Positions 1 to 64,000 of a stretch of DNA of 64,000 nucleotides are shown piece by piece. Under the pieces are notes generated by a model. That model made no database searches, was not told the origin of the DNA, and saw nothing but the letters and a program-made list of their open reading frames with translations. Position 1 is the stretch's first letter; the number at the start of each line of letters is the position of its first letter. This stretch comes from Cristatella mucedo (taxonomy: Eukaryota; Bryozoa; Phylactolaemata; Cristatellidae): NCBI GenBank assembly GCA_009760855.2, contig WPIO01000148.1, positions 350,001-414,000 of the forward strand, given 5' to 3'. Both the position numbers and the translations under genes were made by a program.

Positions 1-605
1 ATCAATTGGTTGGTTACTTATTCGGCTCTACCTTTATTAGGTCGGGGAAATGCTCTTAGTATTTTGACATGGTTTGCTTATTATTTCCGAACAGAGTTTC
101 GTGAGAGGGCGTAACGAAGTGGGACTCAGTCTGCACTAGCAGAGAGAGCTGCTAAATTAGAACGATCGCAGTGCTTACTTAAAATGGAGAACGTTACCCA
201 ACGATCCTTAAAGCCAGACGTACTTTTCGGAATTAACTGAAAGAACATTTTAGGAAAGAATTTACTTCTAATAATTATAGTACTGAATATAACACTCGAC
301 ATCAAGGTCAGGCAAATTTTAGGTGTTCGTGAAGCGCTGCTCTAGGAGCTGCCGCCCGAAGTCATTGTTGAGCATCGCTGCTCTGCGGCACTTCGGACGC
401 CGAAGATGCATTCGTTAGTGCATCTCGGTGCCAAAACGTAGCCTCAGTGGCTGCGTACAATATACTTTGGAGCACTTGCGAGTGCACCGTGTAGACCGGC
501 GGAGATGTTCGGTGGCACAGCCAAGATGGCGAAGTGTTTGCTAGGGAGTACATACCAAGAACCGGAAGAAAATGTAGCTGAGCTGGCCGTCCGATGTAAG
601 TGCTG
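1..605. other. Non-coding, no recognisable feature
   Basis: Open frames here are short, overlap on both strands and have no protein-like character. It is probably intronic to the Kv4 gene whose earlier exons lie off the left edge. Confidence 0.4.
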
Positions 606-727
606 GATTGGTCCAATGGTTAATGTGCTCGCCTCGACCAAGGTCTGGTTGACGTCGTGGGCTCGAGCACCTGAATAGAGATTAAGTTCTCATGGGTCGC
701 TATAAAAATGAATTATGTTTTTTTATG
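606..727 (+). mobile_element. tRNA-derived SINE, family S2
   Basis: A tRNA-like head carries an A-box-like TGGTCCAATGGTTAA and a B-box-like GTCGTGGGCTCGAGCAC. It is followed by the S2 tail (CCTGAATAGAGATTAAGTT) and a T-rich end. The unit recurs at 19162, 38096 and 63461 on the + strand and at 1231, 24605 and 54197 on the - strand. It is a diverged, slightly shortened copy. The family names S1 and S2 are mine. Confidence 0.7.
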
Positions 728-834
728 TAGCTAGCGATCCTTGACAGTTGAACCGAAGACCTCTGACACCTTTGATAAGACGTGTACCCAGGGCGACTGA
801 AATGTGGAATATAATAATGTTAGCACGACATTTT

Positions 835-940
835 CGCTTAGCATAATAAAAAAGTGCTAAGTCTCTTTCTAGGCACTTTACACATGCTGAAAAGAAAGGA
901 TATCGATTGATTAGTGATAAAATCCGCCACGAGAGCACGG
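835..940 (-). mobile_element. LINE A 3'-tail fragment
   Basis: The stretch TCTCTTTCTAGGCACTTTAC is the complement of the LINE A 3' end (GTAAAGTGCCTAGAAAGAGA) seen in many places in the window. The AT-rich terminal repeat is missing. It is short and diverged, so its edges are approximate. Confidence 0.5.
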
Positions 941-1230
941 GTAAACACGCAAAAGACAATTAATAAGCAAATGCTGTTTAGAGCACGTGAATTTTAAGCG
1001 TTGTTCTAAATGTGATTAAGACAGGATATGTCGTGCTGTTCGACGGTAGCAACTCTGGGACACTCGGAGCATTAAACTGAAGGCACTATCTCCAAAGGAT
1101 CCAACGGCAAACGTCTTAAAGTAGAGCCAGGAAGTCCTGCAGTAGTGAGAAGGACAGAAGTCTCGACGGGAGGTCGCAAAGGCATTAACAAGCACGTCTT
1201 GCCGTTGACCTCGTCACAGGCATTTAAACT

Positions 1231-1640
1231 GCTGACATTATATCTCAATTCAGGTGCTTCACATATGCCCCGGGCACGAGCTCACGACCTCGGTAATCAA
1301 ACGCATTCACCTTAATATAATAATAATAATAATAATATATTTGCATAGTGCCATCAGATAGCTGAATCTCTTTCTAGCTTTCTAGGCATTTTACACATGC
1401 TGTATAGAAAGCACTACAAAAGTGATTGGTGGTAACATCCGAAAGCAGCAGGCACAGTGTAAGCATACATATGCACGCGAATGAAAAGTCCCAAAGGCCA
1501 ACTAAATGCTGTGATAAGCATGTTGTTTTAAGCTTCTTTTTAAATGTCGTCATGTCAGAGGATGGTATGACGTGCATCGGGACATTGACCTTGTTCGGGG
1601 CGAGCACCATAACCACTGGGCCAAACCAGTGAGTGGCGCT
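1231..1640 (-). mobile_element. SINE S2 split by a nested LINE A tail
   Basis: Bases 1231-1310 match the tail half of an S2 SINE in reverse, and about 1576-1640 match its head half. In the intact reverse copy at 24605-24760 the two halves are contiguous. The 265 bases between them are a LINE A 3' end, also reversed, beginning with an AAT repeat. The junctions share CATTCACCTT on the left and CATTGACCTT on the right, a likely target-site duplication with one mismatch. Confidence 0.65.
1311..1575 (-). mobile_element. LINE A 3' end nested inside SINE S2
   Basis: It begins with an (AAT)n tract, the reverse of the LINE A terminal (TTA)n. It continues through the conserved tail and the last coding part, corresponding to the weakly preserved frame around TTTAAATGTCGTCATGTCAG. 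Severe 5' truncation is typical of LINE insertion. Confidence 0.65.
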
Positions 1641-3202
<1,562 letters not shown>

Positions 3203-4174
3203 ACCGTGTTAGACACCCAGCAGCCCCGTACCGATCGATACGTGTCAATATTTAGAAGACGATGAGCAGGACGATGATGGGCCAGAAGTCGTGCTACCCT
3301 CCTTCGGCAGAGCAGAGGCCAGTGTCTAATTGCAGCATTGCACATTTGAGTCAAGTAAAACGCCGGCTAGCCAGGACGCCAGACCACCTGCAGCTGTTCT
3401 GCCTCAAAACAAGAGCAACAAGATCGAGGCCGGCGGTTGGCTCGGTTCGGCCATGGCCCTCTCCTGTGGCCGTGTGGCAAGAAACGAGGGGGGCAGCCAT
3501 CTCTAGCAAGAGCCTGGTCAGGGCTGAGAACTTGGGTGCACTCAGCTGCACGAGAGCAGAAGCCGGACTGCTGAGGTCAAGCAGCAGGATTAAGCTGCCA
3601 GGCCTGGCCACACAGGGAAGTAGAGCCACTGCCCAAGGAAGGCCCTAATCCTTGTTCTTCTGGGCAGGTCAGCATTGTTCGGATCAGGCTGCTACAGCAG
3701 CTAATTGCATCAACCTTGCCATTGACACAATTAGCAGCTACAAAAGCTGTGCGAATAGAAAATCAATAGAGAGCAGCAGTTATAACGTCACGGGGAGTAG
3801 GTAAGCATTGCAGACCGACTGACCCCTGGGACTAGGTGACCCCCACCTCTGATGATCCCACCTTGAGCAAGTGACACCTCTCTCTACCTCTCTGTGGCGA
3901 TTGTGCTCATAACCGAGTGTGAGCTTCGTGGCTGCTAGTACTAGCAAATGCTCTTAGCCACAGCAGATGGATCATAGCTACGGCACGCACGCCCCTGCAT
4001 AAGCATGCTGTGCTCTGCATGACGACAAGGCAGCCCTCGAATTACTACACTCCCACTCAATATACTGACTGAATAGGGCTGCTGCTGTAGCCAATCCCCT
4101 GGACTCGTAGGTTGTGACTCATTTCACAGCCCTTATCCAACATCTGCTTTTGGTTCAAGGTCAAGCTTGACAAG
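3203..4174. other. Non-coding, nothing recognised
   Basis: Paired sense and antisense frames of about 90-130 codons at 3262-3648 have no known motif. No splice-bounded conserved exon was found. Confidence 0.35.
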
Positions 4175-4305
4175 GACTGCTGCTGTGAGTGCCTTCACCA
4201 CTATTACCACCACTTTCAGTGGCCCAAGAAAGGATTGCCTGCTTCAGGACTCGAACCCAGACCCAGGTCGTCAAGTGCGAACAACTTACCCCTGGGCTAA
4301 GACCA
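4175..4305 (-). mobile_element. tRNA-derived SINE, family S1
   Basis: Read on the - strand, it has a head resembling CTTAGCCCAGGGGTAAG, then a B-box-like GGGTTCGAGTCCTG, then the S1 body in which a short arm pairs around a Ser/Gly-tRNA-like core. The same unit recurs about twelve times in the window. The 3' part of this copy is diverged. Confidence 0.6.
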
Positions 4306-6126
4306 AGGTGCAATAGGCCAAAGGGTAGCTGAAATACTATGTGCTGTGTCAACAGAATACAACCTCAAAACTGGAGTCCTGCACCGTGACGATTTGCTAG
4401 GCAATAGGTGCAGCAGAAGTTATCGCAGCTGGACTCGCTTCGTGACTTGCTCACAGCTACTCGAGCTACTCCCACTGCTCGAGCGGGAGACAGGCGATCA
4501 CGAACGCTGTTTCCGAGTAGCACTCCACCAACATTGCTGTTTTCAAATGGAGAGGCTGAAAGTCAAGGTCATGAGGGTTGAAGAGGCGACTGAGTAGGTA
4601 GGAGGCGGGATCAAAAAGTAAAATGAAAAATATCCTTCATTCCTATAGCGCCCCCAGAGAACTTAATGTCCACGAAGGTACTGTACATGTGGCGCTAGGG
4701 CATGAGCTTATCTAACGATTTGGCTCGTTCGGTCATGACCTGCAGTCTGGTGCCATTTTTTATCTGGAAAGTGACCTCATATTTTGCCAGCTGCATCTTT
4801 CAGTAGTCACGTGGCTGAACTCCTTAATCTTAGTCTCAGCTGTTATTTTCCAATGCTTATTGCAGGTTGCACTGGCTTGGTATTTTTTTTATTCGAGCAT
4901 AAGTTCATAGGAATCCGTGTTTATTTCTTGATCCATTGTATTTGCTCAAGTACAGCCGTGATATACTGAACAATGCCTGAGCACCTGAAAATGATGCAGC
5001 AAATAACCGTCAATCGTGCGATGTACATACTACATGCCAATACCTTTGTTTCGCAATCCCGTTGGCTTCAGCTTGCATTTTTTTTAACGACATATGCCTT
5101 TCACTATTGATGTAGCATACACACCAATGCCAGGGCGCCACATCCATCAATGTGTGAAACATTTTGCCAAGTAGCGGAGGATCGAATGCTTTGCTATTCT
5201 TGTCCTCTATTTGAAGTGCTGTGGGCACAAATACAGGATGCATAGCCGTAGTATTTCTAGAGCACAAATGCCTTTGATAATACCGCAGAGTAGATATAGA
5301 GGAAGATAGAGCTGCAGAGGGACAGACAGAGACGGAGCTCATGCTGATGTGGGGTAGTCGTCGTGGCTTCTTTGACATTGTCGTCGCTTCTGCTCAGTGA
5401 CTCGGGCAGGCGAACGCTGAGTTGCTGCTGCAGTGAGGTGACCGACTTTTCAAGCGGCTGGAGAGCCTCATGTACTCTCTGGTCCATTCAGTCATCTACA
5501 GCCCAGCCATTGGAGACCATGCGCACTCGTTATTAATTTGTAGCTGCTCTTAGAAATGTCGATAGCTGGCCCCACATTTCAATCATAAGTGAAGGCACAT
5601 CGGCTATCAGTCTTTCTCTGAGGATTAGGCATGATTGCTTACGGCTCGAATGCACCTACGGCAGACAACAGGTCGTCGTTGGTGTAGCTCTTTCGCTGGC
5701 CTCGCTGCTGCCGCATTTCAATCTGCTCTGGTGTTGTGCCGACCTGGCACAACAATGGCCGCCGGAGATCCTCCTACAGGGCTGCTTCGGCCACTTCTAG
5801 AGTTGTTGCCGCACTGCTAGCTTTCGTGTCACACCGGTAGCTTCATCAGTGCAGCAGTGAAAGCAGACAGGAGAGAGGCAGAGTAGAGGGACAATGAGGA
5901 TGAGGGGAGGATGCACTCGTAAGAGATGGTTAGAGGGTTCAGAGGTTAGAGGATAGGAGATGGTTGTAGGCTTCAGGGGGCAGGAGGTTCGGGAGCTGTG
6001 CGAGCACGAGAAGGATTGAGACAATCTGTTGAGATGCACCGCCCAGAGACAGAGGGTAAGACCTTGGCTGTTACGATAGATTGCTGTTAGCTTGCTCTGC
6101 AGGGAACTGACTAGCCGGGTTGCCTT
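4306..6126. other. Non-coding, one weak minus-strand frame
   Basis: Nothing is clearly coding. A 122-codon frame on the - strand (5010-5378) has a mixed composition but no domain that I recognise, no splice support and no neighbours to join. It is not called as a gene. Confidence 0.3.
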
Positions 6127-6345
6127 AATAATAAAAATAGTAATGATGATAATAAATTTATATTACACCTTCAGAGAACCTAATCTCTTTCCAGGCACTT
6201 TACACATGCTGTAAAGGAAGCATGATCGAACGGCTAGTAGTAAAACGAAAAGTGTCAACATGCATAATATGGTTAGTGGTAGCATGTAAAATGTCAACAT
6301 GTAAATATGGTTGGTGCTATCATGCACAGTCCTCCCCTTGCTGTC
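6127..6345 (-). mobile_element. LINE A 3'-end fragment
   Basis: An AT-rich trinucleotide start (ATAATAAAAATAG) is followed by the LINE A tail (AATCTCTTTCCAGGCACTTT) and the 3' UTR with its repeated GTCAACATG motifs. It is 5'-truncated before any reverse transcriptase sequence. Confidence 0.7.
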
Positions 6346-6579
6346 TGCCGATAAACTGTCTCAGCCGTCGAGCATGGCTCGCACAGCTGCTGCAGCCGAT
6401 CGACCGCCGAGTTGCCCAGTGACCAGTGACTCCTCCAGTCGTCTTCGAGCTCTGCTCTCATTTGCACTCGCTGCCCCAATGGCCCTCTCCCTAGTGCTTA
6501 CAAGTAACCGCCCGTCCCTTCCCAGCTAACCACCGAGTCGGTCGGACGTGCTGAGCCGTGGCTGGCGATAGGCAGTACG

Positions 6580-6745
6580 GATCATCAGCCCAGAAGTTCT
6601 GCGCTGGCTCCTCCCGACTGAGGTCGTGGGTTCGAGTCTTATAGTGCTGAAAAATTGCTCATCACCCCTACTACAAGCTACGGCGATTTCCGTAAAGGCT
6701 CTTCGGTCGCTATATAAATGAGGCTGTCTAATCAGTCAAACTTTG
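6580..6745 (+). mobile_element. tRNA-derived SINE, family S1
   Basis: The B-box-like GGTCGTGGGTTCGAGTC is followed by the S1 body and the typical tail CGCTATATAAATGAGGCTGT. The A-box half is eroded. I see no clear target duplication. Confidence 0.65.
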
Positions 6746-7619
6746 TCTTATCTTTAACACTGTTTGAGCTGCCCAGCTCTGCCCCTCACCCCCTCCTGCC
6801 CCTGCCACGCCTTTTCCGGTCGTGGTTGATCATGGCTCGGCCGTCCATGCTGCTTGGTCCTGGGCTACGTCTGGGCTACCCGTCCACTACGCCTCCACTG
6901 GTCACTTCACTCTCGCCACTAGTGACAGACCGAGAAATTCTCTAAAACCCGGGTGATCACGTGATCAGATCGCGACAACCCACCCCCTAATCAGTAATCA
7001 GTAGAGACTGCCTCAGAGAAAGAGGAGACTTCAGAGCATTAATGTCAACGACAAAAATTCATTAGAGGAGCGAGCCTCTTAAGTAAGGGGGTAAGCCAGG
7101 TAATCTGTGCTTGGCCTACTTCGTTCTACAATTTATCCTCTCCCTCTTGCCGATGTAATCGCCTAGCTCAATCTAGGCTTTCCTTTTTATACAGATGACA
7201 GACCACTGCTCCTATGCTTTAATCTCTTCCTCCCTTCCGGAATGTCAAACCCTCACAACTTCCGTGCTGCATTTATTGCTGACATCCGCATTTGGATGAT
7301 ACAAGAATTTCTCTAATTGAATTAGTGTATGACAAGCTTGCTCGCTTGCTTGCTATGGGCATACTTAGTGCTAGTCACAAATCGAAAAAAAGGCGAGCCG
7401 TCGCCCCATGAAGAAAGTCTGAAAAAAGTCTTTCCGTTAAAAACGCAGCGTTTGGCCTCTGTGTAGTCCTGTGAGCACCAGGCAGGAAACACAGCCCCTG
7501 TAGCTGTGCCAGTCTCCGCCCGACGGATACGCCCGGCGAAACCTGAAATTTTGTATCTTGACTAGCGACTTGTTGGCGAAGCACGTCAACACCAAATCAG
7601 GTATGCCGACTTAGTATCA
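6746..7619. other. Non-coding, nothing recognised
   Basis: No exon-like frame or repeat was identified. A short CTTG-rich patch lies near 7335. Confidence 0.3.
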
Positions 7620-8110
7620 TAACACGCAGCAACGAAGAGCGCCCATATCTAATAAACCAACGTGCATGGCGTAGAGATTAAAGCAAGACAGTCCACCCCT
7701 CCGAAAAATACGGCTGACGCACTTTCGCACGTTGCAAGGAGGCGAACTTTTTTGAACCGTCGAGATGGCGCCAGGCCGTGTCTTCAGAGACGGAGCTATT
7801 GCGACTCAGCAAAGCGAGTACACAAGCAGTGAGCTGCTCGCTACGTAGAAAAGTCTATTCGACAGCTGGAGATGGTTACGTGCGTTCAACAGAGGCCTTG
7901 CCGGACACCAATGGCTCAGTGGCCTAGAGCTTTAATCAGCTCGAATGCCAAGGCAACTCCGGAAGCGAAACTAAGGGCCATTTACACGGCTCATGTTTTT
8001 ACGAGGCCTTGGACGTAGATTGTTTCGAAATCGGTTTCCAGCTGCACTAAATCAGGAGCCACTAACAATTAATCTCCGACATAGTCAGGCATATTCTGCT
8101 GTCATTTACA
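7620..8110. repeat. Unclassified dispersed repeat, copy 1
   Basis: It shares several ordered blocks with 23490-23830: AACGAAGAG, GTCTATTCGACAG, CAACTCCGGAAGC, a GCCT-GG-C-TAGATT block and CAGGAGCCAC. The spacing is similar and the orientation the same. It encodes nothing recognisable, so it is probably an old mobile element or segmental duplicate. Confidence 0.5.
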
Positions 8111-9044
8111 TGTCATTCGATTGTTGCCACGAGCTTCGACCTATCGAAGATGGTGCGGCCATGCTTGTCACTAGAAGCAGAGAGCTCTCGCGAGAGCCAG
8201 GCGAGAGAGACCGGAGCAGGCAGGGGGCGGCTAGGAGCGGAGGTGGTTGAATGGGTGGGCGACGACAAGCGAGAAGAGCAGCTGCTGCGCGATGGCTCAG
8301 GGAGGCACCTCCCTGGAAGCAGGGCAGACAGTTCGCCGGGTAAAGCCGCAAAAACCTGCCTAGTTGGGTGGTGGGCTCACTGCTGCATGCTGCTAGCCTG
8401 CCAGTTCGACCTGACCAACTGTGCCCAGTCCCTGCTAGCGGCAGCCCCGACGGCCGTGCGGGCAGCTTTCTGAAACATTCATTCACGTGAGCTGCCTGCC
8501 CAGTGTATGCAGGGAAAGCTGTGTGACCTTGTGCGGCCGGTCCTCAGTCAGCTAGCTGCCGATAACTAAATCGACTGGCTACTGCAGCTGCTGGTGTCAT
8601 ATGCCCCTTTGCATTGCGACTACATCTTCCTAGTATGCTAATGTCCTAAGAGCCAGCCCGGGCCACCCTGCAGCCAGCAGCCGTCTTTGCCCGGGGGACC
8701 AGCAGATGCTGCTGGCGCCATGCCTCCGACCACGACGCCAGGTGGCGCTTACTTAAACGGGCGATGCCCGCTCCGGGCTCTGCTTGCCATCAAACAACAA
8801 TCGCAGAGAGTGAAGAGCAGCTGGTGTCGGCGGGGTGGTGGGGGGGGGGGGGTAGCGGTGGTGGCGCGTAGGGAGAAACCCACTGTCGCAGCAGCAGCAG
8901 CTGCCTCGAGGAGTAGTGCCCACTGGCAGCGCGCATGGCAGAGCCATTGAGTGCAGAGATGGCAGCACCCCCTGCAATTACTGACTCGAAATCAGCCCAA
9001 CCAGTGCACAAATCCCGGCTGGGAATAGTGTTCTTCCGGTAGCC

Positions 9045-9078
<34 letters not shown>

Positions 9079-10157
9079 TGAAGAGCTAGCCCACTTTGTT
9101 GCTCTCGGTGCCCCTTTTGCAGTACCCGGCGGCCGCCCCCACCGCCCCGGCCCCCTCCATCCCCTGCAATATCGCCCCAGTTCACCTCAGCTCCCCAGGA
9201 ATCTTGCTTGCTCGATCGTGCGGTCGTGCCTGGAGTATCGGTCCTTCTTTTGTGTCAATTGGGTCCTATTTGGACTTCACAAATTCTTCCTAAAGGTGCT
9301 TGGTCAACCGCACTAGCACGTGAGGGTCAGCTGATAGCTACACCCGGGATTTGGCAACCTAGAAGCAGAATTTAAAATGCTGTCCTGACAAGTCTTATTA
9401 AGTAGCTCTCTACGAGCTGACTACTCTCTGGCCTGCACTCTCGTTGTGCACTCATACACGAAGCCAGTTCGGTGCACTGAGTGCAGTCTTGCTGTAGTAA
9501 AGTGTAGTGCAGCACACCAGGCTGTGCACACACTCAAGTCCCTCTCGTACTCTGATGGCACGTGACACGGGAGGGTCGCCTGAATGCGGTCGAATCAGTA
9601 AAACTGTTGGGATCGAGTAGACCTGGAGTGAAAAGGGTCGCATGTTTGCAGCAGATAGAAGGCAGCACCAGTGCTATTCACACACACCCCCATCCCACCC
9701 GCGACCCGTGAAACCCAACTTGTGCAGCACCTGCCCACGTTTTGTCCTGCCACGGTTGATAATAGCAAAATGGCATGTAATGGTGAAAATAAGTGAAAAC
9801 AAAATTTTCGGAATGAGGAGGCAGCGTTTAGTCAGTAGAAGGAAGTGTAAAGCTGCCTTGTGGGACCGCAAGGTCGATGAGAGCAGTGTTTAACTGAACG
9901 GCATAGCCCTGGTGCTTTGCTGGGCCTTTGACATGTAGACAGCAGGCGGTAGCTACAGCAGATAGCCGGCAGGGACGATCGACTTGGATTTCTATTAAAG
10001 GGGCTCCAGCGGAGCTGGTGTCGGTGGGTTTTTGCCAAGACTTATGCATAACTGATGAACCAATGAACGCAAGCTTCCGGGTGCATCCCAAGGATTGCAG
10101 CATGCCCCTTGGGCTGGCAGCGTTCAAGGCAGCTGCACAGGCCACGATTATTAATGC

Positions 10158-10166
<9 letters not shown>
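8111..10166. other. Non-coding with G-run and (TA)n
   Basis: It contains a run of G at 8838-8852 and (TA)n at 9047-9075. The remaining frames are short, Ser/Ala/Pro-rich and without motifs. Confidence 0.35.
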
Positions 10167-11962
<1,796 letters not shown>

Positions 11963-11964
<2 letters not shown>

Positions 11965-12741
11965 CTTCTCCCTCTCTCTTCCTCTTTCTCTCCCTTTCAT
12001 GTCTCGTTTTCGTAAGTGCTTGTTTTGAGGCTGTAAATAAATATGTTCACATGCATCATATAACTTCAGCATGCCTGGAATCGTAAAAAAATCCTGCTTA
12101 CTCGAACGAATTTACAGCCACAGCACTGGGGGCCATAATGGGAAACAAATTTACAACCGAGTGTACACATTAGTACATCAGCTGGTCGGTCTCCAGGCTA
12201 AGCCAGGCCTGGACTAAGATGCTTGGGACGGTTAGGTATTCGTTGGTGATTCAGGATACCCTAAAAAGGCCTATCTGCACTGCATTGAGGAACGCCTACA
12301 CTAATCCATCACCCTCAAGACTGCTGCAAGGGAGGCACGGGGGAAGCTGCGACATCATCTGGCGAGAGGCTGCCTCACCAGCTCACCGGATGAGCAGGCA
12401 GCAGTCAGAGCAGGATAGCGGCCCAGGCCCACCTGAGCTGCTCCTCCGCGGCCCAGGCACCTAGTCGAGCTCACTTGTGTCAGCTGTACGAGCTGTTTGC
12501 ATCAGCTATTGTGTGACGTATAAAGAGTGCACATCCAGCGGCAGCGAGCCTCCTATTCGTGCTCCTGCTGCCATCCTGAAGTGCCATCTTGAACAGAAGT
12601 AGACATCGCAGGCATCGCAGGCCACGGCAGCTGCACCAGGAAGGAAGGGGAGCAGCACCACTAGCGGCAGCAGCAGCAGCAGCAGCAGTTAAACGAAAAT
12701 GGCAGCTCCACTGTGCAGCCTCTGCTGGGTTCTCGTGACAG
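11963..12741. other. Intron sequence before the Kv4 pore exon
   Basis: It holds (CAG)7 at 12667-12688 and no other structure that I can assign. It ends with the acceptor CTCGTGACAG just before the Kv4 exon. Confidence 0.4.
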
Positions 12742-12904
12742 GTACGGTGACGTCGTGCCCGTGACGATATTCGGCAAAGTGGTCGGAGGCGTGTGCGCTC
12801 TAAGTGGAGTGCTTGTCATAGCACTGCCAGTGCCTGTCATCGTATCTAACTTCAGCCGCATCTACCAGCAGAACCAGCGTGCTAATAAGCGAAAAGCCCA
12901 GCAG
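12742..12904 (+). CDS. Kv4 exon: selectivity filter end, S6, post-S6
   Basis: The 163 bases begin with the last base of the filter Gly codon, then encode YGDVVP, the S6 helix with [17 protein letters not shown] and the post-S6 [19 protein letters not shown] completes the K+ selectivity filter, and PVP is the Kv gating hinge. The acceptor is CTCGTGACAG and the donor GTCAGT, leaving phase 0. The match to Shal channels is close across the whole exon. A frame that runs on to 13141 past the donor is Pro-rich and is read as intron. Confidence 0.93.
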
Positions 12905-13774
12905 GTCAGTAGTCCCACCCCACTCCACCCCCCAGTGCCTGCAACGTTCAGCACCCAGAATCCTAGGAAGCTCGGTGCACCTTCTCCTCCATATTCTCCT
13001 CCTTTCCCTCCTACTCCTCCCTCTCCACTTTCTCGAGCTTGCCCCATGCTTGGGCCATGCAAATGCATCCATCCTGCACCCGAGTGGTCAGATGTCACGA
13101 TGAATAACGGAGGAAGCTGCTGTCCCGAAAAAGTAGCTTAAGAGCATTGGGTGGAGCTCGCAGGGGGCTCCCTGCTGTTGGGCGGTGCCGCATTAGCCAC
13201 CCAATAGTAGCTAGGCACCGACCTGGGCCGCTCCCTTTTCTTATCCCCCGTGGAATGTCACCTACGATCGATGAAAGCATGTCATAATTCCACTCGATGA
13301 GCAACCTTCGTGTTCGTGACGAATAAGCACCGCTATGTTGTGCTATGATTCTTCATTAATTTCGGATCTAGCTCTGAATGTTCGAAAATCTTTCGGGCCT
13401 AGCACCCCACATAAAAATGTTGCAGGTTTAGCCTGCCAGGGCTGAAAATCCATCGCTCCATCGCCGATTAAGAGTCACTAAGGTTAAGGTAATCTAAAGT
13501 TAAGATTCTTAATGTCTCTTAATCAGTGGGTGGAGCCGGGATTTTCAAATATTTTCGATTCTAAAGCATCAAAATTGTGATATTATTGAACGCTATGCTG
13601 TACAGTGCACGGGAACCAGTCCCTTTCAGATAAGCAGGCTTATAGTCCACTGCGGTGCCTAGGCCGGCTGAAAATCATAAGGATTATGGTGTTGCAGCAT
13701 GAATGAGCCACGTTTTTGCCTTGACTATTTATTTTTGCTTTGCGATTGTGCAATACTTATGTATTTTTGGTACA
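12905..13774. other. Kv4 intron, nothing recognised
   Basis: It begins with a C- and T-rich stretch after the donor. No repeat family or exon was recognised. Confidence 0.4.
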
Positions 13775-13985
13775 TACTTTTCTGATTGCTCTTTCCGCAC
13801 CTGCCCGACCTTGATCACGGCCACGAAATGATAAGTCCTTGCGAAGGTTCCACCAATCATTCGATCGTGCTTCCTTTGCAGCAAATGTAAAGTACCTAGA
13901 AAGAGGTTCAGTTCTTGGAGTGTGCTTAACAAATGCATCGTTGTTATTAATTATTATTAATTATTATTATTATTATTATTATTAT
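13775..13985 (+). mobile_element. LINE A 3' end
   Basis: The tail GCAAATGTAAAGTACCTAGA and the following AGAGGTTCAGTTCTTGG precede a (TTA)n tract at 13945-13984, as in the other LINE A copies. It is strongly 5'-truncated. Confidence 0.7.
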
Positions 13986-14039
13986 CATAGTGTGCTGCCA
14001 TGAATGGCGATGTCATCAAACCAACAGTCGCCGGTTCTT

Positions 14040-14185
14040 AAATGAGACGTGAGGGGCCTAGAGCTTGGGTTCAATTCCTGCAGCAGGTCATTCTTTTTTG
14101 CTCACTGCTAGCAGGTGGTGATGGCCGTGAGGCTCTTCTGCTGCTACATACCTAAGGCTGTTGAATCAGCAGAGCTTGGCTTGAA
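14040..14185 (+). mobile_element. tRNA-derived SINE, family S1
   Basis: The B-box-like GCTTGGGTTCAATTCCTGC is followed by the S1 body and the tail GGCTGTTGAATCAGC. The head is partly lost. Confidence 0.65.
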
Positions 14186-16641
14186 AGTCTTCAAGGAGCA
14201 TACCTGCCTGAGTGTGCTGTAGTAGCGATTGCACAGAAAAGCTGCAAAGGGTGGGGTGCATTGTGCTTACCGCTGAGGAGCCGTAGTGTTGGCCTGTTTT
14301 GGAGGCACTCATCTTGCTACAGCTGCCACGTCAGCAGTGCAGAGAAAATTCTGCGGGCATGATTCGAGCTGACACCTCGGGGTTAAGAATCAATAGGGTT
14401 AGCCAACAGATCATTGGGACTACGGACCAATAGGTGGCCACTGTGACCTTGTCTCCTTGCCACTTCTCAACTTTTCTTATTTCTGAAGATGCTGCTGCTT
14501 CTGCAGAGAAATTAGTCTGGTCCTGTAAGTCTGTGCAAGCGTCCACCCAAGGGATTTCCAATCAAAATGACTGTATTCATGCACCTTCAGCATCAGCACC
14601 GTTTTACTTTCTTGGTTTGCCACTTGGCAGACTCCTAGCTGACTGCAGACGGGAGCTCTACTAATTGGAGCAAAGAAATCGCAAGACATTCCCATTCCTC
14701 ACATTTAATTCCCATTTCAATGTCCTCCCATTTCCATCTCCAGGAGCGTTCTCTGCCCTTTGCAAGCTTCTGTGGCTTCAAGAAAATCTGCTCGAGAATC
14801 TTCTTTTGACGAGCTTCTTTCGAGGCCAGGCAAGGTCATTTTTGCCGAAGGTCGCATTGCATAAGGGGGCTACTCTCACCTGTATTTCTTAGGATACCTG
14901 CTGAGTCTCCTGAATCGTTCTTTTAACAGCCAGCTCTTTCCATTTTTAGTTGGGAGCAGCCAAAAAATGATAGATGAAATGCTAATATGGCCCAGGTTTA
15001 GATTGTTAACCTGGGCGCTTTAATTGACAGTCATCTGACCGAACAAACAGCAGCTATAACAACAAATAAGCAGTCCTCTGACCAAATAAACAGCAGCAAA
15101 GCCAAGATCACAGGTTTTCCAAGGATCTGGGAAATCCAACCATCTGAACTAGGTACCACAAAACTAGGCAAGCGCGTGCTCACTCTGGACCAGAACGACC
15201 CGATCGGATCTAGAGCCTTGAGATGCCTCCCGTGCGAAGCTTTACATGACAGCTGCTGAGGATCGTTAATATCTATGAACTGGGTGACTGATTAATAGCA
15301 GGACTTGGGTTAGATCTTTAATTTCTGATAACTTTTAGTTCACCATAAAGTTATCGGAGATTTACAAATTCCTTCTTTTTAAATTTCAATACACCATAGT
15401 TATTGTTTTTATTTTGCTCCTTACATTTCTGCAAGTTTTTTCAATGCTAAGTGTAAGTACTTTCAGGTTCAAGTATCCTGCCCCTTCCAGCACCCTGAAC
15501 CAGGTCATCTCAGATTTTCTCAGAGGAGCTATGCCGTGGGCTACATACATGCACTTAGGCAGGCAGCTGGAATGGGACGAGAGGCTCTTTGAGTGTGGCA
15601 CACTCTGAAGCTGCAGCTTCCGACAAGGAACTGAAATGAATGAGCCCTTCAGGACCCTTCCTAGTTGATTGCCTTGCCTGCTTTGAACGTCATTCAATTA
15701 GTGAGGGAGTGAGGGCTGAACCCAGGGCTGCACACAGGCTGACCTGTCTATGCGTGCCCCCCCCCCCCCCTGTGCATGCCGCTACCTTCGGCAGGCAGTA
15801 AGCATGCATCCGGTATGGAGCAGTGCAAGTGCTGCCTCTGATGATCGGATTGCTTCTACACTCTCCAGATATCTGTTCGCAGGACTAAAAGCTAAATCCG
15901 TCGCTGAACAAGAACGGGGCAGCCGATTTTCCCATCTGCGGCTACCACGGACAGGGGCAGCTGCTCCTGCATTGGCACCCTCACTATCAGGCCAAATGTA
16001 ACCTGCTAGATCCCACCTGATCCTACTTGTGAGCTGCGCATCTCCTTTAGCTAGCGAAAATTGCATCATGCTCTAATGACAGCGCTCATCTGCAATTACT
16101 GCAGCAAACTCGAGACCAAGTGTGATTCCATTACTGCAACAACCTCTTGTAGCAGCTAATGAGCTTGAGTGGGTGTGACTGGCTCAGAGCCCCAGTCGGT
16201 ACATCCCTGCACAGCGATCACTCCAGCATCGGTCCGTCCATCGGTCGCTCGGTCGTAAGGCAATCACTTCAGCCTCAGCCTGCTTGGGTTTACTTACGCA
16301 AAGCGGCCCACACCCCCCCCCCCTGGGCCCGGTGCATTACGTGCTGTGAGTAGCATGGCCATCCATTCAGCCTGTTCGGCAATGTAGTCAGGCCTAGCTA
16401 GTGCAGCCCCCTAAGCCTGGGCTGAAACCAGTGATTCTCCCTTTGTCCGAAGCCAATTCACGATGCTGGCTGATGACCCATTCCATAGACATCATAGGTG
16501 CTCAGCACGGCGATCGGCCAGTTTCTGAGCTGCTTGCTACACTAGCATTCCCGCCTCCCGCCATAGAGAGCCAAGGGGCACGAAAGCTAGGCCACCTCCT
16601 TTGCACGGCATGCTGGCTGCTGGCGTAAGAAAGCCGCCAAC
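14186..16641. other. Kv4 intron, nothing recognised
   Basis: About 2.4 kb with short C-runs near 15760 and 16312 but no repeat family, exon or RNA gene that I can support. Confidence 0.35.
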
Positions 16642-17159
16642 ATGGCATCGTTTGTTCGTACAGCAATGTCAGGCTCAGCTATGGACACAGTGTTCATAGT
16701 AGGCTGTTCAACATGGTCGCCAGGATATGTTTACATTTGCGTGAAATAAACACGTTTTTAATTATCCTTTTTCAGGTAGAACTTCTCTGTAATACCTAAA
16801 TACTAAACCATAAACCCTAAGACCTAAACTCTAAACCCTTTAATTATCTCTGTCAGTTAGAATTTCTCTCTAATACTTAAAAACTAAACCCTAAACCCTA
16901 AGAGATCAACTCTAAACCCAAAAATTCAAGTAAAAAATACAAAATCTAACCAGTAAATCATAAACCGTGAGCCCCAAAACATGCAACCCCTAAATACTAA
17001 ACCCAAACTCCTAAACCCTAAGTTAAAAAGATAACTGAAAACGTGTTTATTTAACGTAAATATAAACCGTGCGCTGCTGCCGACCATGTTGAGCAGCCTG
17101 CTATGAGCACTGTGCCCTTAGCAAAACCTGACATTGCTGTATGAACAAACGACACCGTA
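16642..17159. mobile_element. Foldback element with telomere-like core
   Basis: The left arm (about 16642-16770) and right arm (about 17030-17159) are inverted copies, roughly 80-85% alike by eye. They share TCGTTTGTTC, TACAGCAATGTCAGG, CTCAACATGGTCG (one T/C change) and AAATAAACACGTTTT. The core holds CCCTAAA-type heptamers. There is no transposase, so it could be a non-autonomous DNA transposon or another foldback structure. I could not identify a target-site duplication. Confidence 0.75.
16795..17020 (+). repeat. Degenerate CCCTAAA heptamer repeats
   Basis: Units CTAAACC, ATAAACC, CTAAGAC, CTAAACT and CTAAACC follow one another with period 7. There are two blocks (about 16798-16838 and 16880-16921) and scattered units to 17020. 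The two blocks and their AATTATC..TTAGAA leader form a tandem duplication of about 83 bases. The heptamer is the plant-type telomere unit, not the usual animal hexamer. Confidence 0.8.
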
Positions 17160-17374
17160 TTAGCTGAGGAACGGCGCATCGCCTTCGGGGTTGCCAGCAA
17201 AGCGACAAACTCATTCAGCCAAGGCTCTGCCAGCTCTATCCGGAGCTCTCTGCCAGCTCCGTCATTCAAACGACCGCAGCTCTTAGCCAGCTATTGTACG
17301 ACAGAACCTGTTTATACCGAAACAAAAAGAAAAGTTCACTGGAGCGAAACATGAGCTGACTGGAAGAGATATGT

Positions 17375-17475
17375 CTTTTTTTAGTTGAGACTCAAGGTCA
17401 TTGCAAGTAGCGACTTTAGCCGGAGGCGAGTTCTGGAACTTCTGTGCATACGAGCTGAAGGCTCGATATTGGTGG
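17375..17475 (-). mobile_element. LINE E fragment
   Basis: It matches 37030-37130 through AGGTCATTGCA, GCGAGTTC and GCTGAAGGCTCGAT in the same order. By structure (GAGTTC..GAACTTCTG..GCATACGAGCTGAAGG) it is a diverged relative of the LINE A distal coding region. Confidence 0.5.
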
Positions 17476-17477
17476 AA

Positions 17478-17665
17478 TTAATAATAATAATAATAATAAA
17501 ACTGTTGATAAAGTGCCCCCGGAGAACTCAATCTCTTTCTAGGCGCTTTACAATTGCTGCAAAGAAATCACGATCGAATGGTTAGGGATAGCATGCTCAA
17601 TAAACAATAAGAATAACATGGTTAGGGTGACATGCGCAGGGTTAGCATGCAAGTAATTACACTGA
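17478..17665 (-). mobile_element. LINE A 3' end
   Basis: (AAT)n is followed by AAGTGCCCCCGGAGAACTC and AATCTCTTTCTAGGCGCTTT, then the 3' UTR with its TAGCATGCTC and GGTTAGGG motifs. It abuts the LINE E fragment on its left. Confidence 0.75.
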
Positions 17666-18435
17666 CCTCAAAGCGGCTAACGATTCGCTTCAGCAGGACA
17701 CATGAACAGACGCCTGGATGGTGCAAAACCTACTAACTAGAGCTTACAGTGAGAAAAAATCCCTCAGCTCAAGGAGCGAGAGGCTCTAGCGATACGGCGA
17801 CACAGCCTCCCAAGCGAGCACGCTAGTCATATGAGCGAGTCGAGCGAGGCCAGCCCCAAGCCCTAACTGAATTTCACGAGACCACAATTAACTATGCCCC
17901 TGCTTATGCAGTACAGTCATTACGAGCACTTATGGGTCTGCCTCATGCGAATGACCTCCACCATTTTCTGTTGAGCTTTCTTTTTGAACGATGATGCTTA
18001 GAGGATTCAGTGTAAGCTATCAAACTACACGGTACACTTAGGAAGTGTTAACCTGTTAGATACGATCCTCCGACAAGTGCCAGCTAGAAAAGAAAGGCCG
18101 GGCGTGCTATACGCGATTCTGAGAATTACGTCAGCCCGATATCGTTGCTGTTATTGCTCCGGCGAACAGTGCTCCAGCGAGCTCAGCTCGAGACGCGCCG
18201 TCCCTCACGGCCTCGGCTAAAAGAGGAGTCTGCCGTGGTGGGGGCGGTTCTACGATCCGCCCCCACGATCGCCACGGCCCAGCCCACTCCTTCCCCAACG
18301 GCCGTCCCCCACCCCTTCCAACCCCACTCCTTCCCCTACATCCCGAAAGACGTTAACACACAAGGGCAGCGCCAGCCGCACGTCACCAGTGCGTCCTCGA
18401 GCTCAGCAGTGACTGCATTTCGGCGAGCCTCGATG
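17666..18435. other. Kv4 intron, nothing recognised
   Basis: Becomes GC-rich from about 18140. No exon with splice support was found. Confidence 0.35.
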
Positions 18436-18592
18436 GCACGCTAGATATAGCGGTTGCTCTTCACGACCCCAGTCCCGAGGTCACGGGTTCAATCCTTTGG
18501 TGGGCGATCCTTTATTACCGCTGCAAGCGGTGGCTGGCGAGAGCCTTTAAGGCCCTTCTGCCGCTACATAAAAAAGAGGCGGTTAAATCGGA
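18436..18592 (+). mobile_element. tRNA-derived SINE S1 close to a Kv4 exon
   Basis: A head with GCGGTTGCTCTTCACGACC, a B-box-like GGTCACGGGTTCAATCC, the S1 body and the tail CGCTACATAAAAAAGAGGCG. It ends 76 bases before the next Kv4 exon, so it occupies the branch-point neighbourhood of this intron. Confidence 0.75.
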
Positions 18593-18668
18593 AAGGGATT
18601 TTTTTTTATTGCTGCCTGGACTGTCGAGCGACAAAGCTTACACGAACGCCGCGGTATTCGTTTTGCAG

Positions 18669-18869
18669 AAAGCGCGTCAGGCGAGGGCTCGCATAGCGAA
18701 GAACACGGCCAACCAGGTGTATCTCAAGTTCAAGCATCAGGAGGAGCAGAAGGACGGCGGCTCGCTGCAGCAGCAGAGCATCGAGCTGAATCGAGCGGCG
18801 TCTGCTGGCGAGAAGGACGCGCTGCTATTGCAGCACCACCACCTGCTCGCCTGCCTCGAAAGGACGACC
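18669..18869 (+). CDS. Kv4 exon: proximal C-tail, dileucine segment
   Basis: The exon is 201 bases (67 codons, phase 0 on both sides) with acceptor TTTTGCAG and donor GTGAGT. It starts KARQARARIAKN, matching the conserved basic segment after S6 in Shal channels. It ends LLLQHHHLLACLERTT, matching the Kv4 dileucine segment known in vertebrate Kv4.2 as a dendritic targeting signal. The middle (about residues 14-48, Gln- and Glu-rich) is unlike other Kv4 proteins that I know. Confidence 0.92.
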
Positions 18870-19123
18870 GTGAGTGCGGGCCTGCAGCCGTAAAATCGCG
18901 CTCGGGCGAATCGGCCGCAATAGCGAAACAGCCCTTCGGGGGGGGGCGAGTCGGGCGCCGACGTCTGCCGACGAAGTGCCTTCGCGACGGCGGCGGCGGC
19001 GATGCATCCACACAGCTACCAGCTTTCAGTGGCCCGATCCGAACAGAGATTAACGGCGCCCGAACTACCAAACTAGTACTGGAGAAGAGACAATCGGCCA
19101 CTGAACTAGCCACGTAACAAACC

Positions 19124-19346
19124 AACTAAATTATGCAAAGATAAATAAGCCTCGAGATTCGCTGGTTTGGTCTAGCGGTTAAGGTGCTCGCCCCGACCAA
19201 GGTCCGACTGAGGTCGTGGGCTCGAGCCCCGAGGCATGTGTGAAGCGCCTGAATAGAGATTAAGTTCTCTTGGGGCGCTATACAAATGAATTATATTTAT
19301 TTTTATATAACTAAATTATGAGAAGATAAATAAGCCTCGAGATTCG
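19124..19346 (+). mobile_element. Full-length SINE S2 with 38-bp target duplication
   Basis: The SINE body is 19162-19308. It has an A-box-like TGGTCTAGCGGTTAAGG, a B-box-like GGTCGTGGGCTCGAGCCC, the tail GAATAGAGATTAAGTTCTCT and an AT-rich end. It is flanked by direct repeats 19124-19161 and 19309-19346 (AACTAAATTATG..GATAAATAAGCCTCGAGATTCG) that differ at 2 of 38 positions. This is the best-preserved S2 copy and defines the element. Confidence 0.9.
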
Positions 19347-19767
19347 GTTATCTAGAGACTGCTTTGCATTTTGAATGACTTTTTAGCGTTACTCATAAAT
19401 TATCTGCGTCAATTAGCCATACTTTAGCGATGGATCTTGGTAAAATCATGCATTCAAATTCGCAATAAAGATCAGGGTAACTGTTGCTGTAAATGTTGGT
19501 TACTTCATTGAGGTGAACAGATCTAAACCCTTTACAGAGATGGAGGCATTGGAAAATGTGAAAAGCCTTTCATCGGACTAGCCCTCAATGGTGTAGGTTT
19601 CCTTAAGTTAACCTTGTCAATCTGGAACCGCAATTACAGTATTCAGCAGTCAAACCTGATCATATAGCTCTACTCAAGCGGTGGGTTAAAATTGGCGTAC
19701 ACATAAATATTCATGAAATAAAAACCAAAATCTGTTCGGAGCTCGAGAAAAAAGTGGCATTTCGCAT
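19347..19767. other. Kv4 intron, nothing recognised
   Basis: AT-rich, with no repeat family or exon seen. Confidence 0.35.
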
Positions 19768-19912
19768 GAAGTAGCCCATGAGTAAAGTGCTGACACTTTC
19801 CGACCATGATCCTGGATTCGAGCCAGGCGATTCTTTGTTGATCATTGCAAGCTGGACTGATAGTCGTCAAGGCTCTTCTGCCGTTATATAAATGAGCCTG
19901 CTGAGTCAAGTA
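19768..19912 (+). mobile_element. tRNA-derived SINE, family S1
   Basis: Diverged head, B-box-like CCTGGATTCGAGCCAGG, body with CATTGCAAGC, and tail GGCTCTTCTGCCGTTATATA followed by AATGAGCCTGCTGAGTCA. Confidence 0.65.
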
Positions 19913-22382
19913 ACCATTACTCTTTACAGTACAAGTATCCCTTATAAAAAAAAAAAGATACTCCCACGCGGATTTACAAATTTGGGCGACCAAAGTGTCT
20001 TGCTTGTTTCGTTCTACCTAAATCGGCCATCACCAATTTCTTTACAATTTTTTGACTCGATGTTGCACGATTGCACTACCTGTGCATAAATAATATCTAT
20101 ACGTCACCGAACTCACGTATACCTATTTTTCTTCTACATACATGTACGTAGAGAAGGCAATATGTGCAATAAGAATACGAGGCATAGGCTCCCACACTAC
20201 ACACTGCATACATCTACTTATACTTGTGTACATATATGGATGTAACCAAGACTGGGGGTGTCGGCCCGACCCGCCCGACCAAACGCCCTGTCCGCCGCCG
20301 CCCATAGCCATGTCGCTGTCGCGGGGGGGGGGGGAGGCTAGGGCAAGATGGGCGGCAGTTTAATTAAACCTTCTTATACTAATTTCGCGTGCACCAAAAA
20401 TAGCAGAAGAATTAAACAGTACTGCTGGGGTCCTAGGTACTTTAGACTACGGGGGATGTGGAAAATCGTGCAGCCTTCCCTAAACTGGATGGCACTCTCG
20501 GTACGGAGCAATCTTGATGGCGGGTGCGATCTCGCATATACCAATCGCAGCGGCATGGGTACGACAGTAGCTGAAGCAACAAAGACTCACTGGCGAGGCA
20601 CATCTCAGCTCGCCGAGGGCTTCGGCTCAGGCAGGGGAGGCTTCGAACAACATGCTAGAAGCGAACGTGGAATATACAAACCGTAACAGCGAGTGCGCTT
20701 ATCTCCAGCAACGCTCGCGAAGTGGGTCCCTGTGGCCTTTCATAGTTGACGGCATGGTCGAGGAACGCCAGCTATCCATCCTTCGGGATGGGAATACTGA
20801 GCAAACGGGGGCTCTGCACTCTCACGTCTCGGCCGATCAACACCTGGTACTCGAATGCTCAGAACAAGGGGCCATGTGGCCTCACATCAAAGGGCAGGCT
20901 TGGCCCAGCCAGTGACCCGTAGCTGGCCGTATCGCGTTGCAGCCAACCAAGGCTACTGAACCTTGATACTGCGAACGGGTTAGCATATATTCGCAGAAAA
21001 CATTATGCAGCTCACATTTCGGTCTAAACTAGCATATAATTTTGAATTCTGCCTAATCGAAAAACTGCCCACAGTTCAACTTGCTGGATCTTCACGTTGT
21101 ATTGCCTTCTTATGCGGCCATTATTCACTGTGGTTGAGGTCCAGCTGCTCTTGCAGCCTTGATGTTAAGTCTTCATGTTTACAAGCTGGAAGAATGGAAG
21201 GTATCCAACCTCGGCGAATCACTGTGCACATGCTAGTGCTTTCGCTACAAGCGTAGCCAAACTGTTTCCCGGAGACCTCAGCGACATAAAACCCAGGTAT
21301 TAGGCTGGAGTCGCGTCTCGACTTGGCCAGGGCCGAGCAGGCAGCCTTCAGCGAGCAGAAAGGGTGTGCCAAGTCGCTCAGCTGCTCTTCTGATTCATCC
21401 CAAATGAGTCTGCAGTCCTGCAGCTATTTTCACAGCAGGTATAGAAATCGTTCGCAAAGATTCCCTCAACACTCCGATGTGTCGCCACATTTGCACGTGC
21501 AATCCTGAACAGACGTGCATTCGTGCATGTACAGCAGGAGAAGCATGTTCACATGCGTGCATCGCGTACACCACCCTTTTTCCTTACTTGGCTATTTTCG
21601 GAATCAGACAAATCCATGCACGATCCAATACACTCAACTGAAACCTAAAGTCAATGCAATAGCGTTGCATGGCATTACATACTTGTCTATAGCATTGCAG
21701 GGATCATGTCAACCTCACACAGCATAAGCAGCCCTAGGCAGAATAGGGCAAATACTAGAGAAATGCAGATTAGTTGCCGCCAAAGCTCGGAGCTAGATGA
21801 CGATATTGGACTCGAGATTGGACACCGCACGGCGAAGCAATAGAAATGGGCAATTAATACCATCGGCAAATGTTGAGCGATGAGCCGCGCTGGCATCGCT
21901 AGATTGTCTAATTAAGCGAACACTTTCAATCACTTTTGTGCGGACGGGCGCTAGCGTCGGATTATGCTTTGCAGAAGCAGCAGCACGTGCAGCTCCGAAA
22001 CGTGACGCACGAGTCTGGCTCTTGGCTCAAGCCTCGCTGCCCGCACACCTGCTCCTCTCTGCTCGCAGCTCATTTCTTATTAACAAATTCGTACAGAGCC
22101 TAATCAATACAAGCCACTAAATCGCATACGATCTGGCACTGCTCCGAGCTATTCTGGCAGCGGCCAGAGTAGCTCGGCTTCGGCATCGACCGAATCTAGT
22201 TGCTCCTTGGGGGATATGTTTTTCCCCTCGCTCCACTCTCCGTCGGCCTGGCACTCCGGGGGCTGACGCAATCAGTGTCCGCGATTTGATGTTTACTCCA
22301 TGCGGCTGGCGCGACGTTCGAACTGCTCGTTAGCTCCAAGCATGGCGGCACATCGATATGTAGCCATTACAACGACAGGGTC
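19913..22382. other. Kv4 intron, one short shared segment
   Basis: About 2.5 kb. Bases 20885-20935 resemble 60238-60290 (TCAAAGGGCAGGCTTG and AGCTGGCCGTATC in order). Otherwise there is a G-run near 20322 and nothing assignable. Confidence 0.35.
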
Positions 22383-22542
22383 GTAGCCCAGGGGTAAGCA
22401 GCTCGCTCATCACTACCCAGCTCGTGGGTTCGAATCCTACAGTTGACAATCCTTAATTGCGCCTGCTGCAAGCGGGGCGATCGCCGCCAAGACTCTTCTG
22501 CCGCTATATATATAGATGGGGCTGTTGGATCAGCTGATCTTC
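22383..22542 (+). mobile_element. tRNA-derived SINE, family S1
   Basis: A good copy. The head is GTAGCCCAGGGGTAAGCAG, the B-box-like part is TCGTGGGTTCGAATCCTAC, then the body, CTTCTGCCGCTATATATATA and the tail GGCTGTTGGATCAGCTGATC. Confidence 0.8.
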
Positions 22543-23489
22543 ATCTGTATCCTCAGTAAAGAAGTTTCGCCGAACAAAACCGCGAATGATGGTCTGCGTC
22601 GCACCATAAATTGCCTCCAACGCGTATCGTCCTGCGTTCGAGATGCCCAAAAGCTTAACATGAGAGGAGCACGAGAAGCAGGCGTGGCTGGCGTGACAGG
22701 TGTAAGTGACCGCCAAATGAGCAGCGAATGTAGCCAGATGAAATTCGGCAGCAGTCAGTGATAATGCATGGATGCTAGACACTTATGTGCATCGCTCTCG
22801 AGACCTGTTCAGCCTTGCACTTTTAGGAGCGTTCGAGAATCAATGAAACATTCACGTGACTTCGCCAGTGGCCGGCCGAGCTCGAAATGTGCATCGGAAA
22901 TCCCATTTCGCCGCTGTTCATTATATCGCGGCGGCGAATCAAGTCAGTTCAAGTAACGCGTGCATCTCATTGACTATAAGAGACTAGTTCAAAAAATCTG
23001 TAACACGGTATCGTACGATAGACTTGAGCTGATTGTAGAAAGTCAAAGTCACAGTAAAAATGGGCCGCACTGGTAGCTTCGAGCTATTGAACTTATGGAA
23101 TATATGAGCAAAGATACAGTGGAGTCCTACATCTGAGGAGGCCTAGATGCTTGCTGCAGGTCCTACCAAGTAAGCAACCGGATGCCTCTAACTCAATTTA
23201 TCGAGCTACTCGGTGTGTGCTCGCCGTAAATCGGCAGCCTGCCTATCATATTCACAAGCCGCCGATGGCATGAGCTGAATCTAATTACTGCGACTAGCAC
23301 TTTGTAACAAACGCGGTGTGCGGCTTCTACGTCCGGATAGAATTAGGCCGCAAACACCACGCTCGTAGCCATTTTAGTCTCAGTCGACGCTCGACGAATA
23401 GTTAAGACGCCTGAACTTAGTATTGCGGCTAGCTGCTTGTGGGTGCAGCGGCAATTCGCGCCTGCAAACTGACGGAAGTAGCAAGCGGA
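22543..23489. other. Kv4 intron, nothing recognised
   Basis: No exon, SINE or LINE recognised. Confidence 0.35.
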
Positions 23490-23830
23490 ACGCGACAGTA
23501 ACGAAGAGTGCCCCTGACCTCAAAACAATATGTCCGTATCTATATATATCCATATCTATATATCCGTATCTATTGCGTAGATAAGTCTATTCGACAGGAG
23601 CGAGTGCCACAGGTGTCTACCGGCGGCCATTAAATATATCGACCGCTCCGTGGGCTAGCGCTCAAATCGGCTCAAGTGCAATTGCCAACTCCGGAAGCAC
23701 AACTGCCTGCCCATCTCTTGGCGCTGGCTGTTATGTGGCCTCGGGCATAGATTATTGCATAATTTTATCCGAGCCGTTACGATTCAGGAGCCACGAATTG
23801 TGAATATCAGTCACAGTATCTGGCCGATTG
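23490..23830. repeat. Unclassified dispersed repeat, copy 2
   Basis: Same orientation and block order as 7620-8110. It includes a local TATCTATATAT cluster at 23537-23575 that the other copy lacks. Confidence 0.5.
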
Positions 23831-24189
23831 TGCTCTGTCGGCGACTGTCGTCGATTTCGGCGATAGCTGGGCGACGCCTCACTGTCGCCGCTTGCCGCTC
23901 TAGGGGCGGATCTTAGCAGCGAGACAGCTACCGGTGCTTTATTGTTAGCGAACTATTACCTTAATATTGATTGAAAATTGTAAGTCCTTAATTTGTATTA
24001 ATTATAGCTAAATAATGTGGACGCACAGACACCTCCGCCACGTCACCACCTTTTCGCTTCCCGCTGCCTCGCTGTCTTGGTTGCCTCGCACTCTGGGCTG
24101 CCGACGTCTCGTCGGCAGCCGAAGGCCGTGGAGAGCTTCGCCAGGTGGACCCCCTTCGTGATGCAAACCTTCCATATGATGTACATAAA

Positions 24190-24542
24190 TATATCTGACA
24201 TATTCCCAAAGCCTGGAACTCACTTATGACTGGCATAACGACATCTCCTGACTTGACATTAAAAAAAGCTAAAAAGGCATCTATATATCGCAGCATTTAT
24301 TCATTAGGTTCATGCGATTCATCCTCTGCGTGCTTATGTGTGCTGACACTATGCACGCTGCCACTAACCATATTTTCTTGCTAACCCTATGCATGTCACC
24401 TCTAATCGTGTTATACTTGTTGACATTGAGCATCCTACCATTAATCATTCGACCATGCTTCCTTTGCAGCAATGTGAAGTGCCTAGAAATCGATTGAGTT
24501 CTCTGAGGGCACCATAAAATTGTTTTATTATTATTATTATAT
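24190..24542 (+). mobile_element. LINE A 3' end
   Basis: It begins in the last coding part (frame with ..AWNSLMTGITTSPDL-like residues), passes through the 3' UTR with GTGCTTATGTGTGCTGACAC and the tail CCTAGAAATCGATTGAGTTC, and ends in (TTA)n. Confidence 0.8.
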
Positions 24543-24570
24543 TTAAATTAATATAAGTATATGACCGAAC

Positions 24571-24760
24571 TATATACATATATATATATATATATAATAT
24601 ATATATATATATTGCATTGCTATAGTGCCCTAAGAGAGTTTATCTCTATTCAGGCACTTCACACATGCCACGAGGCTCAAGCCCACGACCTCGGTCATCA
24701 AATACATTCACCTTGACCTTGGTCGGGGTGAGCACCTTAACCACTGAGCCAAACCAGCTG
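24571..24760 (-). mobile_element. SINE S2 next to an (AT)n tract
   Basis: (AT)n at 24571-24612 is followed by a reversed S2: CTCTATTCAGGCACTTCACA, CCCACGACCTCGGTCATCAA, then the head complement GAGCACCTTAACCACTGAGC. The (AT)n probably grew from the SINE's own A/T-rich end. Confidence 0.75.
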
Positions 24761-25169
24761 AGGATTATTTTCCTCTGGTGTAAACGAGGTCGTTTTTTTC
24801 AGACGACACACGTTTCCTCCCATGCAAAGTGTTCTGCCGGGTCTGTAAGGATTTTGCATGCACAATTTTGGACTTCATAGTCGAAGCTTCGCGTAGTGAC
24901 GTTGCAGCCACGGACTTGCATCCGCGCCCCGATGGCTGCTCGGCTGGCGCTGCGCAGCTTCGATCGCTGGCGTACAGCGCCGGCTTTCTTTTCGCCAGGC
25001 GACTTGCGGCTGCTTATTTTCTTGGCCGCGATTCTTTCTGTCTGATCATTTTTATTAAAAATGGTAATAGGTTTTATCCGATGTCGTGCACCTCCTGACT
25101 TCGCCCCACTTTCGTACCAGCGAAGGCTTGCTAATCTTTGTTTGTTGAGCGACGGTTTGTCCATTTCAG

Positions 25170-25325
25170 AATTGCCAGTTTAAAGAGGGAGACCTCGTGA
25201 AGCCGATGTCCGCCCTGAAGCTATTGGCAGCCAATCCGAATGACAAGGTCGCCGAAGAGGATACCCTTCACAACAAGCGGCACAAATGCTGCTTCAGCAA
25301 GAAATGCTGGAAAGGCCGCTGCAAG
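25170..25325 (+). CDS. Kv4 exon: Cys/Lys-rich C-tail segment
   Basis: The exon is 156 bases (52 codons, phase 0 on both sides), acceptor TTGTCCATTTCAG and donor GTGAGC. It starts NCQFKEGDLVKPMSALK and ends with a basic Cys-rich cluster, KRHKCCFSKKCWKGRCK. Vertebrate Kv4 tails carry a comparable short CC/RHKK cluster at about this point, which supports membership, but the rest is not conserved. The call rests mainly on phase, splice sites and position between two sure Kv4 exons. Confidence 0.75.
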
Positions 25326-26187
25326 GTGAGCAGACTTTAAGCCGAATGCGAATGCCATTTTGCTATGGCGAGAACGTCAGTGTACAAATATCTCATGAGA
25401 AATTTCATCAACTCGACCCTTTCCTAGAGCTTTCTCCCACCGGGCGTGCTCGGGCGCAGAGCGTGGCACACGTGGCAGCCTCGTCCTCGCCTCGCCTGCC
25501 CCCCCCCCATGTCACGAACCAGATGCCAAGAGAAATTTCGCTGTATGGCCAGCGTTCGGCTCGACGCTCTGCTCGGTGGGGATAAGCTCTGCTTATCCCT
25601 GACGCTCGGCGGGGCGTGGCAGGGCAGAGCCGGGCGGAGCTGGGCAGAGGGCGGGGCTGTGAAACGCCCCTAGAGCAAGGTCGCAGAATTGTAGTGGCCA
25701 CGGCGGCCCGAGTACGGTGGCCGCCGACGAAACTTGTAAATGAACCTCCGCTGTACCACCACAAGTCCAGGCTGCCTACGGCTCGGCTGATGCAGAATGG
25801 ATCTTTACTGGTGGTTAGCCGATGGGCGGGGGGGGGGGGGTAGAGCCGAAGCCGAAGCACGAACGACCCAAAAGGAACGATTGACGAGGAGGGGGGAGCT
25901 AGCAGCAGCTAGCAGCCCGGGATACCACTCTAGCTCCCGCCGGTTATCCCGGCTGTGCGAATCCAAAGTCTTTACAGTAGTTTCCGCTCCGATAGCGAAA
26001 TTATCCAAGGCTCCGAAAATAACAGTGCAGGCGAGCCGGCAGTAGAATAGTGACGCACTTTTAAGAATCGTGTCAATATTTGACATGCATCGTATTGAGT
26101 ATTGCATCATTCTTTTTCTATTTATTTCTACTTTTTAAGCCCCTCGAGCTGCAAAAGTAAGCAGCGTAAAGGTCAACTAGCTTAGCA
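25326..26187. other. Kv4 intron, GC-rich then mixed
   Basis: Contains a C-run at about 25500 and a G-run at 25828-25841. Overlapping sense and antisense frames are low complexity. Confidence 0.35.
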
Positions 26188-26300
26188 GGTTCATTTATAT
26201 AGCGGGAGAAGAGCCTGAGCGGCCAAGCAGAGGGCAATTAATGATTGCCTGTCTCAAGACTCGAACTCGAGACAGCATCGATGTCAAAGGTCTCGGGGTT
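26188..26300 (-). mobile_element. tRNA-derived SINE S1, partial
   Basis: Reverse S1: CATTTATATAGCGGGAGAAGAG, the body and the B-box complement AAGACTCGAACTCGAGAC. The head is missing. Confidence 0.6.
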
Positions 26301-26699
26301 TAGCAATTCACATATGGCTTTACATACAGAGGATGCATCATAGTGTAAACTGAATGAGATCCGTGGCGTGTGGTTAGACAATCAGAATTTCGTAATAATA
26401 GGTGATGATAGCATATATGTGTAGGAGAAAGTTTGGTCAAGTGTGTGACCCTTTATGTGAATGGTGTCATGCTCATGAGTCAAAAGAGAAAATGAGTCAG
26501 TCAGTGCACGAACACGTCGCTTAAGGCGTCAGATAAGTTATCGAAATGATTTTTAAAGTCCCCCATAATTAAGGAAAGATTGATTTCTTGCACCCAGAAT
26601 TGAAATAGGTCAGAGAAATCTGAGATAAATGAGGACTCGATACGTGCGGTGCGATACTCTACTGCCACCAATTTCGGCTTGCTGTCGGACGAACTCCAA
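26301..26699. other. Kv4 intron, nothing recognised
   Basis: A reverse-strand frame across 26501-26812 contains part of the neighbouring LINE fragment in antisense and is not a gene. Confidence 0.35.
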
Positions 26700-26878
26700 A
26701 CAAGAGATTCGACAGGAAAAGCCTGGAACTTACTCCCGACTAAAGTCACAACATCTCCCCTGACTTGAGGACATATAAAACAAGCTAAAAGCGCACATGT
26801 TTTCGTCAGCACTTAGTGAGTTCTTGTCACATGTCTTTTATGTGCTTATGCGTGCTGGTCTGTGCCTACTGCTACTAG
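26700..26878 (+). mobile_element. LINE A fragment joined to SINE S1
   Basis: The last coding part (AAGCCTGGAACTTACTCCCG, then CATCTCCCCTGACTTGAG) and part of the 3' UTR match other LINE A copies. The element breaks off before its own tail at the head of the following SINE. Confidence 0.65.
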
Positions 26879-27050
26879 GTAATGCGGTTGCTTTCACGAC
26901 CTCGCTCCCAAGGTCGTGGGTTCGATTCCTGTGGTGGGCGATTCTTTATCGCCACTGCAAGCGGTGGTGATAGCCGTAAAGGCTCTTCTGTCACTATACA
27001 AAAAGAGGCTGTTTGTCGCTATACAAAAAGAGGCTGTTTAATCAGCTAGG
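26879..27050 (+). mobile_element. SINE S1 with duplicated tail
   Basis: The head GCGGTTGCTTTCACGACC, B-box-like GGTCGTGGGTTCGATTCC and S1 body are followed by the 25-base tail unit twice in tandem (26990-27014 and 27015-27039), one base different. Confidence 0.8.
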
Positions 27051-27439
27051 ATTTTTTTTTATATTCACATGTCGATACTGAGCATTTCACCCTAAGTTCG
27101 GACCGCAGTGGACTCGCTGTAGTACGCCTCGCTGTGGCGCAACTGCCACCTCGTTCTTGGCTGTGTGGGAGCGTAACGCTAGTTTCTCAGGTGTCCATTT
27201 AATCCTAAGGAGCTGATGTACGGGTAGTTCCGGTCTGCATTCAATTAAACATTCCTCCGACGGGTAGCTCGTCTGGCAGCTCACCTTTTGGGGAATTGAA
27301 TCCCGGGGAATGGACACGAACTGCTCTCAGCAAGTTCTCAATACGAAACACCCACGCCGCGCGCAGGCAGCAGCCACGCCACGCCGCGAAACGGAAACGT
27401 AGCGCCGCCGCTCAACAAAAACACCGCGAAGGGAAACGG
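27051..27439. other. Kv4 intron, nothing recognised
   Basis: Sequence becomes rich in CGCCGC towards the right, grading into the minisatellite. Confidence 0.35.
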
Positions 27440-27541
27440 CAACGCCGCGCCGCCAAAGAGCAACGCCGCGCCGCCAAACAGCCGTGCCGCGCCGACAAAC
27501 AGCAACGCCGCGCCGCCAAACAGCAACGCCGCGCGAGAAAC
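27440..27541. repeat. 21-bp GC-rich minisatellite
   Basis: Nearly five copies of a 21-base unit (CAACGCCGCGCCGCCAAACAG with few changes), preceded by more diverged copies from about 27345. The unit is a multiple of three, so frames stay open through it. No other sign of coding. Confidence 0.85.
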
Positions 27542-27642
27542 TAAAGCGCTACATGCCATTGTCCTTGGATTTACATTCACTTTTGGCACGCAGTTTGACC
27601 GGTACACATTCGCAGTCAACGGCGTTTATTCAACCCGCGGCT

Positions 27643-27726
27643 CTTAAAATAAATATAGTATTATTAGCACCTTAAAATAAATATAGCATTATGAGCACCT
27701 TAAAATAAATATAGCATTATTAGCAT
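27643..27726. repeat. 28-bp AT-rich tandem repeat, three copies
   Basis: Units start at 27643, 27671 and 27699. Each carries CTTAAAATAAATATAG, hence an AATAAA hexamer. They differ by one to three bases. Confidence 0.9.
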
Positions 27727-28292
27727 CTTAAAAGAATCATTTCGTGCAGAAGGCGGTGCATCCGGCTTGCATTATCTGGAAAAGGGCGCGACACGTTCGC
27801 ACCTCGGTCAAAGTTCAACTCACACATTAGAGTTTCTGAACTCTCTGAGACTCTGCGGATTGGCTAGCTCGTCGCCTAATTCGAATGCCTCGGCCGACTA
27901 GTCGTGGAAATAGCGTCTCACGCCCTGGCGTCTCGAGCTCTGGCGAGCCGCCAGTCAATGCGCGAGCATCCCGCGATAAGTGCGCTAGTCCGTGGGCGAT
28001 TCAGCGATGCAGACACGTGCGCCCGCTTAGCGGTGGTCAGCTGACGGACGGCCCCTCCTCCTCCTCCTCCTCCGCGAAGGCTCACGCACGCGCCTGCGCG
28101 CGCGCGTACCGTACCTGCGGCACTCGCTCGGTCTGGCAAGTCGTTCGCTCCGATTCGTCGGCGTCGCGCGGCGTCCGTCGATCCTAAAGCCGCCACACGC
28201 TGTAGCTGTACTCTCCGCGGACTCGCCGCCGCTACAGCGCAATCCGCGCGCCCGCGAATCGCTGCACGACGGTCGCGCTTTCGCTCTTGCAG
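27727..28292. other. CpG-rich end of the last Kv4 intron
   Basis: From about 27880 the sequence is rich in CG dinucleotides and has a CTC run at 28051-28075. It ends with the acceptor TTCGCTCTTGCAG. Confidence 0.45.
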
Positions 28293-28565
28293 AGGAAGCG
28301 GCATGCAAAGAACCACATCATCGAGGAGGACGACGAGCTGAACGCCGTCAAAATAAACGACGGCGGAACTGCGTCAGTCTCGCCGCGAGCCAACAACAAC
28401 TATCACGGCAAGCTTGGCGCGCCTCCTGGCGGCGGCATGGCGGCTCTGCGACTACCGCAGAACGGCTCGAGGGACGGCAGGGATCGCCCGCACTATGCCG
28501 ACAGCAGCGACCGATCGCTCGACGTCGCCGTCGCGGGCAGCGCGGTGCGCATGTCCGCACTATGA
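28293..28565 (+). CDS. Kv4 last exon with PDZ-binding C-terminus
   Basis: The 273 bases give 90 codons plus TGA, entered in phase 0. It begins RKRHAKNHIIEEDDELN, then a Gly/Asn/Arg-rich, probably disordered tail, and ends SAVRMSAL. The last residues match the VSAL ending of vertebrate Kv4.2/4.3, a class I PDZ ligand (S/T-x-hydrophobic) known to bind PSD-95-type scaffolds. The upstream frame stays open into the intron, but CAG at 28290 fits the acceptor and the phase of the previous exon. Confidence 0.85.
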   Translation, partial: RKRHAKNHIIEEDDELNAVKINDGGTASVSPRANNNYHGKLGAPPGGGMAALRLPQNGSRDGRDRPHYADSSDRSLDVAVAGSAVRMSAL

Positions 28566-28892
28566 CCGGCGGGCTTCCTCGACATTGACCCCGCCGACGC
28601 CGCAGCGGCGTCGGGGGTCAGAAGGGTGGCGCCTTCCATTTCGCATTTAGTGCACAGCTCCGCGCTCCTTGGAGAAAGGAGAGTTATCTAAGGATGCCAG
28701 TTTGGTTGAGCTCGTGCGCCGTGTCCTCCCTCTGCCAGTCGAGCGCCGCCCAGAGCGGCACATTCGCGTACCGCGCGTCGCTCTGCCTGGCTGGAGGGGA
28801 GCGAAGCACTGCCCGCCCCCTTCCTGCAACGCCCGCTTCTCGGTCAACTCTCTCGCAAAGGCGGTTCGGGGCGCAGAGTTCGGCGCAACGCT

Positions 28893-28987
<95 letters not shown>
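28893..28987. repeat. (CCG)n, about 32 units
   Basis: An uninterrupted 95-base CCG run, 328 bases after the Kv4 stop. All long Arg, Ala or Gly homopolymer frames here come from it. Confidence 0.97.
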
Positions 28988-28989
<2 letters not shown>

Positions 28990-29870
28990 GGCGTCGAATA
29001 GAGCCTAGCGCGCCGACTTCGTCTGTCCACAAAGTGCCATTCGGCGACTGCCGGTCGGCGCGTACTCTGCCTTTATTTACCGGCGCACAGCGCTCTGCGC
29101 CGGTCCGCGGCTGACGCCGAAAGCGAAAAACCCTCGACAGTCGCCGCAGGTCACTCAGCGGGTGACGCTCCGCAAGGCGCGTCGGGGTCAGAAAGCCGCC
29201 GGCCGGCTGCTGTGCAGCCAATCGGCGCTGCTCACCGCGCGGTTCGTGCGCAGGCTGTAGCGAGCCAGCGCTTTCCCGCGAAACTTGGCCGCTACTCCGA
29301 CCGCGTCCTTGACCGCTACCCCGGCATCAGCAGCAGACGAGCTTCGCCTCGCACGGTCCGAGCTTCCCGGCGGCGTTGCTGCGAGCGAATTTTCTCGCCA
29401 GCTCGCCGAGCCGAGCCTCTTCGACCGACCGACTGGTGGCGCGAGTTCGAGCAAAAAACGACGAGACGTCAGCAGCGTTGGCGGTGGCGGAGGAGGCGTT
29501 GCCTTCCAGTCAGGCGAAGCCAGCAGCGAGCCTGGCCCGGGCGCTGCGGACGCCTCGAGTGCCGCCGCCGCGTCAGCAGCGACCATCTCGCTGCAGCAGC
29601 AAGAGTCGAGCGCGGGAGGGAGGCGGCGCCGTAAATTTCTAGCGCTTGGAATTAATCGACAGGGCTGTTTAAATTTGCACGGTCCCTTCGCCGATTGCGC
29701 ACCTCCTCTTACACGGGCGCGGGTCGCAGAGCCCTAGAAGAGGCCGGACTCGACCGAGTGCACACTTTGTCCTGCCACCTTCACCCTGCCGCCTTTGTCA
29801 CCCACGGTGTACTGCTGTACTACGCACCGCACCGACATGCATTCGTGGGCTTGTGTATGCACTGAGTTTA

Positions 29871-29876
29871 AATAAA
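29871..29876 (+). promoter_or_regulatory. Candidate polyadenylation signal
   Basis: AATAAA lies 1.3 kb after the Kv4 stop, where the sequence changes from GC-rich to AT-rich. I infer use from position only. Confidence 0.35.
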
Positions 29877-30150
29877 TTCAACATTATTATCGGCGCGCGT
29901 GCGCTTTGGCAAGAAATGGGACCTGCGTTTTCCGGTGACGCAGAAGACGGCAAGCGTTCGCTGCAGCCGCACGTTGACATAGCGTCGCGGTGTCTGCAAG
30001 GACAGACATTGCTACAATACTACTCGACTCAGGTCGTACATTGCTAATTTTCTAAAGATATGGGTACATCAATTTAACGTGTATATATTTATATTTATGT
30101 ATACATATGTATGTGTGTATATATGTAATTAGATACGTATGCGCGCGTGC

Positions 30151-30154
<4 letters not shown>

Positions 30155-30225
<71 letters not shown>
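30155..30225. repeat. (GT)n microsatellite
   Basis: About 35 GT units, preceded by a short GCGCGTGCGT stretch. Confidence 0.95.
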
Positions 30226-30226
<1 letters not shown>

Positions 30227-30360
30227 CTGTATAAACGTACACAAATATAGAAACGTCGTTACGACCGTCCTGCTGTAAGACTGTTGCCGTTGGGCTAATT
30301 AGCATCAACTCTCCGCTGTGGAAAACGGACTCCTGCTGGTTGCTGATTTGCTGGCGAAAG

Positions 30361-30494
30361 GCTGATTGAACAGCCTCATTCGTGAAGTAGCCGCTGTCGG
30401 CGCCGCTTTTAATGAGCAATACAGAATCGCCCACTGCCGAGCTTGAACCGAAGACCTGGGTCGTGAGAGTGAGCACCTCATCCGTTGGCTAAGA
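30361..30494 (-). mobile_element. tRNA-derived SINE, family S1
   Basis: Reverse S1: CTGATTGAACAGCCTCATTC, the body, B-box complement GAGCTTGAACCGAAGACC and head complement ending in CATCCGTTGGCTAAGAC. Confidence 0.7.
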
Positions 30495-30627
30495 CAGAAG
30501 CTACGGGATTTGCTGCTCCTGGCAGTCTTCAGCCGTTTGAGCCCTCATGTTCTGCGTTTGCTTGCGATCTAAAGCCAATGGCATTGAGCTGAAGGACGTA
30601 CAATAATTATCGGGGTATGCAAAAAGT

Positions 30628-32120
30628 AATACTAATACTAAAAATAAAATATTTATATAGCGCCATCAGAGAACTTGATCTCGCAGGTACTTTACATTTG
30701 CTGCAAAGGAAGCATGATCGAATAGTTAATGGTAGTATGCTCAATGTCAACGAGCATAACATGGTCAGGGGTGACATTCATAGGCTCAGCTCGCAAATAC
30801 GGTTAGTGGCAGTATGCACGGTGTCGGCACGCATAAGCATACAAAGGATGAATTGCATGGACCCACTAAATGCTGTGATAACAGGTGCGCTTTTAGCTTG
30901 TTTTTAAATGCCGTCAAGTCGGGAGATGTTGTCATGTTAGTCGGGAGTAAGCTCCAGGCTTTGGATGCATACGAATTGAAGGCACGGTCTTCAAGGAATT
31001 TGAGGTTAGTACGAGGTGTAAGTAAGCACGATTCGATTCAGAAAAGCGGGTGGTAAGATGCTTAGCCTAGTGGGACAGTAGATCTGATTGGCAGGCTGGA
31101 GCCAAAGAATGAATGGACCTAAAAGCGAGTGATAGAACCTTGAAGTCGATGCGCTGCTTGGCTGGAAGTGAGTGCAGGCAGGCGAGAAGTGGCGTGATGT
31201 GGCAACTACGACGCTCACAACAGACAAGCATAGCTGCAGAGTTTTGCACCAGCTGTCTGCGACTGATTACACAGGCCGGTAGACCAGAAAGCAGTGAGTT
31301 GCAGAAGTCATGACGGGATGTCACAAACGCATGGACTAATTTAGATGCAGTATCCCTATCTAAACAAGCCACAATTTTAGAAATGTCATGTAGCTGAAAG
31401 TAGGCAGACTTGATTGCGAAGCTGATGTGGTCGTCTTGTATCTATTTGTCGCTCACTTTTAGGTCACTTCATTGTTTGGCTCCAGCCTATCTCTCAGATC
31501 TACTCCCCCACCAGGCCAAGCACCGTACCACCCGCTTTTCGGAATCCAACAGTCTACCAATACCTCGCACAAACCTCACATCCTTTGGAGACCGTGCATT
31601 TAGTTCGTATGCTCTCAAAGCTTCGAACTCCCTCCCGACTTGCGTCAGAACATCCCCTGACTTGACCAAATTTAAAAAGAACTTAAAAATAGACCTATTT
31701 AGGATAGCATTTAGTGGGCCCTCTGATTCGTCCTTCGTGTGCTTATGCATGCTGACACTGTGCATGCTGCTACTAACCACATTTTCATGCTGACCCTGTG
31801 CATGTCACCCCTAACCACGTTGTTCATTTTGTTTATCAAGGAAGATATTACTCACGTTTCAATCGAACTTCCCTTTGCAGCAAATGTAAAGTGCCTAGGA
31901 AGAGATTGAGTTCTATGAGGGCACTTTATCAAGTGCATTATTATTATTATTATTATTGTAATGGAAGGTCACTTTGAAACAGGACACCTAGATCTCGTGC
32001 ATATTCAACAGAAGATATGCTGGCTGAGCCGATTTTGAGCGGCAGGTTTTCCAATTTCTGAATCACACCTGATTTGCCCATAACTAGTCACTTGGTTTTA
32101 TAATCATTCAATTTAAGACA
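30628..32120 (-). mobile_element. LINE A, host of a nested LINE A
   Basis: Two parts, 30628-31440 and 31961-32120, are contiguous in the homologous copy at 38873-40310. They cover the 3' tail, 3' UTR and the C-terminal and thumb part of the reverse transcriptase ORF in reverse. The ORF is degraded, with many stops. The gap is filled by a second copy in the opposite orientation. Confidence 0.85.
31441..31955 (+). mobile_element. LINE A 3' end nested in another LINE A
   Basis: It starts in the ORF end (frame with HSLAPAYLSDLLPHQAKHR-like residues at 31474-31530), runs through the 3' UTR and ends in (TTA)n. TTGTA is present on both sides (31436-31440 and 31956-31960), a likely 5-bp target-site duplication. 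Confidence 0.85.
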
Positions 32121-32163
32121 GTGGATATATGTTGATAGAAAACTACTCAGTCATTCAATTTAT

Positions 32164-32235
<72 letters not shown>
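32164..32235. repeat. (CT)n(AT)n compound microsatellite
   Basis: About 13 CT units run directly into about 23 AT units. Confidence 0.95.
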
Positions 32236-32237
<2 letters not shown>

Positions 32238-35200
32238 CGAGCGTTGCCCTACTCTTAAATAACTAACCGGGACGATGGGGGCAAGAGCCTGGTGGTTTGA
32301 ACCAGGCACCGTGGGCCGTTACGGTAAGGAATTAGTGCCGTCACTCGACCGCCAGATGAGCTGCTTGCCGAGCAACCCTGTCCAGCTTGAATGCCGAAAC
32401 GGCTCCCGACGATTCTTTTGTGGACCGAGGTATGGCCGAGGCTGACAGGCCAGCCGACATCGATGAGCCGCTCCTGCGGATAGCCGGCCGATGCTGCTGG
32501 CCGAAATACCACAGCTCGCCATTGAGCCCCTTCCGGCTCGCGTTGAGCCCTTCCCGTCTCGCCTCGCTGCTGCGCCGTCTGGCTCACTGCTCGAGGACGA
32601 AGGCATTTTCCCACCGAGCAGTTCTTGTGCGCCCTAAAAAGTTGAGCCTGGCTGGCGCTGTGCTACAGGACTGCGTGTATACTTTTTGCGAGTTCTCCTT
32701 TTTCGCGACGACTGCTCTTTGTGTTTTTTACACAGGTAAACTTTCTGTTCTGCTCGTCATACTTACTTGTCTCCTTCTCTGGCGATTCCAATGGACTTGG
32801 CACCTTTGTGAACACGACGCCATACTCTTCGTGAACCATAAGCAGTCGACCGCCTGCGTTCGTTGTGCAGTGAACGTGCAACGTTTGCTGAATAGGAGTC
32901 GTAAAATCGAATTCGTCGGACTTCTCATTCCGATTTGCAGTAGCTGAACTGTTCACTGCGCTTGCATCATTTCCGGTCACCTTTCCCATTGTCCCAGTGA
33001 ACTTGTCTTTCTTTCTCTTGTGTGCTTTCCCCTCCCCCCCCCCGCTTAGTTTCGCATGATTTAGTGCCTGCTATCAACCAGGCATTATACTAAAAAGTGA
33101 CCTTGAGCTCGGTTGCGCGTTTGCATGCTTGTCTAAGTACGAAGGTTTGCTTACAGTTAACTCTCGATCTTAGCGCGATTTGTAAATAGCGACCGAATAA
33201 AGATTTGGTTCTCTTAGGACGCTATAGAATACAGGAGACTGATCACCATGATTATTATACTCTTAACGTATAGCGGAATGTCCAGAACATGCAGAGGGGT
33301 TCCACATGCTCAGGGCCAGCCCTAGCGCACAACTGACTAACTATCGCTCCGGATCGCTTTTTTAATTGGTCTCATCGGTAGATAATGATGTCCGGCTCCT
33401 AATTACTACAATTAATTAACTGCTAACGATCTCCAGGAGTGTCATAATCTGGCTGACTTGGCATGCCAACCTTCCGCTGCCTCCTCTCTGTAAATTAAGG
33501 CCATCTTCGGCCAAAATAATGTAAAAAACCTAACTTATCCCTCTACGGTAGGTGTTAACTTTCGGCTTTATCACCTCTACAGGCTCTAGCATTAATTGCT
33601 ACGCAGGATTTTCAGGCGCCTTCTTAATGGCTAGCTGTAGTTCTTGGCGCACTGTCTTGATCGTCACCACCGATTGAGCTGGGCCTCTATGTAGCGTCTA
33701 AATCGCCTGTTTTACTGGAACTCAAGTCGCCGCCGTTTCACTTGGCCGAGACCAGCGAACCTCGACTAATCAGCAGCAGTTGCCGGCAGCGACCCAGGCG
33801 GCGTCGGGTTGCGGTGTTGACCCCGGTCGATGGTGCCTATTGCAGTAGAATGCACGAGAACACAGGTGCGCGATCGCGCGAAATTGTATGGGTGCACTTG
33901 AGCGATAGTCTAATGTAATAAGCTATCCAAGTTGGAGCTTCGGGCAGCCGATTTCTGGTGGTTTTGCTGTTGATTTGTGTGAATTGCGGTAGTGGCTAGC
34001 GTCTTAGCAGCCTATATGCATAATAGCGAAATAGCGTGGACTTTGGTGGGTTCATCATAACGAGCGTGTACTAAAATATTCACTCTATAGTTGAGCTTCG
34101 CGCGACCGATTTGCTGTCGATTTTCGCTTTTTAATTAGAGTGATTGCCGTGCATTGCTCGTTTGGGCTGGCTACGTGTGAGCGGCAGGCTACAGAAAATA
34201 GCTTCGCTGTTGCAGTAGAGTATTACAGCGAAGGCATTTATTTTAGAGCACTTTGGTGGCCGCCAGTAGGGCCTCGTGCGTCTCGCCTGCGACCGGTGTG
34301 CTAGTGGCTAGGCCGCAGCAACCACACAAGTGTCATTCTGTGGACAGTGTATAGCTACTCCGAGGGAATCAAGCTGGGCCAGGGAAAACGGTCGCCAGTG
34401 ATTTTATGCGATTGATTTTGATTGGGACGACTGTTCGGCGGTCGCTCGCCTGGCCATGCTTAGCAAGAAGAGGTAATATGGCAGGGACAGAAGCGAGTCC
34501 GCATTTCCATCCTGGCGAAGTTTCTACTGGCCTTTGAAATTTCTTGTTACTTTTTAAAGAGTTATCGAGAGAGTTTTTCTCCGCACGGGTTGCCGGAAGG
34601 TGCTCTAGCGGCCGGCACAAGTCGTCGGCGGCGGCGGCTTGCTGGGGATTGTACTTGTGGGGCTTGTACTCGCCGCCGCTCGTATTATGGACTGTCTTCG
34701 CCCTTTCAGGGCGCTGCCGACCAGATCAGCGAGATTAGCAAAGTAGCTTCGGCCGTAGCACCCGTGGCCCTGCCTGTTAGCAGTCGAGTAAGGTCCGATG
34801 GGGAAGAGGGAAACGGGAAGCATGAGAGGGTGTGGGACAGAGGCACACTCAGAAAGAGAGAGAGAGAGAGGGAGGGAGGGAGAGATTGAAAGTCAGTTTG
34901 AAGAGTACGATGTGGAACGAAGAGAGAAAGTGAGTGTGGAGGGTGAGTGTGACAAGAGTCACAGGAAAGTGAGCAATCAAGACAGCTGTGTCGACAATGC
35001 AGGCAGCCAAACTAGTGTATTGTTGAATCAAAAATCGTCTCGCTTAGCTGAATTTTGCAGAGTAGCTCGTGTACTTGACTCTCTTCTTTTACCGTGTGAG
35101 TGACATTGGATCAACACGCGGTTGATTTGAATGTGTAGCACAGCTGATGGCTAGATTAGCAGCTGCCATGATCACGTGTCACGAGAGCTTAGACCCTCTC

Positions 35201-35299
35201 TTGTCAAGGAAGGGGAAGGCGGAGCTGTGCACGTAGGTGAGCTCGTGCTGGATTTTCAGCATGTGCAAGATGCCGGCCTGAGTAGCCGAGGTAAAGTAA
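32236..35299. other. Intergenic region, possible PRMT 5' region
   Basis: It lies between the end of Kv4 and the first recognised PRMT exon. Several parts are CpG-rich (32.3-32.7 and 34.3-34.8 kb), so the missing start exon and promoter could be here. No ATG-containing exon with a phase 2 donor could be picked with confidence. 33935-34230 looks like a diverged tandem duplication of about 157 bases. Confidence 0.35.
32663..32989 (-). CDS. Possible small minus-strand ORF, unknown
   Basis: The frame has 108 codons with the start in a good context (ACAATGG). The peptide is hydrophilic with no low-complexity run (MGKVTGNDASAVNSS.. ..RLLMVHEEYGVVFTKV..), more protein-like than most frames here. No domain recognised. 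An opposite frame of 186 codons (32387-32947) covers the same bases, so one at least is chance. Low confidence that it is expressed. Confidence 0.22.
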   Translation of the reverse strand: MGKVTGNDASAVNSSATANRNEKSDEFDFTTPIQQTLHVHCTTNAGGRLLMVHEEYGVVFTKVPSPLESPEKETSKYDEQNRKFTCVKNTKSSRREKGELAKSIHAVL

Positions 35300-35455
35300 A
35301 GGTTGGCTGATTTAGCAGCCTCTTTTGTGTAGCAGTAGAAGAGGAGCCGAAAGGGCTATCACTACCTCTCTCGAATTGAGCGTTATGGGATTGCCCACTT
35401 GCAGGATTTGGACCTGTGGGTCGTGAATCGCTAGTGCCTTGCCCCTGGGCATGAC
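35300..35455 (-). mobile_element. tRNA-derived SINE, family S1
   Basis: Reverse S1: GGCTGATTTAGCAGCCTCTT, the body with GAGCCGAAAGGGCTATCAC, and a head complement with TTGCCCCTGGGC. Confidence 0.75.
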
Positions 35456-35639
35456 CCGAGGTCAAAGGTTATTGCTGCCTGGCCGTGGGGAACTGTCGAG
35501 TCGGTATGAAGCCTCTGTTTAAACCCCTCCCACAAGCAGGGCTCGCCAATCTGGCGGCTGCAGTAAATGGCTGCTGCTGTGGCAATTATCACAAGAGAAC
35601 ATGCACGAGTGTACGGTACAGCTTACTTACGTTACGCCT

Positions 35640-35805
35640 GAATCCTAGCCCAGGATTACGATGCTTGCACTTCGCGACCAGGGTTGTGGGTTTGAGCGCA
35701 GCAGGAAATCCTCGATTGCCTACTGGAAGTGAAATGACTGCCTCTAATGCTTGTCTTATCCAAAATACAGAAATGTTGCTGTTGAATCAGCCGAGCTTTA
35801 CCTTT
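35640..35805 (+). mobile_element. tRNA-derived SINE, family S1
   Basis: Head with TAGCCCAGGATTACGATGC, B-box-like GGTTGTGGGTTTGAGCGC, the body and the tail TGTTGAATCAGCCGAGCTTT. It joins a LINE A fragment directly. Confidence 0.65.
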
Positions 35806-36103
35806 TTCTGATGGCATTATCCCCTGACTTGACCACATTTAAAAGGAAACTAAAACACATCTATTTATCGCAGCATTTAATGGATCCGTGTGATTCACTT
35901 TTATGCTTGCTGACACTACATGCTGCCACTAACCACAGTTGCATGCTGACCCTGTGCATGTCAGCCCTAACCATGTTGTTCATGTTGTCATTGAGCATAC
36001 TACCACTGATCGTGCTTCCTTTGCAGCAAATGTAAAGTGCCTAGAAAGAGATTGAGTTATCCGAGGGCACAATAACAAATATGTTAGTTGTTATTATTAT
36101 TAT
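35806..36103 (+). mobile_element. LINE A 3' end
   Basis: The last coding part (CCCCTGACTTGACCACATTT), the 3' UTR and the tail GTAAAGTGCCTAGAAAGAGA, ending in (TTA)n near 36085-36103. It ends about 190 bases before the first recognised PRMT exon. Confidence 0.8.
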
Positions 36104-36294
36104 TGTGGGTTGCCTACGTCTGCAGAAGTTGCTCCTCATGTAGCACAGGTCTGACAGTGAGCCCTTCGAGGAAGTGCTCGAATTTCTTCATTGTATTGCA
36201 AGCCTTCCTTAGCACCCTTCTGCTGCCAGCTCCTTAAAGATGGCATTGGCCAGACAGGTTACTTTTCTACTGATATTTTATGTCTGTTTCATAG

Positions 36295-36456
36295 GCTCAG
36301 GCAATCCCATGAATCGAGTGACAGCGACTCCAAACTGCAGGAGTGCTCGGTCGCTCATTCAAGCAGCCACGACCCTCCAGCAGCTGGCGGAGCAAGTCTC
36401 GTGACGGATTATGAAGCCAATCAGGCTGGCCTGCACAGCGACGCTGGCTATTTTAA
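36295..36456 (+). CDS. PRMT6-like exon: Ser-rich N-terminus
   Basis: 162 bases, acceptor CTGTTTCATAG, donor GTAAGC, entered after two bases of a split codon and leaving two bases (AA). It encodes a polar leader (SHESSDSDSK.., HSSSHDPPAAGG) ending DAGYF, and the split Lys joins it to SYEDL, giving the typical PRMT YFxSY start of the methyltransferase core. There is no in-frame ATG, so another coding exon lies upstream. Confidence 0.8.
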
Positions 36457-36547
36457 GTAAGCCGCTTTCTAAGCTCGTGGATCGGTTCTTGCAGCTGCTG
36501 ATCATGTGGCCTTTGTCGTGTCAGTCATGCCATGCTATAATGATTAA

Positions 36548-36600
36548 TAATAATAGTTAGTCTGTATAGCATCCTAAGAGGACTTATAAATCTTTGTCCG
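36548..36600 (-). mobile_element. LINE A-type tail remnant
   Basis: AATAATAATAG followed by CATCCTAAGAGGACTTATAA resembles the start of reversed LINE A or S2 tails. Only about 50 bases remain. Confidence 0.35.
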
Positions 36601-36686
36601 GGGGCTTGACAGCTCTCTGCAACAGAATCAGTACCCAAGTGATAGTGACGTGCAAGGTATCGAGAATGCAAAAGCAAACAAGTGTC

Positions 36687-36838
36687 GGGCTTAGGCCAGC
36701 CGATTTAACAGTCTCTTTTTGTATAACGACAGAAGAGCCTTTACGGCTATCACCATCGCTTGCAGTGGCGATAAAGGATCGCCCACCGCAGGATTCGAAC
36801 CCACGACCTCGGGGCTGAGGTCGTGAAAAGCAACCGCC
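36687..36838 (-). mobile_element. tRNA-derived SINE, family S1
   Basis: Reverse S1, well preserved: CCGATTTAACAGTCTCTTTT, the body AGAGCCTTTACGGCTATCAC, B-box complement GGATTCGAACCCACGACC and the head complement. Confidence 0.8.
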
Positions 36839-37029
36839 TTCAGCATGCGAAAGCAAACGCAGAGGCACTCACGGCCACCGGCTAGTAAGATCTGTAGCTA
36901 GTAAAATGCTTACTAAATCGTGCACTGGTAATCAGCACCCAAAACCCACCCGAACAAAAAAGACAAGCTCGGTGGGATTCAGGGAAAGCTGACCAGAGCA
37001 GACGTGCCGTCAGCTCTGAGACTTTAAAG

Positions 37030-37600
37030 ATGCTAGGTCATTGCAGGCAGTGACCAGGCAGTACCCAAAAGCGAGTTCCGAACTTTTGGTGCATACTGGC
37101 TGAAGGCTCGATCATTAGATGATTTCAATTTAGTACGGGGGAGGAGACTGTCCGATGATTCGATGTTGAGGAGCAGATGATGTGACAGCATACTGGAAGA
37201 GCTAGGATGTCGGACAGGAAGGCTGGTACATTCGAGTGACGTGACCTGTTAGCCAGACTGCGGATCTTGAAGCCGGTTAAGTGCTCGAAAGGGATAGACA
37301 GGGAGGGAGCCGGTGGAGCTCAGACAGAAGTGGCGTGATGTGACGCCTATGCCTTTGACGACAGACCAGACGGGCCTCTGAGTTTTTTCACCAGTTGCAC
37401 TCGATTAAGGGCACAGACCGGGAGTCTTGAATAAAGGGAATTGCAGTAAACTAGATGCCAAGTCGCAAAGCTTGTGTAATAGTTTGGCTGTCATAATCTT
37501 ACCTAAGCAGGCCACGATGTTGGAGATGTAATTAAGTGCGGAATTTAGAATAGAGTATGCCTACTTATGAAATCAGAAGCAACAGAAGTCGTTAAGTCAT
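37030..37600 (-). mobile_element. LINE E fragment
   Basis: Reverse-strand remnant of the distal reverse transcriptase ORF. Ordered blocks match LINE A at the protein-coding level (GAAGTGGCGTGATGTG, AGTTTTTTCACCAGTTGCA, AGGCCACGATGTTGGAGATG), but the DNA is diverged. It shares 37030-37130 with 17375-17475. Confidence 0.6.
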
Positions 37601-37616
37601 TAGCAGTCAAGTAAAT

Positions 37617-37769
37617 GTCAGCTGATCCAACAGCCTCTTGTATAAGCAGCAGAAGAGCCCTGGAGGCTATCCTCCACTTGCAGCAGGCAATCAAGGAAGG
37701 CCTTCGGAAGGACTCAAACCCACGGCCTGGGTCTTGAATAGTGAGCGCCTTACCCGTGGGCTAAGATCC
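37617..37769 (-). mobile_element. tRNA-derived SINE, family S1
   Basis: Reverse S1: CAGCTGATCCAACAGCCTCT, the body, B-box complement GGACTCAAACCCACGGCC and head complement CCTTACCCGTGGGCTAAGA. Confidence 0.8.
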
Positions 37770-38095
37770 AAGGGCATGCCTCCATAGCTTCCGAAACATG
37801 CAAACAGGCATGCCCGAAACATGCGAAAGAGAAGTGAAATTTCCGGGCACATTAGTGGTAACCAGGGAATGGCAACAGCCTCAAAACCAAGCCACTACTA
37901 CGGACTAGATGCAGCTAGATGTCTAGATCTTTATTGCTACAAATGCCCATCCATATGGCCACTACTGATCCAGAAGATCCCCAATTTCCTTGTTTGTGTC
38001 TAATTCACGGCTTTGAGTCAATTTTAGAGCTAGCCATTCCCCAGAAACTGCTCTGCTGCTGGTTTACCTGTACAGTGCTGATGATTGTCGAGCCT

Positions 38096-38230
38096 CATGG
38101 TTTGGTTCAATGGTTAAGGTGCTCGCCCCCCCCCATCAAGGTCTGGCCGAGGTCATGGGCTTGAGCCCGTAGCATATGTGAAGCACCTGAAGTCTTTTGT
38201 GGCGCTATACGAGTGAATTGTATTATATAT
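38096..38230 (+). mobile_element. tRNA-derived SINE, family S2
   Basis: A-box-like TGGTTCAATGGTTAAGGTG, a C-run, B-box-like GGTCATGGGCTTGAGCCC and a shortened tail, AGTCTTTTGTGGCGCTATAC. It ends in AT-rich sequence. Confidence 0.8.
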
Positions 38231-38239
38231 TAATGGCTC

Positions 38240-38370
38240 GTTTTCCTAGATCTCTCGGCAGCATTTGATGCAATTGACCATCGGAACCATCTGGAGGGCC
38301 TCTCGATTGGCCCTGGTAATGCTGGTGCAATGCTAAATTGGGTTAGGTCATACCTTGCTGATAGCAGTAT
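38240..38370 (+). pseudogene. Reverse transcriptase fragment of a LINE
   Basis: The + frame reads LDLSAAFDAIDHRNHLEGLS and ends NWVRSYLADSS, which is the first catalytic-Asp region of an L2/CR1-type reverse transcriptase. It differs from both LINE A and LINE B. Only about 43 codons remain. Confidence 0.7.
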
Positions 38371-38390
38371 GTTTTTATTATGTGACGTAT

Positions 38391-38870
38391 CTCCCTCCGT
38401 CTGTAACTCCACAAAGGCCAAGTGGGTGTTATGCTGGGGAGTTTTCTATAGTGCACTCAAAGCCTAAGTGACTTTCGGTACTCAAATCGTAGCCAACATA
38501 CTTTGTCTCACACAGCAAAGAGAAAGTAATAATACTAATAAAGTGAGAAGCATAGCTGAGTCATGAGAGCAGCCGGGGGAGTAGGGTGAAGTAGCAGTTC
38601 AGGACGGCTGGAATGGATGTGCCATAGTCTGCAGCAGGAAAGTAATCGTCGTTGCATAAGAATTGTGAAAACGAGTTCCACAGTCTAGGACCTGCCGAGC
38701 AAAAGCTTCGGTCGCCAATGGTCTTTAAGCAGAAGAATGGAACAGCTAATTTATCGTCCATAGAGGATCTGAAAGCACAAGGAGGCTGAAACTGGTGCAG
38801 CAGTTCAGCTAGCTATGAAGAAGCCACACCATTGTGGGCTTTGTGTGTCAGAGTAAGAATCTTGCTCTGC
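38391..38870 (-). mobile_element. LINE B 3' end
   Basis: It starts with the LINE B 3' terminus (CTCCGTCTGTAACTCCACAA) and runs to the ORF end (reverse frame with TIGDRSFCSAGPRLWNS). It matches 47725-48200 throughout. The left neighbour is the + strand RT fragment and the right neighbour is LINE A, both cut at the junctions. Confidence 0.8.
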
Positions 38871-38872
38871 AT

Positions 38873-40310
38873 GGTTAGTGGTAGCATGCTCAATAAACAA
38901 AATGAATAACATGGTTAGGGGTGACATGCACAGGGTCAGCATGCAAATGTGGTTAGTGGCAGCATGCACAGTGCCAGCACGCTTAAGCACATTAAGGATG
39001 AATCATAGGGACCGACTAAATGCTGTCCTAAATAGGTGTGTTTTTAAGTTCTTTTTAAATGTGGTCAAGTCAGTGGACGTTCTGACACAAGTCGGGAGGG
39101 CCAGGCTTTGGGAGCATACGAACTAAATGCACGGTCTCCAAAGGATTTGAGGTTTGTACGAGGTATTTTTAGACTGTTGGATTCCGAAAAGCGGGTGGTA
39201 CGATGCTTGGCCTGGCGGGGGGGGGGGGGGGGAGTAGATCTGAGAGATAGGCTGGAGCCAAAGAATGAAGTGACCTAAAGGTGAGCGACAAAACCTTGAA
39301 GTCGATCCGTTGCTTGACTGGTAGCCAGTGCAGGTCGGCGAGAATTGGTGTGATGTGCCGACTGCGACGCTCACGACAGACAAGCCTAGCTGCGGAGTTT
39401 AGCACCAGCTGCAATCGCCTGAGTGCACAGGCCGGTAGGCCAGCAAGCAGTGAGTTGCAGAAGTCAAGACGGGATGTCACAAAGGCACGGACCGACTTGG
39501 ACGTGGTATCCTTATCTAAACAAGCCCGAATTTTAGCAATTTTATGTAGCTGAAAGTAGGCAGATTTGACTGTGGAGCTGGTGTGGTCGTCTAACGAGAG
39601 GTCGCTTTGGAACATGACACCTAGATTTCGAGCTGATTCAACAGGAGATATGCTGGCAGAGCCAATTTTGAGCATCAGCCTTTCCAATTTCTGAATCACA
39701 CTGGGTTTGCCCATAACTAGTAAGTTAGTTGTATCATAGTTTAGTTTTAGAAAATTTGCTGCCATCCATGTGCGGATGTCATCAATACATGCAGCAAGTG
39801 AGTTGAGAGAATTCGAGGTGCTCGAAGGCTGGGAGGGATCAAAACAAAGGTGCAACTGAGTGTCATTCGCATAGAAGTGAAAGCCTAGATTGTGCTTGGC
39901 AATCACATCAGCAAGAGGGAGAGTATCAACCGTGAAAAGAACCGGACCTAGCATGGAGCCCTGAGGTACCCCATATTTCAGAGGTACCTCGGATGATCTT
40001 TGTTTATTTACATAAATACTCGGGAGTCTGCCACTGAGATAGGACCTGAACCATTGCAGAGCAGTGCCAGTGATGCCCAGGCGAAATGAGAGGCGCTCTA
40101 GAAGAGCTTTGTGATCGATAGTATCAAAAGCTGCCGAAAGATCAAGCAAAACAAGCAGACACTCTACCTACATCTGCATTCCTAAGTAGGTCGTTGTGCA
40201 CCCGAAGCAACGCTGACTCAGTGTAGTGATTAGCTCTAAAGCCAGACTGGAACTTTCTAGCAATGGTTAGTCTCTTGAATATCCGAGTTCTTAGTGCTGG
40301 ATACTGTCAC
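38873..40310 (-). mobile_element. LINE A with reverse transcriptase, inactive
   Basis: The longest LINE A copy. The reverse frame (40149 to 39169, and out of frame to about 40300) gives FQSGFRANHYTESALLRV, LDLSAAFDTIDHKALLERL, YGVPQGSMLGPVLF and FYANDTQLHL, then the thumb and a C-terminal HWLPVKQRIDFKVL. This is an L2/CR1-like non-LTR reverse transcriptase. The catalytic box is YAND instead of YADD, and there is a frameshift near 40148. There is no endonuclease, and the 3' tail is cut off where LINE B begins. Confidence 0.88.
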
Positions 40311-40914
40311 AGGTCTTGGAGGCACCTACTGCATACCATATTTGCATATACTATAGCTGCTGGAAATGTTTGCATGAACTGCTGTAATTGAAATCACACG
40401 GTACTTATGTGGGCTCACTTGCCCGTGCACAACTGCTTGTCTGTAACTAGAGTTTACATTTGGAAACCATAAGCTTTCAGCATCTGTCTTGCATGGAATT
40501 TTAGCTTTGCAGTGGGAGCAACATTCGTCGCTTTGTGCTTTGCTAGAATACACGAAAATGCACGACTTTTTCCTGAATAGCTCTAATCATGCAGGTGAGC
40601 AGTCGTTTGTAGCAACCGTATGTCAAATCAGTCGTGCTCATTAATATACCTTGATAAATGAACAGCATTCCCCAACTGGCTGCTGGATCTTCGGTAGTGG
40701 TGGTGGTGGTAGCAATGACAACTTGTTGGGCTTGTGCTGTGAGTATGAACGGCTCTACTTGATCTGCAAGAGATCACTGTAAACGTTTAACCAATTGACC
40801 AGGTGCAGCAGGGTTGCAAAGCTAATAATGGATTATCGTCGAGCTGAAGTTTACCATCAAGCACAGGTGGCTTGCATGCGGTCTCAAGCAGTCAGCATTA
40901 ACAATTATTAAACA
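40311..40914. other. PRMT intron, nothing recognised
   Basis: Short GGT repeat near 40697. No exon or repeat family seen. Confidence 0.35.
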
Positions 40915-41593
40915 TTAATATAGTGCCGTAAGAGACCTAAGTCTCTTTCCAGGCACTTAACATATGCCGAAAAGGAAGCATGTCAACTGATAAGCAAGAC
41001 CGGGAACAGTTTCAGCATGCAAAATTACAAGAAGGACGATTCATGCTGACCTATCGAATGCTATGGTGCTTTTAAGGTTCTTTTTAAATGTCCCTAAGCT
41101 AGGGGATGTCTGGCTGCCGGGGGGGGGGGGTGAGTTCCAGGGTTGTTGAACAGTGAAAGTAAGGGCATGGTCTCCAGAGGGATTTGAGGTTGGTTAGAGG
41201 CAGAGCTAAACGACTTGCCTTCTGAGGTCAGAAGAGTGGGTGATACAATTGGGAGGCGTGATTAGGAAGTGATTTCGGATCTATATGTCAGAGCATGAGA
41301 AACGTTAGAGACAAAACCTTGAAGCCCTATGCTGCTTCACGGGAAGCCAGTGCAGGTAGGTCGGTGAGAAGTGGTATAATATGGTAATTATGACGTTCTT
41401 GACCGACAAGTCTGGCTGCCGAGTTTTGCACTTATGTGTTTGCCTCTTTTGCACAAGCTGCTCGACCAGTGAGAAGCGATATGCAGATGTCTAATCAGGA
41501 TGTCACCTAAATGTAGGGACCAGCTTGTCCGTGGTATCCTTATCTTAGCAAGTCCGAATAAAGTTGGCTGACTTTGACTGTAGTGCACAAGTC
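40915..41593 (-). mobile_element. LINE C 3' part
   Basis: A diverged relative of LINE A: AAACATTAATATAGTGCCG, AAGTCTCTTTCCAGGCACTT, then coding-end blocks (GGGATGTCTGG, CCAGAGGGATTTGAGGTTGG, GAAGCCAGTGCAGGTAGG). LINE C copies also lie at 53130 and 61288. Confidence 0.7.
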
Positions 41594-41835
41594 AGAGTTT
41601 AAAACGTAACACACACCTTGCTACACAGTTCCTCAATCTTTGTCTGTCCGCTGAATGCAGTCTATTGTTTGCCTATGTCTAATGAAAAATAATGCATTCT
41701 GGTGAGCTTTTGTGGTGAACTTTCTCAGGGGCTTTTCTCTTATTTGCCGGGGCTCATTAATACTGTAGCAGGACTCAGGAACTTTGCTTGGCCATTGATC
41801 TTGATAAACCGTGGATTATGCATTTCATTTTTTAG

Positions 41836-41901
41836 GAGTTACGAAGATCTCCATCTTCATTATGACATGATTCGGGACTATCCGAGGACACAAACCTACA
41901 G
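41836..41901 (+). CDS. PRMT6-like exon: N-terminal helix
   Basis: 66 bases, acceptor ATTTTTTAG, donor GTACAG. One base completes Lys, 21 codons follow, and two bases begin Arg. It encodes SYEDLHLHYDMIRDYPRTQT, the helix that in PRMTs folds over SAM (consensus SY..L..H..M..D..RT..Y). Confidence 0.92.
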
Positions 41902-42611
41902 GTACAGTATGTGGCTGTGCTCATTAGCATCGGTTCCTTCATTGCAGTAGAGCTCTTTGCTTTGACGAGCACACATTGTGTCAGTAATTGGGCGGGAGCC
42001 AGAGTAGACGATGTTGCATCGTTGCCATCGCACGCACCATCACACGCTTCTGCTGTTCGTCACGATCATCTTCTCGGTCGTAGCTAGCATTCTTCTCGTC
42101 CCCATCGTCGTAAGGTTGTCAATACTTTCGGAAAAGAGCCTGTTAGAGTCGCCATGTCTCCGAAAGGTAGTTGGCCTTGGTACTGTCCTATTATGTCTTG
42201 GAACTTCTGTCCTTTTTTAATCTAACAGCATCTGCCGATTTCTGTTTATCGGATGGCCTGCTTGATCATTTTACTACTGGTATGTCTATTTATTGCATGG
42301 TTGCCAATCAATCTTGGGCCGAACCCAGTCTCACGCCCTTTTGCATTGAGCCTGGATCTGAACTGAATTTAAAAAATAGCGCACTACTTGTGCTCTGAAC
42401 TGAGTGAGCTTGCCATCACCATGGACAGAGGGCCACTGTGCTTTAAAATGTGCTTGCTTGCTCTCTCAATCTCTGCCTTTGGCTGCCACTGGCTGATGCT
42501 TCCACGTTTTAACTGGCGCTGTGCTGCTGCCAGCATTCGGTATGTGGTGCCGCTTGTCCTTCACTCTGCCAGCATGCTCGAACAGCATCTGGTCGTGCTT
42601 TACTGCTTCAG
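41902..42611. other. PRMT intron, nothing recognised
   Basis: Frames at 42011-42220 and 42171-42398 are short and without motifs. Confidence 0.4.
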
Positions 42612-42679
42612 AGAGGCTATACTGAAGAACTACCGACATTTCTACAAGAAGGTCGTGCTTGACGTCGGTGCAGGCACGG
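42612..42679 (+). CDS. PRMT6-like exon: SAM-binding motif I
   Basis: 68 bases, acceptor TACTGCTTCAG, donor GTAAGT. After the split Arg it reads EAILKNYRHFYKKVVLDVGAG and then T, with the next Gly split by the intron. VLDVGAGTG is the glycine-rich loop that binds SAM. Confidence 0.95.
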
Positions 42680-42924
42680 GTAAGTCGTCCATAGCTGCTC
42701 GGTTGTTTGTACTGTGCTCTTAGAGACGTGTTTCATTATTTGCTTAGCATTAGTAATTCTGAAGCCATTGTGCTGCGTGCTGATGAATGACGTTCGATCG
42801 TCTTACATTGCCGTTTGCCCTGAATGCTTCGTTTTCTTACTGGTTGGCCCGAGCATAGATGTGCTCACTGTGATGGATAGCAACATACCTGTTATAGTAA
42901 GATGTTTTGGCTGTTCAGCACACC

Positions 42925-43022
42925 GCAATTCTTAAGCATCGATCATGACGTCGAGCACAGCTGATCTGTTCTCTGCAATTCTTAAGCATCGATCATGACG
43001 TCGAGCACAGCTGATCTGTTCT
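42925..43022. repeat. Perfect 48-bp tandem duplication, period 50
   Basis: 42925-42972 and 42975-43022 are identical over 48 bases, beginning GCAATTCTTAAGCATCGATC. It lies in an intron. It is either very recent or an assembly artefact. Confidence 0.95.
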
Positions 43023-43466
43023 TGGCATGACGGTAGAGTCCAATGGCGGGCTGGTTTCATTGCTAGTTCGACAGATGCTATCGCCACAACGACGTATGCT
43101 CACACAAAGACAGATGTTCTGGCATAGTTCTCGAATGCAAACTCTCCAATGCACCCGAAAACGTTGGCTGTATTTACTTGATAGCACTAGAGTCAAGAAA
43201 CCATCAATTAACATGGCGTTCACAACCAGTAAGGAAGCACGTTCACCAAGAAACTCCAATATATTTACTGATAGAGCTAAAAACCGGTGAAGTCATGCAG
43301 AGCAGCCATTGCTAAGTAAGTGCGTGCAATTAACTAAATTTCAATGACAATTTTAATGAACTAGCATGAACCTGAAAATTTGCAGTTACACGATATTCAG
43401 TTTGAAACTTAAAGGCCGTGCATATGAGCTTATAGCTGCACAAGGATCAGCCATAACGATTTAGTC

Positions 43467-44272
43467 CTTTCGTTAGACTACCACAGCTCCACAGTCTAGT
43501 CTGCCTACATTCAGCTACATAACTATGCTACAATTCGGGCTTGCTTAGGCAGGGATACCACATCTAAATTGGTCCATGCATTGTGACATCCTGTCCGGAC
43601 TTCTGTAACTCACTGCTTGCATGTTTACCGACTTGTGCAATCAGGCGTTTACAGGTGCAAAATTCGACAACTAGGCATGTCTGTTGTGAGTGTCGTAGTT
43701 GCCACATCGCACCACTTTTCGCCTACATGCACTGGCTCTCAGCCAAGCAGTGCATCGACTTTAAGGTTAAGGTCACTCACGGTTTTAGTTCTCTTCATCC
43801 TTTGGTTCTAGCCTATCTATCAGATCTACTCACCCACCAGGCCAAGCATCGAACCACTCGCTTTTCGGAATCTAATCGTTTGCCAATACCTCGTACGAAC
43901 CTCAAATACTCTGGAGACCGTAGGTTTAGTTGTAATGCTCCCAAAGCCTGGGACTCACTTCTAACTGGTGTCACGACATCCCCTGACTTGAACACGTTTA
44001 AAAAAAAGCTAAACATATCTATTTTTGACAGCATTTAGTGGGTTTTTGAGATTCGTCCTTAGTGTGCTTATGCATGCAGACACCGTGCATGCTGCCACTA
44101 ACAGTATTTGCATGCTGACCCTGTGCATGCTCTAACCGTGTTATTCTTGTTGTTTATTGAGCATGCTATCACAAGCCATTCGACCGTGCTTTCTTTGCAG
44201 CAAATGTAAAGTGCCTAGAAAGAGATTGAGTTCTCTGAGGGCACTATTTCAAATGTACTATTATTATTACAG
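43467..44272 (+). mobile_element. LINE A 3' half
   Basis: The forward ORF remnant includes DFCNSLLACLPTCAIRRLQ, then after frameshifts LSDLLTHQAKHRTTRFSES and the domain end, 3' UTR, tail GTAAAGTGCCTAGAAAGAGA and a terminal (TTA)n. 5'-truncated inside the RT thumb. Confidence 0.85.
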
Positions 44273-46507
44273 ACAGTAATTAGAAAATGCACTGATCAAA
44301 AGCCTACCCATCCCCATTTCATGATTTAATGTTCCATTTCAACTAGGAGAGTGGTGGTTGTAGCTAGATATGCAATCTAATGAGTTATATCCCCTGATAT
44401 TTTGACATGACACTTTTTTATCATAGGTGTGCCATCGTCGTAGTACCAAAAATATCACAAGGGGTATGTAGTAAGCATGACTTGTTTACAGACTCACTCA
44501 TGCGCTCACACATTCAAAAATTTTAAGTGATGAGTAGCTTGACGATAACCACGAATCGATAGCTTACTTTGCGTGGACGTACTGTGCCGATGTTAGTGGG
44601 AAGCGCAGGATTGGGTTGTTCTCTAAAGAGCTGCTGCCCTCTAAGCCGTGCTTAACGATCCCTTGCTAAGGTAGTCTATTCGTGGGACTCCTGCCGGCAG
44701 AAACCGGTACCTCCTCTAGTCTAGCAAACTTTATAGTTTAACTTAAAGGAGAAAATATGTATGTGAGGAAAATTGAAAGGGTATTTCAAAATTATATTTT
44801 ATAATTTACTTATAAATCAGAAATAAATCTGGCTAGCATAAATCTACAGTATATGTAGCACAAATCTATATCAAGCACAAATCTATTGTAATGTATTCGT
44901 CAGTACTGGGTAGCGTATCAGCTATATGTTTCGTATACGGTTTGTCCAGACTTCCTGACCATCTTTAAATATATGTTAGCTATACAGCAAGCCCCTTGAA
45001 GAGTCACTGGCACATTCTGTATATGCATGTCTATTGCATACTAAAGGCAGGTGGCAAGGCATGTTCAAGTTCAACTATACGAGTGTATATTGCAGCTTTA
45101 TAAGAAATTAACAAATTATCTAATTTGTTCACATTTATTTTGACATGGCACTCATCATTGTTGTACTGTCGTGATATTACTATTATACTATTAAAATCAC
45201 ACAGACGGCACATTGTGTGTGTGACGTCACACAAAATCATTATATGCATGGTGTCATGACTAGCCGACTAAATAGCTATCAAAAGCTAGCAAATTAGGGG
45301 ATGCAGATTATGTGACGGATTATAGGGGACGACCATTCTTAGAGCCGACAAATATTTCCCATCTGTAATCTGGATTATATTATACTAAGCTAATAGTCCT
45401 TTGAGGCTCTTTGAAATTAAATTCTTCTGAAGCTCTCTTTTTGTTTGGACAGGCATGGATGGCCTTTTCTAGGCATTTGTTAACCATCATCCAGGAACAG
45501 CCAATCCTAGCCATAATCCAGGTCTGATTGATTCTAACCTGTCGTTCAGTACATCTGGCTCTGCCTGTGTGATTGCAGATGTTAGACTTTGCATCTGTTC
45601 GAAGTGTAATGTCGACAGTGACACCGACAAGTCCAAGAATTGGCCAGCCATGCTTTCTAAGTAAGGGAGTTGGCAGGCACACTAAACTATGCCTGTGCTA
45701 AGTATATCGGCAAAACTTGCCCACTTGATGCTTTCTTTCTCGTAGGCGCTGTGTTCTAAAACTGTGTAGTTGTGATTTAAAATTGTGTATTACCACCGAT
45801 CACTCCACGTCAACCTACTTCTTGCCAAAGGGGAAGCAGAACCTACCGCTACAGCTTGTGACAGGGTGCGCTAGATCGTCAATCAATCAGCCTCTAAGCC
45901 CGCCGATTCCATCGGTGTCAGCTGCAGCGTCTTCGTGCTGAGATGTTACCAGATGACTGAAGTCTCGATGCTCAACCAAAGGTCTCTCCCTTCACTGCTT
46001 AGATGAGCGTGCACTCTTCCGCTCGATCGCTGCTTGTGTTTTCACTTGCACCCGACCACAAATGTGGTGACAACCCCCTCCCCTAGCAGCGCCATTTTTG
46101 TAATTGCGGTGTCGGGCAGCATTTGGCATGCAAATTGGACGTTTTTGGTGGCTGGGCTATCGACTGAATTGTGTCGGTGCACTTGGCTTCCTGTACTTGA
46201 TATCCGGTTCGGCCAACAGATCTTGACTTGAAAAACTTCATGTCTGGGTTTTTCTGCCAGTAAATGCCGTGAAACTTGGCTTGGCCTCTTAGCGGCATTG
46301 GCGATTGGTCTGAGCTCTTTTAAGTTCGTCTGAGGCCATGCTGGCACCACACCTAGATCGTTCGTCGCCACACCACGTTATGGCAACGTTTAACGCCATC
46401 TTTCCTACGGTGACTTGACTTGTGTCCTGGAAAATGTTTTGGGATTTAATAAGGTGATTTGAGCTGATTTCAAACCTACATCTTTCCTGCAAGCATCCAT
46501 CCACAAA
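44273..46507. other. PRMT intron, nothing recognised
   Basis: AT-rich to about 45300, with a loose AGCACAAATCTA repetition near 44855-44890. No exon or mobile element assigned. Confidence 0.35.
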
Positions 46508-46662
46508 AGCTTAATGGAAAAGGTGCTCACTTTTCACGACCCAGGTCGTGGGCACGAGTCCTGCAGTGGGCGATGCTTTATTGCCCACTGCAAGCAGTAG
46601 TGATAGCCGTCAGGGCTCTTGTACCGCTATATAAATTAGGCAGTTAAATCGGCTAACCTTAA
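46508..46662 (+). mobile_element. tRNA-derived SINE, family S1
   Basis: Head with AAGGTGCTCACTTTTCACGA, B-box-like GGTCGTGGGCACGAGTCC, the body and the tail CCGCTATATAAATTAGGCAG. Confidence 0.8.
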
Positions 46663-47338
46663 CCTTTTTTTTTGAATGACCCTACACCAGCCAGCTCCTG
46701 CCGAATCGAGTTGACAATGGCAGCAATCGTTCGGTACAATCAGACGTGGTGAAACAGCAAAATGAAGTCAAGTGAGGAAGTGCTGTCTGTGTTAATGCCA
46801 TTATGTGTGATGCTGCTGCTGGTCTGAAGCTGTTTTTATGAGAGTGAGCTCTCGACCACGGATTGCTATGCCCCTGGCTTGAGCATCTATCAGATTGCTC
46901 GTCCACTTCACTTCCGCCGGAGTCGGCCATGCTGTAGTGCCAGCATCAGCTTGCCCTGTAGCGTGGGATGCGTGCACTTCCGGCTGTAGGAGCAGCTCCA
47001 CCATAGCAAACTAGGAGGAGCGTAGGGCGACGTCTTTGCAAGCAAACGCCGGCCTGGTGCAGCGTTCGTCGGAGTGCACGCCCCTCTTTGTCTAGTGCCT
47101 AGGCGCCGTCGGTCCTTGTAGCAGTGCCGCCATCTTGCCCCTTTTCTTCGAGCACTTTCGCACGACCCTCGGCTTGCGGTCCCTGACTTATTTACCCGCC
47201 GGACATTGGCCTGATGCTCTGTGTGCACCCGCTCGCCTGCTGTAACCGATCGTGTCCTCTTCGTGACAAGCTTTCACGTTGGCAAACCCCGGCAGTGCCC
47301 TCGCCAAGCGTGAGACCCTTCTGGCGTCGTCGTTGTAG
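46663..47338. other. PRMT intron, nothing recognised
   Basis: GC-rich towards the right. It ends with the short exon's acceptor GTCGTTGTAG. Confidence 0.4.
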
Positions 47339-47380
47339 GCATACTCAGCGTCTTCTGTGCGCAGGCCGGTGCACGAACAG
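47339..47380 (+). CDS. PRMT6-like 42-base exon: rest of motif I
   Basis: Two bases complete the split Gly, 13 codons read ILSVFCAQAGART, and one base begins Val. Acceptor GTCGTTGTAG, donor GTGCGT. The sequence nearly matches the PRMT6 GILSIFCAQAGA segment. Its length is a multiple of three, so skipping it would keep the frame but remove 14 residues of the SAM-binding fold. Confidence 0.93.
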
Positions 47381-47514
47381 GTGCGTGCTCGCGCTCGCAA
47401 GCTCAGCACGAGCTCGCCCGCCGCTCGGCTGCAGATGGTCCAGCTAGGTTTCCGCATGTGCATGGTGCCCTGCAACCCACAATAGTATCTTTGTTTCTTC
47501 GTCATTGTCTGCAG

Positions 47515-47615
47515 TGTATGCCGTGGAAGCAAGCGGGATGGCCGACTATGCACGGCAGGTGGTCAAAGAGAACGGCATGGAGGACCGGATAGTCGTTCTG
47601 AAAGGCAAGGTCGAG
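47515..47615 (+). CDS. PRMT6-like exon: post-I acidic residue
   Basis: 101 bases, acceptor TTGTCTGCAG, donor GTAAGG. It encodes YAVEASGMADYARQVVKENG and MEDRIVVLKGKVE. The Glu of VEAS is the residue that holds the SAM ribose in PRMTs. It leaves phase 0. Confidence 0.95.
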
Positions 47616-47631
47616 GTAAGGCTGTCGGGCC

Positions 47632-47651
47632 TGTATGTATGTATGTATGTA

Positions 47652-47688
<37 letters not shown>

Positions 47689-47719
47689 ATGTATGTATGT
47701 ATGTATGTATGTATGTATC
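47632..47719. repeat. (GTAT)n/(GT)n microsatellite
   Basis: Starts 17 bases after the donor of the preceding PRMT exon and runs directly into the 3' terminus of LINE B. Confidence 0.95.
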
Positions 47720-49590
47720 TCCGTCAGTAACTCCACAAAGTCATAAAGACCATGTGGGTGTTACGCAGGAGAGTTTTGTATAGCACACTCAAAGCCTAAG
47801 CGGCTTTCGGTACGCATTCGGTAGCCGACAGACTTTGTCTCACGCAACAAAGAGAAAGTGGGAAGCATAGCAGAGTCAGGAGAGCAGTTGAGGTAGTGAG
47901 TAGCAGGATAGAAGTAGCAGTTCAGGACCGCTGAAAAAGATGTGCCATAGTCGGCAGTTGGAGAGTAGATGTCGTTGCGTAAGAATTGTGGAAGCGAGTT
48001 CCACAGTCTAGGACCTGCAGAGCTAAAGCTTCTGTCGCCAACTGTCTTTAAGCAGAGGAATGGGACAGCTAATTTATTGTCCACACAGGACCTGAGGGCG
48101 CGAACAGGCTGAAACTGATGCAGCAGTTCAGCTAGGTACGAAGGAGCCAAGCCGTGGCGGGCCTTGTGGGTCAGCGTTAGAACTTTGCTCTGTATCCTTT
48201 GCTCAACCGGCAACCATCCTAGCTCTTTCAGCAAAGGTGACACGTGCTCAAACCGCTGGGACTTGAAGACCAGCCTTGCAGCCATATTCATAGTCCCGCT
48301 GTAGTGGCATAATAGCTTTCTTTGGTAGCCCAGCCAAAAGGGAATTACAATAATCAAGCCGAGACAGAACTAAAGAGCTAGTTAAATTTTTTACAAGCCA
48401 CTGTGGGAGACAGCTTCTAATCTTGGATAGGGATCGGATGTGATGGCTAGCTGTAGAGGCAGTCTTCTGAATGAAGCTTTTGAAATTGAGGCAGCTGTCG
48501 AACACGACACCTAGATTACGAGCACGTGGTGAAGGTCGCACAATAGCATCACCTATTAGAACAGCAAAGCCTTTTAATCCAGCCACACGCTTAGGGTGTC
48601 CTATGAGAAGCAGTTCGGTTTTATCGTCATTTAATTTCAGGAAGTTTTCCGACATCCAGGATCGAATATTGGCAAGGCAAGCATTCAGTTTCTCAGTTGC
48701 TGCAGCAGATTCCGACGGTTTAAATGACAAATACAACTGAGTATCGTCAGCATAGAAGTGATATCCTATTCCATGGGCCTTAATCACTTTTCCCAGAGGT
48801 TGCTTATAAATGGAGAACAGCAAGGGACCAAGTACAGACCCTTGAGGGACTCCACAGGTGACACTTCTCGTGTGTGAGACCTGACCCCCACACGACACGG
48901 ATTGAACACGATCAGACGAGTATGATTTAAACCACGCCAGTGCTTCGTCTGCCAGGCCGATCGTTGTTCTCAGTCGTTCAAGCAGAACTTTGTGATCAAT
49001 GGTGTCGAAGGCAGCAGACAGATCTAGCAGAGCTAGGGCAGTGACATTCCCGTCGTCGTTGCCACGTAGAATGTCACTGTTAACACGGAGGAGAGCAGTT
49101 TCAGTAGAGTGCTGCCTCTTGAAACCTGATTGAAATGTTTCTGACATTCCATTATTTTCAATATGTTCAACTAGCTGCTTAGCAACAATTTTTTCAAGAA
49201 TCTTTGATAAGAATGGAAGAAGGGAAACTGGACGATAGTTTGCTAGGACCTCTGTGTCTAATCCAGGCTTTTTAAGAATAGGTCTAACGATTGCCGATTT
49301 GAAGGACTTGAGGACGACCCCTTTTCCCAAAGAAGCATTAAAAATCTTGGTTATGGCAGGGCTAAGTTGGTCTGCAAGTGAAGACCACAGAGATGAAGGT
49401 ATAGGGTCTTCAGGAGACGAGCTCTTTTTGCTAGACCTTGTTAAGGCAGCCACATCACAGGCAGAAACATCAGAGAACCTTTTAAGAAAGGTCACAGGTT
49501 GAGGAACGGCGATTGCTTTGGTCGGAGGGGGCTTAATGGAAGCACGAATGTGCACAATTTTTTTCAGTAAAGAAGGCTGAAAACTTTACG
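47720..49590 (-). mobile_element. LINE B with near-complete reverse transcriptase
   Basis: The reverse ORF (49555 to 48251) has the domain order of an L2/CR1-like reverse transcriptase: a conserved N-part (NYRPVSLLPFLSKILEKIVA), FQSGFKRQHSTETALLRV, LLDLSAAFDTIDHKVLLERL, CGVPQGSVLGPLLF and an intact catalytic FYADDTQLYLSF, then the thumb. Near 48290 a one-base insertion shifts the frame. The rest (MNMAARLVFKSQRFEHVSP.. to ..AVLNCYFYPATHYL) continues in the next frame (48357-47761). There is no endonuclease domain, so the copy is 5'-truncated and immobile on its own. The 3' end lies at the GTAT tract. Confidence 0.9.
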
Positions 49591-50388
49591 GCTGAGCCCT
49601 TGCATTCCCATGGGACAGTGTTGCAGTTAGGCGGCGGAAAGAGGCTGACAGGCCAGTGCTCAATCATGTGCGAGTGTCATGTGCCCACACTTGCTTTCTG
49701 TTCAGACGATGAAAACGAACCAAAGACAGCTCTCCTATGCACTGCCTCGGTTATTGTGAATTCTGGCACCCTATTTGTGCAGAAGCATGCAGCTTGCTGT
49801 GGTAGTGCCTTTCGGTTTGTTGTGGTGCCTTTCGGAGCTAAAGAATTTCGTAGGTTTCGTTTGTGCTCCAAAAGTAGCTAGCTAGGCATTCAGATGAATC
49901 TGAGGTTGCGCCGTGTGCAGATGTGCGTGGATCTAATCCATCCATGGCTCCACAACTTCCTCGATGTGACTAAGCTGTCGCTCTGCTGGAGAATGCAATT
50001 GAAAGTCGGTCAAAGCTTGAGTGACTTTTTTATTGCAAAGCTGCAGAAGACAGAGCCTCACCCCCAACTATTGGTGGACAAGCAGCAAAGTCTGCAGACT
50101 TCTTGTTCCACCAGTGCTGTCGGCTGTGCAGTTCTCCGCCAGTTCGTATGTGCTGCTTGGAAAATCTGTAGGATAAGCAGCCGTCTGGCAGATGTGATAG
50201 TGATGGTAATACTCATTTTTATTCTGAAAAAATCTTGGGAGCAGGATTAGTTTCGAGTTTTAAAATTTTCTTTTGGACATGACCTGCTCCTAGGAGCGCA
50301 CTAAATGCAGCAGCAGTAATAAAACCCTGGCTGGATCGCTTCTGGCTTACCATGATCAGCCTAGCTGATTTTGATAAATTAAGCTGCT

Positions 50389-50392
<4 letters not shown>
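49591..50392. other. PRMT intron, nothing recognised
   Basis: Several medium frames (for example 49894-50250) without recognised motif. Confidence 0.35.
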
Positions 50393-50465
<73 letters not shown>

Positions 50466-50480
50466 CATGCATGCATGCAT
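50393..50480. repeat. (AT)n(GT)n(GCAT)n compound microsatellite
   Basis: About 28 AT units, 8-9 GT units, then GCAT repeats. Confidence 0.95.
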
Positions 50481-50746
50481 AGCACAGTATGTAACGGTTT
50501 TCTCAGCGGTAAAGTCGTTGCTCTGCCTATTTAAGGTGCCGAGTACAATCTTTGTTATTAAAAAAAAACAATTATAGCTCGTGCTTGCATTTTCATTATT
50601 ATGGGTGGAAACTTATGGACTTCGATCAATATATTTATTTATGCTCTTGATGTATAATTATTGTATGGCTACTCACGGCGCTTACCAAATGGACTAACAA
50701 CTTCGTGCCGTTTCAGTGGACACGCATTTGCTGTTCAAAAACTGCA

Positions 50747-50770
50747 CCCCCCCCCCCCCCCCCCCCCCCC
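50747..50770. repeat. Poly-C run, 24 bases
   Basis: Unbroken run of C, the longest of many C or G runs in the window. Its length may be uncertain in the assembly. Confidence 0.9.
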
Positions 50771-50960
50771 GCAGAGCGTGCTTGGCTGAGAGTCTCTTTG
50801 GCCATCTAGTAAGAAGCAATAAGCACAGGAAGCATCATTAATAGCTGTGCAGGATGAGAGATGTTTGGATTGGTGTTTGTGGTTGTGCACGTGTTTCTAC
50901 TCATTTGCTGAGTGCATCGGTAATCCTGAGGTTCTTCCTCTTCCTCTTCCTCATCCTCCT

Positions 50961-51055
50961 AATGTAATGTAATGTACAGTCTCCGTCTGTAACTCAACAA
51001 AGCCACATAGACTATGTGGGTGTTAGGCAGGAGTGTTTGCTGTAGCGTGCTTTCG
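50961..51055 (-). mobile_element. LINE B 3'-terminal fragment
   Basis: TAATGTAATGTAATGTACAG is followed by CTCCGTCTGTAACTCAACAA and GTGGGTGTTAGGCAGGAG, matching the LINE B end. The TAATG repeat is therefore the LINE B terminal microsatellite, also present at 55413. Confidence 0.75.
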
Positions 51056-52499
51056 GTACACAATCGGAAACCAGCAGACGTCGGGCGCCTAAGCTGTCGG
51101 CAGCCACAAGCGTTCTTCCCCTCTCCACCCCACCCCAACCGACCCCACCCCCTGATGGTGGGTGGGTGCTCTGTCCATGCTGCTCGGACGCCTCGGGACT
51201 GTGAGCTCGCCCTAAGTAGGTCGCATCTGTTTACCGGATTATGGGGCTGATTTTAAATGTAAATATCCCGCAATTCTTTAGCCGCATAGCCTCCGGAGAA
51301 TGCTCTTCAGCCTCCTTTAAAAGTTTTCGAAATGTTGTTTTTGCATTTCACCCGAAGCTTGGCTCTGTTGGCTCGGCGCCCGGAAGCGTTGCTAAGATCC
51401 CTCCCCCTTTAAAAGAAATCGCTGTCTCATTTTGGAGAACCTGGAGATGGGCCTCAAGGCTTGCAGCCAAGAAGTTTCATTGAGCCATGTCGAACAAAAG
51501 AAGAAAAAAATGTGTTGTCTTCCCTGTCGTGCAGACATATTAAAGCTGCACACCAGAGGTATTTAAGTAATGTGCGCTGTTACGGATGTGCAGGTGTATA
51601 GTGCTAAGTAATGTGCGACGTTTAGGTTTGTCGGTTGATTTGATAAACAAGCAGCACGGCATCTTCTATTTAGAAAAGACTGAAGCCTTGGTTACACCGC
51701 ATAGCATCCCATATTCAAAGACTTGCTCTGAACGCCTTAATATAACTCGAGCCTACGAACGTCAGCCGTTTTTATTTTGGCCGTAGGATGTATGTGACAA
51801 ACCCCAGGATTTTTATTGGTCGGCTGAACCAACAAGGGGCCAAAAAGTAGAAATTCGTTCTCCTTCTTAGAGTCTGCAGGCTTGGCTCCTCCTCAAAATG
51901 TGGTGACGTATGGTGATGTAGTAACCCAAATCTGTGGGAAATCAGTGTAGAATTTTTGCCGATTTAGGAGGAAAGTCTGCCGTGTAAACGCAACTTTAGA
52001 CCTTCTAGGAAGACCTGCCTCCTTCATACTGCGTGTGTTGTCATTCACTCGACACAAGTGTCAGCCCTATCCTCGGTAGACTGAGTGCAGCATGCAGCAC
52101 ACTGAGAGCCTCGTCGTCCCCGTGTCTCGGCCTTTTAAGCCCCGGCTGTCTAGAGGAAAAATGGGGTGCGAGTCTCCTCTGGCTAAAAATCTGGAGCTTC
52201 GCCACATCGACGGCTCGCTCAGTCCTGGCAGCTTCCGGAGCTGCTCTCCAAGCATGGTCGCCCTGCCCTACTGGATGCTTGATATAGCCACTGCCGAAGG
52301 GCCATCGGGCTTCCTCGGATGTCTAAAGGAGGCGTGTCCGTGGTGCACTACTTCCGGGTTGGGGCCGGTGTGTGCGAGCCAAAACTCCCTAGCTGTTTTT
52401 CATGTGTGCCTCTTATGTTTTTATTTCCATCTATAACTCTTCGTAGCCACGAAGAAGTGGACGGCTACCTTTTTTAGGACCTTTTTTGTAAGCTTTTGG
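51056..52499. other. PRMT intron, nothing recognised
   Basis: No repeat family or exon with splice support identified. Confidence 0.35.
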
Positions 52500-52590
52500 A
52501 GCGCAAGGAGCACTGGAACTGACTTAGCAGTTCAGCCAGGTACGAAGGAGCTGTCTTCACGAGCCCTGTAGGTCAGAATAAGAATGGGGA
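52500..52590 (-). mobile_element. LINE B fragment
   Basis: CAGTTCAGCCAGGTACGAAGG and the following CCTGTAGGTCAGAATAAGAAT match 48120-48185, the region coding the LINE B C-terminal part. Confidence 0.55.
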
Positions 52591-52634
52591 GGGGGTAAGA
52601 GCTTTGGTTTCCGCATCTGCTTACCCACCAGGAG

Positions 52635-52685
52635 CTCTCTCTCTCTATCTCTCTCTTTCTCTCTTTTTCTGTCTCTCTCTGTCTG

Positions 52686-52769
<84 letters not shown>
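52635..52769. repeat. (CT)n microsatellite
   Basis: About 135 bases, interrupted on the left by TTT and GT. Confidence 0.95.
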
Positions 52770-52772
<3 letters not shown>

Positions 52773-52914
52773 CGATTCCAGCAGTGAGGGCATGCGGCTG
52801 AATTCCATGGAATTGAAGACTCACTAGTAGCTGTATTTAGCACCTTAAGAGAAGCTTGATGGCCTTTGTTGGCAATTGATTGTGTCGCTACTTGCACTCT
52901 TCCTCAAAAGTCTT

Positions 52915-53129
52915 TTTCCACCACTAGATCGCACCTAATGGTTAGCCATCACATTCGATCCCTATATAAGATTAGGGACTGTCTACCTAGGCGGCTTGCA
53001 AAAAATATAACTAGCTCCCTGGTTCTGTCTTGGCTAGATTATTGCAAGTCCGTGTTGGCTGAGCTACCGAAAAAAAACCCTAGGCCATTGCAGTTGATGA
53101 TGAATGTGGCTGCAAGGCTAGTTTCTTTA
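52915..53129 (+). mobile_element. LINE B thumb fragment, forward
   Basis: The forward frame reads SHHIRSLYKIRDCLPRRLAK, then LVLSWLDYCKSVLAELPKK, the same part of the ORF as LINE B residues around SHHIRSLSKIRSCLPQWL. It is opposite in orientation to the other LINE B copies. Confidence 0.75.
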
Positions 53130-53460
53130 TTAGCTTCCTTTGAAATGTCGCCAGTTCGGGTGTCATGACGTCAGACAGGAGGGAATTCCAGGCTTTGCGC
53201 ACATATAGATTAATGCTTGGTCTCCAAAGAATTTGAGGTTGGTTAGAGGCACAGCTAAACGACTCGAGTCAGAAGAGCTGGTGGGACGATACCTAGCCTG
53301 GTTGGGAAGCTAGTTTGAATAGGTAGGTTAGTGCAAGAGAAATAAAGGGACGGGAAAGTGAGCATATTTGACAAAACCTTGAAGTCGAAACGCTTCTTGA
53401 TGGGGGAGCCAATTGAGGTCCGTTAGAAGAGGCTGCGAAGTCAGCTGACCTTTAATTTAC
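53130..53460 (-). mobile_element. LINE C fragment
   Basis: CAGGAGGGAATTCCAGGCTTT, TCTCCAAAGAATTTGAGGTTGG and GGCACAGCTAAACGACT align with LINE C at 41085-41340. It is fused to the forward LINE B fragment. Confidence 0.65.
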
Positions 53461-53942
53461 TGTTCAGTGTGTGCGCTCTTTCTCAAAGCTATATAGGCAA
53501 GAAAAGCTTGTATTGCCGCAGACCATTTTAGAGTCGTCAGTTGTGGGCTGTGAATTTAATCGACTGATCGCCGGTGGGTGGGGGCCAGTCACCAGTCCTC
53601 TGCAGAAGCGAACTGCAAGACTCGATCCGTCATCACCTTCACCTTCACTGACCCTTCACTCACGTTTTTGTCCTCCATCCATCGCTGCCCTTGCCTCCAT
53701 CGCTGCTGCTATGTGTGTGTGTGTATGAGCAAGCGGCCGCTGGTGCATATCGAAGATCATAACGCACATGCTGGTGATTCACGATCAATGCTTCTCTTTT
53801 CTGCTCTTCTCTAGTGCGATTGCCAATGCAGCCTCTAGATGGCATTGCCATGCGCCAATCGGAAATGTAGAGCAAAGCTCGAGGGTCCGAGGCAGCCGCT
53901 GCCAGAGAGTTGTGCCACCGTTTTCTTTTCTCTCTTTTTCAG

Positions 53943-53990
53943 GATGTGGACCTTCCCGAAAAGGTCGATCTGATCGTTAGCGAATGGATG
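53943..53990 (+). CDS. PRMT6-like exon: double-E loop, first Glu
   Basis: 48 bases, phase 0 on both sides, with a long pyrimidine tract before the acceptor (CTCTTTTTCAG) and donor GTATGT. It encodes DVDLPEKVDLIVSEWM. The Glu of SEWM is the first catalytic Glu that binds the substrate guanidinium. The intron falls just after WM, inside the loop. Confidence 0.95.
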
Positions 53991-54196
53991 GTATGTCTCG
54001 TTTGCTACGCACCTGGTGCCGTCTGCTAATGTGGTTTTGATGCCGATATTGTAGGCTGCTGCTGCATGCTGTCTGACTCCCGTGTGCTTCTGAATGTGCC
54101 CGCGCAAGTTTCCTTGGCTGTGTGTGGCCAGCCAGCAAAGTGGCCCACCATTGCAGTAGCAACCGTTGAGGGAGACTAATGAGCCGGAAATGCTAA

Positions 54197-54310
54197 TTCA
54201 TTTGTGTAGCGCCGTAAGAGAATTTAATCTCTGTCCAGAGGCTTCCCCATGCAGCTATTCAGAAGGGCTAGAGCCTACGACCTTGGTCTACGAAGGCAGG
54301 CACCTTTGCA
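54197..54310 (-). mobile_element. tRNA-derived SINE, family S2
   Basis: Reverse S2: TTGTGTAGCGCCGTAAGAGA, TTAATCTCTGTCCAGAGGCT, a B-box complement with AGCCTACGACCTTGGTC, and part of the head. Confidence 0.65.
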
Positions 54311-55412
54311 CCTGTTTGTTGGAATCGAAAGAGTAGCAAAAACAAGAAAAAATAAATTCGGCACGTGCGCTAAGAGCGGGAATGTGTTGCTTGCACATGT
54401 GCACCGCCCACTGAGCTGCTGTGGTGCATGCTGCAACGGAAGCTCACGTCGTTGGTACGAGAGCCGCTGAAAGCTGCTGCTTTTGGCACAATAAGTCCGA
54501 GTTTGGAGCAAGAGGCCCGAGTTCAATTCCCGAACCGCAAGAGAGACACGGTACTTGCAGTAAAGAGACTGCACTGTGACATCGCCGAGGGCTACCTTCT
54601 GACTCTCCTAGTGTGACCTTTTGCTGGGGCATCACTAAGTCCCTAGCCGAGAAAAAACACTCGTATGTCACAACTTGACTCAAGCCCTCGTGCTACCTGG
54701 TAAGCCTTGTTAGGCTGCATTCCATCTGGGAAGCCACGTGACACTGCATTCCACCCTGAGAGCATTGTGAGGTCGTTGAGCATTCACTGCTGCTGCTTCT
54801 GCTGCCTGCCTGCCTGCCTGCCTGCCTGGCTTGCATGTACGCTGTCACCATTTTCTGTCATTCGCGGCGATCACCCTAAAACGATCGCTGCGCAGCCTCT
54901 GCTCGCAGCCTCTTGCCTCAAGCTGCTGCTGCTTGCCTGTGCCGTCGTCCCACCGACCGACCTCCCGAGGCCCCTGGTCCGTGTACCACAATCCTAGTCT
55001 TCTGGGCGGTCTTTTCGCTGCACCTTCGGAGCCGCTGCCCACGGCTGCCGTCGGCACGGACCCGGCTGCAGCTTATCGACTGCAGACGAAAGTGGTGTCG
55101 GCGGTGCCGCCCGCAGCTCTGGCCCCGCCGGGCACCTGCTCACCGCGATGCCCATCAGCTGCGCTGACGCATAGGCCACATCAGACTCACTGGTCGAATA
55201 CCCAGACCTCGGAGAGTTTTAGCCGTTAACTCCCTCCCCCCCCCACCCCGGGCGCCACGTCAGCCTAGGGGAGGCCCCTTCAGATGGTTGGGCTGCTGCT
55301 GGTACTGGTTCGCTTGCCTTTCAGGCTCGCCCAAGGCCAAGGAATCTTGGCATGGCTCTGCTACGATCCTGCTCTCAGTAGCTGCACGAGCTACGAGCCT
55401 GCTGCTGGTAAT
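54311..55412. other. PRMT intron with (TGCC)n
   Basis: (TGCC) of about 6 units at 54803-54827. Bases 54495-54545 contain a B-box-like GAGTTCAATTCC, but I cannot place it in S1 or S2. Confidence 0.4.
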
Positions 55413-55690
55413 CTAATGTAATGTATATCCGTCTGTAACTCCTTAAAGTCATAAAGACCATTTGGGTGTTACGCAGGAGAGTTGTGTATAGCGCACTCAC
55501 AGCCTAAGCGGCTTTCGGTACGCATTCGGTAGCCAACAGACTTCGTCTCACGCAACAAAGAGAAAGTGAGAAGTATAGCAGAGTCAGGAGAGCAGTTGAG
55601 GTAGTGGGTAGCATAGAAGTAGCAGTTCAGGACCACTGAAAAAGATGTGCCATAGTCGGCAGTAGGAGAGTAGTTGTCGTTGAGTAAGAA
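55413..55690 (-). mobile_element. LINE B 3' end
   Basis: TAATGTAATGTATATCCGTC start, then the LINE B 3' UTR as at 47725-47990 (CATAAAGACCATTTGGGTGT, AGCGGCTTTCGGTACGCATT). 5'-truncated. Confidence 0.85.
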
Positions 55691-55724
55691 GGCTTCCTCT
55701 TCGCATTGTCAGTCAGCGCCTGAG

Positions 55725-55876
<152 letters not shown>

Positions 55877-56844
55877 CTTTCTCTCTCTCACACACTTCTC
55901 ACTCCTTTGTCACGAGGGGGAGGATCATCCCTGTGTTAGCTGTGGAAACCACTGCAAACTACCCCTTAGTGCGGCACAAGGCACGGTCGCCTTACATGGT
56001 TTTGCCTTAACCTCCCCCATACTTTAGCCTTATGAGTGTGCACCTCAGGCTTCTGCCTTTCGTGGAGATAACCTCTCCTCATGTGCCAGCAGAGTCACAC
56101 ACCTTCAAGTCAAACGGAGGCGGAAGCAGTGAGTTGACTCGAGGTTGACCCTGAGGCTCCCGCCCTGGGTAGCAGTCATCGCAGCAGCGAGTAAGCCTTC
56201 GATTAGGTTATGAATTATTCATTGAAAAACAGACAGTGCAAATAGATTAATAGAGCCAGCAGAATTGTGCACCTTTTGTGCTTGGGCATCATGTGGCAGA
56301 CCAGCAGCAATGGGCTTTGTAATAGGAGGAGTTTGTAATTTGGTACGTTTGGCACTGAGCCACCAGCAAGAAGAGAATCGCCACAGCAGAGTCGGAACTC
56401 CTCCGGGTTGCCTCTCCTGCTTTCCATTCGGTTGGTATCCAGCTTTACCTGGAAAGGACGTGGTGAATTGCCTTGGGCATTGAGCTGACCTGGCCTCCGG
56501 CACCCTGCCTCCAGCATCAGTGCTGGCCACTCACCAGCTCACCAGAATCTCTCTCCTCTCCTCCCCCCCACCCGACGTCTGCCAAAGAGTGAAACGACTT
56601 GGCTCTGAGGCGTCTGCGCGGTGGCAGGCTCTGTGTCGCTGGGCACTCGTGTGCTGCTAGACCAGTTCTCCATAGTGCATGTGTAATGGCTCCCGTGCAC
56701 GCTGCTGCTGCTCGGGCAAACCGCTTGCTACTGCTCCTCCTTGCCACTGTATGCTGCTGCTACTTGCTGCTCGGCATATCTGTTGGCTGGTGATAACATG
56801 CACATTTTAAGCCCACATAAGCTCGCTCATAAAAGACAATTGTC
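55877..56844. other. PRMT intron, nothing recognised
   Basis: Two overlapping minus frames at 56215-56530 show no motif. Confidence 0.35.
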
Positions 56845-57340
56845 GCGGTGGGAGCAAATTCGGTGAGGAACCGGTAGAGTTTTCAGCTTCTTTTTAAATG
56901 TTCTTAAGTCAGGTGATGTCGTGACGTCTGTCGGTATTGAGTTCTCGGCCTTGGGAGTATACGAACTGAGTGGACGGTTTTCAAATTTGTTGATAGATTT
57001 TTGAAATTTTTGAGGCACATGTAAACGGTTTGAGTCATAAGAGTTGATGGTGCTGTGCGCAGCCTGATTAGGAAGTATTTCCGATAGGTAGGCCTGACTG
57101 AGCAAGAGATCCTATCCGTACGGTAGCATGGCTGAAGTGTGAAAGAGGCTGCCAGGTGGCCTAGTATTGGCATAACGGATTGTAACCCTGAATTTAGAGC
57201 TCCGAGGCCTTGGTGCGATGGTAATCTAGTATGCATCTTGTTGGTTCTCAGACTGTTTGTGTTTGCATTGGACCCAGCACGGAGAACGTTTTGAAGGATT
57301 TCAGGGCAAAGGTCATATGGTAGGATCAACATGCTCAATC
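56845..57340 (-). mobile_element. LINE D fragment
   Basis: The reverse frame reads LSEILPNQAAHSTINSYDSNR and later YTPKAENSIPTDVTTSPDL with FKKKLKTL, matching in order the C-terminal part of the LINE A ORF (LSDLL..QAKHRTTR.., AWNSLP, TSPDLTTFKKKL). The DNA is diverged, so it is a related, older family. Confidence 0.65.
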
Positions 57341-58192
57341 AAAGTTCGACTAGAATAATGGTAGGCAGTGTTTTGTTTAAAAAAAAAAGACATTTAATAT
57401 TGTACTGCTTTCAGCTACTGCTCATGTACATTGGATGAATATATTTTTCTGAGTCGGCTTCATTGCCAGAGGAAGCCGCACCGCGATTTCTCAATGTATT
57501 CCCTCCTCCCCTCCCCCCTGCCCTAATTGTTCGTGCTTCGTGTGTGTGTCCTACCACCGCCGCATGATAGGGAGATCGGTGTTCGTAGTCACCTAACTTT
57601 GTGGGTTTGAGCTTATTACGGTCAAATGTTGAATGGTGAGTTTGAGGCTTGTCTTAAAATAGAGACAACCGTCTCCTATTTCCTTTCCTTCTTGCCTTAT
57701 GAGATCTTGTACATGCGACAGTGTTTGCCTACGTTTATAGGGGAGCAAGTTTGGTGGTGTAAATTCCGGCCTAGAAGAAGCGAATAACTATAATGACTGT
57801 GGTTCACACATTCTTTTCTGTTTTGGTGCATGACCTGTATCTGATTTGCACTCTTTGAATGAAGAATCTCGGGCATATCTTGAAATGTGGTTTCTAGATT
57901 GCTATTGTCGTGCAGAGAAAATGCATATAGGGGCAGCATTTATTGAGATTAATCTGTGTCGCTAGTGTGTGGGGTAGCCCCCCATCCACACCGCTTTTCG
58001 GTCCTTCTCGACATGGTAGGCCCAGAGAGCCATGATGGAGTAGTACAGTATGTATCTCATAACTGAACCCTGAACCAAAGCTTAGCAAGTGCAGTCATTG
58101 GTGGAGCCAGACTGAGTTGGCGTGCACCACCCGCTTTTCCCTTCTTTTGTTGGCAGTGGCCGCTTCTCTGTGACCGGCTCTCCTCTTTCTAG
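57341..58192. other. PRMT intron, nothing recognised
   Basis: Ends in a pyrimidine-rich acceptor, CTCTCCTCTTTCTAG. Confidence 0.4.
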
Positions 58193-58261
58193 GGATACTG
58201 TCTGCTGCACGAGAGCATGCTCAAGTCCGTTCTCTGTGCCCGAGATCGCTTTCTAAAGAAG
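58193..58261 (+). CDS. PRMT6-like exon: double-E loop, second Glu
   Basis: 69 bases, phase 0 on both sides, donor GTAAGC. It encodes GYCLLHESMLKSVLCARDRF and LKK. The Glu of HESM is the second catalytic Glu. LLHESML matches PRMT6 rather than the LLYESML of PRMT1/3/8. Confidence 0.95.
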
Positions 58262-58845
58262 GTAAGCTCTGCCCGACGTGTGCACAAGAACTTGTATGCC
58301 GTGCCACACGTGTTTCATGTTTACCGACTGTGGACATGTCTCCTGTTCTTTGCAAGTCGTTGATGCAGAACCGGCAACAGAAGTCGCAGTTTAAGCTGAC
58401 GCTCGCCTAGCTGATGCTGCCTTTCTCGGCTCGCTGTTTCAACAAAGAGGCTAGCAGCATGTTTGCATGCTAATGCGTGTCCTTCGAGTCTTGACGTGTC
58501 GACTACCCGTCCTCCTTTAAGGCTGCATGCCTGACGTGAGTGTGCCCAAGCAACGCAAACGAGGCACTCGTGCGTGCTCTGCTCTGCCCTCTTCCTCCTC
58601 CCCCCCCCCATGCTCATTTGTTCCTGCACGGTGTGAGTGGTGTTGTAGCTCGTGCTGTTGGAGCTGTGTTGAACCAAAGTCATTAGGCCACAGATGTGGA
58701 GCATGTGACAGTGACAGTCTCCTTGTCAGATGCAAATACTTATCGAACTGGTACCCCGAGGGGCGGCTAGCGAGTTGAAGTTGCTGAACAGATGCATGCC
58801 ACTATGCCGATTGTTGTAAAGCGCAGCAGCCATAAAGAGCCCCCC
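58262..58845. other. PRMT intron, nothing recognised
   Basis: C-run near 58600. No repeat family or exon seen. Confidence 0.4.
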
Positions 58846-58853
58846 CACACGCA

Positions 58854-58918
<65 letters not shown>

Positions 58919-58924
58919 ACACAT
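58846..58924. repeat. (AC)n microsatellite
   Basis: About 30 AC units with GC and AT variants at the ends. Confidence 0.95.
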
Positions 58925-58933
58925 ATTCTGCAA

Positions 58934-58959
58934 GACTTGGAATATATATATTCCAAGTC
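58934..58959. repeat. 26-bp perfect palindrome
   Basis: GACTTGGAATATA followed at once by its exact reverse complement, 10 bases after the (AC)n tract. No spacer. Confidence 0.9.
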
Positions 58960-59702
58960 GTTAACTTTGAGCGGTATATTGCAAGGCCACCGACGGCCTA
59001 CATTCGCGTGGCACTAGCAATGGCGTGCAACTCTCTTCCGAGCCTAGAGTACTGCTGACTCGTTGTAAGTGCATAGCGCAACTGCTGTTTCTAGTTCTTT
59101 CCGTATTTGCGGGCCAGTTTGGAAGAGTGATTCATGAATCTGGTTTCATAAATACCACGCTGCTCTCAAGCCTCGGCTTGTCATGGCTCTTTCATAAGTG
59201 GTGTATAGATCAAGGTCGTTGGCTGCACTCAAATTCCATAACTGCGGGCGTTGCAGCCGTCGTTTGGCTCCTCAGCACATGCTCCTGCTATATGTAGACT
59301 GTAGGTGCCCCAGAGCGATGCATATGTCAGTGTACAGTGGTAGACTGCTTCAGGTGGCATTTACCTATTCTGCTAAAAGTCCAGTTCAAATGCAAAATTC
59401 TAACATTGACTAAATTGGATGGATGCTGTTCTTGTCGGGCCTGCGGATAGTGCTGAGTCTGAGGATTGATCGTCGCCGATTCACATCTACTCGGTGGTGC
59501 CTTTGCCTGGCCCGGCCCCGTCCTGCAATTAATTGGCAGCCGATCCTAGGCGTTGCTGCCGTCATCGCTGCCTCATTCGGGCAGCTTTTGTGTCACATCT
59601 ACTCTGCCTGCCTCGGCTAGCTCGATCTCTTGTGGTTTGTGTCCATGCTTGCTCCCGGCTGCGGTTTAGTCACAGAATCCAAGTAACTAGTGTTTTTTTT
59701 AG
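58960..59702. other. PRMT intron, nothing recognised
   Basis: Several short frames on the + strand without motif. Ends in (T)8 AG. Confidence 0.4.
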
Positions 59703-59776
59703 GGAGGCTACCTGTACCCGACGTCGGCTACACTCTATGCTGCACCCATATCGGATAATGACTCAGCCGAAAATTG
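59703..59776 (+). CDS. PRMT6-like exon: end of Rossmann domain
   Basis: 74 bases, acceptor TGTTTTTTTTAG, donor GTGCGT. It encodes GGYLYPTSATLYAAPISDND and SAEN, leaving TG of a split Trp. G.L.P....L...PISD is the PRMT6 junction to the beta-barrel. Confidence 0.94.
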
Positions 59777-59808
59777 GTGCGTTTCGCATGACTAGCCATA
59801 GCAGTCAG

Positions 59809-60893
<1,085 letters not shown>

Positions 60894-60979
60894 GGCAGAC
60901 GGCTGGAACGAGGTTGAGTCATTGTACAAGGTGAAGATGAATTGCCTTCGATCGGCTGCAGCCTTGACGGAGTCTGATG
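60894..60979 (+). CDS. PRMT6-like exon: barrel start
   Basis: 86 bases, acceptor GATGTTGTATAG, donor GTTAGT. One base completes Trp, then ADGWNEVESLYKVKMNCLRS and AAALTESD, then G of a split Gly. It matches the W..V...Y.VDMSCL segment of PRMT6. The acceptor lacks a strong pyrimidine tract, but both phases fit. Confidence 0.9.
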
Positions 60980-61287
60980 GTTAGTGTCACACCCCCTTTG
61001 TGCATCTGCTGATGCCGTCAGTGTGCCTGCTGTAGGCAGTGCCGAATTAAGTTTACGAAACGAGTCGTTGCAAGACTCTGACTGATTTGCTTCGTTTAAA
61101 ATTGCCTGGGTTTTGTCGCGATCTGAATCGCAATCTTGTTTGCTCCGATGTGTGAAACATGGAGCTAGCTAGTCATAGCAGATGCACCACCCTCCAGTGT
61201 TACTATCAAGGAAGGTTGACTTGGAGTGTCCTCTGTTTAGACAAACGGGTTTTCTTAAATGTGAAGACCTTATTTTTTAACCGTAGG

Positions 61288-61620
61288 ATAATAATAAAGC
61301 ATTATCATAGCACCCCAAGAATCACTGAATCTTTCTCAAAGCACTGCACTGAAAGAGAAGAGTATCAACTGATGAGTGAGAATAACAATCACAGTTGCAG
61401 CATGCGTAAGCACGTAAAGGATGACTTGCGTGGACAAACCTGACAAACTGATATAGAACAAGGTGGTTTTTAGTTTTGCTTTAAAGAGATATCAGGCAGT
61501 AGAGTTACAGTCTTTGGGTGCACATGAACTGACAGCATGGTCTCCAAAGGACTTAAAGCGGTTAGTTAGTGGCAGAGAGCTGAGCAATCAGAGTCAGGGG
61601 AGCAAGTAGTTCTTAAGACT
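61288..61620 (-). mobile_element. LINE C-like fragment
   Basis: ATAATAATAAAGCATTATCA, TGAATCTTTCTCAAAGCACT, then TCTCCAAAGGACTTAAAGCGG and GTTAGTGGCAGAGAGCTGAG as in LINE C. Diverged. Confidence 0.6.
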
Positions 61621-62204
61621 AAGGGCGCAGGCGAGCTGCTAGTAAGACCCAGCACCAGGCGCTGTGGCCCTGGAATCACGTGACCTACAACCTGTTGCTG
61701 GGTTTGGCTTGTGGGCGGTTGTTTAATTGAAGATTAACGCTCTAGCAGTGATTACAGGCATTACACACTTACTATAAGAGCCATTCCGAATTCGCACATA
61801 GCTTTCTCGACCATTTGTATTCACAAATCTGCATACCTTCGACTTTTTGACACTCTCGAGGAAGGGACTCGTTTTCAGTAGTATGGAATGCATGTCGCAT
61901 TGTTGTAGCATCGCAAAGTGGTGCATAAAGTTGCTGTTGCCTTAGGCTCTAGGCTCCGGACTGTGATGCCTGCTGCTGCCTAAGACAGCATTGGTTGGCT
62001 TGTGGTGCTGTGCCACGTGCACCTAACGATCTCTAGTTCGGACAGCATCACAACCCACACGATGCTTGCAGAAGTGGCGCCGGCAGGACGCTGCGCACTG
62101 AGAGCGTGAGCGGCGCTGTCAGCACTGCTGCCGCCAGGCTAGGGAATGCTCAAAGAATTGGCTGTACATTGCAGCAGGTGACATTCAGTAGGCTCGTTGC
62201 AAGC
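61621..62204. other. PRMT intron, nothing recognised
   Basis: No repeat family or exon seen. Confidence 0.35.
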
Positions 62205-62632
62205 TTGTAATAATAATAATAATTATAATAATAATGCACTTGATAAAGCGCCCTCAGAGAACTTAATCTCTTTCAAGGCGCTTTACATTTGCTGCAAACG
62301 GAAATGCAATTGAATGGTAAGTAAAATCATGCTTGAAAAAACAAACGAAATGAATAATATGGTTAGGGGTGGCATGCACAGGGTAAGCATGCAAATGTGG
62401 TTAGTGGCAGCATGCACAGTGTCAGCACGCATAAGCACATGAAGGACGAATCACAGCGACCCACTAAATGCTGTCCTAAATAGGTGTTTTTAAGTTCCTT
62501 TTAAATGTGGTCAGGTCAGGGGATGTTCTGATGCAGGTCGGGAGGGAGTTCCAGGCTGTGGGAGCATACGAGCTAAATGCACGGTCTCCAAAGGATTTAA
62601 GGTTTGTACGAGGCATAAAGCTAACGTTGCGC
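62205..62632 (-). mobile_element. LINE A 3' end
   Basis: (AAT)n, then AGAACTTAATCTCTTTCAAG, the 3' UTR and the ORF end (reverse frame RTNLKSFGDRAFSSYAPTAW). It stops at about 62632, where unrelated sequence begins. Confidence 0.85.
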
Positions 62633-62639
62633 TTGCACG

Positions 62640-62999
62640 GTCTGTGTAGCTTCTGCCCTGCATCAGTCTTTTGTGCATGCGTCGCCAAGATTGGGCCGGT
62701 CCAAGATCTGAACGGAGACTCAAAGACTGAGGCAAGAACGAGCTTGGGACCAATCATAGGTGTCGTCAAGGGCACACCTACTTCATTACTTTGAATGGCA
62801 TCACGCAGACGACACGACGAACGAAATCGGCGATCCGTTCCATCCGAGGGGATCATCCCTGTTTATGAGACGCTCAAGCTCTTCATCCAGGAATCGGATC
62901 GCGAGGTGGCCGACGACAAAGGCAATCTCCGAAGGTTTAAATTCACTGGGCAGTGCATCGCATAGGTCTGTTTCCTACCTCCCTAACAGAAGCGAAATT
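62640..62999. other. Unassigned protein-like segment
   Basis: Both strands have an open, protein-like frame here. The - strand (62989 to 62822) reads ALPSEFKPSEIAFVVGHLAI, then RFLDEELERLINRDDP. The + strand reads GIIPVYETLKLFIQESDREV over the same bases. The PRMT exons on either side already join in phase, so it is not a PRMT exon. It may be a piece of an unrecognised mobile element or of a gene nested in the intron. Confidence 0.35.
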
Positions 63000-63282
63000 C
63001 CCACGACCGCCCTAGGGGAGGAGCCATTTAGAGGCCGTAAGTAAACCTTCTGAAAGAATGAAGACCGAGCAGGACGCAAGACAGATGACTAGCGCAGCTT
63101 AACACTCATAGTTCAATGTGCTTTAACAAACGTTCCCGTCAGTTTCCTTATTTACTAGCCAGGTCGGAAGTCATTAATAAATGTATAAATAAATAAATGT
63201 ATAAATAAATTGATAAATGTGGGTGCATAATTTATTATTGAGCTGCTCATAAGCGTGGTTATCGCGGACTGCTTCATAGGCG

Positions 63283-63318
63283 GTCTTCCATTCACAGTCA
63301 GTCTTCCATTCACAGTCA
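63283..63318. repeat. 18-bp tandem duplication
   Basis: GTCTTCCATTCACAGTCA occurs twice in direct tandem. Confidence 0.95.
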
Positions 63319-63460
63319 GTGGCCAAGGTCAGAGTTCGAGGTCACTTCGAGTCCTGGCATTAGGTCTACTAGCCACCACGTGGTCGGCTGGTTGGTGCTA
63401 AATCAAGTAGAGAGGAAGTACTTCTACGGGGCACCTCTTGACTTTGTAGGCAGTGCACCT

Positions 63461-63632
63461 GGTTTGGCCCAGTGGCTAAGGTGCCCCCCCCCCCGATCAA
63501 GGTCAAGGTGAATGTATTGACTAACGAGGTCGTGGGCTCAAGTCTGCGGCTATATGTGAGGGGCCTGAATAGAGATTTAAAAGTTCTCTCAGGGCACTAT
63601 ACAAGTGATAATACAAATAAATTATTTGATAT
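63461..63632 (+). mobile_element. tRNA-derived SINE S2, long variant
   Basis: A-box-like TGGCCCAGTGGCTAAGGTG, a C-run, an insert with CAAGGTGAATGTATTGA, B-box-like GGTCGTGGGCTCAAGTC, then the tail GCCTGAATAGAGATTTAAAA and CTCAGGGCACTATACAAG. The insert is also in the 24605 copy. Confidence 0.85.
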
Positions 63633-63848
63633 TTTACACTTGAATCGGCTCCTTCGGTTTTACTGCCTAGTCGCCCATTCCCTGCTGCTCATTCTCCTCC
63701 AGCCTACACCCTACCACCGCCGGTCCATATCGGTGATGCTGGCTCGGCCGAACGCCGGCTAGATCACGTGTCGTGCATTGGCGCCCGCGGCATCTCGAAC
63801 GACCCCCAGACCTGCGCTGCTCACGCTCTCGAGACTCGTTGTTTTCAG

Positions 63849-63964
63849 GCCGCCGCATTGTCGTTGACACTGTCAAAGCTGAGAGCGTTGTGGCTCGCGC
63901 CGAGGCCATCTACTCGATCGACCTGGCCACTGCGTTGCCAGATAGCTTGGCAGCACCCATCAAG
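63849..63964 (+). CDS. PRMT6-like exon: beta-barrel strand segment
   Basis: 116 bases, acceptor GTTGTTTTCAG, donor GTAAGC. Two bases complete Gly, then RRIVVDTVKAESVVARAEAI and YSIDLATALPDSLAAPIK. It corresponds to the PRMT6 barrel segment with the ..V....VLA.P.....LDL.. pattern. The gene continues past the right edge. Confidence 0.9.
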
Positions 63965-64000
63965 GTAAGCCTCACTCGTCTCTGCCACGTGACCGGCAAG

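Follow-up and report, generated by a model that had tools for sequence, protein, structure and literature searches.

A dispersed, long-TIR, foldback-like MITE family with a decayed CCCTAAA-type interior in Cristatella mucedo

The window is the whole stretch of DNA analysed here, 64 kb of Cristatella mucedo (C53:350001-414000 of a host assembly of 572 Mb in 688 contigs). It contains an element in which two long terminal inverted repeats (TIRs) enclose a one-directional array of CCCTAAA-like units (Table 1). A Kv4 exon is found upstream of the element and a weak PF11879 match, below the cut-off, downstream, so its most likely place is a Kv4 intron, in keeping with the originally predicted intronic position. 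The QHHHLLACLERTT stretch in this downstream match is one that we take to resemble Kv4. Elsewhere in the window, reverse-transcriptase fragments (RVT_1) lie at 39169-40167 (-) and 48248-49585 (-), with many related fragments across the window; our impression is that they are CR1/L2-like. Pieces resembling protein arginine methyltransferases occur within 42373-47783 (+). The best PDB matches of the piece 47448-47783 are CARM1 (E 3e-6) and PRMT6 (E 2e-5), and the likeness of the piece 42373-42723 was judged by eye. The host is an animal, as had been supposed, with COX1 of animal type on the mitochondrial contig C688. This COX1 reads through under table 5 and has seven AGA and four AGG codons, which by the usual code rules out a vertebrate. 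It gives its best PDB matches to COX1 chains (E 1.5e-262) that are presumably mammalian, and in our impression it looks lophotrochozoan. A block of C688 (21,008 bp; L216/L217) is present twice about 2.1 kb apart and once more inverted, possibly as an assembly effect, and one nad2-like ORF, recognized by eye, is on the opposite strand.

Table 1. Coordinates of the element and the neighbouring Kv4 matches in the window
Feature	Position	Strand	Basis
Matched part of upstream Kv4 (KCND/Shal) exon	12740-12907	+	Best PDB match KCND2, E 4e-22
Left target-site duplication AAGAAAG (5/7 match with the right one)	16627-16633		End table and family-wide 7-bp signal
Element, window copy, 533 bp, CCCTAAA on + strand	16634-17166	+	Ends projected from family TIR
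Left terminal inverted repeat (consensus 136 bp)	16634-16771	+	Arm alignment, family ends, consensus
81-bp tandem duplication, copy 1; window copy only	16757-16838	+	TRF, self-alignment, copy comparison
Decayed unidirectional CCCTAAA array	16790-17021	+	Period-7 analysis, alignment to CCCTAAA units
81-bp tandem duplication, copy 2; window copy only	16839-16919	+	TRF, self-alignment, copy comparison
Right terminal inverted repeat	17025-17166	-	Arm alignment, family ends, consensus
Right target-site duplication AGGAACG	17167-17173		End table
Possible downstream Kv4 exon, QHHHLLACLERTT stretch	18816-18869	+	PF11879, 23.6 bits, below the cut-off of 25

The predicted inverted arms are real. Compared within the window, 16648-16771 and 17025-17152 are 81% identical (E 6e-30), and a gapped alignment spans 16636-16779 and 17018-17164. 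The arms were not found elsewhere in the 64-kb window. An element does occupy the originally predicted extent of 16642-17159, but the family places its ends 8 bases (left) and 7 bases (right) further out. The period of 7 is also real. In the region 16786-17025, the lag-7 autocorrelation is 0.506 versus a mean of 0.318 for 1,000 dinucleotide shuffles, none of which reaches it (z 6.4), and further peaks appear at lags 14, 21, and 28. TRF reports a period-7 row at 16795-16839 with 71% matches. The heptamers are degenerate, as had been described, with only two exact CCCTAAA and seven exact CTAAACC in the same region. The CCCTAAA-like units share one direction, so the array is not a head-to-head chromosome fusion. 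The expected tandem duplication is present as a period-81 row of TRF at 16757-16919; its size is 81-82 bp by TRF and alignment and not the proposed 83 bases or so. Of 40 copies, the window copy alone has it, and because of it the array measures 232 bp here versus 154 bp, or 22 units, in the family consensus.

The arms are multi-copy in the host genome, so the locus is not a single-copy one. The element query gave 143 matches in the host assembly, and when the best 40 of 853 first-look candidates were scored, at least 40 family places were found, including the window; in the other 39, the best piece is 75-81% identical to the window element. A TIR-only query gave 41 matches, and the best 40 of its 1,070 candidates included 26 places outside the first set. 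We cut eight loci from the TIR-only set (five new and three known) and found a clear array in seven. L251 has only part of the array (array score 30) and covers no more than consensus positions 1-211 besides its TIR, and the right end of L247 is absent. Among the scored candidates of the host assembly, the element is thus seen at 45 places, with TIR matches at 21 more; we guess that the whole family may number hundreds of places. Polymorphic or recent insertions were not seen among the copies examined. A search of a phage collection in distant mode with the element gave no match, and one exact TIR word had no match in viral contigs. At least 119 prokaryote stretches contained an 18-base word, which is too short, and we took these as chance matches.

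For the analysis of ends, we required both TIR ends to be reached within 4 bases. This holds for 29 of the 40 copies, including the window copy; the other 11, with an end missing or diverged, were left out (L138, L139, L144, L147, L150, L151, L156, L158, L159, L163, and L165). The consensus is the majority of the 26 copies below 620 bp, without L137, L152, and L161. It is 447 bp long, its TIRs, with ends CAGCTAATACGG, are identical over the first 136 bases, and the consensus ends read CAGCTAATACGGCGTCG. The 26 copies differ from it by 12.6% on average. There is no long coding frame in the consensus, the longest stop-free frame being 66 codons. The three copies of about 1 kb (L137, L152, and L161) were considered as relics of an autonomous element and rejected, since their extra 500-700 bp are not common to the three. 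By eye, the extra sequence is a 16-bp minisatellite in L152 and resembles the ends of the window's non-LTR repeats in L161.

Of the 154 columns in an alignment of the consensus interior to (CCCTAAA)22, 119 are identical, 32 mismatched, and 3 gapped, and the phase is near-constant over the 22 units. The alignment score is 81 for CCCTAAA, 50 for the next of 20 units of the same composition, 39 for CCCTAA, and 26 for CCTAA; CCCTAAA is also the top unit among 1,500 sampled 7-mers. Shuffled interiors score 17.3 on average with a maximum of 34 (500 shuffles). Array scores in the 29 copies range from 37 to 83, with no more than 12 on the opposite strand; the lowest single copies, L164 (37) and L160 (43), are near the shuffle maximum. 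Because the interior was used to orient the copies, we make no claim of a common orientation among them, which would be circular. The mean copy support is 0.85 at the 32 deviating sites versus 0.88 at the agreeing sites. The deviations from perfect heptamers are common to the copies, indicating that the array already looked much as it does now when the family began to spread. An ordinary A/C-rich minisatellite, grown by slippage inside the element and unrelated to telomeres, could give a similar interior. The consensus matches CCCTAAA at only 77%, the near neighbour AAAACCT scores 74 versus 81, and Galileo elements carry tandem repeats according to the accessible text of one report (PMC3573991). 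We nevertheless consider this origin improbable, because no other unit tried scores as high, the phase is nearly kept across the units, and thousands of exact TTTAGGG words in the host are an available source. The interior is thus supported as captured telomeric DNA.

The element could also have a selected job in the Kv4 intron, with its interior or hairpin acting as an RNA hairpin, an editing substrate, or a telomere-protein site. The + strand RNA folds at -180 kcal/mol versus a shuffle mean of -87 (z -16.9), and the Rfam model K_chan_RES, a potassium channel RNA editing signal, matches the upstream exon at 12737-12850 (+) with 74 bits versus a gathering score of 51. This signal was described for a different potassium channel gene, although the match here is on a Kv4-type exon. 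We regard a selected job as very unlikely. The TIRs account for the stem, the window copy differs from the consensus by 11.5%, much as its relatives do, and the transitions between the arms show no bias toward keeping G-U pairs (7 of 16), which gives no signal of selection on the hairpin. The very stable predicted RNA hairpin may be a passive by-product of the element.

Alignment of the copies recovers fixed ends and 7-bp target duplications. In the 29 copies, 114 of 203 flank positions match at this length, a number that 0 of 20,000 permutations reach (mean 55.6, SD 6.8, maximum 86). At least five of seven bases match in 14 of 29 copies, at least six in nine, and all seven in three, while at least five match in only 1.2% of mismatched flank pairs. 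The z value is 8.5 for length 7; no other length between 2 and 12 exceeds 2.6. The target duplication is 8 bp in the hAT superfamily and 9 bp in Mutator and Foldback; we rejected membership in hAT (z 1.4 at length 8 versus 8.5 at 7) and in Mutator or Foldback (z -1.2 at length 9). Fewer than five bases match in 15 of 29 copies, which age would explain, as would errors in the end projection. Empty sites were found for two of the 29 copies, L131 and L142, whose joined flanks, junction included, can be aligned to repeats free of the element. L131, compared with five such repeats, has 6, 6, 6, 7, and 10 extra bases at the junction, and L142 has 6; the joined flanks of L155 match their own locus only. 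Because L131 and L142 score low in the end table (2/7, and 1/7 with the right end shifted one base), the empty sites support a precise insertion with a short duplication, not one of exactly 7 bp.

Instead of one mobile unit, there could be an interstitial telomeric array with two repeats next to it that inserted independently and in opposite orientation. This would fit arms that are only 81% identical in the window copy, but it is highly implausible given the TIR-array-TIR order of all 29 copies with both ends and the 7-bp duplications outside them. The chance of a Helitron, a retroposed, or another non-TIR element is negligible, with nothing found in favour and, on the other side, consensus TIRs that match perfectly and a target duplication of fixed length. 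We are therefore confident that the element is a copy of an old, non-coding, dispersed, long-TIR, foldback-like MITE family of cut-and-paste DNA transposons. The original prediction of a non-autonomous DNA element with captured telomeric DNA is borne out by the fixed ends, the 136-bp TIRs, the 7-bp duplications, the two empty sites, the short stop-free frames, and the better fit of the interior to (CCCTAAA)n than to other 7-mers tried.

The heptamer of the MITE is the same unit as that of the host's own telomere-type arrays. Counting overlapping words, the host assembly holds 4,005 exact (TTTAGGG)3, 1,971 (TTTAGGG)26, and 1,573 (TTTAGGG)42, whereas exact (TTAGGG)5, a 21-base TTAGGG word, (TTAGG)6, and the reversed control words each have 0 in the same assembly. 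The heptamer, originally called unexpected in an animal, is therefore not foreign to this one. Two contig ends, on C43 and C185, carry arrays in terminal orientation. C43 is 977,500 bp long; it has repeated exact words between 977106 and 977459 and closes with 71 bases of TTTAGGG-type sequence, the final 40 of which are degenerate. C185 (158,591 bp) has N at 1-10000 and again at 20001-22500; CCCTAAA arrays, degenerate in part, run from the first N stretch to at least 25 kb. No forward (TTTAGGG)42 word precedes C185 among the matches listed (about the first 100 places). Arrays are absent from 36 of the 38 contig ends examined: 16 of these are the two ends of each of eight large contigs (1,500 bases per end; two ends have single heptamers), and 20 are further 3' ends (200 bases each). 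Several contigs have lengths that are multiples of 2,500 bp, and their ends may thus be scaffold cuts. Internal arrays occur at C24, C42, C32, and C33. In L173 and at C11:265920-286161, TTTAGGG words recur every 3.9-4.2 kb or so, like a satellite holding heptamer runs. The interstitial arrays L176 (C42:258000-259400) and L178 (C33:4817000-4818300) contain blocks of variant units such as TTCAGGG, TTTTGGG, and AAGCCCCC, which look as if locally homogenised.

We judge it somewhat probable that the host telomeres are TTTAGGG. If so, the telomerase RNA would have a CUAAACCCUAA-type template. The telomerase RNA-binding domain PF12009 has one partial match (E 9e-5) in an open frame at C68:564231-564350, which likely marks a TERT gene. 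We rejected the host arrays as expanded MITEs: the nine array places tested are without arms, the MITE TIR having no match (E up to 1) at these nine or at four P-transposase places (26 loci, one of them all N, at 13 distinct places). Contamination is an unlikely source of the heptamer arrays, because C185 holds a reverse-transcriptase element of the window's type (86.5% match over 623 bp at 80-87 kb) and arrays lie inside C33 (8.6 Mb), C11, and C44, contigs that also hold family copies. The region L255 (C185:80001-87000), which adjoins this reverse-transcriptase element, is AT-rich, with 36% GC versus 49% in the window. The accessible part of the TeloBase report cautions that TTTAGGG in animal reads may be contamination (PMC10767889). 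A snail paper, as far as its available text goes, writes the forward strand of its 'hexamer TTAGGG' as TTTAGGG, with signal at one chromosome end (PMC13359775); we took this as a slip, and it could be a real case. Our literature search, with most subscription papers and the TeloBase tables outside its scope, found no animal TIR element with a TTTAGGG array and no named animal with established TTTAGGG telomeres, and it returned no paper combining TTTAGGG and Lophotrochozoa.

The best candidate for the transposase source, given the 7-bp duplications and long TIRs, is a Galileo-like element of the P superfamily, which we name only tentatively. P-superfamily sequence is present in the host as four PF12017 matches, and the MITE TIR is absent within about 1.5 kb of these loci. 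No autonomous partner with these TIRs appeared among the best 40 of 853 or the best 40 of 1,070 candidates. We did not file the family as Galileo, since it has no GTAGTAC target consensus and no transposase tied to its TIRs. The ancestral element, with 136-bp TIRs, would have lost or never had a coding interior and would have received about 154 bp of host TTTAGGG-type telomeric DNA between the TIRs. The capture may have been a gap repair that used telomeric or subtelomeric DNA as its template, or the work of telomerase at an excision break. Copying from an ectopic template during gap repair was proposed for the interiors of Anopheles P-MITEs in the text available (PMC1562414), and telomerase can add telomeric repeats at breaks according to the accessible part of another paper (PMC2246262). 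Host telomeric DNA would come to lie between two TIRs by either process. The originally suggested telomere-repair scar that later spread is compatible as this capture step, as is template copying. The array would have been already degenerate, or have decayed, in the master element, as the deviations seen in common suggest. A transposase acting in trans would then have bound the TIRs and inserted copies with the observed 7-bp duplications. Later decay would have taken each copy about 12.6% away from the consensus, and the one in the window, within the Kv4 channel gene intron, would have acquired its private 81-bp tandem duplication.

We slightly favour the overall picture of an invertebrate with chromosome ends of the plant-type heptamer TTTAGGG and a heptameric telomerase template, in which a transposon has scattered captured degenerate telomeric arrays genome-wide. 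In this picture the motif must be older than the amplification, the copies now standing about 12.6% from the consensus. The family thus gives a relative date for the telomere motif, and it would set a minimum age if the host telomeres are TTTAGGG. In that case the animal would also be outside the TTAGGG, TTAGG, and TTAGGC types, the canonical animal-group motifs in the accessible part of TeloBase (PMC10767889). The copies would supply interstitial telomere-like sites, testable for telomere-protein binding and fragility.

Several known systems share parts of this organization. The Foldback (FB) element of Drosophila has long inverted repeats forming a hairpin, as here, but its tandem repeats are in the arms and its duplications are 9 bp, whereas the repeats here are between the arms and the duplications are 7 bp. 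Galileo, Newton, and Kepler of Drosophila (P superfamily) are also comparable; in the available parts of two reports (PMC2775673; PMC3573991), they have 7-bp duplications and long TIRs like the family here, were first filed as Foldback-like, and include many non-autonomous copies, some with tandem repeats. In the same texts, Galileo duplications follow GTAGTAC, while the 29 left flanks here have no such consensus. The family also differs from these elements in its TIR of 136 bp, its lack of a linked transposase, and the telomere-type array in the middle. The P-MITEs of Anopheles gambiae are likewise shortened elements whose interior bears no relation to the P element, but the accessible text gives 8-bp duplications and TIRs of 27-31 bp in the P masters (PMC1562414), unlike the 7 bp and 136 bp found here. 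The interstitial telomeric sequences of primates and rodents are telomeric repeats inside chromosomes, as here; in the part of that paper available to us, they are separate insertions at break sites (PMC2246262), whereas the array here is part of a mobile family. Both kinds of sequence, long-TIR MITEs and interstitial telomeric repeats, are well known on their own; the MITE family here, with its fixed telomere-type interior, brings them together.
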